Assembly (NCBI GenBank): GCA_021793405.1
Contig: JAJYSV010000045.1
Coordinates: forward strand, 1-34,257
From: Acidobacteriota bacterium
Lineage (GTDB): Bacteria; Acidobacteriota; Terriglobia; Terriglobales; Acidobacteriaceae
Direction: 5' to 3'
Length of the DNA: 34,257 nt
Below are positions 1 to 34,257 of this stretch, piece after piece. Below the pieces are notes generated by a model. It was not told the origin of the DNA. It did no database searches and was given only the letters and a program-made list of their open reading frames with translations. The translations under genes and the position numbers were made by a program. How positions within the stretch are numbered: the stretch's first letter is position 1; each line of letters begins with the position of its first letter.

Positions 1-1065
1 CCATCCAGATTCTCCTTTGCGTGTGCTTGGCGGCTCACGTCTCGGAGTTTCTTGGATGGACTCCCGTATCTGTCAAACTTCTACTGCCTCCCCGGCAGAG
101 CCGGGGGGTCTCCCGGTTGTACTAGCACCGGCACGGTCAGCGCAAGCGGGCTTTTCACCGCGCCAGGTTCGGCCGCCACTGTGACAGTGACCGCGACAAG
201 CACCGAAGACACAAATAAGTCAGGTAGCGCGACAATCGTCGTACAAGCTCAAACACCGCAGAGCAAGCACGTGGTGCTCGTGATGGAAGAAAATCAAAGC
301 TATTCAACCGTAGTGGGCCAGACCAGCGTTTGGCCGAACCTGAATCATCTAATCAGCATCGGGGCTCTCGCGACCAACTACTACGCGAACACGCATCCCT
401 CGATCGGAAACTATTTCATGCTGACGACAGGGCAGTTACTGACGAACAACGACAGTTCCACCACCGTATGGAATGTAGACAACATGGCCCGGCGGATGCT
501 GGCTTCTGGTGTCTCCTTCAAAATCTATGCGGAAGGCATCACCCAGGGATATCTTGGAGGAAATACCGGACTATACCTGATCCGGCACAATCCGTTTGCG
601 ATGTTGTCCGATATTGCCGACAGTCAGCAGGTGGCGAATGCACACATCTGGCCATTTACGCAGTTTGCCACCGATGTAGCTGATGGCACGTTACCGGAGT
701 ATTCCTTCATTGTTCCAAATATTGACGACGATGCCCACAATGGAACTCCTCAACAAGCGGACACATGGTTGCAGTCGAATGTCATCGACCCCTTGTCCAC
801 CTATTCGGCATTCGAACCAGGCGGGGACGGCGTTCTGATCGTGGATTTCGATGAAGCGGCAACCAGCGATACCGCCTACGGCGGGGGGCATGTCGCGTGT
901 GTACTCTGGGGACCTGATGTCAATGCGGGCTACACGCAAACGTCCGGCACAGTCTATCAACATCAGAGCATGTTGCGCACGGAGATGGAGTTGCTTGGGC
1001 TGTCGAATCCCCCTGGTGCTGCGACCGCGGCGCCTCCGATGACAGAGTTCTTCGTGCAGAAGTAG
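1..1065 (+). CDS. Secreted phosphoesterase (acid phosphatase/phospholipase C family), 5' end missing or altered
   Basis: The frame is open at the window's left edge, so the true start is not visible; the first in-frame start-like codon is TTG at 52. Numbering from that codon, residues about 23-65 are the end of a bacterial Ig-like repeat (GTVSASGLFTAPG). Residues about 71-335 are a phosphoesterase domain of the AcpA/phospholipase C family (PF04185 type). It begins with VVLVMEEN (metal-binding Glu-Asn about 80-81), continues with NTHPSIGNY (about 113-121), IVPNIDDDAHNG (about 220-231) and VDFDEA (Asp about 265 and 267), and ends just after the conserved GGGH. Members are metal-dependent, usually exported phosphomonoesterases or phospholipases; the substrate here cannot be read. 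Codons before about base 112 do not resemble the Ig-like repeat in any frame, which suggests a joint or error near the edge. Family call strong, start unknown. Confidence 0.8.
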   Translation, partial: PSRFSFACAWRLTSRSFLDGLPYLSNFYCLPGRAGGSPGCTSTGTVSASGLFTAPGSAATVTVTATSTEDTNKSGSATIVVQAQTPQSKHVVLVMEENQSYSTVVGQTSVWPNLNHLISIGALATNYYANTHPSIGNYFMLTTGQLLTNNDSSTTVWNVDNMARRMLASGVSFKIYAEGITQGYLGGNTGLYLIRHNPFAMLSDIADSQQVANAHIWPFTQFATDVADGTLPEYSFIVPNIDDDAHNGTPQQADTWLQSNVIDPLSTYSAFEPGGDGVLIVDFDEAATSDTAYGGGHVACVLWGPDVNAGYTQTSGTVYQHQSMLRTEMELLGLSNPPGAATAAPPMTEFFVQK

Positions 1066-1281
1066 CAGGGACCTATCTCGAGATCGAACCCTCAATCACG
1101 CTTGATTCGCAGACCGTTTCAAATCGTCGCTTCGCGGGCGGACCAATATTCTTGCCACGCTCGGCGCGGAACGCCATCTCTTTTTACATGCGCCGCGACA
1201 CGTGCCCGCATCCGATACAATTCCGTGGTGTAAGAATTCCATGCCGGCTGGTTCCCTCGCTTCCAGACAAGGAAATACCTG

Positions 1282-3852
1282 ATGAGTATATTCACGCGCC
1301 GTCGCTTCCTCGTCACCGCTTCCACGGCTGCCGGAACTCTATCGCTGGCCCAGCGCTTTGGATTCGCCCAGTCCTCCACCGATGAACCTGCCGACCTGAA
1401 GCTGTGGTACACCAGTCCTGCCTCGCAGTGGGTGGACGCTCTGCCCATCGGCAACGGTCGTTTAGGAGCCATGGTCTACGGCGGAGGCGCAGTCCACCCC
1501 ATCGATCCCAGGGACCCGAAGGCCGATCACGCAGCCGGTCCGGTTCCCACTGATCCCGCAAAAGAAACGCTACAGTTGAATGAAGACTCGCTCTGGTCGG
1601 GCCTTCCGGTGGATGGCAACAATCTAGATGCGAAAAATTATCTGCCCGCAATACGCCAGGCAGTGCTCGAACAAAAGGATTATCACCAAGCCGACCGTCT
1701 CTGCCAAAAGATGCAGGGCCTATTCGCCGAGGCCTATCAACCGATCGGCAATCTGCACGTGGATTGCACCCATCCGGGCACGGTGACGGGGTACCGCCGC
1801 GAACTGGATCTCGAATCGGCGGTGGCGACCTGTCGCTACATGGTAGGCGATGTCGAATTTGAGCGCACAGCGTTTTCGTCCGCTCCAGATCAGGCAATTG
1901 TTCTGCGCATCTCTGCCAGCCAACCCGGCCAGTTGAACGCAACCGTGTGGATGGATGGCGCGTTGGTGAAATCGACCCAGACCCAAGGCGGCAACCGTTT
2001 GCTACTTGCGGGCAAAGCCGCACGACATGTTGCCGGGGCCGGTCATCCTGACAGCGAGGATCCGGTGGTATTTTCCGATGTCCCGGGTGAAGGCATGTAT
2101 TACGCCACCGCGCTGCAAGCGAATGTTGACGGGGGCAGGCTATCGGCGGACGGAAGCAAACTTTTCATCCACGACGCAACGACATGCACGATCCTGCTGA
2201 CCGCCGCAACCGGGTACCGCGGATTCGACCAGAAGCCGGATACGCCCCAGGCTCTCGTGAACGCCCGCGCCAGCCGGCAACTCGATGCCGCGCTCCAGCA
2301 GAGTTATCCAGCCTTGCTGCGGCGGCACATGTCGGATTACCGGAAGCTCTTCCAGCGCGTATCGCTCACGCTGGGACCAAACCCGACGGCCCCACTGCCG
2401 ACTGACCAGCGATTGAAAAACTTCGCGACCCTTCCCGATCCGTCTCTGCTGGCTCTCTATTTTCAGTACGGACGCTACCTGCTCATCAGCAGTTCGCGAC
2501 CGGGCACGCAGCCGGCGAATCTGCAGGGTATATGGAACTACCAGGTACAGCCGCCGTGGAGCAGCAACTGGACGGCCAACATCAATGTGCAAATGAATTA
2601 CTGGCCTTCGGAGACCTGCAATCTGAGCGATTGCACCGAGCCGCTGCTACGGCTTGTCGCAGACCTCAGCCACACCGGCGCGCGCGCTGCGAAGGAAACG
2701 TATGGCCTGCCGGGATGGGTATCGCATCACAACATCGATCTCTGGCGAGCTGCAAACCCGGTAGGAATGGGCGTCGGCGCGCCCACATGGGCCAACTGGT
2801 GCATGAGCGGGCCGTGGCTCTGCTCCCATCTGTACGACCATTATCTTTTCACCGGCGATCGCGAATTTCTGCGCACAGGCGCGTATCCATTGATGAAAGG
2901 TTCGGCGGAGTTCCTCCTTGCATGGCTGATTGATGATCGCAACTGGGGTGGAAACGGCCATCTCACCACCTGCCCGTCGGAATCGACGGAGAACGATTTC
3001 ATGGCTCCGGATGGCAGGCGCGCCATGACCAGCGCAGGCTGCACCATGGATATGGCGCTCATCCGGGAGCTGTTCACCAACTGCATCCACGCTTCGACGG
3101 AGCTCGGCATCGATCAGGAGTTTGCGGCGAAGCTCGCTGCCGCGCGCGCCCGGCTGGTTCCTTATCAAATTGGCAGATACGGCCAGCTGCAGGAATGGTC
3201 CATCGATTTTGTCGAGAGCACGCCCGGTCAGCGGCACATGTCGCACCTGTATCCGCTGTATCCAGGCAGCGAAATTACGCCCCGCAGTACGCCGGAGCTG
3301 GCAAGAGCGGCGCGCACCTCGCTGCAGCGGCGGCTGGACAACGGTGGCGCCTACACTGGTTGGAGCCGCGCCTGGGCGATCGGTTTGTGGGCGCGCCTGG
3401 CCGACGGCGATAAGGCGTGGGAATCTTTAATCATGCTGATGAAGCACAGCACGAATATGAACTTGCTCGATACGCATCCGTCGGGTAAAACGTCGATCTT
3501 CCAGATTGATGGAAACTTTGGCACAACTGCATCGATTGCCGAAATGCTGATGCAAAGCCATACCGGCGTCATCGATCTGCTGCCGGCGTTACCCGCGGCG
3601 TGGCCCTCAGGAGAAGTGAAGGGACTGCGCGCCCGCGGTTCCGCCACAATCGATCTGCGGTGGGAAAATGGCAAGGCAGCCGCTGCCTCGATTCGACCGG
3701 ATTTCTCAGGCGAACTTCGCCTGCGCGCACCGGCCGGACAGAAGATTCGCAGCGTCGCCAGTGGGAGTAAAGTGCTCCTGCGGCCTCAATCCGACGGCAG
3801 TATCGGCGTCACATTGGAGGGGAAGCGGACGTATCGTGTGACATTTGCATAA
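1282..3852 (+). CDS. Glycoside hydrolase family 95 (alpha-L-fucosidase / alpha-L-galactosidase), Tat-exported
   Basis: This is a full-length 856-residue GH95-type enzyme. It starts at ATG 1282 behind AAGGAAA (1269-1275). The N-terminus RRRFLVTAS followed by a hydrophobic stretch is a twin-arginine signal, so the protein is exported folded. The N-terminal beta-sandwich starts at about residue 40 (LWYTSPASQWVDALPIGNG) and includes LQLNEDSLWSG, a hallmark of the family. The (alpha/alpha)6 catalytic core carries NINVQMNYWPSE with Asn433 and Asn435, CPSESTEN with Glu570 as the likely acid, and FQIDGNFG with Asp743. These match the Asn/Asn, Glu and Asp catalytic set known for the Bifidobacterium GH95 fucosidase. 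A beta-rich tail closes the protein. GH95 enzymes remove terminal alpha-1,2-L-fucose or alpha-L-galactose from polysaccharides; which one is cut here is not decidable. It lies alone, with 86 bases to the next gene. Confidence 0.92.
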   Translation: MSIFTRRRFLVTASTAAGTLSLAQRFGFAQSSTDEPADLKLWYTSPASQWVDALPIGNGRLGAMVYGGGAVHPIDPRDPKADHAAGPVPTDPAKETLQLNEDSLWSGLPVDGNNLDAKNYLPAIRQAVLEQKDYHQADRLCQKMQGLFAEAYQPIGNLHVDCTHPGTVTGYRRELDLESAVATCRYMVGDVEFERTAFSSAPDQAIVLRISASQPGQLNATVWMDGALVKSTQTQGGNRLLLAGKAARHVAGAGHPDSEDPVVFSDVPGEGMYYATALQANVDGGRLSADGSKLFIHDATTCTILLTAATGYRGFDQKPDTPQALVNARASRQLDAALQQSYPALLRRHMSDYRKLFQRVSLTLGPNPTAPLPTDQRLKNFATLPDPSLLALYFQYGRYLLISSSRPGTQPANLQGIWNYQVQPPWSSNWTANINVQMNYWPSETCNLSDCTEPLLRLVADLSHTGARAAKETYGLPGWVSHHNIDLWRAANPVGMGVGAPTWANWCMSGPWLCSHLYDHYLFTGDREFLRTGAYPLMKGSAEFLLAWLIDDRNWGGNGHLTTCPSESTENDFMAPDGRRAMTSAGCTMDMALIRELFTNCIHASTELGIDQEFAAKLAAARARLVPYQIGRYGQLQEWSIDFVESTPGQRHMSHLYPLYPGSEITPRSTPELARAARTSLQRRLDNGGAYTGWSRAWAIGLWARLADGDKAWESLIMLMKHSTNMNLLDTHPSGKTSIFQIDGNFGTTASIAEMLMQSHTGVIDLLPALPAAWPSGEVKGLRARGSATIDLRWENGKAAAASIRPDFSGELRLRAPAGQKIRSVASGSKVLLRPQSDGSIGVTLEGKRTYRVTFA

Positions 3853-3938
3853 GCCCATATTTGCGAACGACGCGCAACTTTGCGCCTGGAATTTCGCTGG
3901 CCCCTGGTAGCTCGTGACAAAATGGTACGGTAACCATC

Positions 3939-5639
3939 ATGTCCAACGAGATCACACCAAACCCATCGTCACCGGTTGAACCAACCTCGGAATCCCCCAC
4001 CGAATCGTTCGGCGAGCTGCTTGCGCAGTTTGAGCACAACCATTCCCACCGCGCAGAGGGTGGCACCAGTCAGCTCGAAGGTACCGTCGTCTCCGTCGAC
4101 GCCGAATTTGTGTACCTGGACATCGGCTACAAGGCCGAAGGGATTCTGCCCCGCGGCGCATTTGAGAACAACGCCGAGGGAATTGCGTCAGGCGACAAGT
4201 TTCCGGTCTCAGTGAAGGGCCGCAACCTCGAAGGCTACTATGAGCTGACTCGTTTTCACGTGACCCAGCCCAAAGACTGGTCATCCCTGGAAGAAGCTTT
4301 CGCGCAGAAGTCTGCCGTCGTGGGAACCGTTACGGGAGTCGTGAAAGGCGGCTTTAACGTCGATGTGGGCGTGCGCGCCTTTATGCCCGCTTCCCGCAGT
4401 GGAGTGCGCGACGCCGCCGAGATGGAGAAGCTTGTCGGTCAGGAGATCACCTGCCGCATCATCAAGCTGGATGTCGCCGACGAGGACGTGGTGGTCGACC
4501 GCCGCGTGGTCTCCGAAGAACAGGCGCGTAGCCTCGAACAGAACCGCTATTTCGAACTCAAGGAAGGCGACGTCGTCAGTGGCCAGGTCCGAAGTCTCGC
4601 CACCTATGGGGCCTTTGTCGACCTGGGCGGAATCGACGGTCTGCTGCATGTCAGTGATATCTCGTGGAGCCGCGTGAATGCTCCGGAGGACGTGCTGTCG
4701 GTCGGCCAGCAACTTCAACTCAAGATTCTCAAGGTCGATCCAGAGAGCAAGCGCATTTCTCTTGGACTCAAACAGCTTGGACCGGAGCCGTGGGATTCGG
4801 CAACCGAGCGATATCAGGCAGGCCGGCGGATCACCGGGACTGTCACGCGTTTGATGGACTTTGGAGCCTTCGTCGAGCTGGAACCCGGGATTGAAGGCCT
4901 CATCCATGTTTCAGAGATGTCATGGGTGAAGAAGGTTCGCAAGCCCAGCGACATTCTTAAGCCCGGAGACACTGTGGACGCAATCGTCTTATCCGTAAGT
5001 CCCGGCGAGCGCCGTATTTCTCTCGGACTGAAACAGGCACTCGGCGATCCCTGGATAGAAGCGCTGCAAAGGTTTCCTGTCGGCTCGACCATCGAAGGCC
5101 CGGTCACGAAGCTGATGAAGTTCGGCGCATTCGTCCAGCTGACAGAGGGCGTGGAGGGATTAGTTCACGTCAGTGAGATCAGTGCCGAAAAGCATATCGA
5201 TCATCCGCAGGATGTACTGCGAGCTGGCCAAATCGTGAAGGCGCAGGTGCTCGCTGTCGATGTGGAAAAGCGGCAGATCAAGCTGAGTATCAAGCAACTG
5301 GTTCCCACCAGCCTCGGAGAATATCTAGACGAGCACAACGAGGGCGATGTGGTATCCGGTCGAGTCGTCAAGCAGTCCCCCGAAGCGACCACTATCGAGC
5401 TAGGCGAAGGAATTCGCGCCACTTGCCGAACCGCGACAAAGGCTCCGTCCACGCCAGAAAACAAGAACAGCGCCGGGGCAGACCTGTCCGCCCTGACATC
5501 GATGCTGCAGGCTCGCTGGAAGGGCGGCGCGACGCCTTCCGGCAAGCAGTCGGAACCGCTCGCAGAGGGCCAGATTCGCAGCTTCCGAATACTGAAACTC
5601 GATCGCACAACGGAAAAGATCGACCTGGAGTTGGCCTGA
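3939..5639 (+). CDS. rpsA: Ribosomal protein S1-like protein with six S1 RNA-binding domains
   Basis: The 566-residue protein is built of tandem S1 (OB-fold) modules at about residues 46-107, 125-192, 209-280, 295-365, 382-452 and a divergent sixth at 462-566. Modules 3-5 have the classic pattern GAFVDLGGIDGLLHVSDIS ... RISLGLKQL. The sixth is interrupted by a Ser/Pro/Gly-rich linker (about 495-545) before its last strands (FRILKLDRTTEKIDLELA). The first 45 residues are acidic and polar, probably disordered. S1 binds mRNA at the 30S ribosome and helps initiation. No cmk gene lies next to it, as it would in many proteobacteria, so this could be the main S1 or a paralogue. ATG 3939 has no clear Shine-Dalgarno sequence; the bases just upstream (ATGGTACGGTAACCAT, 3921-3936) are an imperfect palindrome. 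Confidence 0.88.
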   Translation: MSNEITPNPSSPVEPTSESPTESFGELLAQFEHNHSHRAEGGTSQLEGTVVSVDAEFVYLDIGYKAEGILPRGAFENNAEGIASGDKFPVSVKGRNLEGYYELTRFHVTQPKDWSSLEEAFAQKSAVVGTVTGVVKGGFNVDVGVRAFMPASRSGVRDAAEMEKLVGQEITCRIIKLDVADEDVVVDRRVVSEEQARSLEQNRYFELKEGDVVSGQVRSLATYGAFVDLGGIDGLLHVSDISWSRVNAPEDVLSVGQQLQLKILKVDPESKRISLGLKQLGPEPWDSATERYQAGRRITGTVTRLMDFGAFVELEPGIEGLIHVSEMSWVKKVRKPSDILKPGDTVDAIVLSVSPGERRISLGLKQALGDPWIEALQRFPVGSTIEGPVTKLMKFGAFVQLTEGVEGLVHVSEISAEKHIDHPQDVLRAGQIVKAQVLAVDVEKRQIKLSIKQLVPTSLGEYLDEHNEGDVVSGRVVKQSPEATTIELGEGIRATCRTATKAPSTPENKNSAGADLSALTSMLQARWKGGATPSGKQSEPLAEGQIRSFRILKLDRTTEKIDLELA

Positions 5640-5735
5640 TCATTCGCTGGGGCACAGCAGCAGATAGATGCGTTGCGCGGAAAGCGCGGGCAGAGACCTT
5701 CAGCCAGGATTAACCTTATTCCGGTAGAAGAAACT

Positions 5736-6455
5736 ATGCGCCTTCTCCTCATTGAAGACGAACGTCGCCTTGCGGAAAACATTGCAGCCGCGCTCAAAGA
5801 AGGTCCCGGCTACGCGGTCGATCTCGCCCATGACGGCGACGAAGGTGCGCATCTCGCGATGATCGGGGATTACGATCTGATCGTGCTCGATCTGATGCTG
5901 CCAAAAATGAGCGGCCCCGAGGTTCTCAAACAAATCCGTGCGCGCGGCCATCGAACCCCGGTCCTGATTCTGACCGCAGTCACTACCAAAGCGTCTGTTG
6001 TCGAATTGCTGAACACTGGCGCCGACGACTATCTGGGCAAGCCCTTCGATCTCGGCGAGTTGATTGCCCGCGCCAAAGCGCTCATTCGCCGTGGAAAAGG
6101 CGTCAGCCATCCAATCCTCCACGTCGGCGATCTGGCCGTCGACACCGTCGAGAAAACCGTCATGCATCAAGGGGTAGAGTTGGAACTTTCTCCCACTGAA
6201 TACCGCATTTTGGAGTACATGAGCCACCGCCCCCGCTCAGTTATCTCCAAGCAGACTCTCCTCGAACATCTCTATGACTACAACTGGGAGCATCACTCGA
6301 ATGTCATCGAGGCACACGTCTCCAACCTGCGGCGCAAGCTGAATCGAGCATCTTTAACCCAGGTTCCACCAACACAATTTCTAGAGACCCTGCGCGGACG
6401 CGGCTACCGTCTGCTGGCTTCTTCACCCGATCCATCCTACGTGCCCCCGTTATGA
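5736..6455 (+). CDS. OmpR/PhoB-family response regulator
   Basis: The call is a 239-residue DNA-binding response regulator. The receiver domain (residues 1-115) has the acidic pair Glu7-Asp8, phospho-acceptor Asp52 in LIVLDLMLPKMSG, Thr80 and Lys102 (GKPFDLGEL). A winged-helix effector domain (about 130-232) contains LSPTEYRILEYM and EAHVSNLRRKLN and ends in LRGRGYRL, typical of OmpR/CusR regulators. I chose ATG 5736 over the in-frame ATG at 5673 because the receiver fold begins exactly there and AGAAGAA (5727-5733) precedes it. The stop overlaps the kinase start in an ATGA, so both are translated together. The signal sensed is unknown; CusR/copper-type and other envelope-stress regulators share this build. 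Confidence 0.93.
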   Translation: MRLLLIEDERRLAENIAAALKEGPGYAVDLAHDGDEGAHLAMIGDYDLIVLDLMLPKMSGPEVLKQIRARGHRTPVLILTAVTTKASVVELLNTGADDYLGKPFDLGELIARAKALIRRGKGVSHPILHVGDLAVDTVEKTVMHQGVELELSPTEYRILEYMSHRPRSVISKQTLLEHLYDYNWEHHSNVIEAHVSNLRRKLNRASLTQVPPTQFLETLRGRGYRLLASSPDPSYVPPL

Positions 6456-7894
6456 AGACATACTCTCTCACCCGCCGTCTCATCGTGACAGTTCTCCTGG
6501 TGGAGACGCTACTTGCGATTTGTACAACGGGCGTGGCGCTCCTATATGAACGGCACCAACACCTGCAGACCTTCGACGTGATGCTGCGCGGACGTGCCGA
6601 CTCCCTTCTCGGAGCCGTTCAAGACGCGGAAGACAACTCCGACAACGTCATGCTCGCGCCAAATTCCATCGACCTGCGGCGCGATGATCTCTACCAGGTG
6701 CGGGAGCCGTCGGGACGAGTGCTGGGACAATCACCGCAGTGGGATAACCAGCTTCAAGGCCAATTCAGCGAAAGCGTCCGCGGAAAGAATTTCCGCTTTC
6801 GGAACCACAAGTATCGCGGTTTGGTGCTGCATGGCGTACGCCAGGTAGATCAGAACAACGATCACCCCGGCATTTCGCGTCCCGTGATCATCGACTATGC
6901 CGCCAGGCTCAAGCCCATAGAACATGACCTTGCAGACGCCGGGAGGTTTCTGCTGCTCTCGAACTCTCTGGTGCTGCTGCTGACTGGCATCGCCCTGTAT
7001 TTTCTGCTGCGTCGAGGCATGGCGCCGCTCGAATCGCTGGCGGCACAAGCCGCAGCCATTTCGCCGCCATCCTGGGATTTTCAGGCTCCGCAACAGACAT
7101 TGGCGGTGTCCGAACTGGCCGTTCTCGCGCGTGCGCTCGAATCCTCGATGCGCAAGCTGGCAGATTCCTTCAATCAGCAGCGTACCTTTGTGAATGATGC
7201 AGCCCACGAGCTCAAGACCGCTGTCACCATCATCAAATCATCGCTTCAGCTGCTGGATTCGAGACCTCGCTCGGTCGAAGAATATCGCCGCGGACTCCAA
7301 TCTTGCCTGGTCGATTGCGAACGACTCGAAGAACTGGTCCTGAAACTCCTCACCCTCGCACGCCTCGAACAAAGCGCTGTTAGCGAACTTGCCCCCCGCG
7401 GCCAGACAAATCTGAGCGAAGCCCTTCGCGAGATCGCCATTCAACTCGACTCCTTAGCCACGCTGCGCGGTATTCGCGTTCAACTGAACCTCAACGAAAA
7501 CGTCGACGCACTGCTGCCGCCTGAGGAATGCGAGACCCTCGCCTTCAACCTTGTTCTAAACGCGCTTCAGCATACTCCTTCCGGCGGCAACGTCACGTTG
7601 AGCACCGAAGCAACGGAGACGACGGCTCGGATGACAATCGAAGACACTGGCGAAGGCATCGATCCCGCCGACCTGCCGTTCGTCTTCAACCGCTTCTATC
7701 GTGGCGACCGCTCCCGCGCTAGAACTACGGGAGGAACTGGCCTCGGCCTGGCCATCTGCAAGGCGATTGTCGATGCCTATGGCGGAACAATCGAGATTCG
7801 CAGCGAGCCGGGCCGCGGCACGCGGCTGTGTGTCACGGTGCCGGCAGCCAAGACCGTGCCTCATCTTCAGCCTGTCTTCAGCCTGGACAGCTAA
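6452..7894 (+). CDS. Membrane sensor histidine kinase (partner of the upstream regulator)
   Basis: The 480-residue kinase has a first membrane helix at about residues 8-30 and a periplasmic sensor of roughly 130 residues. A second helix sits at about 165-187 (LLLSNSLVLLLTGIALYFLL), followed by a HAMP linker and a HisKA domain with the phospho-accepting His252 in NDAAHELKTA. The HATPase domain has an N box (NLVLNALQHT, about 366-375), DTGEG and GGTGLGLAICKAIV. It starts at ATG 6452 within the stop of the response regulator gene. The layout matches the CusS/QseC-like two-component kinases. The sensor domain has no motif that reveals the ligand. The exported propeller protein that follows after 52 bases may belong to the same transcript. 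Confidence 0.93.
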   Translation: MKTYSLTRRLIVTVLLVETLLAICTTGVALLYERHQHLQTFDVMLRGRADSLLGAVQDAEDNSDNVMLAPNSIDLRRDDLYQVREPSGRVLGQSPQWDNQLQGQFSESVRGKNFRFRNHKYRGLVLHGVRQVDQNNDHPGISRPVIIDYAARLKPIEHDLADAGRFLLLSNSLVLLLTGIALYFLLRRGMAPLESLAAQAAAISPPSWDFQAPQQTLAVSELAVLARALESSMRKLADSFNQQRTFVNDAAHELKTAVTIIKSSLQLLDSRPRSVEEYRRGLQSCLVDCERLEELVLKLLTLARLEQSAVSELAPRGQTNLSEALREIAIQLDSLATLRGIRVQLNLNENVDALLPPEECETLAFNLVLNALQHTPSGGNVTLSTEATETTARMTIEDTGEGIDPADLPFVFNRFYRGDRSRARTTGGTGLGLAICKAIVDAYGGTIEIRSEPGRGTRLCVTVPAAKTVPHLQPVFSLDS

Positions 7895-7936
7895 TATTGC
7901 AGTTGCCGCTTGTGAGAAGGCACTCGCAATTGGCCC

Positions 7937-7943
7937 GGAGGAG
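7937..7943 (+). promoter_or_regulatory. Strong Shine-Dalgarno GGAGGAG fixing the start at 7947
   Basis: GGAGGAG ends three bases before ATG 7947. The reading frame is open much further upstream, overlapping the kinase gene, and this site decides the start. Confidence 0.8.
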
Positions 7944-7946
7944 CAT

Positions 7947-9008
7947 ATGGAAAGAATTCTGAAGCCGCATTGGAATCTCAAGCTGTGGGGTCTCTATCTG
8001 CTGGCAGCCAGCTCAGCCGTGTTCACGATCGTTGGCACCGGCATGGCTATGGCGCAAGGCCCATACCACATTACGGCGCAATGGAAGATTGGAGGCGACG
8101 GCGGTTGGGATTATCTCGCAGTGGACCCAATGAGCAAACTGCTGTACGTGACCAGGGGAAGTCATGTCCTCGTCCTTGACACCGCTTCGGGCAAGGTCGC
8201 GGCCGACATCACTGGACTCAAGGGCACGCATGGCGTAGCGTTCGATACCTCTGGCAAGTTCGGATACATCAGCGACGGCGGCGCGAATGAAGTTGTGGTG
8301 TTCGACCGCAAGACGAATTCCATCCTCCAGCGTGTTCCCGCAGGAACCAATCCCGATGGCATCGTCTTCGAACCAGTCACGCAGACGGTATGGGCCTTCA
8401 ATGGACGCAGCAAAAGCGCCACGGTAATTGACGATTCCTCGCACCAGATCGTCGCAACGGTACCGCTCCCAGGCAAGCCTGAGTTTCCAGTAGCCGACGG
8501 CAAAGGCTCAATCTACGACAACATTGAGGACCTCAGCCAGATCGTTCATATCGACGCCAAAACGCATAAAGTTCTGGCCTCATGGCCCATCGCTCCCTGC
8601 GAGGGTCCATCCGGCCTCGCCATAGACAGAAAACATCGCCGCCTGTTTGCTGTCTGCGACGGGAAGATGGCTGTGGTCGACGCCAACACTGGAAAGGTTG
8701 TCGCTATACCGACCATAGGCGACGGTCCCGATGCGGCCCGCTTCGACCCCAGACATCAGTTGGCTTTCAGCTCGAACGGCGAAGGAACGCTGAGTGTCGT
8801 TCACGAGGATTCGCCGAATGCCTACACTGTGCTTCAGACGCTGCCCACCAAGCGCGGCGCCCGCACCATGGAGTTCGATGGGGCATCTGGAAAAATCTAC
8901 GTCGTGACTGCCGACTTCGGTCCTCGTCCGGCGGCTACAGTGGATCGCCCGCGTCCACGTCCCAGCATTCTGCCCGGCAGCTTCGTCGTCATGGTGATTG
9001 GCCGGTAA
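7947..9008 (+). CDS. Exported YncE/YVTN-like beta-propeller protein
   Basis: The product is a 353-residue secreted beta-propeller of the YncE/40-residue YVTN repeat type. A signal peptide spans residues 1-36 (hydrophobic core LYLLAASSAVFTIVG, probable cleavage after MAMA). The rest repeats a blade of about 40 residues with a recurring YVT.G...VLDTASGKV pattern (KLLYVTRGSHVLVLDTASG, FGYISDGGANEVVVFDRKT, RRLFAVCDGKMAVVDANTG, KIYVVTADFGP). Such proteins are periplasmic or extracellular binding or scaffold proteins; no enzyme function can be assigned. The C-terminus is Pro/Arg-rich. The upstream two-component pair is close and co-directional, so shared regulation is possible but unproven. Confidence 0.82.
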   Translation: MERILKPHWNLKLWGLYLLAASSAVFTIVGTGMAMAQGPYHITAQWKIGGDGGWDYLAVDPMSKLLYVTRGSHVLVLDTASGKVAADITGLKGTHGVAFDTSGKFGYISDGGANEVVVFDRKTNSILQRVPAGTNPDGIVFEPVTQTVWAFNGRSKSATVIDDSSHQIVATVPLPGKPEFPVADGKGSIYDNIEDLSQIVHIDAKTHKVLASWPIAPCEGPSGLAIDRKHRRLFAVCDGKMAVVDANTGKVVAIPTIGDGPDAARFDPRHQLAFSSNGEGTLSVVHEDSPNAYTVLQTLPTKRGARTMEFDGASGKIYVVTADFGPRPAATVDRPRPRPSILPGSFVVMVIGR

Positions 9009-9290
9009 GCAGAATTCCTATAAGCTTCTCAACATCTCTCCCGCAGCACCGGGGCGGAAGACGAACCTCCCCAACTTCTTGCCCCTTGTTGCCAACGTCT
9101 ACGAATTCCCCGTGAGGACTTCTTACACCGCCGGCGTTTCGACCAGAGACAGCGAGTTGCCGCAAACAGCCCTGGCCGAAGCCCATGCGAAGACCACGCA
9201 GGCAGTATCCTTAGATAGGCGATTCAGGGGTAGCGAAGGCGGAAATCCGTTTTCCGCTGTCTCGCTGTTCGCCGGTTTTCCCATTGAGCG
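9009..9290. other. 282-base spacer without a convincing gene
   Basis: Short open frames cross this stretch but none has a ribosome site or recognisable protein. The one visible structure is a hairpin, GCGGAAA (9239-9245) with TTTCCGC (9251-9257) and a 5-base loop, 34 bases before the ABC permease start. It lacks a T-tract, so it is more likely a leader structure than a terminator. Confidence 0.4.
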
Positions 9291-10544
9291 ATGAATCCAG
9301 TCGAAACGCACAGCCACTCTTTCGCACGAACGCTTGCCAGCGCCAAACAGACCATGGTACTGAGCGAGATCCTGTCTCTCGCCTTCGACAGCTTTCGCAA
9401 TAATAAAGTGCGCTTTGCTCTGACAGCGCTCGGCATGGTCATGGGTTCGGCCTCGGTGATCCTGGTGGCCACCATTGGTCTCACCGGCAGGCAATACGCA
9501 ATCAACCTGATCCAGGGCATCGGCGCGAACATGATCGTCGCGGACTGTCAGTGCGGCGGCATGAATCCAGACTTTCTCACCAATGACGACCTGACCGCGG
9601 TCGACGAGCAGGTGCCCGGCATTATCTGGTCTTCACCCATGCTGGAGATGCAAGTCCCGATCAGCTTCGGGGACGGAAAAGTGAAAGACATCCTTGTTCT
9701 GGGTGTTTCTCCGCAATATAAAAAAGTTCGCAACCTGATGGTCCTCTCCGGACGTTTCTTCGATGAAGAGGACACCGTCAGCCATGCCAAAGTGGCTGTG
9801 GTCACGGTCCCGTTTGCGGAAAGCTTATTCGGCAACGCGGATCGAGCCATCAACCAGACCTTTACCATCCGAGGGATTCCCTTCACCATCATTGGAGTCT
9901 TCAAAGAACGGGTCAATACGTGGGGGATGTCGGAAATTTCAAAACAAACGATCCTGATTCCCTACCCGGTGGGGCGATATTTCACCGGAACCGACGCCGT
10001 AAAGCAGTTGTTCTTTTCTGTTAAAAATTTCAGCGATACGCCGCGGACGCGAGATGAAATTGCCAAAGTCATTCAGTCCAGGCACCGCCCAGGCTCCGTG
10101 TATGACGTGGTCGAATACACAGCTCTCGTGGATACTGCGGCCCACATCGCGGACATTATGACGCTCGTACTGCTGCTGGTTTCCGCCGTCACGCTCGCCG
10201 TCAGCGGGGTGGGCATTATGAACATCATGCTGGCGACGGTGCGATCGCGCATTCGCGAAATCGGCATCCGAAAAGCGGTGGGCGCCACGTATCGCGAAGT
10301 GCAATTGCAGTTTCTTGCCGAGGCTATTCTCATTTCGCTCAGTGGCGGCATCGTCGGTACATTGCTTGGGCTCGCCCTTCCGCTCTCAGTGCGTTTTTTT
10401 CTCCCCGCCTATACCATCCCCATTTCACCCTGGTCGGTTGTGATTTCTCTGGGTACAGCGATGATGGTTGGGGTCTTGTTTGGAACCTTGCCGGCCACCC
10501 GCGCCGCGCAAATGGATCCCGTGGAATCTCTGAAATATGAGTAG
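9291..10544 (+). CDS. MacB/FtsX-type ABC transporter permease
   Basis: The 417-residue protein has the standard MacB permease build. One membrane helix lies near residues 43-65 (FALTALGMVMGSASVILVATIGL), followed by a large periplasmic MacB-PCD domain (about 66-275). Three C-terminal helices follow at about 285-315, 335-365 and 383-407. The FtsX-domain signature VGIMNIMLATVRSRIREIGIRKAVGAT is split here as GIMNIMLATV / IREIGIRKAVGA. The C-terminus PATRAAQMDPVESLKYE is typical of the family. The partner ATPase and membrane-fusion protein are not adjacent, so it must pair with proteins encoded elsewhere. ATG 9291 has only a weak ribosome site, and ATG 9354 (residue 22) is an alternative start. 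Substrate unknown; family members move lipoproteins, peptides or macrolides. Confidence 0.9.
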   Translation: MNPVETHSHSFARTLASAKQTMVLSEILSLAFDSFRNNKVRFALTALGMVMGSASVILVATIGLTGRQYAINLIQGIGANMIVADCQCGGMNPDFLTNDDLTAVDEQVPGIIWSSPMLEMQVPISFGDGKVKDILVLGVSPQYKKVRNLMVLSGRFFDEEDTVSHAKVAVVTVPFAESLFGNADRAINQTFTIRGIPFTIIGVFKERVNTWGMSEISKQTILIPYPVGRYFTGTDAVKQLFFSVKNFSDTPRTRDEIAKVIQSRHRPGSVYDVVEYTALVDTAAHIADIMTLVLLLVSAVTLAVSGVGIMNIMLATVRSRIREIGIRKAVGATYREVQLQFLAEAILISLSGGIVGTLLGLALPLSVRFFLPAYTIPISPWSVVISLGTAMMVGVLFGTLPATRAAQMDPVESLKYE

Positions 10545-10576
10545 ACCGGAAAAGTGGCTGGTCGTCTGAAGACTCG

Positions 10577-12070
10577 TCAAGAACCGATCAAGCCGGCCAC
10601 CAGTTCACGAGCGGTAGTTCGTCCCGAGTGAATCAGATCGGGCAATCCCACCCCGCGATAGGCATTGCCGATGAGACGCACATGAGGAAGCTGGGACATG
10701 CGAACGTCGAGCTCCGCCATACGATTCAAATGGCCAACTTCATAGAGCGGGAGAGAGTCCGGCCAGCGTCGAACCAGCGCAATCGAGGGTTCCTGCAGCT
10801 TGCCAACGATCCGCCCAAGGGTTGTCTGCGCCAGCTTAAGCAGCGTGGCATCGCTCTCAGTCAACAAGGGCGCGACGGAAGGACCACCAAAGAATGCGCG
10901 CAATAACACAGAGTTTTCCGGTGCGCGCTGCGGAAATTTCTGATCGACAAATGTGCATGCGAGCAGCGCACGCCGGGCGATGGCTTCCATGTCATCATCC
11001 GAAATGGGCTGGTACGGTCCGTACTGCGCCGCGGTTTGTGGAACCAGAAATCCGAATCCACGAGGAATGCGCATCACCGAGGCCTGGTCCGCAGAAAAGG
11101 CCAGCGCCACAACAATGGCGGAGGATGACTGCTGCGGCAGCAATTCCCCGATGCGTTCGTCGATTGCCCCGAACAGTTTCGCCGTAGTTTTGGCAGGAGT
11201 TGCCACTAGAACAGCATCGAATGTTTGCGATGCGAGATGAGATGCTCCCGGCGCGGATGCTCGATGAACCACCCATCCCTCGCCGGTACGCTCGATGGAC
11301 GCCACGACCATTCCACGCTGAATGCCGCTCGCGGGAATATGGGATTCCATTCCCTCGACGAGTCCTGCCAGTCCGTGGCGCAGGGTAGTGAAAATCGCCG
11401 CGGGGGCATCCCCAGCCTGCCTGCGCTGCCGCAGGCCCAGCACCAAACTTCCATGCTCCCGCTCCAATGCCACGAAGGCTGGGAGAACAGCACGCGCGCT
11501 CAAGCTTGCGATATCCCCGCCAAAAACGCCAGCCAGCAGCGGCGCTGCAATCGTATCCGCAACCTCTGATCCAAAGTGGCGAAAGACGAAATCTCGCACC
11601 GATTCATCGCGGGAGGAGCTAGCGGCATCGAGGGCGCTTGTTTTCAACTGCTCCGCCAGCTTCGGCTCGCGCAGATAGGCAAGCTTCGCCTGCCAGCTGA
11701 ACAGTGGCGAATCCAACACGCCAGCCCACTGCACCGGCACCATCATGCGCATGCCGTCCGGCATCGCAGTCAGCGCACGGCCTTGGACAAGATATGTTTT
11801 GCGCCTGTCATCGCGGGAAGGAACCAACTCACCCTCCAAGCCAAGCTCCAGCGCCAAATCGCGTGCCCAGGGTTTTTCCGTCACCCAGCTATCCGGTCCG
11901 CATTCGATGACGAAACCGTCGCGCCGTACGGTCTCGACAGTCCCACCCAGGCGAGAAGCAGCGTCGAAAAGAACAAACTCAATCGGCGCTCCCGCGCGCT
12001 GTTGAAACGCGAGTTCATAGGCAGCCGAAAGTCCAGCAATGCCTCCGCCAATGATGGCGATTCGCTTCAT
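10577..12070 (-). CDS. hemG: Protoporphyrinogen/coproporphyrinogen oxidase (HemY-type flavoenzyme)
   Basis: The 497-residue FAD enzyme is last in the heme operon. The N-terminus MKRIAIIGGGIAGLSAAYEL is the dinucleotide-binding GxGxxG fold of the amine-oxidase superfamily. It is followed by FDAASRLGGTVETV and ECGPDSWVTEKPWA, characteristic of HemY-type oxidases. The C-terminus (RLIGNAYRGVGLPDLIHSG) closes the FAD site. It oxidises protoporphyrinogen IX to protoporphyrin, or coproporphyrinogen III to coproporphyrin in bacteria using the coproporphyrin route; sequence reading alone does not separate these. Its ATG overlaps the stop of hemH in an ATGA. Oxygen-dependent HemY is also written hemY or cgoX. 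Confidence 0.92.
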   Translation of the reverse strand: MKRIAIIGGGIAGLSAAYELAFQQRAGAPIEFVLFDAASRLGGTVETVRRDGFVIECGPDSWVTEKPWARDLALELGLEGELVPSRDDRRKTYLVQGRALTAMPDGMRMMVPVQWAGVLDSPLFSWQAKLAYLREPKLAEQLKTSALDAASSSRDESVRDFVFRHFGSEVADTIAAPLLAGVFGGDIASLSARAVLPAFVALEREHGSLVLGLRQRRQAGDAPAAIFTTLRHGLAGLVEGMESHIPASGIQRGMVVASIERTGEGWVVHRASAPGASHLASQTFDAVLVATPAKTTAKLFGAIDERIGELLPQQSSSAIVVALAFSADQASVMRIPRGFGFLVPQTAAQYGPYQPISDDDMEAIARRALLACTFVDQKFPQRAPENSVLLRAFFGGPSVAPLLTESDATLLKLAQTTLGRIVGKLQEPSIALVRRWPDSLPLYEVGHLNRMAELDVRMSQLPHVRLIGNAYRGVGLPDLIHSGRTTARELVAGLIGS

Positions 12071-13188
12071 TTTTGGGTAGGTCTTCCGCCGACGGGGTCG
12101 GTTTCCAAGTGCGCGACACCAAGCTGCAACATTCCGCGTGAGACCAGATCAGCCAACGCAGCGGTCAGCAAAGGAGAGCCGTTCAGAGATTCAGGTCGAA
12201 ATAACTGTAATCCCAGCCGCCGCGCCAACCCTTGAAAAGCAATATCGATGTCATACAAAATTTCAACGTGATCGCACAGGAAACCGATCGGCTGCAGGAC
12301 CACGCCGCGATGCCCTTCGTTATGGAGGCATTCGAGCGTCTGCTCGACTGTGGGCCCGATCCATGGGCCGCCCGACATTCCCTGACTTTGGAATGCGAAG
12401 TACCAATCCTGCGGCGTCAGCCCATCCGCAGAGAGGCGCTCCGCAACCATGCTCGCGGTGTGTTTCGTCTCGATTGCATACGGATCGGGTCCGGCGGATG
12501 CGCCGGGCGGGAGCGCATAGGAGCGCTCCGGAACTGTGGGACGAACGCCGCCGGAAAATGATTTGGAATTTCTGCTCTGCCCGTCGTGTGGCTGCGGCAC
12601 TTCGCTCGATTGCGTTGGTGCCGTTCCATCTTGAATCGTTCTACACGGCACGCTGTGGGCGGTGAACAACACCGGAACTTTCGCTCCGACAACCCGGCAT
12701 GCTTCCAGCCAGATCGGCCGAAGACGTTCGGCAAACGCGTCTGCCAGACGAGGATGGTCGGCCCATCCATCGATGAACCACACCTGCAGTGCAGTCCCCG
12801 CTTCGGCATACACGGCCCGTCGATACAGGCCCACGCTGGTACGCGAATTTTGCGGCGCCAGGCAGATTGCAACCGCATCCGTCACCCCATCGGTCCTCAT
12901 GCTGCGGACCGTGTCCGCGATATACGGCTTCCAGTTGCGCATCCCCACATACACGGGAAGCCCGATCTTTTTCTGCAGGGAGGCCGCTTGTTTCAGCGTC
13001 CACTCGGTCAGCGGACTTTTGCCAATCTGCGCGTAGCGGCTTTGGATCTCTTCCACAACATGGGCAGGCATGGGCCGACCGCTCACCACATTTTTCAGAT
13101 ATTCAGGAACTTCTTCGACCGTCTCCGGCGTACCGTGCGCCAGGAGCAGCACTGCAAATTTGCGGTCAATCTCGCTTGCGGGGGTCAT
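12067..13188 (-). CDS. hemH: Ferrochelatase with an in-frame insertion
   Basis: The 373-residue enzyme inserts Fe(II) into a porphyrin. It begins LLLAHGTPETVEEVPEYL and has YVGMRNWKPYI. The catalytic His178 lies in FTAHSVP and Glu309 in GFLCDHVEILYD, the pair matching His183/Glu264 of the Bacillus enzyme. Between HSVPCRTIQDG and GPDPYAIET, which are normally near neighbours, lie about 44 extra residues (about 189-232), rich in Ser, Pro, Gln and Gly. The reading frame is intact through them. I chose ATG 13188 because it overlaps the hemE stop (ATGA); the open frame extends 20 codons further back, into hemE. The order hemE-hemH-hemG gives a heme operon. Either protoheme or coproheme ferrochelatase activity is possible. 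Confidence 0.9.
   Translation of the reverse strand: MTPASEIDRKFAVLLLAHGTPETVEEVPEYLKNVVSGRPMPAHVVEEIQSRYAQIGKSPLTEWTLKQAASLQKKIGLPVYVGMRNWKPYIADTVRSMRTDGVTDAVAICLAPQNSRTSVGLYRRAVYAEAGTALQVWFIDGWADHPRLADAFAERLRPIWLEACRVVGAKVPVLFTAHSVPCRTIQDGTAPTQSSEVPQPHDGQSRNSKSFSGGVRPTVPERSYALPPGASAGPDPYAIETKHTASMVAERLSADGLTPQDWYFAFQSQGMSGGPWIGPTVEQTLECLHNEGHRGVVLQPIGFLCDHVEILYDIDIAFQGLARRLGLQLFRPESLNGSPLLTAALADLVSRGMLQLGVAHLETDPVGGRPTQK
12493..12624 (-). repeat. In-frame insertion in hemH, possible palindromic (REP-like) element
   Basis: This DNA encodes the extra 44 residues in ferrochelatase. It holds GGAGCGC twice (12510-12516 and 12520-12526), the second forming the 10-base palindrome GGAGCGCTCC (12520-12529). 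Such features suit a short dispersed palindromic repeat that landed in frame, but no second copy is visible in the window, so the element status is inference. Confidence 0.35.
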
Positions 13189-14315
13189 CTCTGCCCCAGT
13201 GCTGGCTCGCGTCCCAGGTCCGCTGACTCTGCTTTCAACTGCGCACAAATTTCCCTCACCCAGCCAACCGCACGCTGCACATTTTCTACCGGGGTTCCAG
13301 GTACAATCCCGTGGCCCACGTTGAAAATGTGCCCCGGCATTCCGCCGGCTTGCCGTAACACCTCTTCCACGCGAGCGCGCAATAAACTTTCCGGCGCGAA
13401 CAACACGATGGGATCAAGGTTGCCCTGCACCGCGCAATGCTCGCCGATAGCCAGCCTGCCTGCATCGAGCGGGATCCGCCAGTCGAGCCCGATGACATCG
13501 GCGCCGGTCTCGCGCATACTCGGCAGCAGGCTCGCGGTATCGACGCCAAAGTAAATGACAGGCACTCCCTGCGCCTGCACCCGCCGCACCAGCTCCTGCG
13601 TAATCGGCAGGACAAACTCCCTGTAATCCGTAACAGAAAGCGCGCCCGCCCAGCTATCGAAAATCTGGATGACATCCGCGCCCGCCTCAACCTGTTGCGC
13701 AGCATAGTCCGCCAGCACCGTCGCCAACTTCTGCATCAGCGCCGCCCACGCCGCCGGATCGTTATACATCAGGTATTTGGTTGCAATGTAATTGCGGGAG
13801 CCGCCACCCTCAATCATGTAACTGGCCAGCGTGAACGGCGCTCCGCAGAAGCCGATCATGCCCATGCGATCGCCAAAGTGCGCCGTGACACGGGCAATGG
13901 CTTCCGCCACATACCCGAGGTCGGCTGTGCGATCTATCCGCAACGCGTCGATGTCCGCCGCGCTGCGAATCGGACGATGGACTTGAGGGCCTTCGCCCGT
14001 CTGAAATTCAAAATCCAAGCCCATCGGTTCGAGCGGTAATAAAAGATCGGCGAAAATGATCGCCGCGTCGACGTCGAGCTTTTCGGCAGCGGTGATCGTT
14101 ACCTCCGCGGCCAGTGCGGGTGACTTGCAAATTTCTATCAAAGAATGTACCCGGCGAACCGCCTGGTATTCCGGCATGTAGCGACCAGCCTGCCGCAAAA
14201 ACCATACCGGCGTGCAATCGACCGGCTGCCGGCGGCACGCGCGAAGAAAGCGCGCGCCGCCGGTCATGGTCGTCCCTGTGGACAACGTTTCTGTTTGCGT
14301 GTTCTGTATAGCCAT
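13185..14315 (-). CDS. hemE: Uroporphyrinogen decarboxylase
   Basis: The 376-residue enzyme converts uroporphyrinogen III to coproporphyrinogen III, the first step of the branch leading to heme. The signature PVWFLRQAGRYMPEY (residues 36-50, with Arg41 and Arg45) is the canonical substrate-binding loop. It is followed by IIFADLLLPLEPMG with the catalytic Asp and by GFCGAPFTLASYMIEGGGS. The C-terminal HIFNVGHGIVPGTP contains the conserved His. The gene heads the operon, and its stop codon overlaps the hemH start. ATG 14315 is preceded by AGAGGAAG, which lies unusually close to it, so a start at codon 17 (Met) is possible because residues 1-16 are Thr-rich and not conserved in the family. It is divergent from lutA, 176 bases away. 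Confidence 0.95.
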   Translation of the reverse strand: MAIQNTQTETLSTGTTMTGGARFLRACRRQPVDCTPVWFLRQAGRYMPEYQAVRRVHSLIEICKSPALAAEVTITAAEKLDVDAAIIFADLLLPLEPMGLDFEFQTGEGPQVHRPIRSAADIDALRIDRTADLGYVAEAIARVTAHFGDRMGMIGFCGAPFTLASYMIEGGGSRNYIATKYLMYNDPAAWAALMQKLATVLADYAAQQVEAGADVIQIFDSWAGALSVTDYREFVLPITQELVRRVQAQGVPVIYFGVDTASLLPSMRETGADVIGLDWRIPLDAGRLAIGEHCAVQGNLDPIVLFAPESLLRARVEEVLRQAGGMPGHIFNVGHGIVPGTPVENVQRAVGWVREICAQLKAESADLGREPALGQR

Positions 14316-14491
14316 CTTCCTCTATTATCCTCTGCCCGACTGCGCTGCTGCATTGCCGCTCCCGATGAGAATTGTCGCATCATGAAAAGATGCAGTAAAA
14401 ACAGTTCGCGTATTGAAAAGAAAAGTGCGCTCGACTACGCTACCATGGAAACGACTGCACAAGTCCAATTCGCCCGGAAACAGAATTTTTC
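14316..14491. promoter_or_regulatory. Divergent intergenic region between hemE and lutA
   Basis: The promoters for the heme operon (minus) and lutABC (plus) must lie here or just inside the genes. A possible plus-strand sigma70 site is TTGAAA (14413-14418), 17 bases, TACGCT (14436-14441), about 50 bases before the lutA ATG. The -10 is weak. I could not identify a good minus-strand promoter. Confidence 0.4.
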
Positions 14492-15250
14492 ATGCGCATC
14501 GCTTTGTTTGTCACATGCTACAACGACACGCTGTTCCCAGAGGTAGGCATTGCAGTCGTGCGTGTACTCGAGCGGCTGGGCCACACCATCGATTTCCCGT
14601 ACGCACAAACCTGTTGCGGCCAGATGCATTACAACACTGGCTATCTGCCCGAGGCGCTGCCGCTGGTCCGCCGGTTCGTCGACATATTCCGCGACAGTGA
14701 GGTTGTTTGCGTGCCATCTTCTTCCTGCGTGGGCATGATGCGGGAACACTACGAAAAAATTGCGCTGGCTTCAGGCGACAAGACCCTTCAATCAGACGTG
14801 TCTGCATTGCTGCCGCGGGTGTATGAGTTCACGGAGTTGCTGGTGCATCGGCTTGGGATAGAAGATGTGGGCGCCGTCTATCCGCACCGCGTCACTTACC
14901 ACGCCAGCTGTCATTCTCTGCGCAATCTGCATCTCGGCGACGTTCCCATCCGCTTATTACGCAACGTGCGCGATCTCGAGCTGATTCCAATGGAAGCGAC
15001 CGATCTGTGCTGCGGCTTTGGTGGCACGTTCTCCATCAAAAACGCCGATGTTTCTGGAGCGATGCTCGAAGAAAAATTGCAGTACGTTCAGAAGACCCAG
15101 GCGGAGGTCTGCACCGCCTGCGACAATTCCTGTCTGATGCATATCGGCGGAGCGCTGCATCGGCAACGCGCTAAAATGCGCACCGAACACATTGCGACCA
15201 TTCTCGGAAGCGACAGCATCTCTCCCGCTACGCGGAAGGACGCATACTAA
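14492..15250 (+). CDS. lutA: L-lactate utilisation protein LutA (CCG-domain Fe-S oxidoreductase subunit)
   Basis: The 252-residue protein belongs to the LutA/LldE/YkgE family. It contains two cysteine-rich CCG domains. The first has Cys9, CCG at 41-43 and Cys79; the second has Cys140, CCGFGG at 173-178, and Cys207, Cys210 and Cys214 (VCTACDNSC). These cysteines bind Fe-S clusters in the LutABC complex, which oxidises L-lactate to pyruvate in the cytoplasm. It is the first gene of lutABC, and its TAA stop overlaps the lutB ATG by one base. The ribosome site before ATG 14492 is weak (GGAAAC). Confidence 0.94.
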   Translation: MRIALFVTCYNDTLFPEVGIAVVRVLERLGHTIDFPYAQTCCGQMHYNTGYLPEALPLVRRFVDIFRDSEVVCVPSSSCVGMMREHYEKIALASGDKTLQSDVSALLPRVYEFTELLVHRLGIEDVGAVYPHRVTYHASCHSLRNLHLGDVPIRLLRNVRDLELIPMEATDLCCGFGGTFSIKNADVSGAMLEEKLQYVQKTQAEVCTACDNSCLMHIGGALHRQRAKMRTEHIATILGSDSISPATRKDAY

Positions 15251-16749
15251 TGACGCCGACTTCAGAGCGCGAACACCAGCCGCTGGACTTCCCCAGCGCC
15301 GCGTTGCCGTTGTTGCACGATGCACAGATGCGCGGGAATGTTCGCCACGCGACCGGAGTGATCCAGGGAAAAAGATTTCGTGTTGTCGGAGAGATGCCGG
15401 ATTGGCAATTGTTGCGCGAGGCCGGGCGTCAGATTCGTGCCCACTCACTCGACTATCTCGATTTCTATTTGGAGCAGTTCGAGCAGCGCTGCACAGCAGC
15501 GGGAGGACATGTACACTGGGCACGCGATGCTGCGGAAGCCAATCGCATCGTCCTCCAACTGGCGCAGAATCCGACCGGCCGAGTCATCAAGATCAAGAGC
15601 ATGACAACCGAGGAGACTGGCCTGAACCATGCATTGGAAGCGGCCGGAATTCAACCGATTGAGACCGACCTTGCCGAGTTGATCGTGCAGCTGGGTCATG
15701 ATAAGCCATCGCACATTGTCGTCCCGGCGCTGCACAAGAATCGTCATCAGGTGCGTGAACTCTTTGTGCGCGCCATGAACTTGCCGCACCTGGGCGACCG
15801 GCCCGAGGATTTAGCGGAAGCGGCGCGTGTCTACTTGCGGCAGCAATTCCTCTCGACCCCGGTTGCCATCAGTGGCGCGAACTTTCTGATTGCGGAGACC
15901 GGCGGCGTTTGCATCGTGGAATCGGAAGGCAATGGGCGCATGTGCCTCACGCTACCTCGGAAACTGATCTCCGTCGCAGGAATCGACAAGATCATTCCGC
16001 GCTTCCGCGATCTCGAAGTCATGCTGCAACTGCTGCCACGGTCCGCCACCGGCGAGCGGATGAACCCATATAATTCCGTGTGGACGGGCGTGCATCCCGG
16101 GGATGGCCCGCAGGAGTTTCACGTCGTGCTACTCGACAATCGCAGGACGGAAGTCCTACGCGATCCCGAAGCACGCGAAACTCTGCATTGCATTCGCTGC
16201 GGCGCCTGCCAGAACGCATGTCCGGTCTATCGGCAAACAGGCGGACACGCCTATGGCTCGGTGTACGCTGGCCCGATCGGCGCCATCTTGACGCCGCAGT
16301 TAGCTCTGATGAAGCGCGGTCAGTCTCTTCCCTACGCATCCACTCTCTGCGGCGCCTGCTATGAGGTATGCCCGGTCAAGATCAATATCCCGGAAGTTCT
16401 GATCCATCTCCGTGGGCGAGTTGTCACCGGACGGCCAAGATCCCTCCGCGCCTTGCATCCTGAGGCGATCATCATGCGGTCGATGCAATGGATGTTTCTA
16501 AGCGAAACTCGTTTCCGGCTGGCGCAACAATTCGGCCGCATCGCACAGCGCCCCTGGATTCGCCGCAGCGGCTGGATCGAGCGTCTGCCGAGCATCCTGG
16601 GCGGGTGGACCCGCACCCGGGATCTTCGCCCGCTGCCTCCGCAGAGTTTCCGCGAATGGTTTCAGGCTCGCCCCCGCTCAGCAATTGAATCAGCTTCGAA
16701 GTCCCCTCCCCAAGTCTCGCCGGAATCTTCGGAGGTGCCGCATGGCTGA
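15250..16749 (+). CDS. lutB: L-lactate utilisation protein LutB (iron-sulfur subunit)
   Basis: The 499-residue protein is the large LutB/LldF/YkgF subunit. An N-terminal LUD domain (about residues 60-300, with the LIAETGGVCIVESEGNGRM region) precedes two ferredoxin-type 4Fe-4S sites. These are CIRCGACQNACPVY (Cys314, 317, 320, 324) and LCGACYEVCPVKI (Cys367, 370, 374 with a further Cys). A conserved C-terminal tail ends in LPPQSFREWF followed by a Ser/Pro-rich extension. It forms the electron-transfer core of LutABC. Its start overlaps lutA by one base and its end overlaps lutC by eight, so the three are translated as a unit. Confidence 0.95.
   Translation: MTPTSEREHQPLDFPSAALPLLHDAQMRGNVRHATGVIQGKRFRVVGEMPDWQLLREAGRQIRAHSLDYLDFYLEQFEQRCTAAGGHVHWARDAAEANRIVLQLAQNPTGRVIKIKSMTTEETGLNHALEAAGIQPIETDLAELIVQLGHDKPSHIVVPALHKNRHQVRELFVRAMNLPHLGDRPEDLAEAARVYLRQQFLSTPVAISGANFLIAETGGVCIVESEGNGRMCLTLPRKLISVAGIDKIIPRFRDLEVMLQLLPRSATGERMNPYNSVWTGVHPGDGPQEFHVVLLDNRRTEVLRDPEARETLHCIRCGACQNACPVYRQTGGHAYGSVYAGPIGAILTPQLALMKRGQSLPYASTLCGACYEVCPVKINIPEVLIHLRGRVVTGRPRSLRALHPEAIIMRSMQWMFLSETRFRLAQQFGRIAQRPWIRRSGWIERLPSILGGWTRTRDLRPLPPQSFREWFQARPRSAIESASKSPPQVSPESSEVPHG
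16731..16737 (+). promoter_or_regulatory. Shine-Dalgarno GGAGGTG for lutC
   Basis: GGAGGTG sits four bases before ATG 16742, inside the 3' end of lutB. It sets the lutC start in preference to the longer open frame beginning at 16685. Confidence 0.8.
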
Positions 16750-17437
16750 AGCTCGCGAACCGGACGTTTCCGCAAACGACCCTCTCAGCGCGCGTGCCGA
16801 AACTCTGGCGCGAATCCGCTCCGCCAATCGCGCTAGTATCTCTGACGCCCGAACCCTCAGCGCAGAAGAAGCGTGGCGAAAAATTCCGCGCAATTATCGC
16901 GACGCCGGTTTATTGACAGAATCGGACCGGATTGAACTCTTTACAGAGCGGCTGCGCGAATACGGTGCGGGCGTATATTCCTCTCAGCCAGCCCAGGTTG
17001 CCGGCACCATCGCGGAAATCCTGCAAAAAAGAAATAAGCAGACAATGCTATTGTCCTCTGACGTCGATCCGAATTGGCTGCCGCAGACCGGCGCTAGATT
17101 TGTATCGGACAACGAACTCTCCTACGCAGAAATGGAAGCCTGCGATGGCGTGTTGACGGGCTGCACGGTCGCCATCGCCATAACGGGGACGCTGGGTCTC
17201 TGTCACCCATCGCCACTTGGACGTCGTGCTCTCACGCTGCTTCCCGACTATCATCTCTGCGTTGTCGATTCAGCCGTCATTCTGGAAACTGTGCCCGAAG
17301 GAATACGCGCGATCGAGCCGCATCGGACGCAGCCGATCACCTTGATCTCCGGCCCATCCGCGACCGCCGATATTGAAATGACCCGCATTCAGGGCGTCCA
17401 TGGCCCCCGCGTGCTGGACGTGGTGATTGTCGCTTGA
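16742..17437 (+). CDS. lutC: L-lactate utilisation protein LutC (LUD domain)
   Basis: The 231-residue protein is the LutC/LldG/YkgG subunit. Its LUD domain ends in the diagnostic GPSATADIEMTRIQGVHGPR, and the middle carries ACDGVLTGCTVAIAITGTL. LutC is needed with LutA and LutB for L-lactate growth; its own catalytic part is not settled. The gene overlaps lutB by eight bases behind a strong ribosome site. The first 35 residues are polar and poorly conserved. The next gene, a regulator, begins 79 bases downstream in the same direction and could belong to the same transcript. Confidence 0.93.
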   Translation: MAEAREPDVSANDPLSARAETLARIRSANRASISDARTLSAEEAWRKIPRNYRDAGLLTESDRIELFTERLREYGAGVYSSQPAQVAGTIAEILQKRNKQTMLLSSDVDPNWLPQTGARFVSDNELSYAEMEACDGVLTGCTVAIAITGTLGLCHPSPLGRRALTLLPDYHLCVVDSAVILETVPEGIRAIEPHRTQPITLISGPSATADIEMTRIQGVHGPRVLDVVIVA

Positions 17438-17516
17438 AACGGCCCGGCAGAAGGCGCGGCAGAATTTATTGGCAATCGTCTGGTAGGTTCAAACATGCGT
17501 CTCGATAGGTGACTGC

Positions 17517-18617
17517 TTGCCGAAACAATCTCCCAAACGGCTCTATCTGATTCCCGTTCTTTCCAAGGCGCTCGATGTCCTGGAGATGGTCCAGCGGCAA
17601 GCGAAGCCGATGTCGCTCGAAAACATCCACCAGCGGAGCCAAATTTCGAAAACTACGGTCTATCGCATCCTAAAGACCTTGGTGCATCGCGGGTATCTGG
17701 CGCAGTCGCAGGATGGCTTATATCGCCCAATCAGCAACCCGCGCAAAATCGTGTTCGGCTACGGCTGCCAATCCACCGAAATGCCTTTCTCTGAAGCGGT
17801 CACCAAAAGCCTGAAGGCGTCGGCGGCCGATACAGGTGTGGACCTGCTGGTGCTCGACAATCATTACGATCCCACCATCGCCGTGCGCAATGCGGATGAA
17901 TTCGTGCGCAACAATGTCGATCTTGTCATCGAGTTTCAAGTAGATCAGCATGCGGCGGCCATCATCGGCGACAAGATTGCCGGCGCGGGCATTCCTCTCA
18001 TTGCCGTCGATATTCCGCATCCCCATGCCGTCTATTTTGGAGTCGACAATTTCCGCGTCGGCTTTGAGGCGGGTCAGTTACTAGGCCGCCATGCGAAGCA
18101 GAACTGGTCGGGAAAAGTGAGCTGGGTGCTGGGGCTCGACCTGCAAGAAGCCGGTCCGCTGGCCCTGAGCCGCATTACGGGAGCGTTCGAAGGCGTGCGC
18201 TCTCTCATCCAGAAAATTCCCATTGAATCCTTTGTACGCATGGATGGCCGCGGAATGCGGGAAGCGAGCTACCGTTTGGTCCTCGACTTTCTGCGTCGGC
18301 ATCCCAGGGATCGCGCCATCCTCATCGTGGCGGTGACGGATACCAGCGCACTGGGCGCAGTGCAGGCCGCTAGGGAGTTGAAACGCGAGCGCCACATCGC
18401 CATTGTCGGCCAGGACTATATCGAAGAAGCGGCAAAGGAAATAGCATCACGGCGCAGTTCACTGATTGGCTCGGTCTCGCATGAAGCCCAGACCTATGGC
18501 GGGCGCCTCATCCGGCTCGGTCTCGCGGTGCTTGGCGGCCAAAACGTCCCGCCCTATAACTATGTGGAGCACAAGATTGTAGAACGCTGTCAGCCCCAGC
18601 CTCAAAACAGCAGATAG
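17517..18617 (+). CDS. Fusion regulator: IclR-type winged helix + periplasmic-binding-protein sugar sensor
   Basis: The 366-residue protein joins two modules rarely seen together. Residues about 11-72 are an IclR-type winged helix (VLSKALDVLEMV, MSLENIHQRS, ISKTTVYRILKTLVHRGYL). Residues about 77-355 are a type-I periplasmic-binding-protein fold of the sugar-binding kind (Peripl_BP_4 type), with FVRNNVDLVIEFQVD, IPLIAVDIPHPHAVYFGVDN and LIVAVTDTSALGAVQAA. IclR proteins normally carry a GAF-like effector domain, and this sensor type normally follows a LacI helix-turn-helix. There is no signal peptide, so it acts in the cytoplasm. The start is TTG 17517, five bases after AGGTGA (17507-17512). 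Placed between lutABC and the rha genes, it is the obvious candidate to control one or both in response to rhamnose or a derivative; that role is inferred. Confidence 0.85.
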   Translation: MPKQSPKRLYLIPVLSKALDVLEMVQRQAKPMSLENIHQRSQISKTTVYRILKTLVHRGYLAQSQDGLYRPISNPRKIVFGYGCQSTEMPFSEAVTKSLKASAADTGVDLLVLDNHYDPTIAVRNADEFVRNNVDLVIEFQVDQHAAAIIGDKIAGAGIPLIAVDIPHPHAVYFGVDNFRVGFEAGQLLGRHAKQNWSGKVSWVLGLDLQEAGPLALSRITGAFEGVRSLIQKIPIESFVRMDGRGMREASYRLVLDFLRRHPRDRAILIVAVTDTSALGAVQAARELKRERHIAIVGQDYIEEAAKEIASRRSSLIGSVSHEAQTYGGRLIRLGLAVLGGQNVPPYNYVEHKIVERCQPQPQNSR

Positions 18618-18658
18618 AGAAGGCATGAAACGTCACAATTCACGGTGGAAACTGTTGC

Positions 18659-18716
18659 CCTATTGTATTATTGCTGCTATGGGTAATGCGTCGAGCGGTT
18701 ATTCTGTAACAATAGG
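18659..18716. promoter_or_regulatory. Inverted repeat upstream of rhaEW, candidate operator
   Basis: CCTATTGT (18659-18666) is matched by its perfect inverse ACAATAGG (18709-18716), 42 bases apart. Both lie in the 255-base spacer between the regulator gene and rhaEW, which has no gene of its own. The spacing, four DNA turns, would suit a looped or two-site operator for the adjacent regulator. This is a position-based guess. Confidence 0.35.
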
Positions 18717-18872
18717 AGCGCGGGAACCGATGTATGAGCGGTCTTTTCCTTCGATCGCAAGTAGCAGAAGCCTTGGCGGCCAGAATCACCAGCCCCACAT
18801 TCATTAAACTCATTCTGGACTGGGAGCGAACTAAAGCAATCCTCCTCATCCACAACCGCCGGAGACTGCACG

Positions 18873-21083
18873 ATGCAGAGTCGTTACCTCGAAAATCGCT
18901 GGGACAAAAAACTTGCAGCAACCCTCACTCAAGCCGAACTTTTGCGCTACCGCTCGAACCTTCTCGGCTCCGATTTGCGCATTACAAATTATGGCGGAGG
19001 CAACACCAGTTCCAAACTGACCCAGCCCGACCCGCTCGACGGTACCCCCAAACAGGTGCTGTGGGTTAAAGGTAGCGGCGGCGACCTCGGCACCATCACG
19101 ACCACCGGATTCGCCACTCTCTACCTCGATAAACTCTATGACCTGATTAACATTTATCGCGGCGTCGACCACGAAGACGACATGGTTGCCCTGTATCCCA
19201 TCTGCACATTCGGCCAAAATACGGTGGCTGCCTCGATCGACACGCCTCTGCATGCCTTCCTGCCTGCTCTGCACGTCGACCACCTGCATCCGGACTGGGG
19301 GATCGCATTGGCCGCGGCAGCCAACGGCGAGCAGCAGATGGAGGAATTCAATCGCCGGTTTGGTCATCACCTGATCTGGGTTCCGTGGCAGCGGCCTGGC
19401 TTCGAGTTGGGCTTGATGCTGAAGCGCGCTGTGGAAGCGAATCCGCAATGCGATGGCATCGTGCTGGGCGGCCATGGGCTTTTTTCGTGGGGAGAAACCT
19501 CTGAATCCTGCTATCTGAACACCATTGAGTTGATCGATCAGCTCGGCCAATTTGTGCAGGAACACGTCGACGCACTCGGCGATAAGATTTTTGGCGGGGA
19601 GATGTATCCAACACGTGAGGACCGCGAAGCCATCGCCATCGACCTGCTGCCTTTCTTGCGCGGCCGACTGTCCTCCACCCCACGCGTGATTGGAAACTAC
19701 TCGGCGCTGCCGGAGGTGTTGCGATTTGTGAACTCTCGGGAAGCGGCGAAGCTTGCCTGGCTGGGCACCAGTTGCCCGGACCATTTCATCCGGACCAAGG
19801 TCCGGCCCATGTATGTTCCCTGGAATCCTGCGAAGGGCATCGCGGAATTTCACGCCGTGTTTGACAAGGAACTGGAGCAATACCGTCGCGATTACATCGC
19901 CTACTACCAGGCCCATGCGGTTCCCGACTCACCCGCGATGAGGAGCGCCAATCCAGCCGTCGTGTTGATTCCCGGCATAGGCATGTTCAGCTTTGCCAAA
20001 AGCAGAGCCGAGGCCCGCATTACCTGCGAGCTATATATCAATGCCATCCATGTCATGGAGGGAGCTTCCGCTCTTGCCGATCCGAACGCAACCAGGAAGA
20101 ACGACAAGGTGGAGTATCCACAGGCCGGACCAGCCGCGCCGTCGTCCGCATTTCAATGTCATTCGAACTACGTGGCGCTGCCGACCATCGAAGCCTTCCG
20201 GATTGAGTACTGGGCGATGGAAGAGGCGAAGATCCGGCGCCAGCCTCCGGAGAAACCGCTCAGCCGCCGCGTTGCCCTCATCGTAGGCGGTGGCAGTGGA
20301 ATCGGGCGCCAAGTGGCGCTTCTGGCTGCCGGGGACGGCGCAACGGTCGCTGTTGCCGACCGCAATCTTCCTGCCGCCGAAGCAGTTGCCTCGGACCTTC
20401 GCAAGCACTATGGCCGCGATGCCGCCCATGCAATCGAGATCGACATCACCCAGGAAGATTCGATCCAGGCAGCCCTGCGACAGGCGCTCTCTCTCTGCGG
20501 CGGTCTCGATCTGCTCATCAACACGGCCGCCCTGTTTCCCGCATCGGCGGACAATACCACTTCTCCAACTCAATGGGGAAAAACCCTCGAAATCAACGTG
20601 ACTGCAAATTATTTTCTCGCCGAGCAGGCGGCGCGCATCTTCCGCGAGCAGGGCCTGGATGCGAGCATCGTGCTGACAAGTTCGGCAAACGCCGTGGTCG
20701 CCAAGCGCGGCAGCGAAGCGTATGACGTCAGCAAGGCCGCCGTCAGTCATCTGGTTCGCGAACTAGCCGTCTCGCTGGCGCCCCTGGTCCGCGTGAATGG
20801 CATCAGCCCGGCGACGGTGATTCGCGGTTCCACAATGTTTCCACGGGAACGAGCCATCGCTTCACTCAAGAAATACAGCATCACCTTCGATCCAGCATCG
20901 AGCGACGAGGACCTCCGCACCTTGCTCGCGGAATTTTATGCACAGCGCACACTGACCCATCAACCGATTGATCCGGTCGACTGCGCCCGCGCGATTCTCT
21001 TCCTCGCCGGGCCCGAAGCGCGCTGCACCACCGGCCACATCATTCCTGTCGATGGCGGCCTGACCGAGGCCTTCCTGCGGTGA
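18873..21083 (+). CDS. rhaEW: Bifunctional L-rhamnulose-1-phosphate aldolase / L-lactaldehyde dehydrogenase
   Basis: The 736-residue protein fuses two enzymes. Residues about 15-430 are a class II aldolase/adducin domain with NYGGGNTSSK, HAFLPALHVDHLHPDWGIA (metal-binding His) and VLGGHGLFSWG. It splits rhamnulose-1-phosphate into DHAP and L-lactaldehyde. Residues about 465-735 are a short-chain dehydrogenase with the NAD site GGGSGIG (about 472-478), catalytic Ser603/604, Tyr617 and Lys621 (YDVSK). It is expected to oxidise L-lactaldehyde to L-lactate. The same domain order is known from B. subtilis YuxG and other RhaEW proteins. ATG 18873 follows GGAG (18861-18864). The stop overlaps the rhaB GTG start. 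The lactate product is the substrate of LutABC encoded just upstream. Confidence 0.93.
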   Translation: MQSRYLENRWDKKLAATLTQAELLRYRSNLLGSDLRITNYGGGNTSSKLTQPDPLDGTPKQVLWVKGSGGDLGTITTTGFATLYLDKLYDLINIYRGVDHEDDMVALYPICTFGQNTVAASIDTPLHAFLPALHVDHLHPDWGIALAAAANGEQQMEEFNRRFGHHLIWVPWQRPGFELGLMLKRAVEANPQCDGIVLGGHGLFSWGETSESCYLNTIELIDQLGQFVQEHVDALGDKIFGGEMYPTREDREAIAIDLLPFLRGRLSSTPRVIGNYSALPEVLRFVNSREAAKLAWLGTSCPDHFIRTKVRPMYVPWNPAKGIAEFHAVFDKELEQYRRDYIAYYQAHAVPDSPAMRSANPAVVLIPGIGMFSFAKSRAEARITCELYINAIHVMEGASALADPNATRKNDKVEYPQAGPAAPSSAFQCHSNYVALPTIEAFRIEYWAMEEAKIRRQPPEKPLSRRVALIVGGGSGIGRQVALLAAGDGATVAVADRNLPAAEAVASDLRKHYGRDAAHAIEIDITQEDSIQAALRQALSLCGGLDLLINTAALFPASADNTTSPTQWGKTLEINVTANYFLAEQAARIFREQGLDASIVLTSSANAVVAKRGSEAYDVSKAAVSHLVRELAVSLAPLVRVNGISPATVIRGSTMFPRERAIASLKKYSITFDPASSDEDLRTLLAEFYAQRTLTHQPIDPVDCARAILFLAGPEARCTTGHIIPVDGGLTEAFLR

Positions 21084-22648
21084 ACTCGCCTGCCGATCGA
21101 CGAGGGACGGTTGCGGTCGATCTGGGCGCGCAAAGTTGCCGCGTGTCGCTGCTTCGCTGGCTATCGGATGGTCCCCACATTGAACTCGTCCATCGCGTGC
21201 CAAATGCACCCGTTGCCAGCGATGGACATCTGCGCTGGAACCTGGCCGCACTCTGCGGTGCCGCGGATGAAGGCCTGCGCCGATGTGCCGCGATCGCAAC
21301 CGAAGGCATCGCGAGCGTAGGCGTCACCGGATGGGCAGTCGATTACGTCCGCCTCAACGCCGCCAGCCACACGGCTGCGGAGAGTCCTGCAAAGTCAACG
21401 CCGATCGCCGACCCATTTTGCTACCGTGACGCGCGCACCGCTCCTGCCATGGAGGCGGTCCACCAGCGCATTGTCGCAGATCGTCTCTACGCACTGACCG
21501 GCATTCAGGTCATGCCTTTCAATTCTCTCTATCAGCTGTATGCGGACGGCATGGCCGGCATTCCTGCCAATCTTCCATGGCTCAATCTTCCCGAATACAT
21601 GCTCTATCGCTGGGGTGCGCGACCGGTCGCAGAGTACACAAATGCAACCCACACCAGCATGGTCGCGCTTGGCACGCAGCAGTGGTCGAAAGAAATTTTC
21701 GCGGCCGCCGGTCTCGATCGTTCCGCCGCGCCGAGGATTGTTGCGCCCGGCTCCGTTATTGGCCGTCTGCAAGGTCCGCTGGCCGAACTGGATGCGCTGC
21801 GCAACACACTGCTCATCGCGCCCGCCTGTCACGATACGGCCTCCGCAATCGCTGGCATTCACGCAGGCGGTGACAACTGGGCGTACATCAGTTCTGGAAC
21901 ATGGTCGCTGGTCGGAACCTTGCTGGACCATCCCTGTGCCGGCTCCGAATCCGCGCGCCTCAATTTTACGAATCTGGGAGGCGTCGGCGGAAAGATTTGC
22001 TTTCTTCGCAATGTCAGCGGCTTGTGGCTTCTGAACCAATGCATCGAGGCCTGGCGGCTCAATGGAGACAATCGCACAACGGAGCAGCTCATCGAAGAAG
22101 CGGCTCCTCTTCCCCCCCCCCAGGCTCTGCTCGATGTCGATGACCCTCAATTCATCGCACCAGGAGATATGCCGCAGCGCATTGCCAGACAGCTCGAAGA
22201 TCGCGGCGTATCTGCGAAGCCGTTTCTTGCATCGCGGCCTGCCATAACCAACCTGATTCTTCGCAGCCTCGCCGCGCGCTACGCTGCGGTGCTGCATCAG
22301 ATAGAAACACTCGCCGGCAAACGCTTTCAACGCTTGTATGTCGTCGGTGGCGGCAGCAAAAATACCCTGCTCAACCAACTCACCCAGCAGGCAACCGGAT
22401 TGGAACTGGTGTGTGGAGCACAAGAGAGTTCCACCATCGGCAATTTTTCCATTCAGCTCGCCGCGCTGGAGAGAACACATCGTAGCGCAACCGGCGCGTA
22501 TCGTTGGGATGAGGATCAGAACGGCGTCAACGGCGACGCGGTCGCAAAGTGGGTCGGCGTTCTCTGTGATCCAGCCGTGCACGCACCATCGACGGATCAG
22601 ATCCATGCATCCTCCGCACAACCGGCGCCATCGCGCCTTTCGAGGTAA
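21080..22648 (+). CDS. rhaB: L-rhamnulokinase (FGGY kinase)
   Basis: The 522-residue carbohydrate kinase phosphorylates L-rhamnulose at O1. The N-terminal ATPase-fold signature VAVDLGAQSCRVSLLRW is followed by GWAVDYVRL, FCYRDART and NATHTSM. The C-terminal half has HDTASAIAGI, YISSGTWSLVG and LYVVGGGSKNTLLNQL, typical of rhamnulokinases. The start is GTG 21080, sharing GTGA with the rhaEW stop, so translation is coupled. The gene contains a run of ten C residues (22112-22121) encoding Pro-Pro-Pro. The reading frame is intact as sequenced, but the run is a slippage-prone site. The C-terminal 25 residues are Ser/Pro/Ala-rich and probably disordered. Confidence 0.93.
   Translation: MNSPADRRGTVAVDLGAQSCRVSLLRWLSDGPHIELVHRVPNAPVASDGHLRWNLAALCGAADEGLRRCAAIATEGIASVGVTGWAVDYVRLNAASHTAAESPAKSTPIADPFCYRDARTAPAMEAVHQRIVADRLYALTGIQVMPFNSLYQLYADGMAGIPANLPWLNLPEYMLYRWGARPVAEYTNATHTSMVALGTQQWSKEIFAAAGLDRSAAPRIVAPGSVIGRLQGPLAELDALRNTLLIAPACHDTASAIAGIHAGGDNWAYISSGTWSLVGTLLDHPCAGSESARLNFTNLGGVGGKICFLRNVSGLWLLNQCIEAWRLNGDNRTTEQLIEEAAPLPPPQALLDVDDPQFIAPGDMPQRIARQLEDRGVSAKPFLASRPAITNLILRSLAARYAAVLHQIETLAGKRFQRLYVVGGGSKNTLLNQLTQQATGLELVCGAQESSTIGNFSIQLAALERTHRSATGAYRWDEDQNGVNGDAVAKWVGVLCDPAVHAPSTDQIHASSAQPAPSRLSR
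22112..22121 (+). repeat. C10 homopolymer inside rhaB
   Basis: Ten consecutive C residues encode PPP plus the first base of Gln in LPPPQALL. The frame is open at this length; gain or loss of one base would shift rhaB roughly two-thirds of the way along. Confidence 0.95.
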
Positions 22649-22653
22649 TCATC

Positions 22654-23859
22654 ATGAATGCGAAATCCGGTCAACTCAACTCACCAGACCACCTCTCGAA
22701 ACAGCTGGATAGCTTTGCGATTGAAGTTCCGTCGTGGGGGTTCGCCAACACCGGCACGCGCTTCGGAAAGTTCGTCCAGCCCTCCGCCGCGCATACTCTG
22801 GAAGAAAAATTTGCCGACGCGGCTCAGGTCCATCAACTCAGCGGCGCCAGTCCCAGCATGGCAATGCATGTTTTGTGGGATTTTCCCCATGGCGTGCGCG
22901 ACGTTGCCGAGGTTCGCGACCTCAGCCGGCACTTTGGCATCCGCGCCGGGGCCATTAATCCAAATCTTTTTGAGAGCCAGAATTACAAATTCGGCTCCTT
23001 TGGCAATCCCGACCAGTCCATTCGGCAGCAGGCGCTCGATCACGTCCTGGAATCCGTCGCCATTGCCCGGGAACTCGACAACGTCGACGTATCGCTTTGG
23101 TTTGCGGACGGCTCCAATTATCCCGGCACCCAGAATATTCGCCACCGGATCGACTGGTTTCAAGAAGGTCTGGGCCGCACCCACGCCGCGCTCGCACCCG
23201 GCCAGCGCATGCTGGTCGAATACAAACCGTTCGAACCTGCGTTCTACCACACCGACATTGCGGACTGGGGTATGGCGCTATTGTTCGCCCGCGCCGCCGG
23301 CCCACAGGCTTTCGTTCTGGTCGATACCGGCCATCACTATCAGGCGCAGAACATTGAGCAGATCCTGGCATGGCTGCAACGTGAAAAGATGCTGGGTGGC
23401 TTCCACTTCAACGACCGCCGCTATGCCGATGACGATCTGACCCTGGGTTCGATCGATCCATATCAGGCCTTCCGTTTGTTTCACGAAATCCTTTCCTACC
23501 ATTGGGAGCATCCGCAGGCTGCCACCCCCGCCTACGTCGTCGATCAAAGTCATAACCTGAAGAACAAATTAGAAGCGATGTTGCAGACCGTGCTGACCGC
23601 GCAGGAACTCTACGCAAAAGCCTGCCTGGTCGATCATGCCCTGCTTGCACAACTGCAGGACGAATGCCGTCTCGTCGAGGCCGAGGAATGCTTGCGGGCC
23701 GCCTTCTGGACGGACGTACGCCCAGCCCTGCGCACATGGAGACGCGAGCGCGGCTTGCCCGAAGATCCACTACAGGCGCTCCGCAACAGCGGCTACGTCG
23801 AACGCATGTCCAGGGAACGTGGAAGTAAATATGCTAGCGCCGCTTCCAGCTATGCGTGA
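22654..23859 (+). CDS. rhaI: L-rhamnose isomerase (RhaI type)
   Basis: The 401-residue TIM-barrel isomerase interconverts L-rhamnose and L-rhamnulose. It belongs to the Pseudomonas stutzeri/rhizobial RhaI class, not the E. coli RhaA class. Metal ligands are visible: Glu189 (VEYKPFEP), Asp224 (LVDTGHHYQ), His251 and Asp254 (GGFHFNDRRYADDDLT) and Asp297 (VVDQSHN). The spacing of 189, 224, 251 and 297 equals that of Glu219, Asp254, His281 and Asp327 of the P. stutzeri enzyme as I recall it. ATG 22654 follows GAGGTAA (22642-22648), which overlaps the rhaB stop. It directly follows rhaB, so rhaEW-rhaB-rhaI is one transcription unit. Confidence 0.94.
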   Translation: MNAKSGQLNSPDHLSKQLDSFAIEVPSWGFANTGTRFGKFVQPSAAHTLEEKFADAAQVHQLSGASPSMAMHVLWDFPHGVRDVAEVRDLSRHFGIRAGAINPNLFESQNYKFGSFGNPDQSIRQQALDHVLESVAIARELDNVDVSLWFADGSNYPGTQNIRHRIDWFQEGLGRTHAALAPGQRMLVEYKPFEPAFYHTDIADWGMALLFARAAGPQAFVLVDTGHHYQAQNIEQILAWLQREKMLGGFHFNDRRYADDDLTLGSIDPYQAFRLFHEILSYHWEHPQAATPAYVVDQSHNLKNKLEAMLQTVLTAQELYAKACLVDHALLAQLQDECRLVEAEECLRAAFWTDVRPALRTWRRERGLPEDPLQALRNSGYVERMSRERGSKYASAASSYA

Positions 23860-23863
23860 GGGA

Positions 23864-23877
23864 AGCCGACGTCGGCT
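23864..23877. promoter_or_regulatory. 14-base perfect palindrome between rhaI and the lactonase gene
   Basis: AGCCGACGTCGGCT is a perfect palindrome in a 40-base gap. It could be a binding site for a dimeric regulator acting on the downstream genes; with no loop it is a poor terminator. No second copy was noticed. Confidence 0.3.
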
Positions 23878-23899
23878 CGCCAGGGTTACACTGAATCAC

Positions 23900-25042
23900 A
23901 TGAAAAAAGTCACCCGCCGCCATTGCATACTTGGCCTGGCTGTTGCCCCCTTTGCAAGCCGTCTCCTATGGTCATCCAACATGCAAGTCAACCGGATTTT
24001 TATCGGGACCTACACAGCGAAAAGCAGCCGCGGCATCTACGGCTATCGCTGGAATCCGCACACGGGCGAGATGTTGTCGATAGGTCTTGCCGCACCAACC
24101 CCGAATCCAAGCTTCCTGGCACTATCGCCCACCCATACCCATTTGTACGCGGCGAATGAACAGCCGGGCAGCACCCCGGGCTCCGTCTCTGCTTTCACCG
24201 CTGACCCATCGTCCGGCAAACTATTGGCAAGGAATGTCGTCCCTTCGGGAGGTTCGGGCCCGTGCAATTTGACCACGGACCATATCGGCGGCTCACTCTT
24301 CGTGGCCAACTACGACAGTGGCAGCGTTGCCAGTTTCAGAATTCTTCCCGGCGGAAGTCTGAGCGCGCCCGTTTCCAATATTTTCTTCCACGGTCACAGC
24401 GTGAACCCGGCACGGCAACAGACACCGCACGCACACTGCACGACCATCTCTCCTGACAACCGATATTTGCTGGTGAACGATCTCGGAACGGATCGCATCC
24501 ATGTCTATCGCTTCGATCCGACGACCGCAGAACTGACGCCCAACGACCCGCCGTTTTACAGTGCAATTCCTGGATCCGGTCCGCGTAACCTTACGTTTCA
24601 TCCGAATGGAAAGTGGGCGTACTCGATCAACGAGATGGCAAGCACGTTGGAGTGCTTGAACTGGGACGCCACAACCGGTGCGCTCACTCGATTTCAGGTC
24701 ATCTCGACCCTGCCTGAAAAATTCAAGAAGCCCACGGCCGCGGCCACCGTTGCGATTCATCCCAACCGGCGTTTCCTCTACGCGTCCAATCGGGGAGACA
24801 ATAGCATCACCGCCTTTTCCGTCGATCCCGCGAATGGACATCTTGCCCTGCTGCAACGAATCTCGTGCGAGGGAAAGACCCCGCGCCATTTTGCAGTCGC
24901 GCCCGATGGCCGGTGGCTGGTTGTCGCCAATCAGGACTCGGCAAATATCGTAATCCTGAAGTGTGATCCGCAAACTGGGCGATTGGCGTCTACGGGCAGG
25001 CAGTACCCGCTTGACTCTCCCGTCTGCGTCGCGTTTGAATAA
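23900..25042 (+). CDS. Exported lactonase-family seven-bladed beta-propeller (Pgl/YkgB-like)
   Basis: The 380-residue protein resembles the 6-phosphogluconolactonase/YkgB lactonase family (PF10282 type). After a short twin-arginine-like leader (KKVTRRHCILGLAVAPFASRL), the mature part begins RIFIGTYTAKSSRGIYGYRW and runs through blades such as LYAANEQPG, LFVANYDSGSVASF, PHAHCTTISPDNRYLLVNDLG, RNLTFHPNGKWAYSINE, RFLYASNRGDNSITAF and WLVVANQDSANI. These are the usual motifs of the family. Because it is exported, a free sugar lactone rather than 6-phosphogluconolactone is the likelier substrate. The frame is open from 23636, but ATG 23900 starts exactly at the signal peptide; its ribosome site is weak. 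It follows rhaI by 40 bases. Confidence 0.85.
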   Translation: MKKVTRRHCILGLAVAPFASRLLWSSNMQVNRIFIGTYTAKSSRGIYGYRWNPHTGEMLSIGLAAPTPNPSFLALSPTHTHLYAANEQPGSTPGSVSAFTADPSSGKLLARNVVPSGGSGPCNLTTDHIGGSLFVANYDSGSVASFRILPGGSLSAPVSNIFFHGHSVNPARQQTPHAHCTTISPDNRYLLVNDLGTDRIHVYRFDPTTAELTPNDPPFYSAIPGSGPRNLTFHPNGKWAYSINEMASTLECLNWDATTGALTRFQVISTLPEKFKKPTAAATVAIHPNRRFLYASNRGDNSITAFSVDPANGHLALLQRISCEGKTPRHFAVAPDGRWLVVANQDSANIVILKCDPQTGRLASTGRQYPLDSPVCVAFE

Positions 25043-25063
25043 AACAACGAAAAGAGAATCGAA

Positions 25064-26023
25064 ATGCGAGTTGGAGTATTCACGCCGTTGTTGGCGCAGT
25101 TGCCGCTGAAAAGTGTATTGCAGAAACTGAAAGCGCTGGACATTACCACCGTGGAGTTAGGCACGGGAAATTTTCCCGGCGACCCGCATTGCAAACTCAC
25201 CATGCTGGAAAATGGCGAGGAACTTCGAGAGTTCCAGAGCACGCTCGCAGATCACGGCGTCACCATCAGTGCGCTCAGTTGTCATGGAAACGCGCTGCAT
25301 CCCGATGCCTCACGCGCGCAACAAGCTCGCGATGTCAGCCGAAAAACGATTCTACTGGCCGAAAGATTAGGCATCCCGGTCGTGATCGACTTCTCCGGCT
25401 GCCCTGGGGATTCGATTCATTCCACCGCGCCCAATTGGGTCACCTGCCCATGGCCGCCGGAATATCTCGATGTTCTGAATTGGCAGTGGAACGAGGTAGT
25501 CACCCCGTACTGGATCGAGCATGGGGCATTCGCGGCGCAGCACAATGTAAAAATCGCGATTGAGATGCATCCGGGCTTCGTCGTGTACAGTCCTGAGACC
25601 ATGGCCCGGTTGCGTGCGATTGCCGGCCCTAGCGTCGGATGCAACTACGATCCCAGCCATATGTTCTGGCAGGGTATCGACCCGATTGCTGCCATCCGCG
25701 TGCTGGGAGACTCAATCTTTCACGTCCACGCCAAAGATACACAAATCTATCCCGCGAATCTGCCTCGCACCGGCGTCCTGGATACCAAACCTTACACCGA
25801 CGAACGCAGTCGAGCCTGGATCTTCCGCACTTGCGGCTATGGCCACGGCGAGGAGTGGTGGCGAGAGTTTGTTTCTACGCTGCGGATGTTTGGCTATGAC
25901 GGTGTGCTCTCCATTGAGCACGAAGACAGTCTCATGTCTTCTGAAGAAGGCCTGACCAAAGCGGCGCAATTCCTCCGCGGACTGGTGATTGAACAACCGC
26001 CCAGTGCGCCTTGGTGGGCGTAA
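25064..26023 (+). CDS. Sugar phosphate isomerase/epimerase family protein (AP-endonuclease-2-like TIM barrel)
   Basis: The 319-residue TIM-barrel protein is of the xylose-isomerase-like/IolE-IolI family. Likely metal ligands are Glu167 (IAIEMHPG), Asp196 (NYDPSHM), His222 (FHVHAKD) and Glu285 (LSIEHED). Also conserved are TVELGTGNFPGD and FSGCPGDS. No signal peptide is present, so it is cytoplasmic. ATG 25064 follows AAAGAGAA. Members isomerise or epimerise sugars, keto-sugars or inositol derivatives; the substrate cannot be told from the sequence. Its pairing with a Gfo/Idh/MocA oxidoreductase 73 bases downstream is a frequent partnership in sugar oxidation/epimerisation gene sets. Confidence 0.88.
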   Translation: MRVGVFTPLLAQLPLKSVLQKLKALDITTVELGTGNFPGDPHCKLTMLENGEELREFQSTLADHGVTISALSCHGNALHPDASRAQQARDVSRKTILLAERLGIPVVIDFSGCPGDSIHSTAPNWVTCPWPPEYLDVLNWQWNEVVTPYWIEHGAFAAQHNVKIAIEMHPGFVVYSPETMARLRAIAGPSVGCNYDPSHMFWQGIDPIAAIRVLGDSIFHVHAKDTQIYPANLPRTGVLDTKPYTDERSRAWIFRTCGYGHGEEWWREFVSTLRMFGYDGVLSIEHEDSLMSSEEGLTKAAQFLRGLVIEQPPSAPWWA

Positions 26024-26083
26024 TTGCATCGGTCAGGAGTTTAATTTTTGCAACACTTGTGATCGCTAGACGGGCTTCGGCCC

Positions 26084-26091
26084 AAGAGGAG
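26084..26091 (+). promoter_or_regulatory. Shine-Dalgarno AAGAGGAG deciding a TTG start
   Basis: AAGAGGAG ends five bases before TTG 26097. The alternative GTG at 26091 would overlap this site, so TTG 26097 is the better start. Confidence 0.65.
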
Positions 26092-26096
26092 TGGAA

Positions 26097-27245
26097 TTGA
26101 AGCTGATTCGAACGGCAATTCTTGGAACTGGATTCATGGGACGGGTGCATCTGGAAGCGCTCCGTCGCGTGGAAGGTGTTGAGGTAGTCGCGATCGTGGG
26201 CCGGGAACTGGCCTCGGCACAGAGCCTGGGAGCGGGTTACGGCGTCGAAAGATCTGAGGCGGACTATCGCAATGTGTTGAGCGACGCGAGTATTGACGCG
26301 GTCCACATCTGCACGCCAAACGCCTCGCATTATCTTATGGCCAAGCATGCGTTGCTGGCTGGCAAACATGTCCTCTGCGAAAAGCCTCTTTCCACTTCCG
26401 TCGAAACTGCTGCGGAGCTTGTACAACTCGCGACCGAGCGGAAGCTGCGCAACTGTGTATGCCAGAATCTGCGTTTTTACCCCATGGTGCAACAGATGCG
26501 ACGCATGCGCGAAGACGGCGACCTAGGCCGAATTCTCATCGTTCAGGGCAACTACCTGCAAGATTGGCTTTTAGACGAGGCTGCATGGAACTGGCGGATC
26601 GATTCCAAATTCGCCGGGCAATCGCGAACCATGGGTGATGTCGGCACCCATTGGTTCGATATGGCGGAACATGTGACCGGTCTGCGGGTCAATTCTTTAT
26701 GTGCGGACCTGCAAACCTTTTATCCCACCCGCACCCGGCCCACCACCAAGGTGGAAACCTTCACAGCCAAGGCGGCTACTACGAGCGGCGAGAAGATCGT
26801 TGTCGACACAGAAGATTTTGGCAGCGTCCTCTTCCACATGGACGGCGGCGCCCGTGGAGCCATGATGGCAAGCCAGATGGCCGCCGGACGAAAAAATCAG
26901 CTCAAGATGGAAATTTACGGAACAAAAGCATCGGTCAGCTGGGATCAGGAGCGTCCCGACGAATTATGGGTCGGTCATCCCGATAGCGCGAATCATCTGT
27001 ACATCAAAGACCCAACCCTCATGAAGGAGAAGGCGCGGTCCTATGCCGACCTGCCCTGCGGCCACAGCGAGGGTTACGACGATGCCTTCAAACAGATCTT
27101 TCGCAGGTTCTATGCATCGATTCGAGACCAAAATTCTCCAGTCGAATATCCGCAGATGTCCGATGGCTTGCGGCAATTGGTCCTAATGGATGCTGAGTTG
27201 AAGAGCCATCGCTCGCGGCTTTGGGTCGACGTCGAGAATCCGTAG
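26097..27245 (+). CDS. Gfo/Idh/MocA-family NAD(P)-dependent oxidoreductase
   Basis: The 382-residue enzyme has an N-terminal Rossmann fold (AILGTGFMGRVHLEALRRV, residues 7-25), the family's CEKPLS motif (Glu95-Lys96-Pro97) and a C-terminal alpha/beta domain. The latter has MGDVGTHWFDMAEH, in which Asp181 and His185 occupy the usual catalytic positions. Members oxidise or reduce hydroxyl groups of sugars and inositols. No signal peptide is present. The start is TTG 26097 behind AAGAGGAG. It is the last gene of the rightward block that begins at lutA. A role in the same sugar pathway as the preceding isomerase is likely, but its link to rhamnose is not shown by sequence. Confidence 0.9.
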   Translation: MKLIRTAILGTGFMGRVHLEALRRVEGVEVVAIVGRELASAQSLGAGYGVERSEADYRNVLSDASIDAVHICTPNASHYLMAKHALLAGKHVLCEKPLSTSVETAAELVQLATERKLRNCVCQNLRFYPMVQQMRRMREDGDLGRILIVQGNYLQDWLLDEAAWNWRIDSKFAGQSRTMGDVGTHWFDMAEHVTGLRVNSLCADLQTFYPTRTRPTTKVETFTAKAATTSGEKIVVDTEDFGSVLFHMDGGARGAMMASQMAAGRKNQLKMEIYGTKASVSWDQERPDELWVGHPDSANHLYIKDPTLMKEKARSYADLPCGHSEGYDDAFKQIFRRFYASIRDQNSPVEYPQMSDGLRQLVLMDAELKSHRSRLWVDVENP

Positions 27246-27271
27246 CGGGGTACTCCATACTGGCGAAGCTA

Positions 27272-27291
27272 GGGGGATAGAACAATCCCCC
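27272..27291. terminator. Hairpin between convergent genes, candidate bidirectional terminator
   Basis: GGGGGAT (27272-27278) and ATCCCCC (27285-27291) form a 7-bp GC-rich stem with loop AGAACA. It lies in the 71-base gap between the convergent oxidoreductase and YeiH genes. No T-tract follows on either strand, so termination efficiency is uncertain. Confidence 0.45.
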
Positions 27292-27316
27292 GCATTCCAA
27301 TAGCAGTGAAGACGCG

Positions 27317-28240
27317 CTAAAGCGTAATCCATCCCGCGCGAATCGCAAGCAGGGAGGAGACGGCAATGATCGCCCACAAGCAAACTCCCTGCAGAAATGG
27401 ACGAACGCCGACCCTGTGCAGCGTGTTTTTCGACAACCCAGTCCCAATCAAAAAGAGAACGACCGTAAGTCCAAGTTGGCCGAGATGACTCAACACTGGA
27501 TAGATCCGCGCCCCAATCGGAAGATAGGTCTTGGCCACGGCGGCCAGGCAGAACAGCAGAATAAACCAGGGCCACTGAACGCGCGTTTTGCTTTTGGCAA
27601 CATACGCTGTAATCATCGAAACGGGTATGATCCACAGGGCCCTCGCCAGCTTCACCGTTGTCCCAATCTGCAACGCCTGAGCGCCGTATTTTGCCGCGGC
27701 GCCAACAACTGAACTGGTATCGTGGATGGCAAGCGCAGCCCAGAGTCCAAACTGTGTTTGGCTCATGTGCAAACCAAAACCGACAGCCGGGAACAGCAGA
27801 AGCGCCACCGAGTTGAGGACGAAAACTGTCCCCAGTGCCATCGCCATTTCCTCTTCATCGGGCCTGGTAATTGACGAGATGGCCGCAATAGCGCTTCCTC
27901 CGCAAATCGCGGTTCCAGCCGTGATCAGAAACGACGCCTTCTTGGTGACGCCCAGCATGCGGCCCAGACCCCAGCCAAGAAGCATGGCGACGGAAATGCT
28001 GATCGCCGTGTAGAAAAACCCTGCCCGGCCGGCATGGATTACCTGGCGCAGGTTCATCCCGAAACCAAGTGCAACCACCGCCGCCTGCAATAAAAAGTGC
28101 GACAAATTTCTGCTATCCAGTTGATAGGGATGAGGGAAACTGAAGCCGTAAGCAATCCCTGCCAGCAATGCGACTGCTGGAGACACCACTCCTGTGGCGC
28201 TCAAAATCAGCCCCAGAAAAAAAATCGTCTTCGGATTCAA
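27317..28240 (-). CDS. YeiH-family putative sulfate/sulfite exporter
   Basis: The 307-residue membrane protein belongs to the YeiH/UPF0324 (PF03601) family. It has about ten hydrophobic helices starting at IFFLGLILSATGVVSPAVALLAGIAYG (split here as IFFLGLILSATGVV / ALLAGIAYG). The conserved family segments are ALGFGMNL, ITAGTAICGGSAIAAISSI, WAALAIHDTSSVVGAAA and LARALWIIPVSM. The open frame begins at 28483, but that would overlap the divergent LysR gene and add a soluble, unrelated leader. TTG 28240, behind TGGAGGA (28244-28250 on the opposite strand), begins just before the first helix and is the likely start. YeiH proteins are annotated as sulfate exporters and in enterobacteria sit next to the LysR regulator YeiE, as here. 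Confidence 0.88.
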   Translation of the reverse strand: MNPKTIFFLGLILSATGVVSPAVALLAGIAYGFSFPHPYQLDSRNLSHFLLQAAVVALGFGMNLRQVIHAGRAGFFYTAISISVAMLLGWGLGRMLGVTKKASFLITAGTAICGGSAIAAISSITRPDEEEMAMALGTVFVLNSVALLLFPAVGFGLHMSQTQFGLWAALAIHDTSSVVGAAAKYGAQALQIGTTVKLARALWIIPVSMITAYVAKSKTRVQWPWFILLFCLAAVAKTYLPIGARIYPVLSHLGQLGLTVVLFLIGTGLSKNTLHRVGVRPFLQGVCLWAIIAVSSLLAIRAGWITL

Positions 28241-28243
28241 AAT

Positions 28244-28250
28244 TCCTCCA
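28244..28250 (-). promoter_or_regulatory. Shine-Dalgarno TGGAGGA for the YeiH TTG start
   Basis: On the minus strand TGGAGGA stands three bases before TTG 28240, supporting this start over the longer open frame. Confidence 0.6.
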
Positions 28251-28284
28251 GCTTTTAGTCTCTTAGGGATAACCGTGAGAGTCC

Positions 28285-28314
28285 AAGAGGAAGTTCTTAT
28301 CGCGGATTCCTCTT
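28285..28314. promoter_or_regulatory. Inverted repeat in the divergent YeiH/LysR intergenic region
   Basis: AAGAGGAA (28285-28292) and TTCCTCTT (28307-28314) are perfect inverse copies separated by 14 bases. The location between a LysR gene and its divergent target is where such a regulator usually binds. The centre does not clearly show the T-N11-A core, so this is tentative. Confidence 0.3.
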
Positions 28315-28451
28315 CCTTATACCGTTGGTCGCCGCGAACCTCTGGCGCGATGGGTCTGATTCGCGCCGTTCTGCGACAATCGTGAAGCAGGCCTGTTGCC
28401 GCTATAGAAACCTCGGCGAACCTGACAACACCAGACTGAGACGAAATAGAG

Positions 28452-29384
28452 ATGGAGAATTTCCGGCTCAAGATTTTCCGCATCGTCGCTCAACACCTCA
28501 ACTTCAGTCGCGCCGCGGAAGAACTTTTCCTGACGCAACCCGCCATTACGCAGCAAATCAAAACGCTTGAGGAAGAGTATGGGATTCCGCTGTTCGACCG
28601 GACTGGCGGCCGCATAACCTTGACTCCCGCGGGAAAATCTCTTCTTACGTACGCAAAGAGATTGAAGGCAATCTCCGACGAAGCGTACGAGGTGGTGGCC
28701 AGCACAGGCGGTCAGCATGCGGGAAAGCTTGCGCTGGGAGCGTCGCAAACCATCGGACAATATCTGCTGCCAAACCTTGTTGCCGCTTTCCTCCGCGAAA
28801 ATCCTCGGGTTGAACTGACCGCGATGAGCGGCAACACGGATGAAGTGCTCGCAGCTCTCGCCATACGCCGTATTCAACTGGCGATGATTGAAGGCCCGGG
28901 GCTGCGCAAGGATGTTCGCATTGAACCTTTCATGGAGGATCAAATGGTCCTTGTCGTTCCAGCCAGCCATGAGTGGGCCGATCTCGAGATCGACGTAAAC
29001 GCGCTCAAGGGAGCGCCACTGTTGATGCGGGAGTTTGGCTCGGGATCGCGCCGCGTCGTCGAAGGCGCTTTAGCCAAAGCCGGCCTCAAGAAGAAGGATC
29101 TCAAGGCGACGATGGAGCTCGATTCAACCGAGGGCTTGCTCAGTGCTGTGGAGGCGGGCCTTGGTGTCACCTTCGTATCTCGCTGGACGGTGCGCAACCA
29201 ACTGGCTCTCGGCACCCTTCGGCTGGCGCACGTGAAAGAACTTCGATTGTCGCGTATGTTCTCTCTGGCCTATCCCGCAGGCCCCGAGCCCACGGGCAAC
29301 GCAGGAGCATTTCGTCGCTTCATTCTCGCTCGCTCCGCCGAGCTGGTCCCGCGTGTTACCGGAAAAGCTCGCAGCCGGACTTGA
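28452..29384 (+). CDS. LysR-family transcriptional regulator (YeiE/CysL-like context)
   Basis: The 310-residue protein has an N-terminal winged helix (FRIVAQHLNFSRAAEELF, QPAITQQIKTLEEEYG, LFDRTGGRITLTPAGKSLL) and a two-lobed effector domain (about 90-295). The effector domain contains LALGASQTIGQYLLP and FGSGSRRVVEGALAKAG, the latter close to the CysL/YeiE type. It is divergent from the YeiH gene with 211 bases between the starts. Known YeiE-type regulators respond to sulfite and control yeiH; a sulfur-anion role here is inferred from that pairing. The C-terminus is Arg-rich. ATG 28452 has a weak ribosome site (GAAATAGAG). Confidence 0.92.
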   Translation: MENFRLKIFRIVAQHLNFSRAAEELFLTQPAITQQIKTLEEEYGIPLFDRTGGRITLTPAGKSLLTYAKRLKAISDEAYEVVASTGGQHAGKLALGASQTIGQYLLPNLVAAFLRENPRVELTAMSGNTDEVLAALAIRRIQLAMIEGPGLRKDVRIEPFMEDQMVLVVPASHEWADLEIDVNALKGAPLLMREFGSGSRRVVEGALAKAGLKKKDLKATMELDSTEGLLSAVEAGLGVTFVSRWTVRNQLALGTLRLAHVKELRLSRMFSLAYPAGPEPTGNAGAFRRFILARSAELVPRVTGKARSRT

Positions 29385-29420
29385 AAACGTTCCGTGCAAC
29401 CGTAAGAAAGGCTCAATATT

Positions 29421-30530
29421 GTGACTTCTCGGCGAATGTTCCTTCAGGCTCTCGCTGCATGCGCTCTTTCACCGCCCCGCATGTATGCTGCCGGAGCAGA
29501 CACTGATTCCGCGTGGGGTGATAGTTCCGCGCGCAAATCATATCCAGACGGTCGGCCCGTAGCTACGCTTCGTCTCAATGCATTCGATGCGATCCCTATC
29601 ATTCGTCACGGAAGCGGGCCCAATCGTTGCGATTATCTTGGAGCGCGTGAAGCAATTTGCTTCCAGGCGAGTGGCACCTATTACCTGTATTACGATGGGG
29701 CTGGTCCCACCGGTTGGCGAGCTTGTCTGGCAACAAGTACCGATTTGCACCATTGGAACCTCAAGGGCCCAGTTCTCAACCTGGGCGCGCCGGGTGAAGA
29801 CGATGCAGGTACCGCTACTTCACCATGGACGGTATTCGACAGCCCGTGGTGGCACATGTTTTATGTCGGATCACGAACCACAACTCCACCGCCGAATCGG
29901 ATCCCAGCAGTTCCATATTTCACTCTCGCCGCCCGCAGCAGACATCCGGGCGGCCCCTGGATCAAGCAGAGGAATGTAGTTCCCTTCCGCACGCGTCCGG
30001 GAACCTATTACGCCGACACCGCCAGCCCAGGCCAGATCGTCCGACAGGGGAACGAATATCTGATGTTTTTCAGCGCCGCAGCCTATCACGGCAAGCAACT
30101 GAAGAGGACTCTTTCGATCGCTCGAACAAAGGACTTGGATGGAGCGTGGCTGCTCGACCCCGAGCCGATCTTGCCGCCGGATCAGCAGATTGAAAATTCG
30201 GCGCTGTATTTTGAACCATCCAATAGCACCTGGTTTCTTTTCACAAACCATATCGGCATCGACGATGGCGGAGAATACACCGACAGCATCTGGGTCTATT
30301 GGAGTAAAAATCTGGAAACGTGGGATGCCGAGAAACGTGCGGTAGTTTTGGATCGTACGAATTGCCCTTGGAGTTCGCGATGCATCGGAATGCCATCCGT
30401 GGTGAAGGTGAAGAAACGGTTGACTCTATTTTATGACGCTTCCACAACGACTCTGAGCAACAACATGGGGAGGGACATCGGACTTGCGTGGCTGCAGCTT
30501 CCCTTGAGTCCGCCGTCCCGGACCGTTTGA
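29421..30530 (+). CDS. Tat-exported GH43-like five-bladed propeller glycosidase (putative)
   Basis: The 369-residue protein has a twin-arginine leader (SRRMFLQALAACALS, cleavage near MYAAGA). Its beta-propeller fold resembles GH43/GH117/DUF377-type hydrolases: YLGAREAICFQASGTYYLYYDG, ATSTDLHHWNLKGPVL, WTVFDSPWWHMFYVGSRT, ADTASPGQIVRQGNEYLMFFSA, ENSALYFEPSNSTWFLFTNH and GMPSVVKVKKRLTLFYDA. Each blade begins with an acidic residue followed by aromatic strands, as in arabinanase-type propellers. The likely catalytic acids cannot be fixed by eye. The start is GTG 29421 after AGAAAGG; the TTG/ATG codons nearby do not fit the signal peptide. Substrate unknown; plant-polysaccharide side chains are plausible given the GH95 and rhamnose genes. 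Confidence 0.65.
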   Translation: MTSRRMFLQALAACALSPPRMYAAGADTDSAWGDSSARKSYPDGRPVATLRLNAFDAIPIIRHGSGPNRCDYLGAREAICFQASGTYYLYYDGAGPTGWRACLATSTDLHHWNLKGPVLNLGAPGEDDAGTATSPWTVFDSPWWHMFYVGSRTTTPPPNRIPAVPYFTLAARSRHPGGPWIKQRNVVPFRTRPGTYYADTASPGQIVRQGNEYLMFFSAAAYHGKQLKRTLSIARTKDLDGAWLLDPEPILPPDQQIENSALYFEPSNSTWFLFTNHIGIDDGGEYTDSIWVYWSKNLETWDAEKRAVVLDRTNCPWSSRCIGMPSVVKVKKRLTLFYDASTTTLSNNMGRDIGLAWLQLPLSPPSRTV

Positions 30531-30614
30531 AGGAGTAGGAAGACCACTGTATCGCGCGGCTCCTGTCGTCGGCATTCAAACGCACGGAAGCACCGGAGGA
30601 GACCGAATCAGTTC

Positions 30615-30690
30615 TGGTGGGCCCGGAGGGATTTGAACCCCCAACCAAAGGATTATGAGTCCTCTGCTCTAACCGTTGAGCTACAGGCCC
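30615..30690 (-). tRNA. tRNA-Ile2 (CAU anticodon, lysidine type)
   Basis: On the minus strand the gene runs GGGCCTG...CGGGCCC-A-CCA, 76 nt with an encoded CCA. The acceptor stem pairs fully with one G-U. The D arm has TAGCTCAACGGTTAGAGC, the anticodon loop is CTCATAA (anticodon CAT) flanked by GAGGA/TCCTT, and the T arm contains GGTTCAAATC. A CAT anticodon can mean Met, but the sequence is much closer to tRNA-Ile2 of E. coli (AGCTCA..GGTTAGAGCAG..GACTCATAATC..TTGGT). It would then read AUA after TilS modifies C34. The island integrase starts 44 bases beyond its 5' end. Confidence 0.9.
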
Positions 30691-30733
30691 GAACACTGTT
30701 TAACTAGCTGTTGCAGTTGATTTTACCAGCATT

Positions 30734-31843
30734 TCACTGAACCACTCTTTTAGCCTCCTCTGTGCTGGTGTCACTTAGAGTGTCACCTCCTTTTTCAGTC
30801 CTCACCGCAGTTTCACAAAGACGCTCGACTGCGGCCAGTTCATGGGACTGAGAAAGATGGGTATACCGAACCACCATCTGGAGTGTCTTGTGTCCAAGAA
30901 GTTGCTGTAGAGTTCGGAGATCGACGCCAGCCATGACGCACTTGCTTGCGAATGTGTGCCGAAGATCGTGCCAATGAAAATCTTTCAGTTTGGCGGTCTC
31001 AATAGCAGCCTCCCACCAGTACCGGGGGCGTTGCAAAGGTATACCATGCTCTCCCATGAACACTCTGCCCTCACCCTGAGATCGCTCCCACAGGGATTGA
31101 AACGCACCAGAGGCCACGGAGTTAAGCGGTACATATCGAGTGGTGCCATTTTTGGTCTCACGCAGAGTTAGCTGATGCGCGTGCAAATCCACATCCGACC
31201 AGAGGAGCTTGTACTGCTCACCGCTTCGTATGCCGGTGTGTAGTGCAATCTCAAACTCTGGCACGTGCATTGGATGGTCCCGCTCGATTACGGTCCGTAG
31301 CCGCTTCTCCTCATCTATGGATAGGAAACGTGTCCGTTCATTGTGTTCTCGCATCCGCTTCACCAGTCTAGCGGGATTGCTCTGGCAGCGTCCGTTTTCC
31401 ATTCCAAGCCTGAATGCCAGCGAGATAAAAGCCTTGTAGCGATTCACGGTAGCGGGTCGCCACTCATGCTCTTTTTGGGCATCTGAGAGCCAGCGGGCAA
31501 GCATCTCCGGCTTGATCTCATCCGCTGGTATCGCCCCGAATGCATTCCTCAGTAGCTCGATTCGGCATGTGTAGCGCTTCTTACTGCCCTTTGGTATACC
31601 ACGCTTGCTGTTTTCTTTTGCTGCATCCAGCAACTCACCGAACCTGATTTTCCTGGCCCTCAAGTTCTCTGGAAGTTTGCGACCCTCAAGCGCTTCCTGC
31701 TTGCGCTTCACGTACAGCTTTCGCGCTACTGCTTTCGTTCCTGCCTTTTCACGTCGCTTTCTGCCGCTTGCGTCTGCGTAGCAAATCCACCAGACACCGC
31801 TATTCTTGTTCTTCTCAAAAAGACCCCGAACCTTCTTAGCCAT
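30734..31843 (-). CDS. Tyrosine-type site-specific integrase
   Basis: The 369-residue phage-type integrase has an N-terminal arm-binding region (VWWICYADASGRKRREKAGT), a SAM-like core-binding domain (about 65-165) and a catalytic domain. All six catalytic residues are visible: Arg206 (HTGIRSGEQYKLLW), Lys231 (ETKNG), His292 and Arg295 (HDLRHTFAS), His318 (LGHKT) and Tyr327 (VVRYTHL). It is expected to be active. ATG 31843 is chosen because GGAG precedes it by four bases and the protein's conserved start is there; the open frame extends 17 codons upstream. It lies 17 bases downstream of the excisionase-like gene on the same strand. It is transcribed toward the tRNA-Ile2 gene, with its stop 44 bases from the tRNA 5' end. 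Confidence 0.95.
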   Translation of the reverse strand: MAKKVRGLFEKNKNSGVWWICYADASGRKRREKAGTKAVARKLYVKRKQEALEGRKLPENLRARKIRFGELLDAAKENSKRGIPKGSKKRYTCRIELLRNAFGAIPADEIKPEMLARWLSDAQKEHEWRPATVNRYKAFISLAFRLGMENGRCQSNPARLVKRMREHNERTRFLSIDEEKRLRTVIERDHPMHVPEFEIALHTGIRSGEQYKLLWSDVDLHAHQLTLRETKNGTTRYVPLNSVASGAFQSLWERSQGEGRVFMGEHGIPLQRPRYWWEAAIETAKLKDFHWHDLRHTFASKCVMAGVDLRTLQQLLGHKTLQMVVRYTHLSQSHELAAVERLCETAVRTEKGGDTLSDTSTEEAKRVVQ

Positions 31844-31860
31844 AACGCTCCACTCTACCA

Positions 31861-32058
31861 TTAAGCCGCACGCGACATGGTTTCGTGATCGCAACGCAAT
31901 AGAGAACGTAGCGCGGAGGCGGGAATCAAAACCCGCCGTCCAATTTTACGTGCGGTGAGTTCCTTAGCAGCAATGAGGTTGTCGATGGTGCGGGGGCAGA
32001 GGCCGAGCGCAAAGGCCGCTTCAGTTTTCGTGTAAGCGAGTTTTTCAATCTGTTCCAA
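31861..32058 (-). CDS. Excisionase-like helix-turn-helix protein
   Basis: The small protein of 65 residues is one HTH_17/MerR-like module of the excisionase family: KLAYTKTEAAFALGLCPRT, IDNLIAAKELTARKIGRR, VLIPASALRSLL. Such proteins bend DNA and set the direction of recombination by the neighbouring integrase. The start is TTG 32058, six bases after AGGAGA on the minus strand. A longer open frame begins at 32169, but it adds unrelated residues and overlaps the upstream gene. The stop is 17 bases before the integrase ATG, so the two are probably co-transcribed. Confidence 0.8.
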   Translation of the reverse strand: MEQIEKLAYTKTEAAFALGLCPRTIDNLIAAKELTARKIGRRVLIPASALRSLLRCDHETMSRAA

Positions 32059-32061
32059 TTT

Positions 32062-32071
32062 TGGTCTCCTA
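32062..32071 (-). promoter_or_regulatory. Shine-Dalgarno CTAGGAGACC for the excisionase TTG start
   Basis: CTAGGAGACC on the minus strand places AGGAGA six bases before TTG 32058 and so decides this start. Confidence 0.65.
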
Positions 32072-32119
32072 GATAAGCGTTCTAAATTCAGTGCAGAGTG
32101 TGCAGTCAATCGCTGGTAT

Positions 32120-32545
32120 TTATGCAGCCAATGGCATTCCTTCGACAGGCAGGGATTCGATGCGTGCATGGTGACGGTGACAAGAGCGGCTTTTCCCCGC
32201 GAGTAAGCTGCTAGCGCTAACCTCTCTCTGGGTGTGCCTGTGACAGAGACACTCGCAAAGCCAATAGCGTATTAAGCCGCGAGTCGGGGCCTGCTTCAGA
32301 ACCATCCAATAGCTGAACACCTGATTGGTTAGATCGAAGCCACGGTTACGGGCCTTTCCTGCGCGGAGGCATCCGCAACTCTGGGTGTTCCCAGTTCTGA
32401 GCGCAGCGCCACGGACGTGAATCTTTGCTTCTGGGCAGCAATCGCACTGGCACACCCAGATAATCGAACGGTTTATGTTTACGCCTCGATACAGCACGGT
32501 AAGACGCCCGAACCGCTGTCCAGTCAAGTCGATAAAATTAGACAT
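32120..32545 (-). CDS. Phage-type zinc-binding protein with two tandem modules
   Basis: The 141-residue protein belongs to a family common in phages and islands, recognisable by DLTGQRFGRLTVL followed by WVCQCDC and TQSCGCL. The first module (residues 6-60) has Cys32, 34, 36, 37, 57 and 59. The second (about 71-127) is a degenerate copy: DLTNQVFSYWMVL, WLCECLC, LLAGKSRSC. The cysteines probably bind zinc. Related proteins are often labelled AP2- or HNH-like DNA-binding proteins, but the function is unproven. ATG 32545 follows AAAGGA. It lies upstream of the excisionase gene on the same strand. Confidence 0.65.
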   Translation of the reverse strand: MSNFIDLTGQRFGRLTVLYRGVNINRSIIWVCQCDCCPEAKIHVRGAALRTGNTQSCGCLRAGKARNRGFDLTNQVFSYWMVLKQAPTRGLIRYWLCECLCHRHTQREVSASSLLAGKSRSCHRHHARIESLPVEGMPLAA

Positions 32546-32570
32546 TCTTGTTTTGTCCTTTCCAATACAA

Positions 32571-32592
32571 AAGCCTCACCAAAGTGAGGCTT
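32571..32592 (-). terminator. Rho-independent-type hairpin between the two zinc-protein genes
   Basis: AAGCCTCAC (32571-32579) and GTGAGGCTT (32584-32592) form a perfect 9-bp stem with a 4-base loop. On the minus strand it is followed by TTGTATT, giving a T-rich tail after the 257-residue protein's gene. On the plus strand it is followed by CTTTGCTTT, so it could work both ways. It would reduce read-through into the integrase module. Confidence 0.7.
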
Positions 32593-32628
32593 CTTTGCTT
32601 TGTAGATTGTCTGCACAGCCTGCGGGAT

Positions 32629-33402
32629 TTACGCAGTCTGCAAATATACGCCGCTAATATAGTCCTTCCACATCTCGGAAAAGTCTGTCCCAGCGGCGAA
32701 CGCCAATTCTTCTGGAGGCAAGCCCCAAGGTGAAGCTGTCCTGAGAATCTGCTCAAGGCTAAAGACTTGCAGAAGGTCAAGCAGTCTCTGGGTAGTCCAG
32801 AACTTGTTTCTAGTCATTCGACGGAGGTACCAAGCCCACTCGGCAGGAGTGCCTACCGCCCCGCCGTATCGCGTACCAGTGTCCCCTTCACATACCCAGT
32901 CGTAACGGAGCAGCTTGGCTCGCCTTTTATTGGCAGCTTGCACGTCTGGTGGGGCCCAGCGGCAGTTCTCTTTCTTGTAGTCATCGAAGGGATTCTTTCT
33001 ATCGAGCGAATAACCCTCTGGGCATGTACCCATGTCAGCGAGAAAGACCGCGAATGACTCCCACCTCGGATCGTATTCAACAATCCCCTTGTAGTTCTTG
33101 TCCCGCTTGCAGCGGGCCTTCATATACTGCCAACGGTCATACTCCAGCGGGTGATTCCCGCGTCTGGCGTGCAAGTGCCTGCCCTTACGTTGGCACTGGC
33201 ACTTTACACTCCCGGTAATGAGACGGTAGCCGAGAGCTTCAAACTTCCTCCCACAGTCTTCACACTCGATTTGCCACCACCTGGGCTGCGATCCCTTGCT
33301 GGTAACCCGTAATGTGCCATAGTTGGCACCTGCTAAAGACAGATTCTTTCCTCTACCCATACCTAACTTTCTGCTTGGAACAGCGGTAAGTGTTTGGCAC
33401 AT
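32629..33402 (-). CDS. Phage HNH-like protein with N-terminal zinc module
   Basis: The 257-residue protein is of phage type. Residues about 21-70 are a cysteine module (SLAGANYGTLRV, ECEDCGRKFEALGYRLITG, VKCQC) resembling those in the neighbouring 141-residue protein. Residues 88-161 match a phage family around YDRWQYMKARCKRDKNYKG, RWESFAVFLADMG, YSLDRKNP and NCRWAPPDVQAANKRR, often seen as HNH-endonuclease-like. The rest (about 165-257) has WAWYLRRMTRNKFW and a tail not recognised. The classical HNH His pair is not clear, so nuclease activity is unproven. ATG 33402 has no good ribosome site; ATG 33360 (residue 15) is an alternative start. Confidence 0.65.
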   Translation of the reverse strand: MCQTLTAVPSRKLGMGRGKNLSLAGANYGTLRVTSKGSQPRWWQIECEDCGRKFEALGYRLITGSVKCQCQRKGRHLHARRGNHPLEYDRWQYMKARCKRDKNYKGIVEYDPRWESFAVFLADMGTCPEGYSLDRKNPFDDYKKENCRWAPPDVQAANKRRAKLLRYDWVCEGDTGTRYGGAVGTPAEWAWYLRRMTRNKFWTTQRLLDLLQVFSLEQILRTASPWGLPPEELAFAAGTDFSEMWKDYISGVYLQTA

Positions 33403-33630
33403 AGTGGTACAGTGGAGACCCCAAGCAGGTCTTTTTTTAGATCTTCGAGCTGTACAGCAAAAATGCGCTTATATGCGTAGGCTCTGGAGAATCGTCCGCC
33501 CCATTTGGAACAGACGGTCAAAATGAGTCCTTTTTTGATGACTTGGCTTTGTATGGGCTTTGTAGGCTATACCCAAGCGGCGGGATAGGAAGGCTTCATG
33601 GCGACTGTCCGCTTTTATATATTAGATTTA

Positions 33631-33660
33631 ATTGTACCACTGTCATTGCCAGTTTGTCAA
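33631..33660 (-). promoter_or_regulatory. Sigma70-type promoter, leftward
   Basis: On the minus strand a perfect -35 TTGACA (33660-33655) is followed after 18 bases by -10 TACAAT (33636-33631). It points at the leftward island genes, with a leader of roughly 220 bases before the 257-residue protein's gene. Confidence 0.65.
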
Positions 33661-33674
33661 GTCCAATGTATAAT
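33646..33674 (+). promoter_or_regulatory. Sigma70-type promoter, rightward
   Basis: TTGCCA (33646-33651) is followed after exactly 17 bases by a perfect -10 TATAAT (33669-33674). Its -35 region overlaps that of the leftward promoter, so the two would compete for polymerase. Confidence 0.65.
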
Positions 33675-33862
33675 GCCATCCCTCAACTCACATTCGCTCT
33701 CTGCGATGTTTCTCTCAGCGCTGTCAGTTGACGGAACCGAGACTTCTGCGGCAAAAGGGCTGTGTAGGTAGACGCCACGGCGGGCAGTTACAAGAGTGAG
33801 GGATTCATCCCAAAAATAGACCCCTTTCCGCTAGGCTCCAGTATGCGTACAGGGGTGGATTC

Positions 33863-34078
33863 GTGCATTCCTACAATCGTGCCAATCAATACGCTTGGAG
33901 ACTGAGACCCTTGTCATTATTGACGTTCCCTTATGTATTTGAGTTTTCAGAGCGGCAGATTTGTTGCAAAAGCGGAAATCGGAGTGCCAGAAAACCTTCA
34001 ATTTCATGCGACAGACGCATCATGGGTCTAACCGCGTCCGGTACCGCGTCTGGCACAGCGTACCGACGACGGGAATAG
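33863..34078 (+). CDS. Possible small unrecognised protein
   Basis: The 71-codon frame from GTG 33863 has a plausible ribosome site (AGGGGTGG, 33851-33858) and lies downstream of the rightward promoter. The protein (starting HSYNRANQYAWRL, ending TASGTASGTAYRRRE) matches nothing I know. An opposite-strand frame overlaps it, so it may be chance. Confidence 0.2.
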   Translation: MHSYNRANQYAWRLRPLSLLTFPYVFEFSERQICCKSGNRSARKPSISCDRRIMGLTASGTASGTAYRRRE

Positions 34079-34257
34079 AGAGGCTCGGATATCCTGGTAT
34101 CTACCACTGCCCCCCTTCCGCAAGCATTCCCTGATATGGAGTGACCCGTCAACCACTGCACATCTGTGGGGTTGTTTTTGTCGTTGTCGTTGTTTGTTTC
34201 TTCTTTCGAGGACAGGGCCAGCAGCAGTCGGGGCAGGATTGAGCGACGATTGATCAG

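Follow-up and report, generated by a model that had tools for sequence, protein, structure and literature searches.

The window analysed here, 34,257 bases long, is the entire contig G000:C39 of a 137-contig genome. To the left of a predicted promoter, P_L, a small ORF of 52 aa, an HNH-type gene (HNH), a hairpin, a second HNH-related gene (HNH2), an excisionase-like gene (xis), a tyrosine integrase gene (int) and a tRNA gene follow one another in this order, all on the minus strand, and P_L itself is overlapped by a promoter-like site on the plus strand, P_R. The features are as follows.

30615..30690, minus strand: intact tRNA gene, anticodon CAT, the likely attachment core being its 5' half, 30651-30690
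30734..31894, minus strand: int, tyrosine integrase, 386-aa ORF (PF00589, E 1.2e-27; PHROG 1)
31861..32169, minus strand: xis, excisionase-like HTH protein, 102 aa (PF12728, TIGR01764)
32120..32545, minus strand: HNH2, second HNH-related small protein, 141 aa (PHROG 374, E 1.6e-23)
32571..32592, minus strand: terminator-like hairpin between HNH and HNH2, called from its fold, directly before the HNH2 ribosome-binding site
32629..33360, minus strand: HNH, HNH-type phage/island protein, 243 aa (PHROG 374, E 2.7e-26)
33363..33521, minus strand: small ORF, 52 aa, with a TTG start and an AAGGA ribosome-binding site 6 nt upstream; predicted first gene of the leftward unit
33660-33631, minus strand: predicted leftward promoter P_L, with -35 TTGACA (33660-33655), an 18-bp spacer and -10 TACAAT (33636-33631)
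33646-33674, plus strand: rightward promoter-like site P_R, with -35 TTGCCA (33646-33651), a 17-bp spacer and -10 TATAAT (33669-33674)

The intact tRNA gene adjoins the tyrosine integrase gene, and an exact 40-bp copy of its 5' half is displaced to another place in the genome, G000:C68:16410-16449; no second copy of the CAT tRNA sequence was found in the same assembly. The island is integrated in the 5' half of the tRNA gene, which is a known minority kind: in the Islander collection, 159 of 3919 islands are tRNA-gene islands with a 5' fragment (PMC4383910). As in those islands (PMC4383910), an intact tRNA gene, a displaced 5' fragment and a tyrosine integrase are present; here, in contrast, the island has one end on contig C39 and the other on C68, with the span between them not closed. 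C39 and C68 end in different repeats. Contigs between them may be missing, and a tandem island is possible. The sequence AAGTGACACCAG is present near both island ends, a placement that would fit integrase arm sites, and the 9-base core AGTGACACC is absent from L062, L063 and L065. All five near-full-length integrase relatives examined at 48% identity or more point to the 5' side of a tRNA gene (G122; G145, with only the 5' part of the tRNA gene on its contig; G101; G094:C347; and G000:C58), a count that does not cover another two copies in G094 or four matches of at least 48% that are partial; below 48% identity, the tRNA arrangement of the relatives is mixed. A group of tyrosine integrases in the family (30615-30736; L062, L063, L025, L026, and L070) points to the 5' side of CAT, Leu, and Ser tRNA genes. 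Integration on the 5' side is the rarer polarity, in which the DNA upstream of the tRNA is then supplied by the island.

P_L and P_R each agree with the consensus at 11 of 12 bases, and both reading and scanning of the sequence reveal in P_L a TG extended -10, with the TG one base upstream of the -10. The predicted starts are ~33624 (minus strand) for P_L and ~33681 (plus strand) for P_R. Near-consensus hexamers at the 16-18 bp spacing of sigma-70 promoters are thereby present on both strands. The earlier note had placed both sites here with 33646-33660 as their common bases, and direct reading together with a scan of 24000-34257 confirmed this letter for letter. The overlap is 15 bp, with the two sites back to back on opposite strands; a gap of 3 bp separates their -35 boxes, each of which lies inside the spacer of the other promoter. 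Because of this arrangement, two polymerases should not fit at once. The proposal that the overlap admits one polymerase at a time is in this respect supported by the geometry, which makes simultaneous binding unlikely, in keeping with a principle described for overlapping promoters (PMC4207663).

Scanning all 34,257 bases, we found P_L and P_R to be the sole sites of at least 11/12, one per strand, and a single third site at 10/12 (minus strand, 1707-1679). Sites of at least 9/12 are common in the window (15 on the plus strand and 16 on the minus strand), and the promoter scan of 24000-34257 returned 3 sites compared with a mean of 5.7 (sd 2.5) in shuffles, that is, below the shuffles. It is the quality of the two sites and their overlap that are unusual, not the number of weak sites. 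In Markov sequence of three compositions, sites of at least 11/12 on both strands arose at 5.0, 14.7, and 12.7 per Mb, and overlapping pairs of such sites numbered 0 in these simulations (three compositions, 3 Mb each). From the simulated densities, the chance that an opposite 11/12 site overlaps a given promoter comes to ~1e-4 to 3e-4, figures that are somewhat weakened by the fact that the earlier note had chosen this place after reading all 34 kb. We regard P_L as very probably a promoter and P_R as fairly likely to be active.

On the leftward side, the codon score of the 52-aa ORF falls inside the range of the island genes; the ORF gave no family match, and no relative was confirmed in viral contigs. 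A longer HNH ORF of 257 aa, from 33402, begins 14 codons too early as judged by its homologue. In this 257-aa form, the protein gave no Pfam match above the cut-off, and no relative of the HNH gene was confirmed in viral contigs. Among phages and plasmids, no DNA relatives of 32500-34257 were found. The hairpin between HNH and HNH2 consists of AAGCCTCAC-TTTG-GTGAGGCTT followed by a short U-run and folds with a z of -2.52, with 2 of 200 shuffles equally good; a consensus terminator scan reports it on the plus strand only, so its minus-strand reading depends on the fold. It may terminate transcription in part and so divide the cluster into an early unit, driven by P_L, and a downstream xis-int unit. 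Since it lies between the first HNH gene and HNH2-xis-int, P_L may not reach the integrase without read-through, and the promoter pair, at the head of the early unit, need not control the integrase directly. The earlier note had suggested that the pair chooses between the integrase-side genes and genes to the right. P_L indeed reads toward the integrase side of the island, but the hairpin intervenes before HNH2-xis-int, and this suggestion is retained in part. A structured leader was considered and rejected, since neither the 104-nt leftward leader (z -0.01) nor the opening 150 nt transcribed rightward (z 0.44) folds differently from shuffles. An Rfam search of 30500-34257 placed the tRNA alone above the gathering score.

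To compare the locus with relatives, we used 398 family genomes, including its own, in 14 of which the HNH profile matched at 1e-10 or better. Besides the window, HNH was matched at full length in G155 and G393 only. The named relatives of the HNH gene are three, two Acidobacteriaceae MAGs and a distant 37% match in Dyadobacter fermentans. G155 belongs to the same family as the window host, and the match coordinates on its contig G155:C335 (L061; 5,865 bases) are those of JASIAO010000168.1, from Acidobacteriaceae MAG JOPF337; the host of the window is thus probably an Acidobacteriaceae member too. The order of HNH, HNH2, the excisionase-like HTH gene and the integrase gene is preserved on this contig (PHROG 374, PHROG 374, PF12728, and PHROG 1, respectively), and the identity to the window is 48% for HNH and 41% over 61 aa for HNH2. 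When T was required as the last -10 base, the sole site of at least 10/12 on G155:C335 was TTGACAAATTCTCAGTTTTGTGGTTCAAT at L061:1758-1786, on the gene strand and at the head of the cluster. The end of its -10 lies 251 bp from the HNH start codon, compared with 271 bp for P_L, and both sites start with TTGACAAA and end with GTGGT(A/T)CAAT. The pattern TTGAC-N14-20-TGGNNCAAT, composed after the comparison of the window with G155, had 0 matches in 103 other loci (504,734 bases, including overlaps between loci), and its rates in simulated sequence were 0, 0.25, and 1.5 per Mb (three simulations). As MAFFT did not align the two promoters with each other in the upstream regions of the window and G155, and a stricter scan skips the G155 site, whose -10 is without A at position 2, the match of P_L depends on motif, strand, and position. 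Judged on these, P_L is probably conserved in G155 and so a real promoter. The HNH-HNH2 gap of G155 likewise contains a hairpin (L061:2801-2820), of different sequence and with a longer U-run (TTTTTCTTT), and shuffles of this stretch fold just as well (z -0.17). The sequences of P_L and P_R and their rarity are established, as is the presence, in one relative, of counterparts to P_L and to the position of the hairpin.

The leader in G155 folds with a z of -3.79, better than all 200 shuffles. A strong hairpin with a U-run, absent from the window, is located ~15 nt past the expected G155 start (L061:1810-1833) and looks like an attenuator or antitermination site. In the third homologue, G393:C55, an AlpA-type gene (PF05930) is immediately upstream of the HNH gene; the pattern is absent there, no site of at least 10/12 occurs in 10,370 bases, and one 9/12 site lies 74 bp before the HNH gene. 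The fourth homologue, L087, begins 40 bp from a contig end, and the full comparison is with one relative, G155.

P_R has no counterpart in G155, where the whole contig is without a minus-strand site of even 9/12. From P_R to the contig end there are 576 bp, in which family searches and codon scores identified no repressor gene. The ORFs in these 576 bp gave no match above the curated cut-off (five tested, on either strand and of at least 33 aa; a sixth, also tested, runs off the contig end), and none of those scored to the right of P_R was convincing by codon score. ORF 33863-34078 was rejected for its codon score of -0.303, despite a preceding AGGGG and a weak match to a PHROG without known function (E 0.015). 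ORF 33961-34134, with a score of -0.116, is near HNH2 (-0.107) but has no visible ribosome-binding site, and ORF 33598-33771, a candidate P_R gene with a good ribosome-binding site, begins to the left of where P_R transcripts should start and has a score of -0.241; both were also set aside. The 767 bases around P_R have, beyond their own genome, a single 25-bp match in 1 of 397 other family genomes searched. This narrow match, the lack of a P_R counterpart in G155 and the lack of a convincing gene past P_R would all be accommodated if P_L alone were a promoter and P_R a chance or decayed match. However, an overlapping opposite 11/12 site is expected by chance at ~1e-4 to 3e-4, and we consider such a reading rather unlikely.

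The last 128 bp (34130..34257) are a repeat that runs past the contig end; it recurs many times across the genus and has matches in 5 of 10 genus genomes, its own included. It is longer than the part seen and often near contig ends, and a 31-bp part of it is inverted nearby in several copies. It is probably a small mobile or palindromic repeat.

Recurrence of the overlap was examined in 26 stretches of at most 13 kb (234,792 bases), most of them upstream of integrase relatives, with L066 and L067 repeating parts of L062 and L064. Sites of at least 10/12 number 19 in them, or 15 if the repeated parts enter the count a single time. Back-to-back overlap was seen in L081 alone, where one pair of sites, at 9/12, nearly coincides. 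Promoter overlap is rare in related islands and is no standard feature of them.

The earlier note had also compared the pair with the switch regions of phages and ICEs. In switches of the lambda PR/PRM type, divergent promoters are located on an integrating element. The divergent promoters on an integrating element are common to lambda and the window, whereas here neither a repressor gene nor a set of operators was found. In the search for operator-like repeats, exact inverted 9-mers numbered 3 over 831 bp, compared with a mean of 2.4 in shuffles, 201 of 500 of which reach 3. Repeats over the promoters are limited to a 9-bp inverted match (33633-33641/33403-33411) and an 83% direct 12-nt match (33636-33647/33907-33918). 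The Pc and Pr promoters of pLS20 likewise share DNA on opposite strands of a mobile element, and they illustrate that overlapping divergent promoters can belong to a real switch with the regulator gene on one arm (PMC4207663). In the description of pLS20 (PMC4207663), however, the regulator Rco is made from one of the promoters, which is weak and departs far from the consensus, whereas both sites here are near consensus, and neither a regulator gene nor a looping operator was found in the window. The bidirectional promoters described by Warman and Grainger resemble the pair in that opposed polymerases compete for one short stretch (PMC12825309). They share a symmetrical -10, with starts most often 18 bp apart, whereas P_L and P_R have separate -10s and expected starts 57 bp apart (PMC12825309); the pair is not a bidirectional promoter of that kind. 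The string 'acidobacteri' is absent from the main text of a cross-taxa promoter comparison (PMC8407463), and no title on this element was found among open-licence papers on islands and CRISPR.

A true phage- or ICE-like switch would require a repressor, made from the rightward transcript, that binds over the shared bases and thereby sets whether the island is maintained or excised. The presence of int and xis on the island is consistent with this, as is pLS20, where the regulator and the conjugation genes are served by divergent promoters that overlap (PMC4207663). By eye, the -35 boxes also form a near-dyad, TTGnCA-N3-TGnCAA, a possible seat for a dimer, although two opposed -35 boxes yield such a dyad anyway. 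With no repressor in the 576 bp seen, no repeats above chance, P_R without a counterpart in G155, and the terminator-like hairpin between P_L and HNH2-xis-int, we find a switch of this kind unlikely, and the comparison made in the earlier note is unsupported.

Our preferred explanation, which we hold to be moderately likely, is that P_L heads the integrase-side cluster of a tRNA-integrated island and is overlapped by P_R, with passive competition between the promoters. P_L would be a sigma-70-type promoter driving a short early unit, the 52-aa protein and then the HNH-type protein, and the hairpin past the HNH gene would throttle the flow into HNH2-xis-int. P_R, if active, would read into the rest of the island, and each promoter would lower the other by occlusion. 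P_L is likely the stronger of the two because of its better -35 and its TG extension. The competition would be passive, as a dedicated regulator is not in evidence. From the sequence, we infer the activity of either predicted promoter in the host, termination, and occlusion. If both promoters are active, the pair would be a compact case of promoter competition on a mobile island of a probable soil acidobacterium, and the P_L counterpart in a relative would help to show how islands of this kind begin to express the genes on their integration side.

P_L might in addition serve the split tRNA gene, whose former upstream flank was displaced and would be replaced by leftward transcription from the island. 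This idea is compatible with promoter competition at the pair; not all of the rival readings exclude such competition. It draws on the location of the island on the tRNA 5' side with int reading toward the tRNA, on the 5'-half copy at C68 and on integrase-promoter-expressed tRNA genes described for pTN3-like archaeal elements (PMC8371274). Moreover, when A at position 2 and T at position 6 of the -10 are required, the minus strand has no site of at least 9/12 in 30690-33670 apart from P_L and its 9/12 shadow. However, a looser rule gives a 9/12 minus-strand site at the start of HNH2 (32565-32537), an 8/12 site lies 650 bp from the tRNA, and non-consensus promoters are possible. As 2.9 kb and the terminator-like hairpin also separate P_L from the tRNA, we consider this supply improbable. 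The P_L counterpart in a relative also bears on whether host survival depends on continued activity of the island's promoter once an island has taken over a tRNA gene's 5' half.

The C68 side is probably the far end of the island, carrying a CRISPR-Cas9 locus. The Cas9 of C68 matches TIGR01865 (E 3.4e-204), and the CRISPR-Cas system is type II. In L060 (G000:C68:12000-24422), a 30-repeat CRISPR array near the tRNA fragment is followed by cas2, cas1, cas9 and a serine resolvase gene (4641-11970). The resolvase, cas9, cas1 and cas2 genes all point toward the cargo end in the island orientation, as rightward transcription does. Leftward transcription would cross HNH, xis and int and then enter the CAT tRNA gene that the island has captured. 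It is conceivable, but very improbable, that the promoter pair is the toggle of a CRISPR-Cas9-bearing island, in which one choice of polymerase would couple defence cargo, excision and supply of a CAT tRNA that the host probably needs.

The C68 flank before the tRNA fragment was considered as untouched chromosome and rejected, because a 41-bp part is similar to the integrase end beside the same tRNA in G004. Part of this flank (L060:4308-4410) is like an integrase end. It suggests that older islands or integrase remnants may have been present at the same tRNA gene. The final stretch of C68, ~125 bp, recurs exactly at seven other places, four of which are the starts of contigs, among them the left end of the window (1-125). 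These ~125-bp copies are probably the end of an insertion sequence.
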